From the NCBI GenBank assembly GCA_028280065.1, contig JANQMN010000013.1, positions 1 through 44,915 on the forward strand: a stretch of DNA of 44,915 nucleotides, read 5' to 3'. The first letter of the stretch is position 1. Each line of letters begins with the position of its first letter. The notes below the pieces were generated by a model that had not been told where the DNA came from, did not search any database, and was given only the letters and a program-made list of their open reading frames with translations. Positions 1-44,915 of this stretch are shown one piece after another. Position numbers and translations under genes: made by a program. The DNA is from Hahella sp. (GTDB lineage Bacteria > Pseudomonadota > Gammaproteobacteria > Pseudomonadales > Oleiphilaceae).

Positions 1-34
1 TCAACAAGTTACTATCCATAAGAGGCAAGGCCTT

Positions 35-340
35 ATGCAAACAGAGTGTAACGCAACTCAGCTTGAATTTCAGCACCTGGGTAATCGTGAAGTTACCGCA
101 AAATTCGATGGTGGCAAGATCACCTCTGATGCAGGTGGCATCTTACTCAGGGAAGTTGAGCACCGTACCCACATTTTAAAGCGGTTGAGTCATTGCTTTA
201 CTGATCATCGGGATCCTGAATTAATTGAACACAGTGTTGAGTCTCTGATTAAGCAACGCGTGTATGGCATTGCGCTGGGCTATGAAGATCTTCATGACCA
301 TGATCAGCTGCGACAAGACGCTTTGCTAGCGCTATTAATA
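35..340 (+). pseudogene. IS1380-family transposase, N-terminal fragment
   Basis: The first 100 or so codons read like the N-terminus of an IS1380-type DDE transposase: a phage-like opening, then the KITSDAGGILLRE segment, then SLIKQRVYGIALGYEDL and a DALLALL stretch. After about base 340 the similarity stops and the frame runs into unrelated residues until a stop at 487. The DDE catalytic core and the C-terminal 300 or more residues are missing. The frame also overlaps the 3' end of the methyltransferase on the other strand. This is a dead remnant left by a deletion or recombination. The family call rests on remembered family features, and the exact breakpoint is approximate. Confidence 0.75.
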
Positions 341-444
341 GCCCATACTTTCTCATTGAGGAACACCTATTGGCTGGAGATAAGCCGCTTTTGCACCTTC
401 TTTGTTGAGCCGTGTGCTATGCAATCATCCAGTCAAGTCAATGG

Positions 445-1026
445 TCACCGTTTGCCCATTCCCATAATCACCCGCATTTCGCCGTGAGTGCTTTTCATGA
501 TAAACGGTTTGTTTGTCGTTACATCTTTATAGCCGGCTTGGTTTAGAGAATCTATTACCCGCTGCTCTGAAAAGCCAAAATCAGGCTGGCTTTCCGAAGC
601 CAGCCAGTCCCATTGGACCAGACTGCCGCCTTCGGTTAGCAAGGTTCGTAACATGGCCAGGGTAAGTTCATAGTCTTCAAGGAATCCGAATACAGAGGAT
701 GCGACTATCAAATCAAAAGGTTCTTGTAATAAGGGATTAGTCTCTATCAATGTGTCGGTAAGCATCCCCGAAATTGCCTTCACGTTTGGCAGTTCTTTAC
801 TCTCTAACACTGTCAGCATCTTTTCTGAAGTGTCCAGGGCAACGATTTCCCGTGCGACCGGCGCAAGTCTTTCGGTTAGTAGACCGGTTCCCGCGCCAAA
901 ATCGAAGATGCGTAAGTTGCGCAATTGCATGTAGTCTTCCAAGGCGCTAAATGCATTCTTGGCGTAGGTGATTGCATCTTTATTTGTGTCCCATTCGGAA
1001 GCGTAATCGTCCCAACTATCACTCAT
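445..1026 (-). CDS. Class I SAM-dependent methyltransferase
   Basis: A 193-residue protein with the Rossmann-like methyltransferase core. Motif I is seen as FDFGAGTGLLTERL near residue 40, followed by the acidic VALDTSEKM strand that binds the SAM ribose and then the DLIVASSVFGFLED post-motif region. The closest general type is the small UbiE/methyltransf_11-like enzymes that act on small molecules. The substrate cannot be told. The gene is monocistronic; its 3' end abuts the transposase fragment, so the insertion lies immediately downstream and seems not to have truncated it. The end MGMGKR is plausible as a natural C-terminus. Confidence 0.8.
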   Translation of the reverse strand: MSDSWDDYASEWDTNKDAITYAKNAFSALEDYMQLRNLRIFDFGAGTGLLTERLAPVAREIVALDTSEKMLTVLESKELPNVKAISGMLTDTLIETNPLLQEPFDLIVASSVFGFLEDYELTLAMLRTLLTEGGSLVQWDWLASESQPDFGFSEQRVIDSLNQAGYKDVTTNKPFIMKSTHGEMRVIMGMGKR

Positions 1027-1237
1027 ATTCAGCTGTCTACCGTATTCGATTTGTTAATTGATTTTTAGGGCTCCGTTGCCCAATAGGATCTTTGCTAAGA
1101 ATACCTTGAATCATTTGGATAATGGGACTTTCTTTTTTAACTTTTTCTAAATTCCACATATGGACCATACTGTATTCTGACCAGCGCGTTGCCGGGCAGG
1201 TTTGTCAATTTCATTCATTCACTTCAGAGTAGGTTTT

Positions 1238-2830
1238 ATGCGTTTTCTATTCGTTGTGCTGTCAAGCATTATCCTTATTTCCTGTGCCTCAGCCCCGAAG
1301 TTTGATCCGGGACCGGTGACCGATTATTCCGCCAAGCTCGACATGAGCCCGATCACCCCTACCAACAGGGCTTCTGCGTTGCCGAAAGATTGGTATAAAA
1401 AGGCGGTGTTCATGGAGATCTATGTCCGAGGATATCGGGATAGCGACAAGAACGGCCGTGGAGACTTTAACGGCCTTATCGAAAAGCTCGATTACTTGCA
1501 GAACTTGGGAATAACCGGTATTTGGCTGATGCCGATGATGGATAGCCAGGACGATGACCATGGTTATGCCGTGAAGGATTATCGGGCAACCGAAACTGCT
1601 TACGGCACAATGGAAGAATTCAAGACACTGCTAGACGAGGCACATAAGCGCGGGATTGGCATCATTATCGACTATGTGATTAACCACAGTGCGGCGTTGA
1701 ACCCATTGTTCAAAGACAGCCGGCATCCGCAAAGCGATAAACGCGACTGGTATATCTGGTCAGACACCAACAAACTTTGGCCACGCTGGGACCGGCAGAA
1801 CACTTGGCATAAGGCGAATACCGGTTACTATTATGGGATCTTCTGGAATCAGATGCCGGATTTCAATCTGACAAATGAAGCGGTGATGCAGTTTCATGAA
1901 AACAATCTCCGGTTTTGGCTGGAAATGGGGGTGGATGGGTTCCGCTTCGATGCTGTAGGACATCTGATTGAAAACGGTGTCGGCAAGCTCACCAGTCAAC
2001 CGGAAAATCACGCTATTCTGCAACGGTTGATGAGCGTGATAAACGAGTATGACAACCGCTATATGGTGTGTGAAGATCCAAATGATTCACTCCGGGTGGG
2101 ACGCAAAGACTCCTGTGGCAGCGCCTTCAATTTTGGCCTGCATAAGGAATTGATTCGCACCGCTCGTTCAGGCAAAGCGTCCAATCAACTGACTTCGTCG
2201 ATACAGAGCATACCCCACAATGAGATGGCGGTGATTCTGGCGAATCACGATTCCTTCGCGGGTGATCGTATTATTCGGCAAATGGCGGGTGACTTGAACA
2301 AGTACAAAATGGCTGCGGCGTTGTTATTGACCGTACCCGGCATTCCATTTATTTACTATGGCGAAGAGATCGGGTTAGGGCATACCAAGGGCGGTGTTGG
2401 GGATCATGCCCTTCGCTCGCCGATGAGCTGGAATGGCAATCCTGATAACGGCGGGTTCACGGAGGCGCGACGGTTTTTCCGGCCGCTGGCAGACAATGTC
2501 GAAGCGTTTAACGTGGCTGACCAACTGGAAGATCCCGACAGCTTGTATAACTTTTATCGCAGCATTATTCAAATGCGCAATAAGACGCCGGCATTGCAAA
2601 CCGGAAGTTTCGAAAACATTAGCCAGGGCACGCCTAACCTATATAGCTTTATCCGAGACAATGGTGACCAACAGGCGTTTGTTGTGATGAATCTTGGTGA
2701 TACTGCCAGCCAAGCCACTCTTCCCAAAGAAGGCGAACCCTGGCGTCTTAGCTTTTCCAGCGCAAATTCCACGCATTCGGGTAATGCATTTACCGCTGAT
2801 CCTTATTCTGTGACAGTGTTTACCCGCTGA
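1238..2830 (+). CDS. Alpha-amylase family (GH13) glycoside hydrolase, lipoprotein
   Basis: A 530-residue enzyme of the GH13 (beta/alpha)8-barrel family that acts on alpha-glucosidic bonds. The catalytic residues are all visible: nucleophile Asp238 in GFRFD, acid/base Glu279 in VCEDP, and Asp338 in ANHDS. The conserved DYVINHS and IYYGEEIG segments are also present. The N-terminus is a lipoprotein signal ending LISC (Cys16), so the enzyme is probably anchored in the outer membrane or periplasm. The frame is open from a TTG at 1202, but the ATG at 1238 starts the signal peptide cleanly and has an AGTAGG upstream. Exact specificity (amylase, oligo-glucosidase, cyclomaltodextrinase) is open. Confidence 0.9.
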   Translation: MRFLFVVLSSIILISCASAPKFDPGPVTDYSAKLDMSPITPTNRASALPKDWYKKAVFMEIYVRGYRDSDKNGRGDFNGLIEKLDYLQNLGITGIWLMPMMDSQDDDHGYAVKDYRATETAYGTMEEFKTLLDEAHKRGIGIIIDYVINHSAALNPLFKDSRHPQSDKRDWYIWSDTNKLWPRWDRQNTWHKANTGYYYGIFWNQMPDFNLTNEAVMQFHENNLRFWLEMGVDGFRFDAVGHLIENGVGKLTSQPENHAILQRLMSVINEYDNRYMVCEDPNDSLRVGRKDSCGSAFNFGLHKELIRTARSGKASNQLTSSIQSIPHNEMAVILANHDSFAGDRIIRQMAGDLNKYKMAAALLLTVPGIPFIYYGEEIGLGHTKGGVGDHALRSPMSWNGNPDNGGFTEARRFFRPLADNVEAFNVADQLEDPDSLYNFYRSIIQMRNKTPALQTGSFENISQGTPNLYSFIRDNGDQQAFVVMNLGDTASQATLPKEGEPWRLSFSSANSTHSGNAFTADPYSVTVFTR

Positions 2831-2838
2831 CGGCGGGT
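2822..2838. terminator. Short stem-loop between convergent genes
   Basis: A perfect 6-bp inverted repeat (ACCCGC / GCGGGT, 5-nt loop) spans the stop codon of the GH13 gene and the 9-bp gap before the end of the convergent DUF1287 gene. No T-run follows on either strand, so it may act as a stabilising 3' stem rather than a true intrinsic terminator. Confidence 0.3.
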
Positions 2839-2839
2839 G

Positions 2840-3466
2840 CTATCGCTCGGGCAGATAGCGGTAATGACCCGTGATAGGGTATCGGAATAGCATATCCTCT
2901 AACTGCGGTCCTGCGCCGATGTTGTGAACAACCAGCGGGTTTTTTGAAGTGGTGGCGGTGTTCGCTGTCACAATGCCGATGTGGGGAAGATTGCCCGGCA
3001 GCATCCAGGTCACAATATCCCCTGACTGATAGTCCGTCGGCTGATCGGAGATGGGAAGCTTTTCGCCGGCGCGACTGAAAAACGTTTGAAGATTTGGTAC
3101 CCGGCGATGATCGATATTCGTATCGGGCTTGCTCAAACCCCAGATACGTTTGGAGGGGTAAAGGGAAAAATGCGCGCGCATGTCTTCATGGACACGTTTC
3201 TGCAAATCTATGCCCAGAGCCCGATAGCTGCGAATAACAACATCCGTGCATACTCCCAAGTGATCTGGAACATCCCCGCCGGGATAAGGAATGGCATAAT
3301 AACTGCCGTCATATTGGATTGTGTGCTGGATTCTCGCCAATGCTGCATCCGATACCGCCGAAGGGGTGATGTCTGCCCGTACGCTGCCCGGCAAGGTTAG
3401 CAGGCTGAATAGAAGGGCTATCGCGGTTCCTGCAAGGCCGGGTCGATAAGCATTTTCTGCGGGCAT
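2840..3466 (-). CDS. DUF1287 domain-containing exported protein
   Basis: A 208-residue protein with an N-terminal signal peptide (hydrophobic FSLLTLPGSVRA, cleavage near residue 31). The body carries the DUF1287 pattern: YPGGDVPDHLGVCTDVVIRSYR, then NIDHRRVPNL, QSGDIVTWMLPGNLPHIGIV and a C-terminal VVHNIGAG. The Cys in GVCTDVV and the His in LPHIGIV resemble the Cys/His arrangement of NlpC/P60-like folds, which suggests a periplasmic cysteine peptidase-like enzyme. That role is inference; the family has no settled function. It is convergent with the GH13 gene, and its start lies only 20 bp from the divergent gene on its other side. Confidence 0.85.
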   Translation of the reverse strand: MPAENAYRPGLAGTAIALLFSLLTLPGSVRADITPSAVSDAALARIQHTIQYDGSYYAIPYPGGDVPDHLGVCTDVVIRSYRALGIDLQKRVHEDMRAHFSLYPSKRIWGLSKPDTNIDHRRVPNLQTFFSRAGEKLPISDQPTDYQSGDIVTWMLPGNLPHIGIVTANTATTSKNPLVVHNIGAGPQLEDMLFRYPITGHYRYLPER

Positions 3467-3552
3467 AATCCATTGGTCCTGCGCACGTGGAAACTGTTAT
3501 TCGTCGCGTGTCGAAAACTTACAACGCAACAGTGGAGAACTTACCTTACGCT

Positions 3553-4272
3553 ATGGAACTGGTTACGCAAATTACCATCGATTCACGTTATTGTGGACCT
3601 CCAGGAAGCGGAAACGGCGGTTATGTCTGTGGCCGAATCGCCCAATATCTGGGTAATTCGGCCCAGGTGCGGCTGCATGCCCCGGTACCCTTGAATAAAT
3701 CCATGAAGCTTCTGCGGCAGGAAAACGGCAACTTACACTTAATGGACGAAGACCAGCTAATCGCCACCGGTCAGACGGACAACGTTGAAATCAGCCTGAT
3801 TCCGAAAATTTCCTTCGAACAGGCAGAGAATAGCGCCAAACATTGCCGGGGATTACATTTCCACCCCTTTCCGGAGTGTTTCGTTTGTGGTCCGGACCGT
3901 GAGCAGGGCGACGGTCTACGGATTTTTCCGGGGCCGGTAGACCAGGAGGTTTCCGAAAAGCCGCTTGTTGCCGCTCCTTGGATTCCTCATGTATCCCTGG
4001 CGGACGACAACGCAAAAGTCCTGCCCGAGTTTATCTGGGCAGCGCTGGATTGCACGGGATCGTTTGCTATCGACTTCAGTGCCGATAAAGTTTTGGTGTT
4101 GGGGCAGTTCTCGGTAAACTTGTCGCAATCGATTAACGCCGATGAAAAATGTGTGGTTTGGGGAAGGCTGAACCGGGTTGAAGGACGCAAACATTATTGC
4201 AGTACCGCGATCCTCAACGGCAATCAAAAGCTTTGCGGAAAAGGGGAAGCTATTTGGATTGCCATTCGTTGA
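3553..4272 (+). CDS. Thioesterase/hotdog-like conserved hypothetical protein
   Basis: A protein of 239 residues from the ATG at 3553; the frame is open from a GTG at 3487, and a GTG at 3532 is also possible. Two features are visible: an early PPGSGNGGYVCGRIA segment and a central HPFPECFVCGPDREQGDGLRI motif followed by WAALDCTGSFAI. This pattern recalls conserved acyl-CoA thioesterase-like proteins with a double hotdog fold, where the GNGGY loop lies near the active site. No catalytic residue can be assigned with confidence. It is transcribed toward the DUF2956 gene. Start choice is uncertain because a GGAG lies rather far (about 16 nt) from the 3553 ATG. Confidence 0.55.
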   Translation: MELVTQITIDSRYCGPPGSGNGGYVCGRIAQYLGNSAQVRLHAPVPLNKSMKLLRQENGNLHLMDEDQLIATGQTDNVEISLIPKISFEQAENSAKHCRGLHFHPFPECFVCGPDREQGDGLRIFPGPVDQEVSEKPLVAAPWIPHVSLADDNAKVLPEFIWAALDCTGSFAIDFSADKVLVLGQFSVNLSQSINADEKCVVWGRLNRVEGRKHYCSTAILNGNQKLCGKGEAIWIAIR

Positions 4273-4285
4273 ACAATCCCAGTGC

Positions 4286-4351
4286 CTACAGGCTTTAGCA
4301 GAACAACCTACAGGCTTCAGTAAAACAACCTATAGGCTTCGGTAAAACAAG
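4286..4351 (+). repeat. Three 22-bp tandem direct repeats
   Basis: Three head-to-tail 22-bp units fill the gap between the thioesterase-like gene and the DUF2956 gene. Each begins CTACAGGCTT (CTATAGGCTT in the third copy) and ends AACAAC or AACAAG. Units run 4286-4307, 4308-4329 and 4330-4351, with three or four differences between any two. The last unit ends 8 bp before the next start codon, so the array forms the whole leader of that gene. Confidence 0.9.
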
Positions 4352-4359
4352 AAGTAGAG

Positions 4360-4692
4360 ATGCCAAAATATTCCAAACAAAAGGTCTCGGAGCAGACCCA
4401 AGCGGAAGCAATGACCATTGCCAAAGGGATTCAAAAACCAGGGCAAACCAAAGAGCAAACCAAGCTGGTTGCCCAGGGTATTCAAAAGGGAATCGATTTA
4501 TACAAGAAGCAACAGAAAGCCAAGGCCAGGGAACTGGACAAGCGACTCAAGAAAGCTGCCCAGCAGCCCACCGGAGATACTGTTCAACAGGAAACGGAAA
4601 CGGTGGGCCGAGTCCGGCAGCGGTGGCTGCCTTGGGTCTTGCTACTGGTTTCCTGGCTGGGATTCGCCGCCTTTCTATTTTTCTGGCAATAG
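4360..4692 (+). CDS. DUF2956 domain-containing small membrane protein
   Basis: A 110-residue protein: a highly charged Lys/Gln-rich N-terminal part (PGQTKEQTKLVAQGIQKGI, then KAKARELDKRLKKAAQQ, likely a helical or coiled-coil stretch) and a single C-terminal membrane segment, WLPWVLLLVSWLGFAAFLFFW. This is the layout of the DUF2956 family of gammaproteobacteria, whose function is unknown. A tail-anchored topology with the charged part in the cytoplasm is likely. Its 3' end overlaps the convergent carboxylesterase gene by 18 bp. Confidence 0.8.
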   Translation: MPKYSKQKVSEQTQAEAMTIAKGIQKPGQTKEQTKLVAQGIQKGIDLYKKQQKAKARELDKRLKKAAQQPTGDTVQQETETVGRVRQRWLPWVLLLVSWLGFAAFLFFWQ

Positions 4693-5355
4693 AACTCTCT
4701 TCAACCAAGCGTCGATGTCCTGAATTTCCTTGGGTGAAACCGCATGTTCCATGGGGTAGGTCCGATACTCGGGCTGGTATCCCATCTTTTTAAGGTTGGC
4801 AACTGCTTGAGATCCAAGCGTTTCAGGAACCACCGGATCGAGCTTGCCATGGGCCACGAATAGTGGAAGATCTTTCTGCTTGCCTTGGTTAGTCTCCAGA
4901 TCGGCCAGCAAATTCAAAGTGGCAATGTAGGTCGATAGACACATCAACCCGGCAAGATCATATTTGCCGCTCAAGCCTGTGTGGTAGGCAACGGCGCCGC
5001 CCTGGGAAAATCCCGCCAGGATAATTCGATGTTGCGGAACTCCCTTGGCAATTTCGTGGTCAATGAACTCCTCGATGCGGTTCGCAGATTTTTTAAGTTG
5101 CTCGATGTCCACTTTGCGGTCGATCTGCATTTCCATAATGTCATACCAGGCGGGCATGACGAAACCGCCGTTGACCGTTACCGGCATGCTGGGCGCGTGG
5201 GGAAAAATAAAGCGGATCGGCAACTCGTCGGTAACGCTCAGTTCGGGAACGATCGGTGCAAAATCGTAGCCGTCCGCGCCTAAACCATGCAGCCAGATAA
5301 TGACGGCTTCCGGCGGCTGTTCGGGATTGATTTCTACGTGGGGCAGTAATGTCAT
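4675..5355 (-). CDS. Carboxylesterase/phospholipase-type alpha/beta hydrolase
   Basis: A 226-residue serine hydrolase of the carboxylesterase/acyl-protein thioesterase-like family. The catalytic triad can be placed: Ser117 in GFSQGG, Asp173 in HGKLDPVVP and His204 in PMEHAV. The WLHGLGADGYDF oxyanion region is at residues 21-32. There is no signal peptide, so it is cytoplasmic. The family hydrolyses short-chain esters and in some cases lysophospholipids. It lies 88 bp downstream of livF on the same strand and could be the last gene of that transcript, although no functional link is evident. Confidence 0.88.
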   Translation of the reverse strand: MTLLPHVEINPEQPPEAVIIWLHGLGADGYDFAPIVPELSVTDELPIRFIFPHAPSMPVTVNGGFVMPAWYDIMEMQIDRKVDIEQLKKSANRIEEFIDHEIAKGVPQHRIILAGFSQGGAVAYHTGLSGKYDLAGLMCLSTYIATLNLLADLETNQGKQKDLPLFVAHGKLDPVVPETLGSQAVANLKKMGYQPEYRTYPMEHAVSPKEIQDIDAWLKRVLLPEK

Positions 5356-5443
5356 AGTGGTTGGTTAAAAAAATCGGTTTGTCAAAGGTTTCCGGCATAG
5401 CTGCGTTCAGCATACCAATGCAGAGCGATAAAGGCGGTGGGTC

Positions 5444-6145
5444 CTAGCCGCCCAGATAGGCTTTTCTTACATCGTCGTTAGCCAGTAAGTTGTCACCGCT
5501 ATCCTCCATGACCAACAATCCGTTTTCAAGCACATAGCCACGGTCGGCAAGGCGCAGCGCCTGATTGGCGTTTTGCTCCACCAGGAATATGGTGACTCCT
5601 TCGTCGCGAAGTTGAGCGATGATATCGAAGATCTGGTTAATGATAATCGGCGCCAGTCCCAGAGAGGGTTCATCCAACAGCAATAGTTTGGGGGTGCTCA
5701 TCATTGCTCTGGCGATGGCCAGCATTTGCTGTTCGCCTCCCGACATGGTGCCGCCGCGCTGATTAATCCGTTCTTTCAGGCGTGGAAACAGGCTGAAGAC
5801 GTGTTCGGTCCCTTTTTGGTAGTCTTCCTTGCTCATGAAGAAGCCGCCCATCTGCAGATTCTCCTCCACCGTTAAGCCGGGAAAAATCCGCCTGCCTTCC
5901 GGTACAATCGAGATGCCGCTACGCATGATTTCCGAGGTGGATTTTTCATTGATGGGCTCGCCAAGAAATTCAATGGAACCCTCGCTGGCTATAGGATCTC
6001 CGCAGATGGTCATCAGCAGGGTGGTTTTGCCCGCGCCATTGGCCCCGATCAATGAAACTATCTCGCCTTGGGCAACATTGAGACTGACGCCGTGCAGTGC
6101 TTCGATCTTGCCGTAATGGGTGTGAATATTTTTTAAGTTCAGCAT
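5444..6145 (-). CDS. livF: Branched-chain amino acid ABC transporter ATPase LivF
   Basis: A 233-residue ATPase, one of the two nucleotide-binding subunits of a Liv-type (HAAT) importer. Visible motifs: Walker A GANGAGKT at residues 34-41, signature MSGGEQQML, Walker B LLLLDEPSLGLAP and the switch histidine replaced by Gln in FLVEQN, which is normal for LivF. The IFPGLTVEENL segment is also typical of the family. Its start codon overlaps the livG stop by one base (TAATG), implying translational coupling. It is the last transporter gene of the operon. Confidence 0.95.
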   Translation of the reverse strand: MLNLKNIHTHYGKIEALHGVSLNVAQGEIVSLIGANGAGKTTLLMTICGDPIASEGSIEFLGEPINEKSTSEIMRSGISIVPEGRRIFPGLTVEENLQMGGFFMSKEDYQKGTEHVFSLFPRLKERINQRGGTMSGGEQQMLAIARAMMSTPKLLLLDEPSLGLAPIIINQIFDIIAQLRDEGVTIFLVEQNANQALRLADRGYVLENGLLVMEDSGDNLLANDDVRKAYLGG

Positions 6146-6900
6146 TATTCTTCCCCCAAATACGCCTTGATGACATCCGGATTATCCTTGATCTCTTGCG
6201 GCGTACCCTGGGCCAAAGGCGCTCCCTGGTTAATGACGTAAATCCGATCGGAAATTCCCATGACCAGGCTCATGTCGTGTTCAATCAACAGTATTGATAC
6301 ATCGAAATCCATTTTCAGGCTGACGATCAGATCATCAAGATCCTTGGTTTCCTTGGGGTTCAATCCGGCGGCTGGCTCATCGAGCATCAGCAATTTGGGT
6401 TCGGTAACCATGCAGCGGGCAATTTCCAGGCGGCGCTGTTGTCCGTAGGCAAGATTTCCGGCAGAACGGTTGGCGACCGGTAGCAGGTCTACTTTCTTCA
6501 GCCAATAGGCTGCGCGATCCATTGCCTCCGCTTCCTTTTTTCTATAGGAAGGCGACTTGAAAAGACCGGAAAGAAGATTGGTGTTGACCCGGCGGTGCTG
6601 GGCGACCAGCAGGTTTTCAATCACGGTCATGGAATTGAAAAGCCTTACATGCTGAAAGGTGCGGACCATGCCAAGGCGGGAAATTTTAAAGTCCGGCAGA
6701 CCGTGAATGGCCATTTGCTTGAACTCAATCGCGCCGTCCGTAGGTTTGTAAAAACCACTGATGCAGTTAAAAACAGTGGTTTTTCCCGCGCCATTGGGTC
6801 CGATGATGGAAACAATTTCGCGTTCGCCTACGGTTAGAGAAACATTATCAACCGCTATCAGGCCGCCAAATCTCATCGTCAGGTTGTCGACTTTCAGCAT
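6145..6900 (-). CDS. livG: Branched-chain amino acid ABC transporter ATPase LivG
   Basis: A 251-residue ATPase paired with LivF. Walker A GPNGAGKT begins at residue 34. The signature is the family-typical LAYGQQRRLEIAR, followed by Walker B LLMLDEPAAGLNP and the switch histidine in LLIEHDMSLV. Its expected role is to drive import together with LivF through the LivHM pore. It is separated from livM by 4 bp and overlaps livF by one base, so it is tightly embedded in the operon. Confidence 0.95.
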   Translation of the reverse strand: MLKVDNLTMRFGGLIAVDNVSLTVGEREIVSIIGPNGAGKTTVFNCISGFYKPTDGAIEFKQMAIHGLPDFKISRLGMVRTFQHVRLFNSMTVIENLLVAQHRRVNTNLLSGLFKSPSYRKKEAEAMDRAAYWLKKVDLLPVANRSAGNLAYGQQRRLEIARCMVTEPKLLMLDEPAAGLNPKETKDLDDLIVSLKMDFDVSILLIEHDMSLVMGISDRIYVINQGAPLAQGTPQEIKDNPDVIKAYLGEE

Positions 6901-6904
6901 CTGG

Positions 6905-8200
6905 CTACTCCTGTTTCAGCTTGATGTGCGGACGCTTCATGGGTAGTAGTCCCTGAGGTTTCCAGATCATCATCAGGACCATGATGGCGCCGAAAGCCAG
7001 GAGGCGATATTCGTCAAATTCCGCAGTCAGTTCCTGCAACAGCACGACGATGGCCGCGGCAATCATAACGCCGATTTGAGAACCCATTCCGCCCAGAACG
7101 ACAATCGCCAGAATAATGACTGACTCCCAGAAGATAAATGACTCGGGATTGATAAATCCTTGTCTTGCGGCAAACAGCGAACCTGCAAACCCGGCGAAAG
7201 AAGCGCCGATGGTAAAGGCAGAAAGCTTGATGGCGGTGCGGTTCAAGCCAAGCGAACGGCAGGCGATCTCGTCCTCCCTCAACGCTTCCCAGGCGCGGCC
7301 CACCGGCATCCGAATCAGGCGTTGAATGATCAAAATCGTTATGACCGCTAAAGCCAACGCGATAAGATAGAGAACAATGACTTTAAGAGAGGAGTCATAG
7401 GGCAAATCAAAAAATTTATGAAAGGGAACGCCACCGTCGGTTGCCCGTCTACCGAATTCCAACCATACGATTTCGAAATTGGGCTCAAATTGAATAAAGG
7501 GTAGGGAGGGTTTGGGTATATTGCCGATTCCGTTGGGGCCTCCCGTGATTGAGGTAAAATTGTTCAGCAGGATGCGGATGATTTCGCCAAAGCCCAGCGT
7601 CACAATGGCCAGATAATCCCCCCGTAAGCGCAGTACCGGGAAGCCGAGAAGTAGGCCGAATGTTGCTGCGAGCAAGGTCCCGATAGGCAGGCATGCCCAG
7701 AAAGACCAGCCGAAATATTGCGACAGCAGCGCATAGCTGTAGGCGCCGACGGCATAGAAGGCTACATATCCCAGGTCCAGTAAGCCCGCCAAGCCTACCA
7801 CCACGTTTAAGCCTAAGCCCAGAATAACGTATATCAGTACCAAGGTGGCGATATCCGGCCACTGGCGACTGGTAAAGAAAGGCAGAACCAGTGCGGCGAT
7901 GATCAAGGCAATCAGTACTAATTTACTGATAAGTTTACGCTTATCTTCGCCGGGAAGGCGCTGGATCAGTCCTCCGAAGTTTGGTTTCACCGCTTGATAG
8001 GTGGCTTTTATCTGAGACTTCAATAACTGAGTTACAAATACGATCAGTGCGGCGACCAGAACCCCGATAAGGGTCCAGTTATCCGCTCCCGTGACTACCA
8101 GGCTGGTTCCTTTATGCTCAAGATTCAAGCCAAGGATGGGAAAGGCAAGAATCACTGTTAGACCCGCACAGAACAGCGCAAATGGGACTTTCTTCGACAT
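6905..8200 (-). CDS. livM: Branched-chain amino acid ABC transporter permease LivM
   Basis: A 431-residue inner-membrane permease. It is longer than the core permease domain because of two or three extra N-terminal membrane segments and a charged linker ([13 protein letters not shown]), as in other gammaproteobacterial LivM proteins. The core shows the BPD_transp_2 pattern: [31 protein letters not shown]-like segment, [16 protein letters not shown], and the EAA-like loop [20 protein letters not shown] that contacts the ATPases. Its start overlaps the livH stop by one base. Confidence 0.94.
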
Positions 8201-9126
8201 CAGATTTTCTCCACTTCCGGTTTGCCCAGGATCCCTGTTGGTTTGAAGAGGAGAATCAAGACCAGTAATCCAAACGAAACGACGTCTTTGTATTCAGTGC
8301 TGAAATAGGCCGCTGTCATGCTTTCGGCGATGCCAAGCAGAATACCGCCCAGCATAGCACCGGGAATGCTGCCGATACCGCCTAGCACCGCAGCGGTGAA
8401 GGCTTTGAGGCCGGCGATAAAACCGACATAGGCATTGACCACGCCATAATACATTCCCAGCAGAGTGCCGGCGACAGCGGCCAGTGCGGCGCCGATGACG
8501 AAAGTGGTTGCGATCACCCGGTTAGTATCAATGCCGAGCAGATTCGCCATTTTCAGGTCTTGCGCGACCGCCCGGCAGGCACGTCCCATCCTTGATTTGG
8601 AGATAAACAAGGTTAAGAGAGCCATGGAAACCAGCATCACTACAAATATGATGATCTGCATATAAGACAAGGTGGCGTGGAATCCGTCCGTGGGTCCGAT
8701 ACTGAATCCGCCGGTAATTTGCGAAGACATGGCGATATCCCGTGAGCCTTGACCCAAACGGACGTAGTTTTGCAAAAAAATCGACATGCCGATGGCGGAT
8801 ATCAACGGAATGAGCCGGTTGCCACCGCGCAGAGGCCGATAGGCGATACGCTCCACTGCCCAGCCAAAACTGCTGGATACCAACATGCTGGCCAGCAACG
8901 CACCAAGAAAGATAATCGGCAGAAACTCAATTCCCAGCATCGCCATGCCTGCAATCGCCATGAAGGCGACATAGGTGCCGATCATATAAATCTCACCGTG
9001 GGCGAAGTTGATCATGCCAATGATGCCATACACCATGGTATAGCCGATTGCGATCAAGGCGTAGGTGCTGCCGATAGTGATTCCGTTGATCAGCTGTTGC
9101 AGGAAGTAAAGACCGGCTTCAAGCAT
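8200..9126 (-). CDS. livH: Branched-chain amino acid ABC transporter permease LivH
   Basis: A permease of 308 residues from the ATG at 9126. The frame is open to a GTG at 9186, but that codon lies inside the intercistronic hairpin and the extra 20 residues are unlike LivH. The chosen start gives [16 protein letters not shown], which matches the E. coli LivH opening, and a GGAGG precedes it by 11 nt. Conserved segments include [28 protein letters not shown], and the ATPase-contact loop [20 protein letters not shown]. About eight membrane helices are expected. Confidence 0.93.
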
Positions 9127-9183
9127 TTTGAGGAAGCCCTCCAGGGCTTGCTGAGTCTGAGATGAACAGGGTGCTAACGAAAA

Positions 9184-9231
9184 CACCTTCCAACAGCAAT
9201 CGGCAGCGACTGCCGATCCGTAAGGAAGGTG
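9184..9231. promoter_or_regulatory. Nested stem-loop between binding-protein gene and livH
   Basis: An outer 8-bp stem (CACCTTCC at 9184-9191 with GGAAGGTG at 9224-9231) encloses a perfect inner stem (ATCGGCAG, 3-nt loop, CTGCCGAT, 9199-9216). It lies 20 bp after the stop of the binding-protein gene and before livH, with no T-run. Such structures in binding-protein operons usually protect the upstream message or partly attenuate readthrough, giving more binding protein than permease. That role is inferred from position. Confidence 0.65.
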
Positions 9232-9250
9232 CTGGAGTCTGCAGCAGGGT

Positions 9251-10366
9251 CTAGTTGATGACGGTCTTGGAACCGTCGGCGTGCCAGTTATAGATTTCGA
9301 AGTCGAATCCTTTCAGGTCACCTTTTTCGTCAAAGGCGATGGTGCCCATCGGCGTATCGAAGCTGTTATTGCGGATATATTCCTGCAGTACTTCCGTATC
9401 TTGGGTTTTTGCCCCTCCGATTGCCTGCGCAATTACTTTCACTGCAGCATAGGAAGTCATCACAAAAGCGCCGCTGGGGTCTTGATCCTTGGCTTTAAAA
9501 GCTTCGACCAAGCCCTTATTTTCCGGGCGCAGATCAAACGCCGGCGGCAGTGTCACGATCAAACCTTCTGAAGCCTTGCCGGCAATTTGACTGATATCTT
9601 TGTTACCCACGCCTTCGGGGCCCATGAATTTGATATCCAGTTTCTTTTCCGCGGTCTGGCGAAGCAGTTGCCCCAGCTCCGGGTGGTAGCCGCCATAGTA
9701 GACGAAATCGATCTTTTGCTTCTGCAGTTTGGCCACCAATGGGGAGAAGTCCTTATCGCCTTTGTTAACGCCCTCGAACAGCACCACATTGACGCCTTTG
9801 CCTTCGAGGGTTTGTTTGACCGCGGTCGCAATACCTTCACCGTACTGCTGTTTGTCATGGATTACCGCAACACGGGAAGGTTTGATCTTGTCTGCGATAA
9901 ACTTGGCCGCCGTCGGTCCTTGGTGACTATCGAGTCCGATGGTTCGAAAGATCATGGTGTACCCGCGTTCGGTAATCGTGGGATTGGTGGAGGCGGGAGT
10001 GATGCTAAGAATGCCTTCGTCTTCATAGACGTCTGACGCCGGCTGGGTTGAACTGGAACAAAGATGACCGACAACGAACTGAACGCCGTCGTTAACGATC
10101 TTGTTTGCCACGGCAACTGCCCGCTTGGGTTCGCAAGCATCGTCATAGCGGACGGCAACCAGTTTTTCGCCATTAACGCCGCCTGCCGCATTAATCTGTT
10201 CCACGGCCATTTCAGCGCCGATAACCTGCATATCGCCGTACTGGGCGACGTCACCTGTCTGCGGGCCGGCGATGGCAATTTTGATATCGGCATGAACCCA
10301 TGGCGCACTACCGGCGACGAGGAGAGCGCTTAAACCGAGAACCTTCTTAGCAAAAGAATTTTTCAT
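9251..10366 (-). CDS. livK: Branched-chain amino acid ABC transporter substrate-binding protein
   Basis: A 371-residue periplasmic binding protein of the Leu/Ile/Val (PBP1) family. The signal peptide is about 26 residues, ending PWVHA before DIKIAIAGPQTG. Family landmarks include GAEMAVEQINAAGGVNGEKL, VVGHLCSSSTQPASDVYEDEGI, a SPASTNP-type segment (ITPASTNPTIT) and the QQYGEGIA hinge region. The two Cys of DDACEPK and GHLCSS are spaced like the conserved disulfide of E. coli LivJ/LivK. It is the first gene of the operon and is preceded by a GGGAAG ribosome site. Preference among Leu, Ile, Val, Ala or Phe cannot be judged from sequence. Confidence 0.93.
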   Translation of the reverse strand: MKNSFAKKVLGLSALLVAGSAPWVHADIKIAIAGPQTGDVAQYGDMQVIGAEMAVEQINAAGGVNGEKLVAVRYDDACEPKRAVAVANKIVNDGVQFVVGHLCSSSTQPASDVYEDEGILSITPASTNPTITERGYTMIFRTIGLDSHQGPTAAKFIADKIKPSRVAVIHDKQQYGEGIATAVKQTLEGKGVNVVLFEGVNKGDKDFSPLVAKLQKQKIDFVYYGGYHPELGQLLRQTAEKKLDIKFMGPEGVGNKDISQIAGKASEGLIVTLPPAFDLRPENKGLVEAFKAKDQDPSGAFVMTSYAAVKVIAQAIGGAKTQDTEVLQEYIRNNSFDTPMGTIAFDEKGDLKGFDFEIYNWHADGSKTVIN

Positions 10367-10434
10367 TAGTATCTTCCCGAAACGATTTATTATTGGTGGA
10401 GCTTTGGCTCAGGGCAGGGTGAGAACCACCGCTT

Positions 10435-10464
10435 ATTATCTGCACTGATGCGTGTCAGGGTGAA
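10435..10464 (-). promoter_or_regulatory. Candidate sigma-70 promoter of the liv operon
   Basis: Read leftward, TTCACC (10464-10459) and GATAAT (10440-10435) are separated by 18 bp. The -10 matches consensus at five of six positions and the -35 at four. The distance to the binding-protein start codon is about 70 bp. No operator could be recognised. Confidence 0.35.
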
Positions 10465-10597
10465 ATACTACCCCCTACGGATTTGGATGAAAAGACTTTA
10501 AATGGCTGCATTCCCATTGCTTTCACGCCAATTGACGAAGGAATGCGCAATCGCTCCCGCAAACCTGATTTGCAGGACCGGTGTGAAGCAGACAGGC

Positions 10598-10623
10598 AAA
10601 AAAAAGGTGCCGCAAGGGCACCT
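10598..10623 (-). terminator. Rho-independent terminator of lon
   Basis: A 7-bp perfect stem (AGGTGCC, 5-nt loop, GGCACCT, 10605-10623) is followed, reading leftward, by a run of seven or eight Ts (10605-10598). It lies about 165 bp downstream of the lon stop and upstream of the liv promoter region, so it insulates the two leftward transcription units. Confidence 0.8.
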
Positions 10624-10787
10624 AAAACAGTTCTTTCAATCGATGTAGACGAGCGATTTCATCTAACAGTATGTCGATATAGAAAGACAGGACAAAACAT
10701 CATCACAACTGGTAGGGCGAAGTGTAGTGTTCATCCGCTTGTTGCGTAATAAGTAATTGTCCCATAGGGATAATCCCTGACGCCTGC

Positions 10788-13205
10788 TCAATCGGCAAAC
10801 ATAACTTTATAAACGTCTTGAAACTTCTTGGCATAGTTTACGGTTATGCCCTCCTGAATATGTTCCGGCAGCTCATCGAAATCCCGTTTGTTGGCTTCTG
10901 GGAGCACCACTTCCTTGATGCCGATACGTTTGGCGGCGATGACTTTTTCCCGGATGCCGCCAACCGGAAACACCTGCCCGGTCAACGTCAACTCGCCTGT
11001 CATCGCGACATTGGCTTTCGGCGCTTGGTTTTTGGCCAGAGACAGCAAGGCAGTTGCCATGGTTACACCGGCGCTGGGACCATCTTTGGGCGTCGCGCCT
11101 TCGGGCACATGCAAATGGATAAAGGCATGGTCGAAGAAGGATTGGTCGCCTTTATATTTCTTTAGGTTCGCGGCAATGTAGCTGTGTGCGATTTCCGCGG
11201 ATTCACGCATCACTTCACCGAGTTTCCCGGTCACCTTGAAGCCCCGGTTCGCCGAGTGAACCAACTGGGCTTCCACCGGCAGGGTTGCTCCTCCCATGGT
11301 GGTCCAGGCAAGTCCGGTGACTATTCCGACGCCGCCGAGATTCTTTTCCCGTCGAAATAGCGGCTGACCCAGATACTCGATTAACTGTTGTTTGCCGATG
11401 CGGATTTTGTCCGTCGTGCCTTCAGACAAGTGCACGATGGCTTTACGGATAATCTTATGCAGCTGTTTTTCCAGATTCCGTACACCCGCTTCCCGGGCGT
11501 AGCCTTCAATCAACTGACGCATGGCAGCGTCGCTGATCGATAGCTGTTTCTTCTTCAACGTTGCCCGGTGCAGCAGTTTAGGCCAGAGATGGTTCTTGGC
11601 GATGGCAACCTTTTCCTCGGTGATATAACCGGATAGGCGGATAACATCCATACGGTCCAGCAGGGGGCCGGGAATAGTGTCCAGCTGATTGGCGGTACAG
11701 ACAAACAGCACCTTGGAAAGGTCCATGCGCAGATCCAGATAGTGGTCCATAAATTCGCTGTTTTGCTCCGGATCGAGGGTTTCCAGCAAAGCGCTTGCCG
11801 GATCGCCTTGATAGGACGTGCCGACCTTGTCGATTTCATCCAGCATGATGACCGGATTGGAGGTGCCGACATCTTTTAACGCCTGCACCAGCTTGCCGGG
11901 TAACGCGCCGATATAGGTACGTCTGTGCCCTTTGATCTCCGCTTCATCGCGCATTCCACCGAGACTGAAACGATAAAACTTGCGGTCCAGCGCGCGGGCA
12001 ATCGAGCGGCCAATGGAGGTCTTGCCGACCCCCGGCGGACCGACCAACAGAATTATCGAACCCGAAACCTCACCTTTATAAGCGCCCTCCGCGAGAAACT
12101 CGATAATGCGGTCCTTGACGTCCCCCAAGCCGTCATGGTCCGCTTCCAGAACCCCACGGGCATGGGTGATGTCCAGCTTGTCCTCAGAGTATACGCCCCA
12201 TGGAATTTGCGTGACCCAATCCAGATAGTTGCGGGTAACGCCATATTCGGGAGAGCCGGTTTCCAATACGGAAAGCTTTTTCAATTCTTCCTGGTAACGA
12301 CTCACTACATGTTCAGGGGGATGCAGAGCTTCCATGCGTTTTTCAAATTCTTCCAGGTCGGATGTCCGGTCGTCCTTGGCGAGTCCCAGTTCTTTCTGAA
12401 TGATCTTTAGTTGCTCACGAAGGAAAAACTCACGTTGCCGGTGGGAGATCTTTTCGTTTACCTCCGCTTGTATCTGCGATTGCAGCTTGGCCACATCCAG
12501 TTCATGTTTTACCAGGGTTAGCACTTTCTCCATGCGCCGCATCAGCGGAATCGTGGCCAGTACGTCCTGCAGTTTTTCGCCCTTGGCGGAAGTAATGGCG
12601 GCGGCGAAATCCGCCAAGGCGGAAGGTTCATCCGGGCTGAAACGGCTTAGATACTGTTTCAGCTCTTCGCTATACAGGGGATTCAGCGGCAGCAGTTCCT
12701 TAATGGTATTGATTAGCGCCATGGCGTAGGCCTTGACTTCCTTTTCATGCTCCGGTTTGGGAACGGGATATTCGACTTCGACCATGAAGGGCGATGTTCT
12801 TTTCAGCCATCGAACTATCCGAAATCGCTGCAGCCCTTGGGCGATAAACTGCAACTTATCGTCTTCCTTACCGGCTTTATGCACCCGGACCAGGCATCCG
12901 ATTTCCGCCAACTCCTCACTTTCCGGTGCCTCATCCGGGGCCTTGAGGTCCGGCACGTAACATAGGCCCAGCATTAAATGGTCGGTCTTACTGACCCGCT
13001 TGAGGGTTTCCTGCCAGAGGTCGGCGCTCATCACCAGCGCTTGTACTTGCGCCGGAAAGAAAGGCCGGTGAGAAACCGGCACCACATAAATCCGGGTAGG
13101 CAGGGTTAACTGCGGCAGTACCAAACCGCTTTGCATCGGCGACTCAGGTTCTTCTTTCCCTATGTATTCTGCTTGGTTGTCGTTGGTGGATTCCTGATCA
13201 CTCAT
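10788..13205 (-). CDS. lon: ATP-dependent Lon-family serine protease
   Basis: An 805-residue protein from the ATG at 13205; a frame extension to 13250 adds 15 unlikely residues. Order of parts: LON substrate-recognition domain (about 35-240), AAA+ module with Walker A GPPGVGKTS and Walker B VIMLDEIDK, and the protease domain with catalytic Ser in PKDGPSAGVT and Lys in GIREKVIAAKR. The acidic N-terminal extension and the genomic place (not beside clpPX/hupB) suggest it may be the second, AsrA-like Lon of some gammaproteobacteria rather than the housekeeping copy. That paralog assignment is inference. It degrades misfolded and regulatory proteins in the cytoplasm. Confidence 0.92.
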   Translation of the reverse strand: MSDQESTNDNQAEYIGKEEPESPMQSGLVLPQLTLPTRIYVVPVSHRPFFPAQVQALVMSADLWQETLKRVSKTDHLMLGLCYVPDLKAPDEAPESEELAEIGCLVRVHKAGKEDDKLQFIAQGLQRFRIVRWLKRTSPFMVEVEYPVPKPEHEKEVKAYAMALINTIKELLPLNPLYSEELKQYLSRFSPDEPSALADFAAAITSAKGEKLQDVLATIPLMRRMEKVLTLVKHELDVAKLQSQIQAEVNEKISHRQREFFLREQLKIIQKELGLAKDDRTSDLEEFEKRMEALHPPEHVVSRYQEELKKLSVLETGSPEYGVTRNYLDWVTQIPWGVYSEDKLDITHARGVLEADHDGLGDVKDRIIEFLAEGAYKGEVSGSIILLVGPPGVGKTSIGRSIARALDRKFYRFSLGGMRDEAEIKGHRRTYIGALPGKLVQALKDVGTSNPVIMLDEIDKVGTSYQGDPASALLETLDPEQNSEFMDHYLDLRMDLSKVLFVCTANQLDTIPGPLLDRMDVIRLSGYITEEKVAIAKNHLWPKLLHRATLKKKQLSISDAAMRQLIEGYAREAGVRNLEKQLHKIIRKAIVHLSEGTTDKIRIGKQQLIEYLGQPLFRREKNLGGVGIVTGLAWTTMGGATLPVEAQLVHSANRGFKVTGKLGEVMRESAEIAHSYIAANLKKYKGDQSFFDHAFIHLHVPEGATPKDGPSAGVTMATALLSLAKNQAPKANVAMTGELTLTGQVFPVGGIREKVIAAKRIGIKEVVLPEANKRDFDELPEHIQEGITVNYAKKFQDVYKVMFAD

Positions 13206-13365
13206 TAGTCGGGTTTCTCCGGGAACAGTTTGATTCAATAAAGTTAGCAAGGATGTAAGGGCGCTGCCCGAAAACTTAAAGATCTTTCGAAGATTTTAGT
13301 CTGTCGGGAATCCTTACCGGCAGGTACGCGAAGTGGAAGCTATTTGTATGATCCATCAGGGTTTT

Positions 13366-13395
13366 TTGTACGCCGGCATTGCAATTATTTACAAT
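13366..13395 (+). promoter_or_regulatory. Candidate promoter of the thioredoxin-TPR gene
   Basis: TTGTAC (13366-13371) and TACAAT (13390-13395) are 18 bp apart and lie 47 bp before the start codon, which is preceded by GGTGAG. The -10 is good and the -35 is weak. The divergent lon promoter must lie in the same 235-bp gap but was not resolved. Confidence 0.35.
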
Positions 13396-13441
13396 CGTCC
13401 CCAAATCGTGGGAATAACCAAGACATCACCGGTGAGAATTC

Positions 13442-14299
13442 ATGAGCGACAATCCGAATATTGTCAGTGTGACAGCAGAAAACTTTCAGCAGCAGGTTGT
13501 TGACCAATCCAAGTCCAGCCCGGTACTGGTGGATTTCTGGGCCGATTGGTGCGCGCCTTGTAAGCAATTGCTCCCGGTATTGGAAAAACTTGCTGCCGAA
13601 GGCTTGTTTACTTTAGCCAAGGTGAACACCGACCAGGAACAGGCGCTGGCCGGGCACTTCGGGGTGCGGAGTTTACCTACCGTCAAACTGGTGATGGACG
13701 GCAAGATCGTAGACGAGTTTAGCGGCGCGTTAACGGAATCCCAGGTTCGTGCTTTTTTGGAAAAGCACATCGTCAGTCCGGCACAACAGCTGCTGGACCG
13801 GGCCAGGCAATACCGCGATGAAGGCAATCTGGATGCCGCATTGGACAGCCTGCGGGAGCTCAATCGCATGGACCCGAATTATGTGGAGGCTTTGCTGGAA
13901 ATTGCCGACATTTTCCTCATTCAGGGTGATGCTGAACGGGTTAATCAGATTCTCGACAGTATTCCGGCGGCAGGTAGGGATACCGGTAAGTTCAAGCAGC
14001 TTAAGTCCAGGCTGCGGTTTGCCGACCGGGCAAAGGATTTACCCGGCATTCAGCAACTGCAAACCAAGCTGGATGCTGAACCGGATAACTTTCAGGTGCG
14101 CATGCAACTGATGCTGAGTTATGTAATCAATGAACAATATGAGCAAGGAATAAAAGGGTTGCTGGAACTGTTGATCAGTGCTCCCGCGGAAATTCGTGAT
14201 GAGGCCAAAAAGCTGGTCATAGAACTTTTTGACATGCTGGGTTCCGCCGATCCATTGGTACGGCAGTACCGGCGAAAGCTTTATGCCCTGCTGCATTAA
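13442..14299 (+). CDS. Thioredoxin-TPR chaperone-like protein, YbbN/CnoX type
   Basis: A 285-residue fusion. Residues 1-110 are a thioredoxin fold with an intact WCAPC redox site (Cys37, Cys40) and the cis-Pro loop in RSLPTVKL. Residues 115-285 are helical TPR repeats (RARQYRDEGNLDAALDSLRE, then VEALLEIADIFLIQGDAERV) as in YbbN/CnoX. In that family the protein holds oxidatively damaged clients and passes them to chaperones. E. coli CnoX lacks the first Cys, whereas this copy keeps both and may be an active oxidoreductase. It is divergent from the Lon gene, which fits a protein-quality pairing. Confidence 0.88.
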   Translation: MSDNPNIVSVTAENFQQQVVDQSKSSPVLVDFWADWCAPCKQLLPVLEKLAAEGLFTLAKVNTDQEQALAGHFGVRSLPTVKLVMDGKIVDEFSGALTESQVRAFLEKHIVSPAQQLLDRARQYRDEGNLDAALDSLRELNRMDPNYVEALLEIADIFLIQGDAERVNQILDSIPAAGRDTGKFKQLKSRLRFADRAKDLPGIQQLQTKLDAEPDNFQVRMQLMLSYVINEQYEQGIKGLLELLISAPAEIRDEAKKLVIELFDMLGSADPLVRQYRRKLYALLH

Positions 14300-14327
14300 A
14301 CTCGAATCGTAGGGCGATGCCTGCGAT

Positions 14328-14600
14328 TTGCCAACAAAGCACCACCTTATCCCCAAGTCGTTGCACAGCAAAAAGCGTACCCTTGAAAATTTTAAGAAGG
14401 CCGATTTGGTCTCCACTGTTGCCTGGGTTTGCCGGTCCTATCTCGATATGATTCATCGCGCTAAATCCGAAGCCGAGTTGGCATCAGACTTTCGAACGCT
14501 CGATGCGCTGAAAACGATCCCTGAACTTAACGCATTCGTGGAATGGATCAGAAACAAGCCGGCAAACTTCGTACCTAAATCACCACGGAAAGTGGAAGTG
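14328..14600 (+). pseudogene. Degenerate HNH-endonuclease-like reading frame
   Basis: The frame opens right after an in-frame TAG at 14310 and has no ATG; TTG at 14328 is the first conventional start. About 90 residues resemble a small HNH family: PTKHHLIPKSLHSKK, then VAWVCRSYLDMIHRA, ASDFRTLDALKTIPELNAF and VEWIRNKP. In intact relatives, as I recall them, the second motif reads CxxCH with a downstream His; here SYLD replaces the second Cys and the His. With the missing upstream part, this points to a decayed gene. The frame runs on without a stop into the PilZ gene, which has its own ribosome site. Confidence 0.5.
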
Positions 14601-14684
14601 CAAGTAACCATTTGCCCTCAGTATGAGCACCGGAAGACAGCCTTTGCTACACTTTGTCGAAGTAGTTATGGAAAGTCTCCTTAT

Positions 14685-15026
14685 ATGACCGATTCTTCAG
14701 GAATTGAGAACCGTAGAAGTCCCCGCCGTGGCGCAGGCTGGCGGGCCATTGTTAAAGCTCCGGACAAAGTGTTTTACCAGGGCAAGACTGTTAATGTCAG
14801 CGCCCAGGGTTTGCTTGTTGAGATGGAAAGACAGTTTCCGCCCAACTCCCTGCTCATGTTAAAAATCGAAGTCGTATACAAAGGAGAAAAGGACGAGTTT
14901 GTGCTTTCCGCAAGGGTGCGCCACAACATTATCAGAACCTCCAACTATCTGGTGGGACTTCAGATAGTGAAGATGGACGAGCAAACCGAAGACTTTTTAT
15001 ACGATTACAGTCATATGAATATTTAG
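14685..15026 (+). CDS. PilZ domain-containing protein
   Basis: A 113-residue single-domain PilZ protein, the c-di-GMP receptor fold. The RxxxR motif is at residues 10-15 (RRSPRR) and the (D/N)xSxxG motif is N37-V-S-A-Q-G42, so the nucleotide-binding residues are present. The ATG at 14685 was chosen over the longer upstream frame because GGAAAG precedes it by 9 nt and because the preceding residues belong to a different, HNH-like sequence. No effector domain is attached; single-domain PilZ proteins generally act on a partner. No c-di-GMP-related neighbour is present in the window. Confidence 0.8.
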   Translation: MTDSSGIENRRSPRRGAGWRAIVKAPDKVFYQGKTVNVSAQGLLVEMERQFPPNSLLMLKIEVVYKGEKDEFVLSARVRHNIIRTSNYLVGLQIVKMDEQTEDFLYDYSHMNI

Positions 15027-15053
15027 CGGGGCTACGTTAAGGCTAAGATGCTG

Positions 15054-16046
15054 CTATTCGGCATCCAAAAGTTGAAGAATGTCCCGCAACGTCGCTTCAT
15101 TTTCCTTTAGGAACAGGCTGAGATCAGGATCCGCAATATACAAATCCGACCAAAAGTGGGAATCCCGGACCTTCTTCCAGGTTGGCGTGTTTCGCAACGC
15201 TTTCAGTACCGTCTGGTACTGCGCGCTTTTGTGTGGAGTTACGCCTGGCGGCGCAAAAAATCCCCGCCAGTTGGAGAAAACAACTTCCAATCCTTGTTCC
15301 TTGAACGTGGGAACTTCTTCTAATGATTCAAGGCGGTTGTCGCTTGAAATGCCGAGCAGGCGAATCTCGCCGCTTTTATAATGGCCGTATAATTCTCCCA
15401 ACCCGCTTACCAGGGCAACTCCTTGTCCTTGTACCAGTCGCATGTAGGCACCACCGCCACCGTTGGATGCGGTATAGCGAACCTTTTCCACTGGAATTCC
15501 ACCTTCCCTGGCCAGCAAGGAAATAGTGATATGGTCCAAACTTCGCCTTGACGATCCGCCGATCACGGTATTTTGGGTCGGGGAACGGCGTATGTTTTGG
15601 ATCAATTGATCCGTCGATCGAATGGAAGACGTTGCGAGAACGGCAACGGCTTGGTATTCGGCGATGAGGACATTAACCGGTGTGATATCCCGAAAGCCGT
15701 ATGCCACTTCGCCTGACAGGTTACGCAATATCAACGGCAAAGACTGGACCATTAAGGAATCCTGGTACTTGTCAGGGTTTTTGATAAAGTCAATCAGAGC
15801 CCGTCCGCCACCCGCTCCCGAATAGTTTGTGAAACTGACAGTGTCTACCAGATTGGTAAGCAACAAGGCTTGGCCGGTCTCTCTTGCTGTGGTGTCCCAA
15901 CCGCCGCCTTTACCGCCGGGTATCAAGAAATTGATATGGGAGACTGGCTTTGCCTCTTTCTCGGCCGCCAACGCAGGAGTCTTACCGATGGTAAATGCTA
16001 AGCCAAGGCAGAGTAGAGAGATTTGCAGTCGCGACCGTAAATACAT
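15054..16046 (-). CDS. Tripartite tricarboxylate transporter (Bug/TctC) binding protein
   Basis: A 330-residue exported protein with a signal peptide of about 28 residues. The body has the Bug/TctC signature: HINFLIPGGKGGGWDTTARE near the N-terminus, TNYSGAGGGRALIDF, and late NWRGFFAPPGVTP. These proteins bind carboxylates in the periplasm and feed the TctAB permease. No tctA or tctB gene is adjacent; the neighbours are a convergent PilZ gene and, 356 bp upstream, the end of the lactate operon. It could supply a distant permease or act as an orphan sensor, as many Bug proteins are thought to do. Confidence 0.85.
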   Translation of the reverse strand: MYLRSRLQISLLCLGLAFTIGKTPALAAEKEAKPVSHINFLIPGGKGGGWDTTARETGQALLLTNLVDTVSFTNYSGAGGGRALIDFIKNPDKYQDSLMVQSLPLILRNLSGEVAYGFRDITPVNVLIAEYQAVAVLATSSIRSTDQLIQNIRRSPTQNTVIGGSSRRSLDHITISLLAREGGIPVEKVRYTASNGGGGAYMRLVQGQGVALVSGLGELYGHYKSGEIRLLGISSDNRLESLEEVPTFKEQGLEVVFSNWRGFFAPPGVTPHKSAQYQTVLKALRNTPTWKKVRDSHFWSDLYIADPDLSLFLKENEATLRDILQLLDAE

Positions 16047-16402
16047 GGTAGGAAACTACTAGAGAAGCGTTAACTAAGAATAGTCGGCTTTTTGACGGAA
16101 TGTGGAGGATTCTGCAACAGTATGTTGGCCTTAGAGACCGGTACTGGATTGCGGATACCTGTCCTCGTCCAGCTAACGGGGTTGGATGATAATCTGGCCA
16201 TCGGTTGACAATGCTTCAATATGAAAGGTGCCTCTGGAAGCGTCGCTGCCATGGTGGCGTACGTTGATGATACTGAGCTGATCGATGCTGTTTTCGAGTT
16301 TCAAATCCAGGCCACCCTCCCGCGACTGCATGTTTGTCTGGTTGAGTTCCGGATTGCTGGTTCGTTTGATGTCGATTGCCCAATACTTATTTATGCCAGG
16401 AG
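16047..16402. other. Gap with an open, start-less reading frame on the minus strand
   Basis: About 350 bp between the Bug protein gene and the usp gene. On the minus strand a frame ending at TAG 16173-16175 reads as plausible protein for more than 70 codons (segments KYWAIDIKRTSNPEL, GGLDLKLENSIDQLSII and GTFHIEALSTDGQIII), but its only ATG is at 16331, giving 52 residues and no ribosome site. It may be the remnant of a gene or chance. No known family was recognised. A promoter for the Bug gene is presumably here but was not identified. Confidence 0.35.
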
Positions 16403-16885
16403 TTAAAGCGGAATTATCAGCACCGGAATACTGCTGTTCTCCATGACATGACGAGCGACGGAGCCGATAAGCAGCCGTTTTACTCCCTTTGGCTGTCGCG
16501 TTCCCATCACGATCAGGTCGGCATGGTTTTTCTCTGCCGTGTCCAGAACTAAATCCCCAGGCCGCCCTTCCTTGACGATGGTTTCGGCAAGTAGATCCAG
16601 GTGCTGCTTTTCGCCTTCCATTTCTTCATTAAAGAAATTATCGATTTTGTCCCGAATAGTATCCTGCAATTCGGCAAACCCCTGCTCGCGTATACGCTTT
16701 ACTTCCTCCTGAGAAAGAAAGGTCTTGACCGCGCTGGCGCCATATTCTCCCTGCGGTTCAAGCGCATGAACCAGAATTACCCTGGCCTGGTACCGGACAG
16801 CAAGACTCGCTGCCATGCGGGTGACCGCACGTGTCGCAGGGTCAAGGGTGGTGGCGAAAACAATGGTATCAATCGCTGTGAGCAT
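16403..16885 (-). CDS. Universal stress protein, UspA-type
   Basis: A 160-residue UspA-fold protein. The ATP-binding pattern is clear: VFATTLDP at the first strand and the C-terminal GTRQPKGVKRLLIGSVARHV, which fits G-2x-G-9x-G-(S/T). Its start lies within the end of dld (17-bp overlap), so it is the last gene of the lactate operon and probably translationally coupled. A central insertion (DKIDNFFNEEMEGEKQHL) is helical and slightly longer than usual. The role in lactate metabolism, if any, is unknown. Confidence 0.88.
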   Translation of the reverse strand: MLTAIDTIVFATTLDPATRAVTRMAASLAVRYQARVILVHALEPQGEYGASAVKTFLSQEEVKRIREQGFAELQDTIRDKIDNFFNEEMEGEKQHLDLLAETIVKEGRPGDLVLDTAEKNHADLIVMGTRQPKGVKRLLIGSVARHVMENSSIPVLIIPL

Positions 16886-19838
16886 AGCGGCTGTCCTTCA
16901 AGGGTTTTGAATTTCTGTCGGCTGCTGTTTCGGCAGTGGTCCCGGTGTTGTCGGATTCGATAACCGGCAATGGTTTGCTGACGCGGTCTACCAGATAGCT
17001 AATGCTGCGATAGTGCATATCGCTGTGCTGAGAAAGCCCGATTTCGCAGGTTCTGCTGTTGGAAAATCCTTCTTTGCAGCCGGCTTTCCGGACTTGAAAC
17101 TTCAAGGTTTGCAGGGCACTGGCGTTTAACTCCGGATGCGAAAATCCCCGATCACCGGCGAAACCGCAGCAGGTGATATCTTCCGGGATAAACAGGGAGT
17201 CGCTACAAGCCTTGGCGATTCCGATCAGCTTTTGGGCCAATCCCATTTTTTGCGCACTGCAGGTCACGTGCAGCGCCACAGGACCTGGTTCGGGAACGAT
17301 ATTGAGAAAGGGTAGTACCTGGTCATGGATAAAGCTGAGGCTGTCGAAGATCTGCAACTCTTGGAATGCGGGGTTACCGGATAGAGCTTCGTGCAATCTG
17401 GCGGTACAGGGACTGGTATCGCAGAATATCGGATACCTGCCTTGTTCGCTGGCGTCCATGAGTGATGTCGCCAGCTGCGACGCCATATGTAATGCCTGAT
17501 CTGGAAACCCTTTGCTGTGGAACGGCATTCCACAGCACTGCTTTGCCTGTTGTTCGGGGAACAATACCTGGAATCCGGCTTTTTCCAGCAAGCGAACATT
17601 CACCGCCGCCAGACTGCCGGTTTCGTTGTCGCCCCTGGCAGGCCCCATGGTTCGTGCGGCGCAACTACCGAGATACACAACCTTCTTTGTCGATAACAAA
17701 CTGTTTTCAATGGATCCCGGCGGCATAGTGGGTGTAGCCGGCTGTGCCTTGGTCGGCAGATACGGATGCCAGATAGGTACTTTCCCGGCTGACAGTTTGT
17801 GCAATCCGCTACTGGTGGCAATTAACGCTTTGCTTCCCAGAGCGCCGTGTGCTTTGTCGGCGGCGTTTAACAGCAGGCCGGTGGACTTGGTAATCTTGTC
17901 AAAATTGTTTGCCGCCCAGACCGCTTTATTCAGATGGGATGCGTTGTTTTGCCGTCGATGGGCGCGGGTGAGATCTCCGGTATTGATCCCCACCGGGCAG
18001 CTTGTTGCGCAGAGGCCGCAGGCAGCACAGGTGGCATCACCGGCATATCGATAACTCTGCTGAAGCTGTGCCAGGAGTTCCGGGTTCTCCCTTGACGCAT
18101 CTAACCTCGCGATTTCCCGTGAGCCGGCGATGCGTTGTCTCGGCGTCAATGTTAGCTGGCGGGAAGGGCAGACGGGTTCGCAAAATCCGCATTCGATGCA
18201 TTTGTCCACCAGCGGGTCCACAGTCGGCAGGGGTTTCAGGTTTTTTAAGTGTACGTCCGGATCCTCATTGAGGATGACGCCCGGATTGAGGATATTGCCG
18301 GGATCGAATAACTGTTTGATTTTCTGCATTAACCGATAGGCATCCGGCCCCCATTCCATTTCGACGAACGGCGCCATATTTCTGCCGGTGCCATGTTCGG
18401 CTTTTAAAGAGCCGCCATATTCTCCCGCGACTAGTTCGGCAACGGCTTCCATCAATAGCCGGTAGCGTTCGATTTCCTCCTTGGAATCAAACTTTTGGGA
18501 AAACATGAAGTGCAGGTTGCCCGCCAGTGCATGACCGAAAATCAGCGCGTCCGTGTATTTGAATTTTTGGAAAAGGTTTTGCAGTTTTAAAACGCCCTCA
18601 GCCAAATGTTCCACTGGAAATGCGATATCTTCGATAACCACGGTGGATCCTGCCGGCCGCATGGCTCCCAGTGCGGGAAACAGGCCTTTGCGGACATGCC
18701 ATAGACGGGCGCATTGGTCTGCATCGGTGCTGAAGTGCAGGTCACCTAGCAACTGAAATTGCTTAAGTCTTTCTTCAATGGCGATAATCTGGGCTCTTAA
18801 ACTGGCAGGGTCACTGGCTCGGGTTTCGATTAAGAGTGCGGCTGCCTCTCCTGGCAGCATTTTAATACGGGCGGGGATACCCGGTTGCTCTTGAACGGAT
18901 TCCAGTCCCTTGCGGTCGATTAATTCCACAGCATTTACGGCAACAGATTGTAAAACGGATACCGCATTGCAGGTCTGTTGAATGTTTTCAAAGAAGACCA
19001 ATGCAGTCGCTTTATGCGGATGGTCTTCCACGGTTCGATAGGTGATTTCTGAAATAAAACCCAGCGTACCTTCGGAACCGATAAGCAGGTGGGTGAGAAT
19101 GTCGATGGGATCGGCAAAATCCAGTAATGCGTTTAAACCATAGCCGTTGGTGTTCTTCAGCCGGTATTTATGCCGAATCTTGTCACTGAGCGGAGGGTTG
19201 TCGAGCAGCATCTGGCGCAAGTCGGATAAGCCCGACAATAAATGCTTGTGGGATTGTTTGAAAAGCCGGCGGCTATCCCGGTCGCCGCTATCCAATACCG
19301 CACCGTCTGCCAGGACCACCCTTAGCGCCGTTAATGTATGGTAGCTATTGTGCCGGGTGCCACAGCACATGCCGCTGGCATTGTTAGCCGCGATACCGCC
19401 GATTTTTGCGGCGTTGATAGAGGCCGGGTCGGGGCCTATTTTCCGCTGATAAGGTACCAGGTGGTGGTTGGCGCGAGCGCCGATTACTCCGGGTTGCAAC
19501 CGGATTTTTTGGCCGCCGTCCAAGACTTCATGGTCTGTCCAGCCATCCATCACGACAAGCACAGAGTCGGTCACCGCCTGACCGGAAAGGCTGGTCCCCG
19601 CCGCACGAAAGGTCACCGGTGTCCGGTGCTTGGTTGCCAAGCAGAGCAAACTGACCAATTGGCTTTCATTGCGTATTTTCACTACGAGTTGTGGCACCAG
19701 CCGGTAGAAACTTGCGTCAGTGCCGTACGCGAGGCGCAGCAGAGGGTCGGTAACCAGCTGGTTTTTGTCGATGAATTGCTGCAGAGCGGCTTTGAAGTCG
19801 GCGAGCTTGTCGGGCATTGGATAGGCGGATTCGACCAT
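16869..19838 (-). CDS. dld: FAD/iron-sulfur D-lactate dehydrogenase, Dld-type
   Basis: A 989-residue flavoprotein. Order: FAD_binding_4 domain (residues about 35-270, with TFRAAGTSLSGQ and SGMCCGTRHN), FAD-oxidase C-terminal domain ending LKAEHGTGRNMAPF, two 4Fe-4S motifs (CIECGFCEPVCPS and CAACGLCATSCPVGI), and two CCG cysteine-rich motifs (QCCGMPFHSKGF, TCCGFAGDRGF). This is the layout of the quinone-linked D-lactate dehydrogenase found with lactate genes in Pseudomonas. It oxidises D-lactate to pyruvate at the inner membrane surface. It sits 11 bp after lutC and overlaps usp. Other 2-hydroxyacids such as 2-hydroxyglutarate are a possible alternative substrate. Confidence 0.85.
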   Translation of the reverse strand: MVESAYPMPDKLADFKAALQQFIDKNQLVTDPLLRLAYGTDASFYRLVPQLVVKIRNESQLVSLLCLATKHRTPVTFRAAGTSLSGQAVTDSVLVVMDGWTDHEVLDGGQKIRLQPGVIGARANHHLVPYQRKIGPDPASINAAKIGGIAANNASGMCCGTRHNSYHTLTALRVVLADGAVLDSGDRDSRRLFKQSHKHLLSGLSDLRQMLLDNPPLSDKIRHKYRLKNTNGYGLNALLDFADPIDILTHLLIGSEGTLGFISEITYRTVEDHPHKATALVFFENIQQTCNAVSVLQSVAVNAVELIDRKGLESVQEQPGIPARIKMLPGEAAALLIETRASDPASLRAQIIAIEERLKQFQLLGDLHFSTDADQCARLWHVRKGLFPALGAMRPAGSTVVIEDIAFPVEHLAEGVLKLQNLFQKFKYTDALIFGHALAGNLHFMFSQKFDSKEEIERYRLLMEAVAELVAGEYGGSLKAEHGTGRNMAPFVEMEWGPDAYRLMQKIKQLFDPGNILNPGVILNEDPDVHLKNLKPLPTVDPLVDKCIECGFCEPVCPSRQLTLTPRQRIAGSREIARLDASRENPELLAQLQQSYRYAGDATCAACGLCATSCPVGINTGDLTRAHRRQNNASHLNKAVWAANNFDKITKSTGLLLNAADKAHGALGSKALIATSSGLHKLSAGKVPIWHPYLPTKAQPATPTMPPGSIENSLLSTKKVVYLGSCAARTMGPARGDNETGSLAAVNVRLLEKAGFQVLFPEQQAKQCCGMPFHSKGFPDQALHMASQLATSLMDASEQGRYPIFCDTSPCTARLHEALSGNPAFQELQIFDSLSFIHDQVLPFLNIVPEPGPVALHVTCSAQKMGLAQKLIGIAKACSDSLFIPEDITCCGFAGDRGFSHPELNASALQTLKFQVRKAGCKEGFSNSRTCEIGLSQHSDMHYRSISYLVDRVSKPLPVIESDNTGTTAETAADRNSKPLKDSRYAHSD

Positions 19839-19849
19839 CTGAGTTCACC

Positions 19850-20554
19850 CTAGTTGTCTTGAATAAACAGTACGACCAGGCGTTTGGGGCCGTGTGCCCC
19901 ATAAGCAAGGGTCTGTTGGATGTCGGCGGTTTTTGACGGCCCGGATATAAGCAGCATATTGGTCGGCAGTTGAGCGAAGTGAGTTGTCTGCATGGCAGTC
20001 TGCAAGTCGGGGAATAGCCGGCTCGCTCTGACGGTCATGTAGTTCACTTCCGGCACCAGCGACAGCGTTCTCGGTTCGTCCGGACCCGTGGCTAACACCA
20101 AGGTGCCGGTATCGGAAATACCTGCAACGGCATGGGAAAGCCCTGCTTGGATTTGATTGAACATGCGGTCTTTGATTTCCTCAATCGGGATATCGAATTT
20201 CACCAGTTCAAGGCCTTTTTCTGCCAAACCTGTAAGCGAACGATTGTTCGAATGCCCTGGGGCGTACAGCAACGGGTCAATTTGCTTATCCGACAAATCC
20301 TGCGCCAAAGCCTCTTGCCAATTCGCACCAGTGGTAGAGATGACTTCGGTATGCGCTGCTTGTAGCTTTGCCAGAAATCCCTCTTGGTCGGCGGGAGACT
20401 TGGCTGCTGGGGTCATATCGCCTCCATCCTTCTCAGAATGCGCCTGCTTTGTCGGTTTTACCGGCTGATAGCGTTGTAACCGGTGCAGAATAGCTTGTTT
20501 GGCTTGACTGTTTCGTTCTGGATTGGGTTGCGACAAGTCATGGGTGCTATTCAT
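19850..20554 (-). CDS. lutC: LutC-type lactate utilisation protein (LUD domain)
   Basis: A 234-residue protein from the ATG at 20554; a longer frame to 20656 would overlap lutB by over 100 bp and is rejected. The first 80 residues are polar. The LUD (LutC/YkgG) domain follows, with GISDTGTLVLATGPDEPRTLSLV and the C-terminal LLISGPSKTADIQQTLAYGAHGP, both typical of the family. LutA, LutB and LutC together form the iron-sulfur L-lactate oxidation system first described in Bacillus. The start overlaps the lutB stop by 8 bp. Confidence 0.9.
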   Translation of the reverse strand: MNSTHDLSQPNPERNSQAKQAILHRLQRYQPVKPTKQAHSEKDGGDMTPAAKSPADQEGFLAKLQAAHTEVISTTGANWQEALAQDLSDKQIDPLLYAPGHSNNRSLTGLAEKGLELVKFDIPIEEIKDRMFNQIQAGLSHAVAGISDTGTLVLATGPDEPRTLSLVPEVNYMTVRASRLFPDLQTAMQTTHFAQLPTNMLLISGPSKTADIQQTLAYGAHGPKRLVVLFIQDN

Positions 20555-22007
20555 AGTTTTTCTCCAAATGCTTCTTCGCCAACTCATGAAGTGATTCAGC
20601 CGCCGGCCGGGGTGCCGTTCGATACTCCGTCCATGCGCCGAGTTTTCTTGGGGCAAGCAGTCGAAATCTACCCGCCGCCCGAAGAAATAGCCGGTATAGC
20701 TTGGGTGAGGTCGATAACCATGCCCACAACCGCCAGCTTATGGCTTCCAGTGTCTTACGCTGTGATCCTTTGCCCGGAGTTTGGGAGGTGGCGGTCAAAT
20801 CGTTGCCTTCGTGGCGTAACCGGCGAATCAGGTCCGGTAATGGGATATTCACCGGACAGGCATCCCGGCAAGCGCCATTCAGCGAACAGGCTTGGGTAAG
20901 CGCACCGGATTTTTCGATTCCCCAAAGCTGGGGGCTGACTACCTGGCCAATCGGACCCGGATAGGTGGAGCCGTAGGCATGGCCGCCAATGCGGCTGTAT
21001 ACCGGACAGTGATTCATACAGGCGCCGCAACGGATACAGCGCAGGGTTTGCTGTAATTGTTGGTCTGCGTATATACGCGAACGGCCGTTATCCAGTAATA
21101 CGACATGGACTTCCCTTGGCCCGTCCGGTTCATTCGTTTGACGGGGCCCGTTGATCATATTGAAATAGGTGGTAATCTCCTGGCCGGTGGCGGAACGGGT
21201 CAGCAAGCGCAATAGGGGAGGGATGTCCTGCAAGGTCTCCACAACCTTTTCAATGCCACAGAGAGCAATGTGCACCGGTGGAATGGTAGTGCTCATTCTG
21301 CCGTTACCCTCGTTTTCCACCAGGCAAAGGGTACCGGTTTCGGCAACGGCAAAATTCACACCGGACAGTCCGACGTCTGCTTCGGCAAATTTTTCCCGCA
21401 ATATCTGACGGCCGATGCCGATCAGTTTGTCCACATCTTCGGTATAATCCACGCCTACCTTTTGTTCAAACAGCTTGGCGATTTGCTGTTTGTTTTTGTG
21501 GATCGCCGGCATGATGATATGGGAAGGCTGGGATTGGTCGAGTTGGACGATGTATTCGCCCATATCTGTCTCGAGCGCTTCGATTCCGTGCGCTTCCAGA
21601 AAATGATTCAGCCCGGTTTCTTCGGATGCCATGGATTTGCCTTTCACCATGCGTTTGGCGTTGTGCGATTGCATGATGCCGAGAATGATCTCGTTGGCTT
21701 GATCGGCGGTTTCCGCCCAGTGAACGCGGACCCCGTTGGTCGTGGCAGCCGCTTCAAACTGTTCAAGCAACTCAGGTAACTTTTGCAGACAGCGATGTCG
21801 AATCGCCTCTCCCTCACTGCGCCAGGCGTCAAATTCCGCGGCATCGGGAAGCACGGATGCCCGTTTTGCGGTGAGAAAATCCATGGCGCCTCGGAAGTTG
21901 GACCGCAATTCCTGATCTTGCAGCGCTTCCTGAATCCGGCTTTGCAAGTCTTTGGTTTCTGCCACCCGAAGTTCTTTGTGCATCGTTGTCGCTCTTGGGG
22001 TTGTCAT
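20547..22007 (-). CDS. lutB: LutB-type iron-sulfur lactate utilisation protein
   Basis: A 486-residue protein. The N-terminal two thirds is a LUD domain (VKGKSMASEETGLNHFLEAH, then GVNFAVAETGTLCLVENEGN). It is followed by a ferredoxin-like pair of Cys clusters, CIRCGACMNHCPVYSRIGG and CSLNGACRDACPVNI, and a DUF3390-like tail (WRLWAWLSTSPKLYRL). It carries electrons from L-lactate oxidation within the LutABC complex. The start overlaps the lutA stop as ATGA, giving translational coupling. Confidence 0.93.
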   Translation of the reverse strand: MTTPRATTMHKELRVAETKDLQSRIQEALQDQELRSNFRGAMDFLTAKRASVLPDAAEFDAWRSEGEAIRHRCLQKLPELLEQFEAAATTNGVRVHWAETADQANEIILGIMQSHNAKRMVKGKSMASEETGLNHFLEAHGIEALETDMGEYIVQLDQSQPSHIIMPAIHKNKQQIAKLFEQKVGVDYTEDVDKLIGIGRQILREKFAEADVGLSGVNFAVAETGTLCLVENEGNGRMSTTIPPVHIALCGIEKVVETLQDIPPLLRLLTRSATGQEITTYFNMINGPRQTNEPDGPREVHVVLLDNGRSRIYADQQLQQTLRCIRCGACMNHCPVYSRIGGHAYGSTYPGPIGQVVSPQLWGIEKSGALTQACSLNGACRDACPVNIPLPDLIRRLRHEGNDLTATSQTPGKGSQRKTLEAISWRLWAWLSTSPKLYRLFLRAAGRFRLLAPRKLGAWTEYRTAPRPAAESLHELAKKHLEKNYE

Positions 22008-22789
22008 TGGGTGCGTTCCCAGAGGAAGGTAGCAAGGTGTTTTGCCGGCAGTTTATCCTTGCGTTTTTCCAGCGCGCCACTGATATTCATCATGCAGCCG
22101 CAGTCGCCGGTCACCAGCAATTCCGCCCTGGTGTTGACCAGGCTGTCGCACTTGTCTTGCACCATGGCATTGGAAATGGCCGGAGATTTCACGGCAAAGG
22201 TACCGCCGAAGCCACAACATTCATGGCCGCGCTCTTGGGTCATATGGGAGACGTTTCGGAGTTGGCCAATGAGCTGGTTACCGCAATCGGCGACTTTGGC
22301 ATGGCGTTGCGCACTGCAACTGTGGTGGGCCACGACTTTTACCGGTTGACCCTTGTCTTGGAGCTGTACTTTGCAAACATGCACCAGGAACTCGGTCAGT
22401 TCGAAGGTTCTGGCAGCGAACTCCGCAGCCGCGGACTCCAGCGGAGTAGCTTTGAACAACTCCGGGTAATGCCGGCGAATCATGCCGGCGCAGGAGGCAG
22501 AAGGCACGACAATTGGCAGATTCTCGGGAAAGGCGTCTATCTGGGCGGCCGCAACGGTTTGGCTTTCCTTATCGTAGCCCGAATTGAATGCGGGTTGACC
22601 GCAGCAGGATTGTCGTTCCGGGTAGATGACCTGAACCCCTTCCCGTTCCAGCAGCTGTATGCCATGTAATCCGGCCTCCGGATAAAACAGATCGATCAGG
22701 CAGGTGCCGAAGTAATACACCTGGTTCGGCTTCGGCGGATATCGCCGCACTTCAGACCCTGAAGTATGAGTATTCAATCTTGCATTCAT
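22004..22789 (-). CDS. lutA: LutA-type Fe-S oxidoreductase (CCG domains)
   Basis: A 261-residue protein with two cysteine-rich CCG domains, seen as SCCGQPAFNSGY and ECCGFGGTFAVK, each preceded by a conserved Cys-bearing strand (YYFGTCLIDLFYPEAG, VAHHSCSAQRHAKV). This is the LutA/GlpC-like arrangement that binds an unusual iron-sulfur cluster. The first roughly 15 residues (TSGSEVRRYPP) are probably flexible. It follows dctM by about 100 bp in the same operon, tying lactate uptake to its oxidation. Confidence 0.92.
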   Translation of the reverse strand: MNARLNTHTSGSEVRRYPPKPNQVYYFGTCLIDLFYPEAGLHGIQLLEREGVQVIYPERQSCCGQPAFNSGYDKESQTVAAAQIDAFPENLPIVVPSASCAGMIRRHYPELFKATPLESAAAEFAARTFELTEFLVHVCKVQLQDKGQPVKVVAHHSCSAQRHAKVADCGNQLIGQLRNVSHMTQERGHECCGFGGTFAVKSPAISNAMVQDKCDSLVNTRAELLVTGDCGCMMNISGALEKRKDKLPAKHLATFLWERTQ

Positions 22790-22888
22790 GCTAATTCTCT
22801 GTGCCCTTAATGTAGATTTGCCGATTTTTGTCCATATCCAAGTCTGTTGAAATTACCGCAGATTTTCATGGGTCGCCAGGTCTGAGCG

Positions 22889-24274
22889 TCACTGGTAGGC
22901 AATGGCAGGCAGCCAGGTAACCAACTGCGGCAGCATGGCAATAATCAGCAAGCCGACCAGCTGTAAGACGATAAAGGGAATCACGCCCCTATATATTTCT
23001 GCCAGTCTGACTTGCGGCGGACAAACCCCTTTTAAATAGAACAGTGAAAAGCCCATGGGAGGGGTTAAAAAAGAGGTTTGCAATGCCACGGCAACCAGCA
23101 TCACAAACCAAACCAGTTCGGGATTATCCACGACGCCGTAACCATTGATATCCAGGCCAAGGCTGCTAATGACAGGAGCCACCAAGGGCAGAATGATGAG
23201 CGTGATTTCAATCCAGTCGAGGAAGAATCCCAAGAGAAAGATGATTCCCAAGATAAAGGCGATGATGCCGTAGGGTCCAAAAGGTAAGCCGGTCAGCAAC
23301 CCTTCGATAAATTCGTCGCCGCCCAACTCTCTAAGTACCAGGGCAAAACAGGTCGCCCCGATAAAGATGGCGAAAATATAGGCCGTGGTGTTGTAGCTTC
23401 CGGTCAATACCTCTTTAAACACTTTGAAGTTCAGTTTTTTGTTGTACCAGGCCAAGAGAATAGCGCCAAGCGCGCCTACGCCGCTGGCTTCCGTCGGTGT
23501 GGCTATGCCCGCGAAGATCGAGCCCAATACGGCAATGATCAAGGCCACGGTAGGCAGTACGTCGCGCAGGACGTTTAGTAAAGTTTTCCAAGATATCGGT
23601 GCCGCGTCTTGGGGTATAGGCATAACTTCAGGTTTAACAATGCCAAGGATAAGAATGTAGCTGATGTATAAGATCCCCAGTAACAATCCGGGAAAAACCG
23701 CGCCCATAAACAGGTCGCCGACGGACAGGGCTAACTGGTCCGCCATTATCACCAACATGATGGATGGCGGAATCAGAATGCCCAGTGTTCCGGAACTGGC
23801 AATCACGCCGAGAGCGAGAGAAGTCTGATAGTTCTGCCGTTGCATGGTGCCGAGCGACAAAAGCCCGAGCAAAACGACAGATGCACCGACTATACCGGTC
23901 GACGCTGCCAAAATAATGCCGATCATTATCACCGTGATGGCTAAACCGCCGCGCACCCGCCCGAACAGCTCCTGCATGGACTTCATCAAGCGTTCCGCGA
24001 CACCGGAACGGTCCAACATGATTCCCATGAATATGAACATAGGCAATGCCACCAGTACCCAGTTGTCCATCACTTTGTAAAGGCGGTTAACCACCAGCCC
24101 CAACGTATTGAAGTCCAATCCGGTTGCCGTACCCATGTAGGTATCCGTTACAAAACCGACGCCGGCAAAGATTACCCCGATGCCGCCGAGAACATAGGCC
24201 ACCGGATAACCGGTAAATAGTAATGCGATGAAACTGCAGAACATGGCGACGACGAGGATCTCGTTAATACTCAT
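22889..24274 (-). CDS. dctM: TRAP transporter large permease DctM
   Basis: A 461-residue membrane protein of the DctM family, the ion-coupled transport channel of a TRAP system. About 12 hydrophobic segments are visible, with family landmarks VALPMFIFMGIMLDRSGVAERL near the N-terminus and FLLGFFLDWIEITLIILPLVAPV and LQTSFLTPPMGFSLFYLKGV near the C-terminus. It is separated from dctQ by a single base. The binding protein and downstream genes point to lactate or a related monocarboxylate. Confidence 0.94.
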   Translation of the reverse strand: MSINEILVVAMFCSFIALLFTGYPVAYVLGGIGVIFAGVGFVTDTYMGTATGLDFNTLGLVVNRLYKVMDNWVLVALPMFIFMGIMLDRSGVAERLMKSMQELFGRVRGGLAITVIMIGIILAASTGIVGASVVLLGLLSLGTMQRQNYQTSLALGVIASSGTLGILIPPSIMLVIMADQLALSVGDLFMGAVFPGLLLGILYISYILILGIVKPEVMPIPQDAAPISWKTLLNVLRDVLPTVALIIAVLGSIFAGIATPTEASGVGALGAILLAWYNKKLNFKVFKEVLTGSYNTTAYIFAIFIGATCFALVLRELGGDEFIEGLLTGLPFGPYGIIAFILGIIFLLGFFLDWIEITLIILPLVAPVISSLGLDINGYGVVDNPELVWFVMLVAVALQTSFLTPPMGFSLFYLKGVCPPQVRLAEIYRGVIPFIVLQLVGLLIIAMLPQLVTWLPAIAYQ

Positions 24275-24275
24275 T

Positions 24276-24794
24276 TCAGGCCCCCCGCGTCAGCAAAATG
24301 ATTTCCCGCAGTAAGCGGGACAACGCCGCGAGGAACAACATGGCAAAGCTGATCGGGATCACCGATTTAATCAGCCAGCGATAGGGAAGGCCGGTTGGCG
24401 CATCCGAGCGCTCGTTAATGCGGAAAGAGTCGGCAACGAAATCCAGGCTGTGGATAAAGATAACCGCGATAAAGGGCATCAACAGCAGCAGTATGCCCAG
24501 AATCTCAAAAATACGCTGGGTTTTTCTCGACAGCCTGGTATGCAGTAAATCCACCCGGATGTGACTGTTGGTGGCTTGGGCATAGGAAATACCGAACATT
24601 ACCCCGACGGCATAAAGGTGCCACTGCAGCTCTTCCAGGACCACTAGTCCTCTGGCAAAACCATAGCGTAGAACTACCTGTAATATGATCACGGCCACCA
24701 GCAGCGCATAGCACCAGGCTATCCAACTGCCTGTCTTCAAGATAAATTTGTCAATCAGGTCCGCTGTGAAGACCTTCGGCATTTTCTCAGACAC
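24276..24794 (-). CDS. dctQ: TRAP transporter small permease DctQ
   Basis: A 172-residue protein with four membrane segments: WIAWCYALLVAVIILQVVLRY, the LQWHLYAVGVMFGISYA segment, ILLLLMPFIAVIFIHSL and SFAMLFLAALSRL. The HIRVDLL element after the second segment is characteristic of DctQ. It supports the large subunit DctM in the inner membrane. It lies 99 bp after dctP, with a hairpin in the gap. Confidence 0.92.
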   Translation of the reverse strand: MSEKMPKVFTADLIDKFILKTGSWIAWCYALLVAVIILQVVLRYGFARGLVVLEELQWHLYAVGVMFGISYAQATNSHIRVDLLHTRLSRKTQRIFEILGILLLLMPFIAVIFIHSLDFVADSFRINERSDAPTGLPYRWLIKSVIPISFAMLFLAALSRLLREIILLTRGA

Positions 24795-24845
24795 GAGGCG
24801 CTCCTCCGTTTCCGGATGGCTGGATAAGTTGGGGAGGTTGAAACC

Positions 24846-24881
24846 AACGGGAAGCCGGTTAGGTAGTACAGACTTCCCGTT
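24846..24881. promoter_or_regulatory. Stem-loop between dctP and dctQ
   Basis: A perfect 9-bp inverted repeat (AACGGGAAG at 24846-24854, CTTCCCGTT at 24873-24881) with an 18-nt loop lies 12 bp after the dctP stop. There is no T-run. As with the liv stem-loop, it probably stabilises the binding-protein message or attenuates readthrough, giving excess DctP over permease. Function is inferred from position. Confidence 0.6.
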
Positions 24882-24893
24882 CGTTAGATTTGC

Positions 24894-25997
24894 CTAGCCG
24901 TTACGGGGAAGGAAGGCGTATTTTTCCCACCGGTCATAGCCGGTCCGAAACTCTTCCATGTCGCTCCAGGCCTTTTTGAAGAAAGGATCTTTCTGCACTT
25001 CCTCCTCTATCACTCGGTCCCAGGTGGATCTAAAGGTGTCGAGCATCTGGTCGTTCCAGTACCGAATATGCACGCCATTTTCAGCCTCGTTTTTGGCCAT
25101 TACCGTAAACTGCATGGATTCGCCCTCAGCCAGGGAGTTCGCCATGGATGCCATGCAAGTGGTTTCAATCAGGGACTGTTGGGTTCTACTGAAGCTTTGC
25201 CATTCGTCTTTATTGATAAGCAGCTCGAATACGGTGGCTTGTTGATGCCAACCAGGGAAGTAGTTGTATTTGACGACCTTGTGCAGACCCAAGCGCTGGT
25301 CGATGGCCGGCTGGGAAAACTCGGTGGCATCCAGTGCGCCTTTCTCCAATGCCGGGAAGATCTCGCCGCCCGGAAGCAGGCTGGTGGATACCCCGAGTTC
25401 TTCCATCACTTTCGCGCCCAAACCCATGAACCGCATGCGCAGACCTTTTAAGTCTTCCGGGCTTTCAATCGGTTTGCTGAACCACCCGGACGTTTCCGGC
25501 GAAATTATGGCGCAGGGGATGACTTTCACGTTATAGCCGGCCTGGTCGTACATTTCCTGGTATAACTTACCGCCATTGCCGTAGTTCAGCCATGCCAGGT
25601 ATTCCGGTGCTTCCGGGCCGAAGGGTACCGCGGAAAAAAGCGGAGCGGCGGGAATTTTGCCCGCCCAATAGGCGGCAGTCGTGTAACCGGCATTAACCTT
25701 TCCGCTGGAAACCGATTCCAGGATTTCAAAAGGCGCGACGAGTTTTCCCGGTTCGTAGATTTTCATTTTGACCGAGCCACCGCTGGCGGTTTCCAGGTGA
25801 TCCTTAATCCACAGCGCCGGAGATCCTAAGGCAGGTAACGTCGTTGCAAAAGCGACGGGAACTTTTAACAGAATGTCTTTCTGTTCAGAGGTGGTTGGCT
25901 GAGCTGTGGCGTTGGAAGTGCTGGGTTGACATGCCGTTAGATTTGCAAGTCCCATGGCCACTGCGATTGTTGCGCCGATGGCTGTAATGGATTTCAT
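24894..25997 (-). CDS. dctP: TRAP transporter substrate-binding protein (lactate/keto-acid type)
   Basis: A 367-residue binding protein from the ATG at 25997, which has AGGAG 7 nt upstream; a GTG frame to 26069 is rejected. The N-terminus is a lipoprotein signal ending LTAC before QPSTS, so the protein is probably membrane-tethered. The body matches the TakP-like DctP subgroup: LPGGEIFPALEKGALDATEF, then RLGLHKVVKYNYFPGWHQ. Known members of that subgroup bind 2-oxo acids or lactate, which suits the downstream lut/dld genes. It is the first gene of the operon. Substrate identity is inferred from context and subgroup. Confidence 0.87.
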   Translation of the reverse strand: MKSITAIGATIAVAMGLANLTACQPSTSNATAQPTTSEQKDILLKVPVAFATTLPALGSPALWIKDHLETASGGSVKMKIYEPGKLVAPFEILESVSSGKVNAGYTTAAYWAGKIPAAPLFSAVPFGPEAPEYLAWLNYGNGGKLYQEMYDQAGYNVKVIPCAIISPETSGWFSKPIESPEDLKGLRMRFMGLGAKVMEELGVSTSLLPGGEIFPALEKGALDATEFSQPAIDQRLGLHKVVKYNYFPGWHQQATVFELLINKDEWQSFSRTQQSLIETTCMASMANSLAEGESMQFTVMAKNEAENGVHIRYWNDQMLDTFRSTWDRVIEEEVQKDPFFKKAWSDMEEFRTGYDRWEKYAFLPRNG

Positions 25998-26075
25998 AGT
26001 GACTCCTACTTGAATTGTTTTTGTTACAGGGTCGTACTTCGGACTGCTCGTATGTAATGGGCTAACCAAATTTAT

Positions 26076-26092
26076 AATTGGTCATACCAATT
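26076..26092. promoter_or_regulatory. PdhR box 1 (operator)
   Basis: A perfect palindrome, AATTGGT-CAT-ACCAATT, contains the E. coli PdhR consensus ATTGGT-NNN-ACCAAT without mismatch. It lies 79 bp before dctP and about 12 bp downstream of the expected start of transcription, where a bound repressor would block the polymerase. Confidence 0.85.
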
Positions 26093-26110
26093 TACCAAGG
26101 TATGTTTTTC

Positions 26111-26139
26111 AACCTAATCCATCTTGGTGCTACTGTCAA
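26111..26139 (-). promoter_or_regulatory. Candidate promoter of the lactate operon
   Basis: Read leftward, a perfect TTGACA (26139-26134) is followed after 17 bp by TAGGTT (26116-26111). The -35 is ideal and the -10 is poor (three of six). The predicted start near 26104 places PdhR box 1 just inside the transcript. The long gap from there to the dctP start codon would be a leader of about 107 nt. Confidence 0.45.
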
Positions 26140-26240
26140 TCGATAATTGCGCAAAAATTGTCCATGCCAGGTAAAAATAGACTATAGTTGTAAGTGGCTT
26201 GAATATAGAGCTTGCATCGGTTGTTTTTTGGCGAGAGAAA

Positions 26241-26255
26241 ATTGGTAATACCAAT
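26241..26255. promoter_or_regulatory. PdhR box 2 (operator)
   Basis: A second perfect ATTGGT-AAT-ACCAAT palindrome. Its centre is 164 bp from that of box 1 and about 300 bp before pdhR. The spacing of two operators on either side of the promoter is like the two LldR operators of E. coli lldPRD, suggesting looping or dual control of the divergent pdhR promoter. Confidence 0.85.
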
Positions 26256-26548
26256 AGGCTTCTAAGCAGTATCTATGTTCTATGCCGGATCAAGAAACCC
26301 TCCTGACCGCTAACCGGGAACGGTTGTTAAACTGAAAAAATCAGGTAGGTGAAAGGGTAAAGGAATGCTGAAACCGGAGTCTTAGGTAAAAAACCTATGG
26401 CATACCGAATTTGGACTAAGCTTGAGTAACGATTAAGGTCGCAAATGGCAATAAATCCGGCTGAGTTGATCCATTTAGCAGTCAGTTACGAACCTATAGG
26501 GCCGGCGAAGGTCGTATTTGGGTACAGCACGTTTACGAAACAAATATC
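26256..26548. other. Leader region of pdhR
   Basis: About 290 bp with no gene. It holds an inverted repeat TAGGT-AAAAA-ACCTA (26383-26397) of unknown meaning. No convincing -35/-10 pair for pdhR could be chosen, and no strong ribosome site precedes the ATG at 26549. Confidence 0.5.
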
Positions 26549-27313
26549 ATGGGGCATATAGTCGCGTTGAAACAGCCGAAACTTTCCGATGTGATTCTGG
26601 AACGTCTGGAGCAAATGATTTTGGAAGGAAGCCTTAAACCCGGCCAGCGTTTACCTCCCGAGCGCGAATTGGCAAGCCAGTTTGAAGTGTCCAGACCCTC
26701 CATTCGGGAGGCCATTCAGAAACTGGAAGCCAAGGGTTTGGTGGTGCGTCGGCAGGGCGGCGGCAATTTCATATCCGAACAACTGGGCAGCAGCTATACG
26801 GAACCGCTGTTTGAACTGATTAGCAGGCACCCGGAATCCCAGTACGATCTGCTGGAATTTCGCCATGCCTTGGAAGGAGTTTCGTCTTATTACGCAGCTT
26901 TGCGGGGAACCGATGCCGATCGGCGTATCATTGAAAAACGTTTTGGCGAATGGTTGTCCGCTCATCAGGCCAGAGACACGGAAAATGAGGCCAGGGCCGA
27001 TGCCGAGTTCCATTTGTCAATAGCTGAAGCGGCGCATAATGTGGTTTTGCTTCATACTATGCGCTCATTGTTTACCTTGTTAAAGCAGAATATTGTAGGC
27101 AACCTGAGATTTTTGTACGAAGACGAGGCGGCGAGAGACAAAATCAAAGCCCAACATACTCGTATGAGAGACGCCGTTGTAGCCCGCGATCCGCAATTAA
27201 GCCGCAGTGCTGCACACGACCATTTGGCGTTTGTTGAAGAAATATTACTAGAAAAGAACCGGGCCGAATCCAGAAATATGCGCGCCTTAAGGCGTCTGCA
27301 GAACCTGGAGTAG
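26549..27313 (+). CDS. pdhR: PdhR-type GntR/FCD transcriptional regulator
   Basis: A 254-residue repressor of the FadR subfamily. Residues 8-75 form the winged helix (KLSDVILERLEQMILEGSL, then LPPERELASQFEVSRPSIRE and KGLVVRRQGGGNFI). Residues about 95-235 form the FCD ligand domain (QYDLLEFRHALEGVSSYYAAL, LSIAEAAHNVVLLHTMRSL). The resemblance to E. coli PdhR is strong along the length, including the C-terminal HLAFVEEILLEKNRAESR. PdhR senses pyruvate and releases DNA when pyruvate is high. It precedes aceE by 150 bp, as in E. coli, and is divergent from the lactate operon, which carries two PdhR boxes. Confidence 0.93.
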   Translation: MGHIVALKQPKLSDVILERLEQMILEGSLKPGQRLPPERELASQFEVSRPSIREAIQKLEAKGLVVRRQGGGNFISEQLGSSYTEPLFELISRHPESQYDLLEFRHALEGVSSYYAALRGTDADRRIIEKRFGEWLSAHQARDTENEARADAEFHLSIAEAAHNVVLLHTMRSLFTLLKQNIVGNLRFLYEDEAARDKIKAQHTRMRDAVVARDPQLSRSAAHDHLAFVEEILLEKNRAESRNMRALRRLQNLE

Positions 27314-27409
27314 GCCGGGCTGGAAAACCAACTATTGTGTTTTGGGGCTGCTTGTTAGTCCTTGGGGAAAACCAGAAGAAAGTCCACGGGACGGCCCACA
27401 AGACCCCCC

Positions 27410-27424
27410 TGTGGTGTACACAAT
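27410..27424. promoter_or_regulatory. Degenerate PdhR-box-like site before aceE
   Basis: TGTGGT-GTA-CACAAT agrees with the PdhR consensus at eight of twelve specified positions and lies 39 bp before the aceE start codon. It also contains the perfect palindrome GTGTACAC. It may be a weak operator for autoregulation of aceEF or may be chance. Confidence 0.25.
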
Positions 27425-27463
27425 TTCACACCCAAGCTTAGCCGTATAAAAGGAGTAACCTTT

Positions 27464-30118
27464 ATGCATGATGATGCCGATCCTATTGAAACCCAGGAAT
27501 GGCTAGAAGCCATTGAGTCGGTGATTGAAAATGAGGGCATCGAGCGTGCGACTTACCTGATGACCAGGCTCGGTGAACGAGCCACTCGGGATGGTACGCA
27601 ACTGCCATATTCGATCATTACCCCGTACCGGAATACCATTCCCAACACCAAGGAAGCCAGGATGCCTGGTGATTTGTTCATGGAGCGCCGAATTCGTTCC
27701 CTGGTGCGATGGAATGCATTGGCCATGGTATTGCGGGCCAATAAACGGCCGGGTGATTTGGGCGGACACCTTTCTTCTTTTTCCTCGATAGCCACACTCT
27801 ACGATGTCGGCTTTAACTACTTTTTCCATGCCGGCGACGAACGCCGGGAAGGCGACCTGATCTATTGGCAGGGGCATACTTCTCCCGGCATCTATGCCCG
27901 TTCCTTCCTGGAAGGGCGAATCAGTGAGGAGCAGATGGATAATTTCCGCCGCGAAGTTGACGGTAACGGATTGTCTTCCTATCCGCACCCCTGGTTGATG
28001 CCGGATTACTGGCAGTTTCCCACGGTGTCCATGGGGCTAGGGCCGATTCAGGCGATCTATCAGGCGCACGTCTTGCGCTATCTGGAAAATAGGGAACTGG
28101 TCAGCAGCGTCGATCGAAAAATCTGGTGTTATGTCGGCGATGGCGAATGTGACGAGCCGGAGACCCTTGGCGCTATCGGTGTCGCGGGGCGGGAAAAACT
28201 CGATAACCTGATTTTTGTCGTTAACTGTAACCTGCAACGTTTGGACGGACCGGTACGGGGTAACGGCAAGATTATCCAGGAATTGGAAGGCATCTTCCGT
28301 GGCGCCGGCTGGAACGTGATCAAGGTTGTCTGGGGCCGCTTGTGGGATCCACTGTTTGAAAAGGATACCCAAGGCATTATGCAGAAGTATATGGACCTTT
28401 CCGTCGATGGCGAAATGCAGAACTTTAAGTCTAACGGCGGTGCCTATACCCGGCAGCACTTCTTCGGCAAAGATCCGGATATGCTGAAGATGGTCGAAAA
28501 TATGTCCGACGAAGACATCTATAACCTGAACCGTGGCGGCCATGATCCTTACAAGGTTTATGCGGCCTATCACGCTGCCGTGCATCATAAGGGCCAGCCT
28601 ACCGTTATTCTGGCGCATACCATTAAAGGTTACGGCTTTGGTGAGCAGGGCGAAGCCCAGAACACCACTCACCAGTTAAAGAAACTGGATATTGATATCG
28701 TTAAGAAGTTTCGGGACCGCTTCGGAGTACCGATTCCTGACGACGAAATCGAAAAGCTGCCCTACTACCGCCCGTCGCCGGATTCTCCGGAAGCGCTTTA
28801 TATGAAGAAGCGCCGCGAAGACCTTGGCGGATTCCTGCCCAAGCGCCGGCCCGATACTCAACCGCTGCCGATACCCGAATTGCAGGCTTTCGATGCGGTC
28901 TTAAAGGGCAGTGGCGACCGGACGATTTCCACCACCATGGCGTTTGTCCGGGTGCTTAATGTGCTCGTTAAGGATAAACAAATCGGTAAGCGTATTATCC
29001 CGATTGTTCCAGACGAGGCGCGGACCTTCGGCATGGAGGGTATGTTCCGTCAGGTGGGTATCTACACGGCGGAAGGGCAGAAGTACGTTCCGAACGATCG
29101 CAATCAGATCATGTATTACCGGGAAGACAAAACCGGACAGGTGCTGGAAGAGGGCATCAATGAAGCCGGCGCAATGTCTGCCTGGATGGCCGCCGCGACA
29201 TCCTATAGCACCAATAACTATCCTCTGGTTCCGTTCTACATCTACTACTCAATGTTCGGCTTCCAGCGGGTCGGCGACCTGGCATGGGCGGCTGGTGATA
29301 TGCGCGCCAGGGGCTTCCTGTTGGGCGGCACCGCCGGACGGACGACCTTGAATGGCGAAGGTTTGCAGCATCAGGATGGCCACAGCCATATTCTTTCGGC
29401 AACCGTTCCTAACTGTGTTTCTTACGATCCGGTATATGGCTATGAGGTCGCAGTCATTATCCGTGAAGGAATGCGCCGGATGTACGAGGAAAACGAAAGC
29501 GTCTACTACTACCTGACATTGTTGAACGAGAACTATGAGCATCCTGCCATGCCGGAAGGTGCCGAAGAAGGCATTATCAAAGGCATGTACCTGTTCCAGG
29601 AAGGCAAGGATGACGGTATTGGCAAAGTCCAGTTGTTGGGGAGCGGCGCAATCTTCCGTGAAGTACTGGAAGGCGCCAAGCTCTTGAAGCAGGATTTTGA
29701 TATCGACGCGGATATCTGGTCAGTCACCAGCTTTACCGAGCTGGCGCGGGAAGGTCACCACAAACGGCGTTGGAATATGCTACACCCGGAAGCACCGCGC
29801 CAGGAAAGCTATATCAAGTTGATGCTGAAAGATCGGAAAGGCCCGGTTCTGGCTGCCACCGATTATATGCGGATGTTTGCCGATCAGGTGCGCCAGTTTA
29901 TCCCGCAACAGGTGATGCATGTGCTGGGTACGGACGGTTTCGGCCGTAGCGATACCCGTGAAAAACTACGTCATCACTTTGAGGTCGATCGCTACTATGT
30001 GGTGGTCGGCGCGCTGGAGTGTCTGGCACGGGAACACACGATTGAACGTTCGGTTGTCTCGGAAGCTATTCGGAAGTACGGCATAGATCCTAACAAACCC
30101 AACCCTTTAAGCAGCTGA
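27464..30118 (+). CDS. aceE: Pyruvate dehydrogenase E1 component AceE (homodimeric)
   Basis: An 884-residue E1 enzyme that decarboxylates pyruvate with thiamine diphosphate and passes the acetyl group to the E2 lipoyl arm. The ThDP-binding motif is visible as GDGECDEPETLGAIG followed by the conserved LDNLIFVVNCNLQRLDG. Other landmarks are SFSSIATLYDVGFNYFFHA and the C-terminal YVVVGALECLAREHTIERS. The ATG at 27464 was chosen because AAGGAG sits 9 nt upstream and the length equals E. coli AceE; an open upstream extension to 27362 is not family-like. It forms an operon with aceF (15-bp gap). Confidence 0.97.
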   Translation: MHDDADPIETQEWLEAIESVIENEGIERATYLMTRLGERATRDGTQLPYSIITPYRNTIPNTKEARMPGDLFMERRIRSLVRWNALAMVLRANKRPGDLGGHLSSFSSIATLYDVGFNYFFHAGDERREGDLIYWQGHTSPGIYARSFLEGRISEEQMDNFRREVDGNGLSSYPHPWLMPDYWQFPTVSMGLGPIQAIYQAHVLRYLENRELVSSVDRKIWCYVGDGECDEPETLGAIGVAGREKLDNLIFVVNCNLQRLDGPVRGNGKIIQELEGIFRGAGWNVIKVVWGRLWDPLFEKDTQGIMQKYMDLSVDGEMQNFKSNGGAYTRQHFFGKDPDMLKMVENMSDEDIYNLNRGGHDPYKVYAAYHAAVHHKGQPTVILAHTIKGYGFGEQGEAQNTTHQLKKLDIDIVKKFRDRFGVPIPDDEIEKLPYYRPSPDSPEALYMKKRREDLGGFLPKRRPDTQPLPIPELQAFDAVLKGSGDRTISTTMAFVRVLNVLVKDKQIGKRIIPIVPDEARTFGMEGMFRQVGIYTAEGQKYVPNDRNQIMYYREDKTGQVLEEGINEAGAMSAWMAAATSYSTNNYPLVPFYIYYSMFGFQRVGDLAWAAGDMRARGFLLGGTAGRTTLNGEGLQHQDGHSHILSATVPNCVSYDPVYGYEVAVIIREGMRRMYEENESVYYYLTLLNENYEHPAMPEGAEEGIIKGMYLFQEGKDDGIGKVQLLGSGAIFREVLEGAKLLKQDFDIDADIWSVTSFTELAREGHHKRRWNMLHPEAPRQESYIKLMLKDRKGPVLAATDYMRMFADQVRQFIPQQVMHVLGTDGFGRSDTREKLRHHFEVDRYYVVVGALECLAREHTIERSVVSEAIRKYGIDPNKPNPLSS

Positions 30119-30133
30119 TAAGAGGAGATTGAC

Positions 30134-32089
30134 GTGAGTAAAGTGGAAGTCAAAATCCCCGACATCGGTGGTGCTACTGATGTTGAGGTTATTGAAGTAT
30201 GCGTGAGTCCGGGTGACAGTATCAGTGCCGAAGATGCGTTGGTTGTCCTGGAATCGGATAAAGCCTCCATGGATGTGCCCGCACCGGAAGCCGGCGTTGT
30301 CGTCGAAGTCAAGCTCAGTGTCGGCGACAAGGTAAACGAAGGTGATTTGATATTGGTGTTGCAGACGGAGGCGGCGACGGAGCCGGTTGCATCCAGCGCG
30401 GAAGCAGAAACGCCAGCCGCCCCGGCGGCACCCGCTGCGGCTCCTTCGACTCCTCCGGCAGCATCCGGATCCGGTGCGGCGGAAACCATCGCTGTGCCGG
30501 ATATTGGCGGGGCAGAAGGCGTCACGGTTATCGAGGTTTGCGTTGCTGTTGGCGACGAGGTGAATGCCGATGATCCGATAGTGGTTTTGGAATCGGACAA
30601 AGCCTCAATGGAAGTGCCTGCGCCTAAGGCCGGTAAAATCACCAAACTGCTGGTGGAAGTTAACGCCAAGGTGAGTGAAGGCAGTCCTTTGGCTGAGTTT
30701 GAAACCGGCGATTCAACCCCGGCAGCAACTGCGAGTGCGCCAGTTGCTGAACCCGCAGCCGCCGCCACGGCCGCCGCAACGCCTGCTTCTGAAGCGCCCG
30801 CTGCGGGCGGCACCCAAACGGTGACTGTCCCCGATATCGGTGGTTTCGAAGGGGTGACCATTATCGAATTGGAGGTTGCACCGGGCGATAAGGTTGCCGT
30901 TGATGATCCTATTCTGGTGCTGGAATCGGATAAGGCGACAATGGAAGTACCTTCGCCGGTTGCCGGGACCGTCAAGAGTCTGCTGGTCGGCGTTAATGAT
31001 AAGGTCAGTGAGGGTGATCCGATTGTCGAAATAGATGTGGAAGGTGGCGCCGCTCTTACTCCGGCACCATCGGCGCAACCCGCCGCTGCTCCCTCTCAAG
31101 CGCCTGCTCAAAAAGTCGAGACCGCACCGACCCCCGCGCCGCAAATAGGTCTGGCGCCGCATGCCGATAGTGCGAAGGTGCATGCCGGACCGTCTGTTCG
31201 CCGGGTCGCCAGGGAGTTTGGCGTTGACCTGACCATGGTCAAGGGTACCGGCCGCAAAGGAAGGATTCTTAAGGAAGATGTCCAGGCCTTTGTCAAAGCG
31301 GGTATGAAGCAGCTTAAAACAGGCGTGTCTGCAAGTGCTGCATCTTCCGGAGCTGGGTTGCCGACCATTAAGTTGCCGGACTTCTCTCAGTTTGGAACTA
31401 TCGACCGCTCCTCGATGAGCCGAATTCATCAGTTGACAGCGGAAAACATGTCCCGCAGCTGGCTGACGGTGCCGCATGTTACCCAGTTTGACGATGCCGA
31501 TATCACTGAACTGGAAGCCTTTCGAAAAGCCCAGAAAGCGGTCGCTGAAAAAAAAGGCGTGCGTTTGACACCTTTGCCGTTCATGCTGAAGGCCTGTGCC
31601 TATGCTTTGGAAGCGCTGCCGCAGTTCAATGTGTCCCTGGATATGGAAAAGCATGAAGTTATCCAGAAGCATTACGTGCATATCGGCATTGCCGTGGATA
31701 CGCCGGGTGGTTTGGTGGTCCCTGTGATTCGGGATGTGAACAAGAAAGGTATCTGGGAAATTGCCAAGGATTGTGCCGATATGGCCGCCAAAGCCAAGGA
31801 TAAAAAGCTGAAGCCCGCGGAAATGCAGGGTGGATGCTTTACGATTTCCAGCCTGGGCAGTATAGGCGGAACGGCGTTCACGCCGATTGTGAATACCCCG
31901 GAAGTGGCTATTCTCGGGATTTCCAAGGCGCAGATGAAACCGGTTTATGACGGTAAGGACTTCAATCCCAGATTGATGCTGCCCCTATGTCTGTCTTATG
32001 ACCATAGGGCAATCAATGGTGCGGACGCAGCCCGTTTTACCGCCATGCTTGGGCATCTATTGGGTGATATACGCAACTTACTGCTTTAG
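30134..32089 (+). CDS. aceF: Dihydrolipoyl acetyltransferase E2 AceF, three lipoyl domains
   Basis: A 651-residue E2 core subunit starting with GTG and preceded by AGAGGAG. Three lipoyl domains are repeated at about 1-75, 115-190 and 230-305, each with the lipoylated Lys in a VLESDKA(S/T)M motif. Ala/Pro-rich linkers join them. Then come the peripheral subunit-binding domain ([26 protein letters not shown]) and the catalytic core ending in [15 protein letters not shown], whose His is catalytic. Asn replaces Asp of the common DHRxxDG, a variant I recall from Azotobacter AceF. The third complex member, Lpd (E3), is not in this window. Confidence 0.97.
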
Positions 32090-32095
32090 TAACTG

Positions 32096-32123
32096 AAAAA
32101 AAACCGGGGTGACCCGGTTTTTT
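32096..32123. terminator. Bidirectional terminator after aceF
   Basis: An 8-bp stem (AAACCGGG, loop GTGA, CCCGGTTT, 32101-32120) flanked by an A-run on the left and a T-run on the right. It works as an intrinsic terminator for aceEF going right, and its A-run serves the convergent lipoprotein gene going left. Confidence 0.88.
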
Positions 32124-32128
32124 ATTAT

Positions 32129-33778
32129 CTAATAACTTTGATAGGTGGTCGGCTTGTCGGTAAGAAGGGGCTCTAAATTGACGCTGCCGACGGCCTTTAC
32201 TTCGCTGCTTTCCGCTACTCCCCACCAGTTATTTCCAAGGGCCAGACTAAGCTCCGGGTCAAGGTTTTTAATATCCCAGGAAGAGTTGTTGTAGATGGCG
32301 TTGCCGACAGCCAGCACTTGCGATGACTCGAATTGTGCGCCTCCGGCCAGATTCTCCGTGATGGTATTTGCGAGAAGGTTAATGTTGGATTTTCTGGCAG
32401 ATAAAGCTGCCTTGGTGGAATGCCGGATGAGGCTTTTTTGAATGCTCAGTTCCGAGCCTTGACTGACGACTCCCCACTTGTTGTCTTCCAACACCAGGTC
32501 GTGGCCTTCGACGTTGGATTGAAAGGCGTTTATGGCGATATCCGCCTGTTGGATATGGACAAATTCCAGGTGGGATTTTGTTGCTGCCTTGTTGAAAGTG
32601 AGCCCTTTCCAAGTGGCATCTGAATTACCTTTTAACTGCACGGGATTTTGCCTGGTACCCAATGCTTGTAGCTGGCCGTTGACTACAACTCCGGCACCGC
32701 TGTCGGCCCAAATTGTCGTGCCCGGTAAAAGTGTCAATTGCACTCCTTGTTTCAGAATTACGATTCCGCTTAGAAAGTACGGGCCGTCTGCGGCGGACAG
32801 GGTAGTATCCGAATGAATGAAGTTAGGTAGCTGTTTGGGTTGACCGATACTGACGGGGTCCAAGACATCGATCCAGCGGGCTTCAACCTCTTGGTCGCTA
32901 ACCAGGAAACCTTCCAGTTGTGCATTCTGCAGGTTGTCGCCGGCTTTCACCAGGTATTCGCCGATATAGGTACCCGGCGCTTTTTCCTGCATCGGTAAAC
33001 GTTCGGCAATGGAAGGGATACTCCAGAACGCCTGTAAGCCGATATCACCGAACATCACGACTTTCAGGTGTTCGCCGGGTTGGACCAGGCGGCCGCTGGC
33101 ATTGTGGACAAAGACCCGGATATCCGGGGGAACGGGCAGTAGCGACGGTGGATTCGGCATTGCCGCAGTCGCTTTCATACTGAGTTTTGCCGCGACTTCC
33201 AGTTCCGTCATATCGGTATGCCGCAGATAAGTCGTCACCAGCGCCGCAGCCAAACCGGTGGGGCTGAAGGAAATATCGCCTTCACGTTCGGTTTGCTGAA
33301 TCTGTTCTTCCCAAATCAGGCTGCCGTCTTTGCAATGCCGGAATTGCAGCGCCACGGAAACTACTGCTTCCGAATACAGCAGCGCATAGGTTTTGCCGAA
33401 GTCGTTCACTGTGCCGGTGATAAAGCCGTCGATGTTCAATTCGCGGCAGAGCATTTCCCAGGGGAGTTTAGCGCCGGTTGCCAGAAGCGGTAGCCAGTTC
33501 TGCTCGGCAAAAAACTGGTCTATCGTATAAAGCTCCGAATCCCTGTAGTTTAGGGAAGTAAAATAGTTGTAGAAAATTCGTCGGACGTGGGTGGCGGCAT
33601 CGGGGTGGTCTGTCGAGTTCTTGAAGGGCAGCACCGCAACCCGGCTTGGCAGCACGAAGTTTTCCGGCAACGGCGACGGTTCTTGACCAGGTGTTGACTG
33701 CGTGGTTGTGGCGCACCCCGTGAATAAGCAGATGAAGGCTGTCAGCAGCAGAATAATGCAATTGGTGCGCACTTTCAT
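32129..33778 (-). CDS. Lipoprotein with GNA1162/CsgG-like N-domain and beta-helix C-domain
   Basis: A 549-residue lipoprotein (signal ends LFTGC, Cys22). Residues about 45-210 resemble the GNA1162/DUF799 and CsgG/TolB-N-like fold: VLPSRVAVLPFKNSTDHP, a conserved DQFFAEQNW stretch, LNIDGFITGTVNDFGKTYAL and DGSLIWEEQI. Residues about 210-330 form an unassigned beta-rich region. From about 345 on, short imperfect repeats (GTTIWADSGAGVVVNGQLQA, VHIQQADIAI, LIRHSTKAALSAR, NTITENLAGGAQF, NAIYNNSS) look like a right-handed parallel beta-helix. It lies 48 bp after the FHA gene, so the two are probably co-transcribed. The C-terminal fusion is unusual for the GNA1162 family. No function is assigned. 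Confidence 0.65.
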   Translation of the reverse strand: MKVRTNCIILLLTAFICLFTGCATTTQSTPGQEPSPLPENFVLPSRVAVLPFKNSTDHPDAATHVRRIFYNYFTSLNYRDSELYTIDQFFAEQNWLPLLATGAKLPWEMLCRELNIDGFITGTVNDFGKTYALLYSEAVVSVALQFRHCKDGSLIWEEQIQQTEREGDISFSPTGLAAALVTTYLRHTDMTELEVAAKLSMKATAAMPNPPSLLPVPPDIRVFVHNASGRLVQPGEHLKVVMFGDIGLQAFWSIPSIAERLPMQEKAPGTYIGEYLVKAGDNLQNAQLEGFLVSDQEVEARWIDVLDPVSIGQPKQLPNFIHSDTTLSAADGPYFLSGIVILKQGVQLTLLPGTTIWADSGAGVVVNGQLQALGTRQNPVQLKGNSDATWKGLTFNKAATKSHLEFVHIQQADIAINAFQSNVEGHDLVLEDNKWGVVSQGSELSIQKSLIRHSTKAALSARKSNINLLANTITENLAGGAQFESSQVLAVGNAIYNNSSWDIKNLDPELSLALGNNWWGVAESSEVKAVGSVNLEPLLTDKPTTYQSY

Positions 33779-33826
33779 TGATCACCCGGAGGCTTTGGTT
33801 GTGTTGGTAAGTCAAACCGCTTGTTG

Positions 33827-35959
33827 TTACCAGGGCGTTTCTGCATCAGGTTGATCGGTTTCGTTTTGCGGATTATCGAATAAATATTCTATTATCCAAT
33901 CCGATTCAATGCCTTCCTGCTCCAGCAGTTGCTCAACCTTGGCTTTGTTCTGGTTGGCTTCTTGATTTGATTGTGTACCTGTCGCGGAGGTTTTGCCAGC
34001 CTCAACAGTGGTTATATTGCCCGCCGATAGCGCTGGAGCGGCACAGTTTTCCAGTTGATCGATGCGGTTTTGGATTTCCTGATCTGTCGGATCGATGATT
34101 AGATAGCGGCGAAAAAAGGTTTCCGCCTTATTACGATTCCCTCCCTGGCATAAGCGCGCGCCTTGAGTTCGGTAAAAATCCTTGATGGCTTCTACTTTTG
34201 CGATGGCAAACCGGTTTTCCGCATCCATGGACAGGATTTGCGAATAGATTGCATAGGCATTGTTATGCAGCGGCGTCAAAAAGTGCTTTTTGTCAAATAG
34301 GGCATTGGCTTCCAGTAACATGCTACTGATCAACGCCTGATTGGTTTGCGGGGTCTCGGGTTCCGGTGGCGGCGGGGGTTCCTGAGCCTTCAGCCAAATA
34401 GCGCTGATGTTTTCTTGAGCCGGTTGGTAAAAGCGGGAATCGCTGTTAATTGCCAAAAACTCTTTCAACGCGGATTTTACCTTCCCTTCAAGTTGAAACT
34501 GTTGGGCAAGCCGAAACCGGACTTCATTTAGTTTTTCCCAAACTGCACTGGAGCTGGATTCGCCGCCAAAGCGTTTTAAAAAAACAATCAGTTTCGACTG
34601 TGCCACCTCCAGGTTTCCTTGGGTAATATCATCGTCCGCACTTCGTTCCGCACCCAATGCTAATAATTCGGCAACTTTTGAGCGCTGTTCTAAACTTAGC
34701 CGGTCATCATAAAGTGTGGCCAAATTCGACAGCGCAGTGGCGTAGAATGAGCCTTTTAACTGCTGTTCGGCGTGGAAGATTCGGTTGTCGATTTGCCAGG
34801 GTTGCCAAATATGGCGGTAGATCAGTAAACCGCCTAGGACGAAAACCAGAATAACTGCTGCACTAAATGCGATACGAGTGATATTTGTTTTGACAGGAGG
34901 TTTATCCTGTGGCCAGTCAGAGAGAAAAGTAAGCAGGAGATCTCCGAACTGCAGGCTATCCCCATTATATATACGCGTGGGATTACGAATGCTTTTGCCG
35001 TTGACCAGCACAGGATTCTTTGACTTTCGGATCAGCACATGGCCTTTTTCCCGGTTCTCGATCACCGCATGAGTTCGGGAAATTCGCTCGTCGCGAGGTA
35101 AACATACATCCGCGGTTACATCCCGGCCGATTTTCGTTTCACCGGCGCCCAAGGCGAAAATAGCCGTGTCTTTGCGGTCTTGTTTATCGCTGTGCAGGGC
35201 TAGTCGCGGGCCAAAGTGCTTGGCCACTACATCGGTTTGAATGAGCGTGGATTCGCCGCTTGGCTCAGTGATTTCGTCAGGGTGCACCGTGGAATCGAGG
35301 TTAGGTCCCCGCTGATCTGCCTGATTGGTGGATTTAAAGACCGCGGTTAAGGTGTGAAACTCAATTTTGTCTTCATTGAATAAGCGGCGCTCAGTTACGG
35401 CTATACCGTTAAGTAGCACCGCCTGGCTCTTGGATAGCTTCAACAAGAAATAACCGGCGATGCGCCGTTCGATAACAAAGTGCTTGCGGGATACGTGCCG
35501 GTCTTCGATGATCACATCCGCTTCACTGGATCTGCCAACTTCGAATCGGTCCTTATCAATCAGATGGGATACCGAATGGCCGGTGGAGTCGGTAATCGTC
35601 AGCACCGCCGGTGTTGAATCGATCCAGGTTTCTTCCGCATCGGTGCGGATAATTGTCTCGTCAGTGGTGGATACTTCTGCAATATGAAACCGGAAATGAC
35701 GCTGACTGAATGAAATAATGTCGCCATCCTTCAAGAGTCCCTTTTCAACGGGGGACTTGTTCACCCGAATCGGGAAGCGGCCAATATTGGTTAAGACGTA
35801 ACCTTTTGGCGAATCACTGATTTCCGCATGGTGACGGGATACCGATTGGTCATTGATGACCAAGTCATTGGAGTGGGCGCGGCCGATAGTGATAGGAGTA
35901 TGTTCGTAAGCCTGTTCTTGATTATTGTCGTGAAGAGCTGTCAGTACAATTTTGGCCAT
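33827..35959 (-). CDS. Triple-FHA transmembrane protein with periplasmic helical domain
   Basis: A 710-residue protein. Three FHA (phosphothreonine-binding) domains are seen at about 20-90, 135-205 and 270-345, with their core motifs IGRAHSNDL/SRHHAEI, VGRSSEADV/SRKHFVIE and IGRDVTADV/SRTHAVIE. One membrane segment follows (residues 363-383, AAVILVFVLGGLLIYRHIW). The C-terminal 320 residues have TPR-like helical repeats and a proline-rich linker (PPPPEPETPQT). The predicted topology is FHA domains inside and the helical part in the periplasm. The gene heads an operon with the beta-helix lipoprotein. No Ser/Thr kinase gene is in the window. Confidence 0.8.
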   Translation of the reverse strand: MAKIVLTALHDNNQEQAYEHTPITIGRAHSNDLVINDQSVSRHHAEISDSPKGYVLTNIGRFPIRVNKSPVEKGLLKDGDIISFSQRHFRFHIAEVSTTDETIIRTDAEETWIDSTPAVLTITDSTGHSVSHLIDKDRFEVGRSSEADVIIEDRHVSRKHFVIERRIAGYFLLKLSKSQAVLLNGIAVTERRLFNEDKIEFHTLTAVFKSTNQADQRGPNLDSTVHPDEITEPSGESTLIQTDVVAKHFGPRLALHSDKQDRKDTAIFALGAGETKIGRDVTADVCLPRDERISRTHAVIENREKGHVLIRKSKNPVLVNGKSIRNPTRIYNGDSLQFGDLLLTFLSDWPQDKPPVKTNITRIAFSAAVILVFVLGGLLIYRHIWQPWQIDNRIFHAEQQLKGSFYATALSNLATLYDDRLSLEQRSKVAELLALGAERSADDDITQGNLEVAQSKLIVFLKRFGGESSSSAVWEKLNEVRFRLAQQFQLEGKVKSALKEFLAINSDSRFYQPAQENISAIWLKAQEPPPPPEPETPQTNQALISSMLLEANALFDKKHFLTPLHNNAYAIYSQILSMDAENRFAIAKVEAIKDFYRTQGARLCQGGNRNKAETFFRRYLIIDPTDQEIQNRIDQLENCAAPALSAGNITTVEAGKTSATGTQSNQEANQNKAKVEQLLEQEGIESDWIIEYLFDNPQNETDQPDAETPW

Positions 35960-36251
35960 ATTTGGCGGTTCAAAAGTAGATAGTCAATTTGAGTATAGTA
36001 GGTCACTGGCTTATCGGGCGGCCATCATTTCAATTGCCTGCCGCCAGACTACCACGCACCGCAAACACAGTCACCGTCGGCGGTTAATTAGCACCAGTAC
36101 CGGCTGCAGTGTGCAGCCTGTCACAGCTTGATGGATCCGGCGAATTTTACCTTGTCGCTGGTTGGCGAGTTTGTTAATTTTCGTCACCCTGTAGGTGTGA
36201 ATATATAAACAATAGCACCCTTTTAGTACTGATGACCGGGGTATACTGCCG

Positions 36252-36992
36252 ATGAGATCTAACCTCCTGGCGATTATTTTTGCCACTTTTGCCTTTTGCT
36301 TGGTTCCCGCACTGCAAGCGGCAACGATGAAGGATGTGGCGGAAGCAGTTAAAAACCAGGATTTCAAAAAAGCCTTCGAAGACCTTAACGTGCTTTCCGC
36401 GCAAGGTCATGCGGAAGCCCAGTTTCTCCTGGGATTAATGTATTCCAATGGGCGCGGTACGGAAATCGATTACAACAAAGCGTTTGAGCTTCTTAGCAAA
36501 TCTGCCGATCAGGGCATTGCCAACGCCCAGCTCGCCCTTGCCGGAATGTACCGGGATGGCAAAGGCACGGAGCAAAACTTTGCGAAGAGTGTCGAATGGT
36601 TGCGCAAAGCCGCCGATCAGGGACATGCCGCCGCCTTCTACAATCTGGGACTGCGCTACGCCAAAGGTGAAGGCGTCGAGCAAAACCTCGAAAAAGCCTT
36701 TGAGCTTTATTCGAAGGCGGCGGATCTTAATAATGCTTTCGGCCAGTTCAATACGGCTTACGCCTATGCCGTGGGCGAGGGAGTGGAAAAGAATATGGTT
36801 GAGGCCCTGAAATGGGCGCAGCTAAGTTCGGAACTCGGGTTTCAACGGGCAACGTTATTTGTTGCTTTCTTAAGCGAAAAGATGACTGAAGAAGAAGTTC
36901 AACAGGCGATGAATTTAGCCGTCGAGTGGAAAACGGCTAAGGGTATCGCCAGTAAACCTGCCGCTTCGGACACTGCCGCCAAGTCCCAGTAG
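36252..36992 (+). CDS. Exported Sel1-repeat (TPR-like) protein
   Basis: A 246-residue protein with a signal peptide (hydrophobic LLAIIFATFAFCLVPALQA, cleavage near residue 23). Four Sel1-type repeats of 36 residues follow, each with an A-x-x-x-L-x-x-(M/L)-Y-x-x-G-x-G pattern, seen in QFLLGLMYSNGRGTE, QLALAGMYRDGKGTE, YNLGLRYAKGEGVE and FNTAYAYAVGEGVE. Such repeats form a solenoid for protein-protein contacts. A short Ala/Lys-rich tail ends the protein. It is divergent from the FHA gene and could be its periplasmic partner, although nothing shows that directly. Confidence 0.8.
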   Translation: MRSNLLAIIFATFAFCLVPALQAATMKDVAEAVKNQDFKKAFEDLNVLSAQGHAEAQFLLGLMYSNGRGTEIDYNKAFELLSKSADQGIANAQLALAGMYRDGKGTEQNFAKSVEWLRKAADQGHAAAFYNLGLRYAKGEGVEQNLEKAFELYSKAADLNNAFGQFNTAYAYAVGEGVEKNMVEALKWAQLSSELGFQRATLFVAFLSEKMTEEEVQQAMNLAVEWKTAKGIASKPAASDTAAKSQ

Positions 36993-37150
36993 AATTTTTA
37001 CCTCATACGTGCAAAGGCTTATTGCGTGGGCTATCAGGCCTTTGCCGGAATCTACCCCCTATTCGACACCTCCTTCGTAACACCTTTAATCCACGGATTC
37101 GGTTTTTAGAAAAGTGAATCTCTTGTGATACTTTCGTGAGGATTCGGCAG

Positions 37151-37193
37151 TCTCCTTCAGGCCACAATCAGGTCTCAATTGACAAGGAGACCT
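37151..37193 (+). promoter_or_regulatory. Stem-loop arms masking the ribosome site of the first spondin gene
   Basis: AGGTCTC (37170-37176) pairs perfectly with GAGACCT (37187-37193) across a 10-nt loop, and TCTCCTT (37151-37157) can pair with AAGGAGA (37184-37190). Both partners include the Shine-Dalgarno AAGGAG at 37184-37189, just before the GTG start. Two alternative folds could therefore hide or expose the ribosome site. Confidence 0.5.
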
Positions 37194-37198
37194 AAACC

Positions 37199-37915
37199 GT
37201 GAACCTCAGCAGATCTATTACTCAATCCAAAGCACTTCTACTGGCAGCAACCCTCATCGCGCCAATAACTCACTCTGCCGATCTGACCGTTAGCATTGAA
37301 AATCTGACACGCGGGATATACTTCACACCCCTCGCCGTAGCCGCACATCCTGACGGAACCAGTTTGTTTGGTTTAGGGGAAGCAGCTTCTGCCGAGATTC
37401 AGGCGATGGCCGAAGGTGGTGATATCAGTGGTGCCGGTGCGATTTTAGACAGTATCGGCGCTACCCAGGCAAATAATCCTGCCGGAGGGCTGTTAACTCC
37501 CGGGGCAAGCACCACGGCGACCTTGAATACCGATGGTACATCCAATACCTTGCTGACTGTCATCGGCATGATGTTGCCCACCAATGACGGTTTTGTCGCG
37601 TTGAACTCACAAATGATTCCCACCGAGCCAGGCACCTACACCTATTACGCCAAGGCCTACGACGCCGGTACTGAAGCCAATGATGAAGTTAGAGGCAGCG
37701 GTGCGCCAGGCGAGGCAGGATTTCCCGTGCCTCCACCGTTAGAAGCTGAGATTGGAACGGGAGGAACAGGATTAACGAATAGCGCCGAAGGCTTTATTCA
37801 TATTCATCGGGGAAACCTCGGTGACACCGATTCGACTGGTGGCATGACCGATATCGACAGCACTCAACATCGTTGGCTGAATCCGATCGCGAAAATCACG
37901 GTCACTGTCAATTAG
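37199..37915 (+). CDS. Exported spondin-domain protein 1
   Basis: A 238-residue protein with a signal peptide (SKALLLAATLIAPITHS, cleavage near residue 26) and a spondin-type domain. The typical start VSIENLTRGIYFTPLAVAAH is followed by LGEAASAEIQAMAEGGD, the LLTPGASTTATL stretch, TNDGFVALNS, a YDAGTEANDE motif and the closing HRWLNPIAKITVTV. The YDAGTEAN loop carries acidic residues suited to calcium binding. The gene starts with GTG and has AAGGAG upstream. It lies 17 bp before a second, related spondin gene. Confidence 0.82.
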   Translation: MNLSRSITQSKALLLAATLIAPITHSADLTVSIENLTRGIYFTPLAVAAHPDGTSLFGLGEAASAEIQAMAEGGDISGAGAILDSIGATQANNPAGGLLTPGASTTATLNTDGTSNTLLTVIGMMLPTNDGFVALNSQMIPTEPGTYTYYAKAYDAGTEANDEVRGSGAPGEAGFPVPPPLEAEIGTGGTGLTNSAEGFIHIHRGNLGDTDSTGGMTDIDSTQHRWLNPIAKITVTVN

Positions 37916-37932
37916 GCTTGAGGAGAGTGCAA

Positions 37933-38706
37933 ATGATGAATCCCAGTTTACTCAGACAGCGGGGTTACTCGCTAAGACGAATCCTCGGTACGCTGACTAT
38001 CGGCGCGGCAGTCGTTCTGGCCGGTTGTAGCGACGATGATGACGATAATAATGATGCTCAACAACCCGAGCCTGAAGTCATGGCAAGTTATCAAGTGAGT
38101 ATCAAGAATCTCACGGCAGGACAGCCGCTTTCGCCGATCGCCGTGGTTTTGCATGAATCTTCCTGGAAAAGCTTCGCAACTGGTGAAGCGGCAAGTTCTG
38201 AACTTGAACAGCTCGCCGAAGGGGGGGATAACACCGCCTACTTGGATGCGGCAATGGCCTCCGCGGCTGTTTTCAACAGTGCCAGCGGCAGCGGCGTGTT
38301 AACTCCGGGAAGTATGGAAGACATCAATTTGGACGTCTCGGCAGATTCTGTCGGAACTTTATACCTGACCCTGGTGTCTATGTTGGTGAATACCAATGAT
38401 GCTTTGGCGGCACTCAACGCTGTCGACGTCAAAGATATGGGAGTAGGGGAACAGCTTACTTTTACCGCCCTGACCTACGATAGTGGTACGGAAGCCAATA
38501 GTGAAAGTGCGGACACTATTCCCGGTCCTGCGGCAGCAGGTGGCGCGCAAGAAGGATATAACGCGAGCCGCGATGATGTGCGCGATGCAATATACGTTCA
38601 TGCTGGCGTCGTAACCGCAGATGATGGTTTAGCCGGTTCGGTGTTGCTGGAAACCCACCGCTGGGATAATCCTGCGATTCAAGTAGTGGTGGAGCGAGTG
38701 CAGTGA
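37933..38706 (+). CDS. Spondin-domain lipoprotein 2
   Basis: A 257-residue protein from the ATG at 37933, with AGGAG 7 nt upstream; a longer frame from 37873 overlaps the previous gene and is rejected. The N-terminus is a lipoprotein signal ending LAGC, followed by an Asp-rich linker (CSDDDDDNNDAQ). The spondin domain repeats the landmarks of its neighbour: VSIKNLTAGQPLSPIAVVLH, TGEAASSELEQLAEGGD, YDSGTEANSE and HRWDNPAIQVVV. It is a diverged tandem copy, anchored in the membrane where the first is soluble. The response regulator gene follows. Confidence 0.82.
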   Translation: MMNPSLLRQRGYSLRRILGTLTIGAAVVLAGCSDDDDDNNDAQQPEPEVMASYQVSIKNLTAGQPLSPIAVVLHESSWKSFATGEAASSELEQLAEGGDNTAYLDAAMASAAVFNSASGSGVLTPGSMEDINLDVSADSVGTLYLTLVSMLVNTNDALAALNAVDVKDMGVGEQLTFTALTYDSGTEANSESADTIPGPAAAGGAQEGYNASRDDVRDAIYVHAGVVTADDGLAGSVLLETHRWDNPAIQVVVERVQ

Positions 38707-38851
38707 TATGACTCGTTGGTGGAAGTCCTGGTGGAAAAATCAGCAAACCTGTCAGGACTACACCACTGAGGCAAGCGGCAAAGCGTCTGGTATCGAACAA
38801 CAATTACAACAAACCGCAAATGACAACTGTAAACCAGACCCGGAGTCCGCC

Positions 38852-39586
38852 ATGCAAACCTGGAACGCTGCAATCACCGATCGTAAACAACGCTTTTTGG
38901 TAGTGGAAGATGAACCCGATATTGCAGATTTGGTTGCACTGCATCTTAGTGACCTGAATGCGGATGTCACCACCGAGCAGGACGGTGCAAAGGGTTTGAC
39001 GAAAGCGATGGACGAGCATTGGGATGCGGTGTTGCTGGACTTGCGGCTACCGACCATGGACGGCCTGGATATCTGCCGCCAGTTGAGAGCGAAGTCCAGC
39101 TATGTACCTATCATGATGCTCACCTCCCGATCCACTGAGCTTGACCGTGTTCTCGGCTTGGAAATTGGCGCCGACGACTACATGGTGAAACCTTTTAGTG
39201 TTGCGGAACTGAAAGCCAGAGTGAAGGCGCTGGTAAGACGGAACCGGCAAAATGAAATGCAGGAAACTGCCGAGCCGGAACAGCTTCGCTGCGGGGATTT
39301 ACAGCTCGACCGGATGCGCCGCAAAGCGCTGTTAAGAGGTAAGTGCCTTGAACTGACGGCAAGAGAGTTTGATCTTTTGTGGTTTTTCGCCAAACGACCT
39401 GGCCAGGTGTTCAAGCGTTCGGAGCTGCTCGATCAAGTCTGGGGATATGGGCATGACGGCTATGAACATACCGTTAATTCCCACATTAACCGGCTGCGCA
39501 GCAAAATAGAGGCTGACCCCGGTAATCCCGTTTATATTGAAACAGTTTGGGGTGTAGGGTATCGATTTTCCGATTCCAAGGAGTAA
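38852..39586 (+). CDS. OmpR-family response regulator
   Basis: A 244-residue regulator. The receiver domain holds the acidic pair Glu19-Asp20, phospho-acceptor Asp63 (LLDLRLP), Thr91 and Lys113 (MVKPFS). The C-terminal winged helix ends in VNSHINRLRSKIEADPG and YIETVWGVGYRF. The ATG at 38852 was chosen because GGAG lies 6 nt upstream and the length is normal. The frame is open back to an ATG at 38708, one base after the spondin stop, which would add 48 Trp- and Gln-rich residues with only a distant ribosome site. The kinase gene follows at once, and both are downstream of the spondin genes. Confidence 0.88.
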   Translation: MQTWNAAITDRKQRFLVVEDEPDIADLVALHLSDLNADVTTEQDGAKGLTKAMDEHWDAVLLDLRLPTMDGLDICRQLRAKSSYVPIMMLTSRSTELDRVLGLEIGADDYMVKPFSVAELKARVKALVRRNRQNEMQETAEPEQLRCGDLQLDRMRRKALLRGKCLELTAREFDLLWFFAKRPGQVFKRSELLDQVWGYGHDGYEHTVNSHINRLRSKIEADPGNPVYIETVWGVGYRFSDSKE

Positions 39587-39591
39587 ACCGG

Positions 39592-41085
39592 ATGCGGCAA
39601 CTTCATCCGACTCGCTCGGTACCTTTGTATGGTCGCATTGCCCTGTTGGTGACGCTATTAGCGCTCGTTACTGGTGTTGGTTTTGTGTACCTCTCCCATT
39701 GGAGTAGCAATCTTTACCATCAGGAGGTTACCCAATCTCTCCATCGTAACCTGGCGGAGTACGTACTAGATCATCAACCGGAACCCTTGCTGGATAGTTC
39801 TGGGAAGATAAACAAAAGTGGCTTGAAAGCCATTGCCATGAATACCATGATGATCAATCCTGCCGTCGAAGTTTATCTGTTGAATAATCAGGGCGATATT
39901 CTCGGCCACGCTTTACCAGAGGCTACGGTTTCTCCTCAGAGAATAGCCATTCAGCCCATACAAGAATTTCTTCAGGACGCTATAAGAGGACCAATTCTTG
40001 GAATGAACCCAAGAGATCCAGAAAATAGCAGTATATTTTCCGTTGCTCCCCTGAATCAGGATGGACAGCAACTTGGCTACCTATACATCGTTCTTGCCAG
40101 TCATCAGGCGCAATCAATGGCGGAACAGTTTTCTGACAGCCATGTGCTTAGAGTAACTATTGGAGCATTGCTGGCAATTATTCTGTTTTTCGGAACCGCC
40201 ACACTGTTCAGCTTCAACTACTACACGCGCCCACTCAAAAAGCTCGCTCAACAGGTTCGCTCTTATCGCAAGCAACAGTTTACAGAACCTACTCCCGAAT
40301 TGTCGATTCGCGATGAAGTCCTGGAACTGGAGTTCTCGATTTCTTTAATGCAAGAGCGTATCCAGCAACAATTTGACCAACTCGGCGAGAATGATCGACT
40401 TCGACGTGAATTGATTTCAAATGTATCCCATGATCTGCGGACACCTTTGGCGAGTATGCAAGGCTACTTGGAAACCCTATTGCTGAAATATGCAGAGTTG
40501 GATGAAAAGCAGAAAAAACGCTATTTGGATGTTGCTCATCGCCACAGTCGGCAAATGAATGCGTTGGTATCTCAATTATTCGAACTGGCGAAACTGGATG
40601 CCGGAAGAATTGAACCTGAACTGGAAGTGTTTTCGTTGACAGAGCTTCTCTACGATCTAAAGCAAGACTATGAACTACTCGCGCAAAATGAAAATGTCTC
40701 TATCGAAGTTGGACCCATTTCTGATCATGCCTTGGTAAAAGCAGATATCGGCTTAATGCAACGTGTATTACAAAATCTGATGGACAATGCACTGCGATAT
40801 ACGCCTGCCGGGGGTACTATTGCTATCGGATTAAAAGTTGAGGATCACCAAGTGAGGATTGACTTTGCCGACAGCGGCGCTGGTATTCCCCAAGATGAGC
40901 TACCATTTGTTTTTGAACGCTTTTATCAGGCGCAACCAACTGAATCAAAAAGCAAACCGATCGGTGCAGGATTAGGGTTAAGCATCGTAAAGAAAATTCT
41001 GGATTTGCATGGTTCCGTTATTCGGGTGGACTCAACGCCTATGGTGGGAACGACCTTTAGTTTTTGTTTGCCTTGTCATGGGTAA
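39592..41085 (+). CDS. Sensor histidine kinase with periplasmic domain
   Basis: A 497-residue kinase. The layout is TM1 (about 15-35), a periplasmic region of 150 residues, TM2 (about 186-208), HAMP linker, HisKA with phospho-acceptor His280 in VSHDLRTPLASMQGY, and HATPase_c with N-box DNALRYTPAGG, G1 DSGAGIP and G2 GAGLGLSIVKKI. The start at 39592 has AAGGAG 8 nt upstream. It lies 5 bp after the response regulator. The periplasmic part could read an envelope signal, perhaps the two spondin proteins encoded upstream; that link is inference. Confidence 0.9.
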   Translation: MRQLHPTRSVPLYGRIALLVTLLALVTGVGFVYLSHWSSNLYHQEVTQSLHRNLAEYVLDHQPEPLLDSSGKINKSGLKAIAMNTMMINPAVEVYLLNNQGDILGHALPEATVSPQRIAIQPIQEFLQDAIRGPILGMNPRDPENSSIFSVAPLNQDGQQLGYLYIVLASHQAQSMAEQFSDSHVLRVTIGALLAIILFFGTATLFSFNYYTRPLKKLAQQVRSYRKQQFTEPTPELSIRDEVLELEFSISLMQERIQQQFDQLGENDRLRRELISNVSHDLRTPLASMQGYLETLLLKYAELDEKQKKRYLDVAHRHSRQMNALVSQLFELAKLDAGRIEPELEVFSLTELLYDLKQDYELLAQNENVSIEVGPISDHALVKADIGLMQRVLQNLMDNALRYTPAGGTIAIGLKVEDHQVRIDFADSGAGIPQDELPFVFERFYQAQPTESKSKPIGAGLGLSIVKKILDLHGSVIRVDSTPMVGTTFSFCLPCHG

Positions 41086-41120
41086 ATGTTGATGAAATGG
41101 TCGAACTGCCCTTCCTGTTC

Positions 41121-41153
41121 GTGGCCTTTCAAGCATTAAACCTGAAAGGCCAC
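41121..41153. terminator. Strong stem-loop between convergent kinase and permease genes
   Basis: A perfect 11-bp stem, GTGGCCTTTCA / TGAAAGGCCAC, with an 11-nt loop lies 35 bp after the kinase stop and 5 bp before the permease stop. It is symmetric for both convergent genes. No T-run follows, so termination may be Rho-assisted or the stem may protect the 3' ends. Confidence 0.65.
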
Positions 41154-41158
41154 TCTAA

Positions 41159-42385
41159 TCAAACCGAGGTTTTCGGTTTAGGCAATACGAGATTCAAAAT
41201 AATCGCCGCTATTGCCGCCAACGCAATACCTTTCAATTGAAACTCGCCAAATTGAAATACCATTCCACCGAGACCGAATACAAGCGTGATGGCAATGATC
41301 ACTATATTTTTGCCTATACTAAGATCCACTTGGGCTTTAACCAGGGTTTTCATGCCGATAGCAGCGATGGTGCCAAATAGCAGAACCATGATTCCGCCCA
41401 TGACCGGCACCGGAATGGTGCTCAGGAATGCACCACATTTACCGATAAAGGCCAGGCTGATAGCGAAAACTGCCGCCCAAGTCATAATCGCCGGATTAAA
41501 GGCGCGGGTGAGAGCGACTGCGCCAGTAACCTCGGAATAAGTGGTATTGGGCGGTCCTCCGAACATCGCGGCGGCAGAGGTTGCTACTCCATCACCTAAT
41601 AGCGTTCGTTTCAATCCTGGCTTTTCGAGAAAATTCTTCCCGGTTACATTGGAAATGGCCAGCATGTCGCCCACATGTTCAACAGCCGGCGCTACGGCAA
41701 CCGGTAAAATAAACAGAATTGCCTCCCAATGGAACTCAGGGATGACAAAGTTAGGTATGGCAAACCAGGAAGCCTTTCCAACCGGGGCGAAATCGACAAT
41801 ACCCAACACCAGGGCAATCAGGTAACCGACTAAAAGTCCGGCCAATATTGGTATCAAACGCCAAATGCCTTTGGCCACCAGCGAAACCACTATGGTTGTG
41901 ATCAGGGCAGGCAGGGAAACCATTAAAGCGCTGCTAAGTTCCACAAGCTGTACCGCACCATCGCCAGTCTTGCCGAGGGCCATATTGACACCGACCGGGG
42001 CTAAGTTTAAACCGATGACCATAATGACTGGCGCGACCACTACCGGAGGAAGAAGCCGATGAATAATTTGATTGCCTTGCCAGGCGACCAATCCGCTAAG
42101 CGCCATATAGAATAGCCCCGCGGCACACAAGCCCGACATAGTTGCGGCAACCCCCCAGGTAGCGACTCCGTAACTGATCGGAGCAATGAAAGCGAATGAT
42201 GACGCCAGGAAAATGGGTACGCTGCGTTTGGTGATCAATTGAAATAGAAGTGTACCCGCACCGGCAGTAAAAAGCGCTACGGAGGGATCGAGACCCGTGA
42301 GTAGCGGCACCAGCACTAGAGCGCCAAATGCAACAAACAGCATTTGCGCTCCCACCAGCGGCGTTTTATAGTCAAAAGCAGTCAT
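41159..42385 (-). CDS. NCS2-family uracil/xanthine permease, UraA-like
   Basis: A 408-residue membrane protein with about 12 to 14 hydrophobic segments. The NCS2 family motifs are visible: FLASSFAFIAPI near residue 55, PAVEHVGDMLAISNVTGKNF in the core, GGPPNTTYSEVTGAVALT and a conserved PVPVMGGIMVLLFGTIA. The EHVGD segment carries the Glu that binds the nucleobase, and LGDGVATSAAAMFGGPPNTTYSE carries the second. The UraA-like form suggests uracil with proton symport, but xanthine is possible. It is divergent from a small hypothetical gene. Confidence 0.88.
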   Translation of the reverse strand: MTAFDYKTPLVGAQMLFVAFGALVLVPLLTGLDPSVALFTAGAGTLLFQLITKRSVPIFLASSFAFIAPISYGVATWGVAATMSGLCAAGLFYMALSGLVAWQGNQIIHRLLPPVVVAPVIMVIGLNLAPVGVNMALGKTGDGAVQLVELSSALMVSLPALITTIVVSLVAKGIWRLIPILAGLLVGYLIALVLGIVDFAPVGKASWFAIPNFVIPEFHWEAILFILPVAVAPAVEHVGDMLAISNVTGKNFLEKPGLKRTLLGDGVATSAAAMFGGPPNTTYSEVTGAVALTRAFNPAIMTWAAVFAISLAFIGKCGAFLSTIPVPVMGGIMVLLFGTIAAIGMKTLVKAQVDLSIGKNIVIIAITLVFGLGGMVFQFGEFQLKGIALAAIAAIILNLVLPKPKTSV

Positions 42386-42461
42386 CAGTTGTTCCTTGAG
42401 AAATTATCGAGTCGAAAGCAGGCGCAAACTTAATGCAAAATCTTCACCAGCATTTAGATAT

Positions 42462-42734
42462 ATGACAAAACTTCGCGAGAAAATAGACGGTGTTAAGACA
42501 AATAACTACACAAGATCGGATGACGAGTACGACTGTCTTCCGGATGTGCGAGATGGCCTTACCCGAAAAGAGCGTATCGTTTTAACTTGTTTGATGCAGA
42601 CCCAGAAGGAGCGTGGCGGTCGTAATGTACCGACCTTAATGCTATATGGTCGAGTGATTGAGCAGATCGATATGAGTCAGTCTGAGTTTCAACTCATCCT
42701 CCAAAAGCTTACCGGGCACTATCTGCCGGATTAG
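42462..42734 (+). CDS. Small conserved hypothetical protein
   Basis: A 90-residue cytoplasmic protein from the ATG at 42462; a TTG at 42396 would extend it by 22 residues. The central part reads LTRKERIVLTCLMQTQKERGGRNVPTLMLYGRVIEQ and the end DMSQSEFQLILQKLTGHYLPD. The helical, charged pattern is like a small winged-helix-type or adaptor protein. No family could be named and no ribosome site is obvious before the ATG. It is read rightward, divergent from uraA. Confidence 0.55.
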   Translation: MTKLREKIDGVKTNNYTRSDDEYDCLPDVRDGLTRKERIVLTCLMQTQKERGGRNVPTLMLYGRVIEQIDMSQSEFQLILQKLTGHYLPD

Positions 42735-42831
42735 TATTGCACTTTTGCTTCAATCCCCTTATAAAGTGCAGCCCTTGTTAGTAAAATTTTGTATAAAGAT
42801 TGCACAGCCAATCTGGTCTATGATTAGATAA

Positions 42832-44076
42832 GTGAAAACTGAATTTTTGAGTTCTATGCCTGCAGACCAATTCGACGATATCCGACCTTACCGGGACCAC
42901 GAAGTTGCACAAGTTATCAAACGCTTGATTCAAGAAGAGCGACTTGCCAAAGTCATCGAGCAGTATAGGCATCCCTGGTTGTATCGAAACCTACCGAAAA
43001 CATTGCAACCTGTTGTTCGGTCTGTGATCAGACGACGGCTTCATAAGCGTCTGGATGCCGTACAAACTGTGGATCAAGTACAGTCAACGGTCGTGCATTT
43101 GGTGGAAGGCATGATCAAAAAAAGCATGTCCGGATTCAGCTTCAACGGCATTGACCAGCTAGACCCGGAGAAGCCTTACCTGTTTCTGAGCAATCATCGC
43201 GATATCGCGATGGATCCCGCGCTTGTTAACTATGTGCTTTATTTGTCAAAGAGACCGTTTGTCGAAATAGCCATTGGTGACAATTTATTATCCGATCCCC
43301 TTGTTTCCGACATTATGCGACTCAACAGAAGTTTTACGGTGCATCGTTCCGTTGAGGGAATGAAGGCGAAACTGAAAGCTTTTTCCCGCTTGTCCGGATA
43401 TATTCATCAGACCTTGGGATCCGGAAGATCTATTTGGTTGGCACAACGGGAAGGCCGGGCCAAAACCGGGATTGACCGAACCGATCCTGCTATCGTCAAG
43501 ATGTTATACCTTCATGGTAAAAAGCAGGGCTGGTCCTTCGCCAAGACCATGCAGCAGTTAAATATTGTTCCTGTCGCTATTTCCTATGAATACGACCCCT
43601 GTGACGTGATGAAGGCGGAAGAACTTAGCGCTCGAACCAATGCAGGCTATCAAAAGAAAAAAGGCGAAGATATCGCCAGCATTATCCGCGGCATATCCTG
43701 CCCGAAAGGCCGGGTGCATGTAGGATTCGGACAGGAGCTAAAGGCAGACTATTCAAGCCCGGAAGAGGTCGCTTCAGTAGTTGATTTGCAAGTGGCGGAA
43801 CAAACCAAACTTTTTCCATCCAATATTGCGGCGTTTGAACAACTCAAACAGCTCAGCGATAAACTATCAGCATGGCAAGATAAATCGTTAAGCAAACTGG
43901 ACGACTGGGCAAACCAAGCAAAAAACCAGTGGCTTTCGATAGATCCCGTCGATTTCTCTCGCCAGACCGCATTGTTCAAGCAGCGAGTCGCCGGCAGCCC
44001 TGACAAGCTCCGCAAATTCATACTCGAAATGTACGCGAATCCTTTGATCAATCAACAATCCGAAATGCTTAAGTGA
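42832..44076 (+). CDS. PlsC-type 1-acylglycerol-phosphate acyltransferase-like protein
   Basis: A 414-residue protein with a PlsC acyltransferase domain. The HxxxxD catalytic motif is His122-Asp127 in SNHRDIAMDP, and a glycine-rich block REGRAKTGID follows about 80 residues later. The N-terminal 100 residues and the C-terminal 100 residues are extra for a plain PlsC and have no identified domain. The frame starts with GTG at 42832; an ATG at 42856 is the alternative and neither has a clear ribosome site. It probably acylates a lysolipid, with the substrate unknown. Confidence 0.75.
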   Translation: MKTEFLSSMPADQFDDIRPYRDHEVAQVIKRLIQEERLAKVIEQYRHPWLYRNLPKTLQPVVRSVIRRRLHKRLDAVQTVDQVQSTVVHLVEGMIKKSMSGFSFNGIDQLDPEKPYLFLSNHRDIAMDPALVNYVLYLSKRPFVEIAIGDNLLSDPLVSDIMRLNRSFTVHRSVEGMKAKLKAFSRLSGYIHQTLGSGRSIWLAQREGRAKTGIDRTDPAIVKMLYLHGKKQGWSFAKTMQQLNIVPVAISYEYDPCDVMKAEELSARTNAGYQKKKGEDIASIIRGISCPKGRVHVGFGQELKADYSSPEEVASVVDLQVAEQTKLFPSNIAAFEQLKQLSDKLSAWQDKSLSKLDDWANQAKNQWLSIDPVDFSRQTALFKQRVAGSPDKLRKFILEMYANPLINQQSEMLK

Positions 44077-44247
44077 ATCGGAGCTTGACACTATTCGCTG
44101 ACTGGTTGGTTAATGACGGGATGCATCACTCGGGGAAAGCTGGCCTACTTTAGTGATCCGGAGTGCGGATCTGTTATCCATTGCTGGAAACGAGCTCCCG
44201 TTTGCGGCGATCCAAATTTAATTACTAACATAGAGAAATCGAGATAA

Positions 44248-44478
44248 ATGCCAGAGGACTTAGGCTTTACCTTTATTGAACGTAACAATGAATTTCAAAT
44301 ATTCCATCATGGCAAGAAAGCCACTACGTTGCGTGGTCAAAAGGCAGCGGACTTCAGAGATGAGGTTGAAAGCAGCGATTTTGCCGCTCAACAGCAATTA
44401 ATGGCAAGATTGACTGGAAACTACAAGCACGGTAATGAGCGTCAGGCGCGTAATCACCCTCGTAATCGTCGATTTTAG
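44248..44478 (+). CDS. Small conserved hypothetical protein
   Basis: A 76-residue cytoplasmic protein with the segments FHHGKKATTLRGQKAADF and LMARLTGNYKHGNERQARN. The basic C-terminal tail (RQARNHPRNRRF) hints at nucleic acid contact. It resembles a small uncharacterised family common in gammaproteobacteria, which I could not name. The next gene begins 3 bp after its stop. Confidence 0.6.
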   Translation: MPEDLGFTFIERNNEFQIFHHGKKATTLRGQKAADFRDEVESSDFAAQQQLMARLTGNYKHGNERQARNHPRNRRF

Positions 44479-44481
44479 CGC

Positions 44482-44915
44482 ATGCGCACCTTCACGGTGA
44501 GTTCAAAGCTTGACGCGGACGCTAAGTTTATTGCAGATAAGGTTTTCCGCATAGCCGGAGTCAATGAAGAGTTGATGCCGTTGGTAAAAATGCAACTAAC
44601 GCCTGAATGGCTGCAGAAGTCCTTGGCTCAATGGCCTGTCGGTTACAATATCCATGCAAGCTGGTTACTGCTTTTTGGATTGTTGCCGATAGATCGCCAT
44701 CACTTTGGCCTTGAACAGGTCACCGAATTGAGCTTTCGTGAAAAGTCATGGACTCTCGTTCTACGAACTTGGACCCATCAACGTGACATTCTACCAATGG
44801 AAGGATATTCCGAGGTTGTGGATAAAATTGAAATGACAACGCGGCTGTCATGGCTAGAGCCCCTGATCACGCCAATTTATCTTGCAGTATTTAAGCATCG
44901 GCATCGGCGGTTACA
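44482..44915 (+). CDS. SRPBCC-like ligand-binding protein, partial
   Basis: An open frame from the ATG at 44482 to the window end, 144 codons without a stop, so the 3' end is missing. The sequence MRTFTVSSKLDADAK, SWTLVLRTWTHQRDILP and MTTRLSWLEPLITPI recalls polyketide-cyclase/START-like (SRPBCC) proteins, and the KHRHRRL tail near the cut is common in them. It starts 3 bp after the preceding small gene and is likely to be in the same transcript. Function is unknown. Confidence 0.5.
   Translation, partial: MRTFTVSSKLDADAKFIADKVFRIAGVNEELMPLVKMQLTPEWLQKSLAQWPVGYNIHASWLLLFGLLPIDRHHFGLEQVTELSFREKSWTLVLRTWTHQRDILPMEGYSEVVDKIEMTTRLSWLEPLITPIYLAVFKHRHRRL

Follow-up and report, generated by a model that had tools for sequence, protein, structure and literature searches.

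The window, a 44,915-nucleotide stretch of a Hahella sp. genome, carries two divergent gene sets (Table 1): dctPQM-lutABC-dld-usp on one side, and a GntR/FCD regulator gene followed by aceEF on the other. A sequence-only reading of this DNA had listed the same genes, naming the regulator pdhR, and NCBIfam and Pfam matches bear it out. The LutB/LldF equivalog match lies over its cut-off beside genes with CCG and LUD domains, identifying a LutABC complex, while the Dld-type protein attained no NCBIfam cut-off in the profile search and is probably a D-lactate dehydrogenase, its substrate being assigned from family knowledge and context. With the ATG chosen for lutC, this gene overlaps lutB by 8 bases, usp overlaps dld by 17 bases, and dctP to usp would form a single transcript. 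A TTG start for dctP at 26069 was set aside, the ATG at 25997 being most likely given its signal-like N-terminus; similarly, the aceE reading frame opens at 27362 with the ATG at 27464 the likely start. AceF contains three lipoyl-type stretches. A gene search, including inspection of the two best lpd candidates in the genome, placed no lpd beside aceEF, and neither Rfam nor tRNA scanning gave a match in the window.

Table 1. Features of the divergent lactate and pyruvate dehydrogenase locus (positions in the window)
Feature	Position	Strand	Basis or remark
usp, universal stress protein	16403..16885	-	Pfam Usp
dld-type FAD and 4Fe-4S dehydrogenase	16869..19838	-	Pfam FAD_binding_4, FAD-oxidase_C, Fer4
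lutC (lldG-like), LUD protein	19850..20554	-	Pfam LUD_dom; ATG start our choice
lutB (lldF-like), iron-sulfur LUD protein	20547..22007	-	TIGR00273, 502.6 bits over 444.8; LUD_dom, LutB_C
lutA (lldE-like), CCG domains	22004..22789	-	Pfam CCG
dctM, TRAP large permease	22889..24274	-	TIGR00786, 304.9 over 268.45
dctQ, TRAP small permease	24276..24794	-	Pfam DctQ
dctP, TRAP solute-binding protein, lipoprotein-like signal	24894..25997	-	Pfam DctP
Operator 1, lactate side	26077..26091		Near +13 to +27 if the transcript starts as predicted
Predicted lactate-operon promoter	26111..26139	-	TTGACA (26139-26134), 17-base spacer, TAGGTT (26116-26111)
Operator 2, pdhR side	26241..26255		Centre 301 bp before the pdhR ATG
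pdhR-named GntR/FCD regulator	26549..27313	+	NF007001, 341.3 over 330
aceE, pyruvate dehydrogenase E1	27464..30118	+	TIGR00759, 1454.4 bits, over cut-off
aceF, E2 component	30134..32089	+	TIGR01348, 754.7 over 552.1; NF008814, 754.4 over 722

Two perfect ATTGGT-N3-ACCAAT boxes, exact 15-mers, lie between dctP and the regulator gene where the earlier reading had placed them (operator 1, ATTGGTCATACCAAT; operator 2, ATTGGTAATACCAAT). They are the only boxes with no mismatch both in the window and in the whole genome (6,676,736 bases searched, 98% complete). Sites with one mismatch number 27 elsewhere in the genome against 20 for a backwards-pattern control (up to one mismatch), so no wider regulon stands out; an LldP-family lactate permease gene encoded elsewhere and the two lpd candidates likewise have no box with at most one mismatch in the stretches read. 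Of the PdhR-like loci examined, 95/95 (90 distinct, five contigs having been fetched twice) have a box with at most one mismatch in the 700 bp before the gene, against a background of 7 such sites in the remaining ~1.44 million positions of these loci. Given this and their uniqueness in the genome, we reject a chance origin of the boxes. An upstream box of this quality is also present in 71/77 loci of the order-wide set. The box was rejected as an identifier of PdhR, since PdhR and the lactate regulators among homologues without aceEF use the same one.

Operator 1 lies just past a predicted lactate promoter, preceded on the transcribed strand by an extra TTGGT half-site. The TAGGTT element of this promoter matches at 3 of 6 positions only, and the promoter is therefore missing from the list given by a generic scan, which showed no excess over shuffled sequence for either promoter-like (8, shuffle mean 13.3) or terminator-like sites (19, shuffle mean 19.4). 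Across loci, TTGAC is found 45–51 bases before the lactate-side box in 63/68 (shuffles: mean 0.7, maximum 4), and the promoter-operator spacing here is that of loci without aceEF.

The arrangement is conserved in close relatives, as the earlier reading had proposed checking: 7/7 genomes of the genus have the divergent layout and a pair of boxes (at most one mismatch). Within the genus, the adjacency of dctPQM to pdhR is found in this genome only; in the other six the best DctP is 43–46% identical and encoded elsewhere, and we reject dctPQM as the conserved core of the regulon. Among 77 Pseudomonadales genomes with a close regulator homologue, 64 have a divergent lactate-type gene within 700 bp; of the other 13, seven (all family f15) have lactate-type matches further off and in six the contig ends 119–1403 bases upstream. 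In many Pseudomonadales, homologues without aceEF also use this box and layout. A class-wide survey found a regulator homologue (E <= 1e-50) in 12/276 genomes, and 5 of the 9 of these loci lying outside the earlier sets have an upstream box with at most one mismatch.

By descent and gene order the regulator belongs with PdhR. It passes the PdhR profile, a cut-off also passed by 4/4 aceEF-linked relatives tested and failed by 5/5 homologues without aceEF, fails the E. coli-based LldR equivalog NF007741 (225.5 under 311), is 53% identical to E. coli PdhR, and has a box upstream of its own gene and aceEF directly downstream. In the tree it falls with E. coli PdhR in a set of 28 rows (98/88), which also includes two f38 rows without aceEF, apart from the homologues without aceEF, whose joining branch is weak (84/7). 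Rooting with E. coli GlcC (end branch 7.8) failed, the root landing inside the Marinobacterium-type group. In a fold search the best match of the effector domain among the rows shown is E. coli PdhR (5tpm, TMt 0.91–0.93), and residue 67 of the DNA-binding domain is the PdhR-like R in place of the S of Pseudomonas-type rows. Separately, the chain of PDB entry 9jpj is titled 'Pyruvate dehydrogenase complex repressor', while the entry itself is named DhdR.

The effector pocket, in contrast, looks more like that of LldR. Alignment shows the FCD metal-site residues D151, H155, H203 and H225 all present, the first three aligning with D146, H150 and H195 of DgoR, which the accessible part of the DgoR literature gives as metal ligands. 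The D/H/H/H set is complete in E. coli LldR and in every lactate-linked group (10/10 Hahella-type rows, two of them from one contig, 18/18, 11/11, 2/2 and 50/50). E. coli PdhR has lost the residues at 151, 155 and 203, and across 13 PDH-only rows (E. coli PdhR and 12 others) D151 is lost in 13/13 and H203 replaced by R in 13/13, a marker of E. coli-type PdhR drawn from our own comparison and not from a published definition; H155 is lost in nine of these rows and H225 kept in all. Since E. coli GlcC has all four residues, their loss is probably the derived state. In the intact site, the divergent lactate operon and an operator just past the lactate promoter, the Hahella locus resembles a Pseudomonas-type LldR.

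The solute-binding protein may also bear on the signal. By sequence, the solved structures closest to DctP are the 'Ketoacid-binding protein' 7ug8 (187 bits) and 2hzk, titled SmoM (180 bits), ahead of 2zzv (95 bits) and 7e9y (74 bits), titled lactate-binding TTHA0766. We take 2hzk to be TakP, with pyruvate as its ligand. DctP thus resembles keto-acid binders more than a lactate binder, and pyruvate could itself be a direct signal; on the other hand, dctPQM beside lut or dld genes recurs in other lineages.

A single regulator is likely to govern both the lactate operon and pdhR-aceEF: two conserved operators are present and no second close LldR/PdhR homologue was found in the genome, the next best match having E=1.4e-8 (four other FCD genes are encoded). 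This much stands of the earlier proposal that one pyruvate sensor replaces a dedicated lactate regulator. The pyruvate sensor and the replacement are not supported, given that box and plan are shared with homologues without aceEF, the LldR-type metal site is intact, and Pseudomonas regulators are lactate-responsive: in the available portion of PMC8827060, both D- and L-lactate act on PaPdhR and PfPdhR whereas pyruvate does not, and pyruvate is no inducer of E. coli LldR or the Pseudomonas systems tested. We favour, with a probability of about 0.6, a two-sided regulon in which a metal-dependent lactate repressor of the LldR type has aceEF under its control as well. Such a repressor, of the PdhR clade but retaining an LldR-type pocket, would in the absence of inducer, as dimers on operator 1, block dctPQM-lutABC-dld-usp and, on operator 2, dampen pdhR-aceEF. 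D- or L-lactate, and possibly pyruvate, would bind at the FCD metal and release the dimers, upon which pyruvate dehydrogenase would rise together with uptake and with oxidation to pyruvate. Against this stand the profile scores, the clade, R67 and the best fold fit of the regulator, the keto-acid likeness of DctP, and a metal site that by itself leaves pyruvate sensing possible. In addition, at one locus (L236) an intact site occurs with aceEF adjacent, and a search nearby gave no lactate gene.

That a true pyruvate-sensing PdhR took over the lactate operon, with the product pyruvate driving induction, is doubtful. The PdhR equivalog score, aceEF neighbour, E. coli PdhR clade and keto-acid-type DctP favour it, as does binding of E. 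coli PdhR near lldP, reported in the part of PMC7660256 available; yet the metal site lost in E. coli PdhR is intact here, the lactate promoter-operator spacing is that of loci without aceEF, and the Pseudomonas regulators of PMC8827060, apparently of the same locus type, ignore pyruvate. The position of operator 2, which is separated from pdhR by a leader of roughly 290 bp and preceded by a weak promoter candidate alone, counts against the lactate-repressor reading and could mean that only the lactate operon is truly controlled, aceEF being expressed mainly from an unregulated promoter within the leader. We think this improbable, as the second box is kept in all seven genus genomes, two or more boxes are present at 38/77 order-level loci, and a box matching 14 of 14 positions lies between aroP and pdhR in E. 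coli, as far as the accessible literature describes it. A broad 2-hydroxy/2-keto acid sensor, whose metal would chelate lactate and pyruvate so that either induces both operons, would suit an intact metal site combined with a PdhR-like residue 67, a keto-acid-type DctP beside lactate dehydrogenase genes and a tree position between the two kinds, but seems rather improbable given the lack of pyruvate induction of E. coli LldR and the Pseudomonas systems in the portion of PMC8827060 cited above.

The regulon implied by the lactate-repressor reading shares features with several known systems. As in Pseudomonas, where the available account has P. aeruginosa LldR repressing lldPDE, a divergent lactate operon, the same operator and an intact FCD metal site occur together, and the TTGACA-operator distance is similar (f20 rows, taken as Pseudomonas-like from gene order). 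There, however, aceEF does not follow the regulator and most loci have lldP/lldD instead of dctPQM/lutABC. With E. coli PdhR the locus shares aceEF after the regulator, the box and the clade, but the E. coli neighbour is aroP, and lpd is present. The sequence-only reading had contrasted Hahella with an E. coli in which lldPRD and pdhR-aceEF-lpd are wholly split, which is overstated: in the accessible text of PMC7660256, PdhR binds upstream of lldP at a site agreeing with the consensus at 13 of 14 positions, and a pdhR mutant shows a 3.3-fold rise in lldPRD mRNA. PdhR control of lactate genes is thus already known in E. coli, and it is predicted in Shewanella, where the part of PMC5343134 available lists lldP-dld as a predicted target but describes PdhR as a broad central-metabolism regulator, and that of PMC3223726 reports a separate lactate regulator, LldR*, in most Shewanella. 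In Marinobacterium/Nitrincola-type loci (f37), pdhR-aceEF is divergent from dld and an AEC transporter gene, or from dctPQM. These share the boxes and intact metal site with Hahella, although lutABC was not found in the f37 stretches examined and two members (G102 and G174) lack a box of one mismatch or fewer within 700 bp.

These intermediate gene orders connect two textbook regulators, LldR and PdhR. We suggest tentatively, at somewhat less than even confidence, that PdhR arose by way of loci of the Hahella type, this one being a surviving intermediate. A metal-dependent lactate repressor encoded between a lactate operon and aceEF would later have lost its lactate neighbour and, as metal-site residues (151 and 203, usually 155) disappeared, have turned into the pyruvate sensor found in E. 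coli and Alteromonadales-type bacteria. If so, many Pseudomonadales genes annotated pdhR would encode lactate sensors, and lactate would induce pyruvate dehydrogenase in Hahella and Marinobacterium-type bacteria. Indeed, the name PdhR need not imply pyruvate sensing, as the Pseudomonas namesakes in the accessible part of PMC8827060 and the chain title in 9jpj illustrate. Loss of a few named residues accompanies the shift from regulators linked to lactate genes to PDH-only ones, so a small number of purified proteins would suffice to test how pyruvate sensing arose.

Two perfect ATTGGT-N3-ACCAAT palindromes, operators 1 and 2, lie between dctP and the PdhR-type gene, as the sequence-only reading had proposed, and the 6.68 Mb assembly contains no other perfect copy. 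Leftward from them run dctP, dctQ, dctM, lutA, lutB, lutC, a Dld-kind FAD/4Fe-4S dehydrogenase gene and usp, with intergenic gaps, in that order, of 99, 1, 99, -4, -8, 11 and -17 bases; rightward lie the GntR/FCD regulator gene, whose product exceeds the NCBIfam PdhR cut-off, aceE and aceF. No lpd adjoins aceEF in the window, and the best TIGR01350 match is found ~70 kb further along the contig, beside a remote aceF homologue. A strong hairpin in the dctP-dctQ gap (-30.8 kcal/mol, z -3.0, a value reached in 1 of 200 shuffles) perhaps keeps dctP expression above that of dctQM; the dctM-lutA gap shows no strong fold relative to shuffles (z 0.5). A scan of adjacent ORFs gave no tctAB-type partner for the TctC-type tricarboxylate-binding receptor gene beyond usp. 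One of the two genes convergent with aceF encodes a lipoprotein-like protein without an NCBIfam match, the other an FHA-domain protein with similarity to TagH under the TagH cut-off.

Positions of the features discussed
Feature	Positions	Strand	Remark
TctC-type receptor gene	15054-16046	same as usp	356 bases beyond usp
dctP-dctQ gap	24795-24893		hairpin
dctP	24894-25997		
Operator 1	26077-26091		lactate side
Operator 2	26241-26255		pdhR side
Regulator gene (pdhR)	26549-27313	+	
Two genes convergent with aceF	32129-35959		

All 95 PdhR-like loci examined (a set containing five contigs twice) have a box, perfect or one mismatch off, in the 700 bp ahead of the gene, against a background of 7 such sites in ~1.44 million other positions of those loci. 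The pair is also conserved among close relatives, two boxes, perfect or with one mismatch, preceding the regulator gene in 7/7 genomes of the genus, the window's own included. Order-wide, 77 of 293 sampled Pseudomonadales genomes have a homologue at E <= 1e-55. All 77 loci were read, and 71 have a box within 700 bp that departs from the pattern at one position at most; none was found in genomes G102, G174, G080, G140, G259 and G315. Toward the lactate genes the window reads TTGACA, 17 bases, TAGGTT and 19 bases before the box, TAGGTT alone being a poor -10 (3/6 match). Of 86 loci, 68 combine a box with a lactate-type gene (lut, dld, lldD, lldP, dctP or AEC) inside 700 bp, and in 63 of these TTGAC starts 45-51 bases ahead of the box. 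The 63 span eight families but include many close relatives and hence are not 63 independent events. Over 200 rounds of block shuffling the count averaged 0.7 and peaked at 4 of 68, and the loci missing the motif are those of G031, G221, G037, G071 and G192. This conserved spacing would put operator 1 just past the expected transcript start, a usual place for a repressor operator. Operator 2, ~290 bases from the pdhR ATG, has a weak best upstream promoter candidate (7.5/12).

The best reading of the window regulator is an LldR-type, metal-dependent repressor that would hold both sides of the locus and be released from both by lactate. The sequence-only reading had made it a pyruvate sensor, a view less compatible with its intact FCD metal site and with excerpts of PMC8827060, in which the Pseudomonas pairs PaPdhR/PlldP and PfPdhR/PlldP react to D- as well as L-lactate but fail to react to pyruvate. 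In P. aeruginosa, LldR acts as the repressor of lldPDE (PMC11389411, in part); judging from gene order, these Pseudomonas systems correspond to family f20 loci, with lldP-lldD-dld divergent from the regulator. The box itself cannot tell PdhR from LldR, since homologues without aceEF carry the same box and E. coli PdhR binds a 13/14 consensus match upstream of lldP (PMC7660256, in part). Identity to the E. coli proteins is 53% for PdhR and 39% for LldR; for 9 of the 12 family f36 homologues, a group in which aceE never lies downstream, it is 54-58%.

D151, H155, H203 and H225 are all present in the FCD domain. The first three align with DgoR D146, H150 and H195, which hold a divalent metal required for ligand binding (PMC7674646, in part); from residue spacing, we take H155, H203 and H225 as counterparts of H148, H196 and H218, which bind zinc in C. 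glutamicum LldR (PMC4746285, in part). No row of the lactate-linked groups lacks any of the four residues, and the same holds for the aceEF-linked groups Hahella, f37 (Marinobacterium/Nitrincola-type) and f15. The 13 PdhR proteins beside aceEF without a lactate neighbour (12 Alteromonadales-type plus E. coli) all have V, I or L at position 151 and R at 203; H155 is retained by 4 of them and H225 by 13. The sole E. coli-like pdhR-aceEF-lpd locus of the class-wide sample, L233, likewise carries V151, Y155 and R203; the eight other loci of that sample retain the full site, and one of these, L236, adjoins aceEF with no lactate gene found nearby, which weakens any simple rule. Because E. coli GlcC keeps the site, its loss is the likelier derived state. 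In the AlphaFold2 model (mean pLDDT 84.7, pTM 0.61, 30 sequences) the effector domain is well ordered and, among the 50 matches listed, fits E. coli PdhR 5tpm best (TMt 0.91-0.93), as expected from descent; the fold itself thus does not favour LldR.

The NCBIfam PdhR cut-off is passed by 4/4 aceEF-linked relatives tested and failed by 5/5 homologues without aceEF. With metal-site columns masked, the regulator tree groups the window with other Hahella rows, two f38 rows, f15 and the E. coli/Alteromonadales-type PdhR (28 rows, 98/88); the f37 rows lie outside this set, as do the remaining homologues lacking aceEF. Under either provisional root, from E. coli LldR in one tree and from GlcC in another, the PDH-only PdhR rows fall inside the lactate-linked loci, which makes loss of the lactate neighbour along the E. 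coli branch the simpler explanation. A divergent lactate-type gene lies within 700 bp of the regulator in 64/77 Pseudomonadales loci. In 7 more, all f15, the nearest such match is 1.4-6.4 kb away (an lldD-like gene in four, weak dctP/dctM-like matches of 28-37% alone in three), and the remaining 6 loci have only 119 to 1403 bases of contig upstream. aceE follows the regulator in 25/77 (the window's genome, 13 of f37 and 11 of f15). Facing the regulator is lutA, not dctP, in the six other genus genomes, dctPQM in Oceanospirillaceae-type records and the same-family genome G019 (whose contig is also locus L048), and dld plus an AEC-type transporter in Marinobacterium and Nitrincola. The 1.9 Mb genome G050 has a perfect box (L151 2471) ahead of an lldD-AEC pair ~6 kb from pdhR-aceEF, a second way of joining lactate genes and pdhR-aceEF.

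PdhR control of lactate genes is not new in principle, since E. coli PdhR represses lldPRD (PMC7660256, in part), which makes the E. coli split drawn by the sequence-only reading too sharp, and lldP-dld is a predicted PdhR target in Shewanella (PMC5343134, in part). In searches of main texts in the open-licence literature we found no account of the two-operator arrangement with dctPQM-lutABC-dld, nor any description of the PdhR versus LldR metal-site difference.

In sequence, DctP resembles the keto-acid-binding TRAP proteins 7ug8 and 2hzk more closely than lactate-binding TTHA0766, and dctPQM may be read as a monocarboxylate system for lactate or pyruvate. Loci L150, L235 and L240, none with aceEF, also combine dctPQM with a PdhR-like gene and nearby dld or lut genes; L232 does so with no more than a distant lutA match. 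At L150 2359 (genome G007), where lutABC-dld is present and aceEF is not, dctPQM stands apart and is preceded by a perfect box of its own, independent support for dctPQM as part of the regulon. The window's DctP carries a lipoprotein-like signal (LTAC), whereas signals of the Ala-x-Ala type are found in the four homologues with a readable start (L050, L052, L056, L059); for a TRAP binding protein of a Gram-negative, tethering would be unusual.
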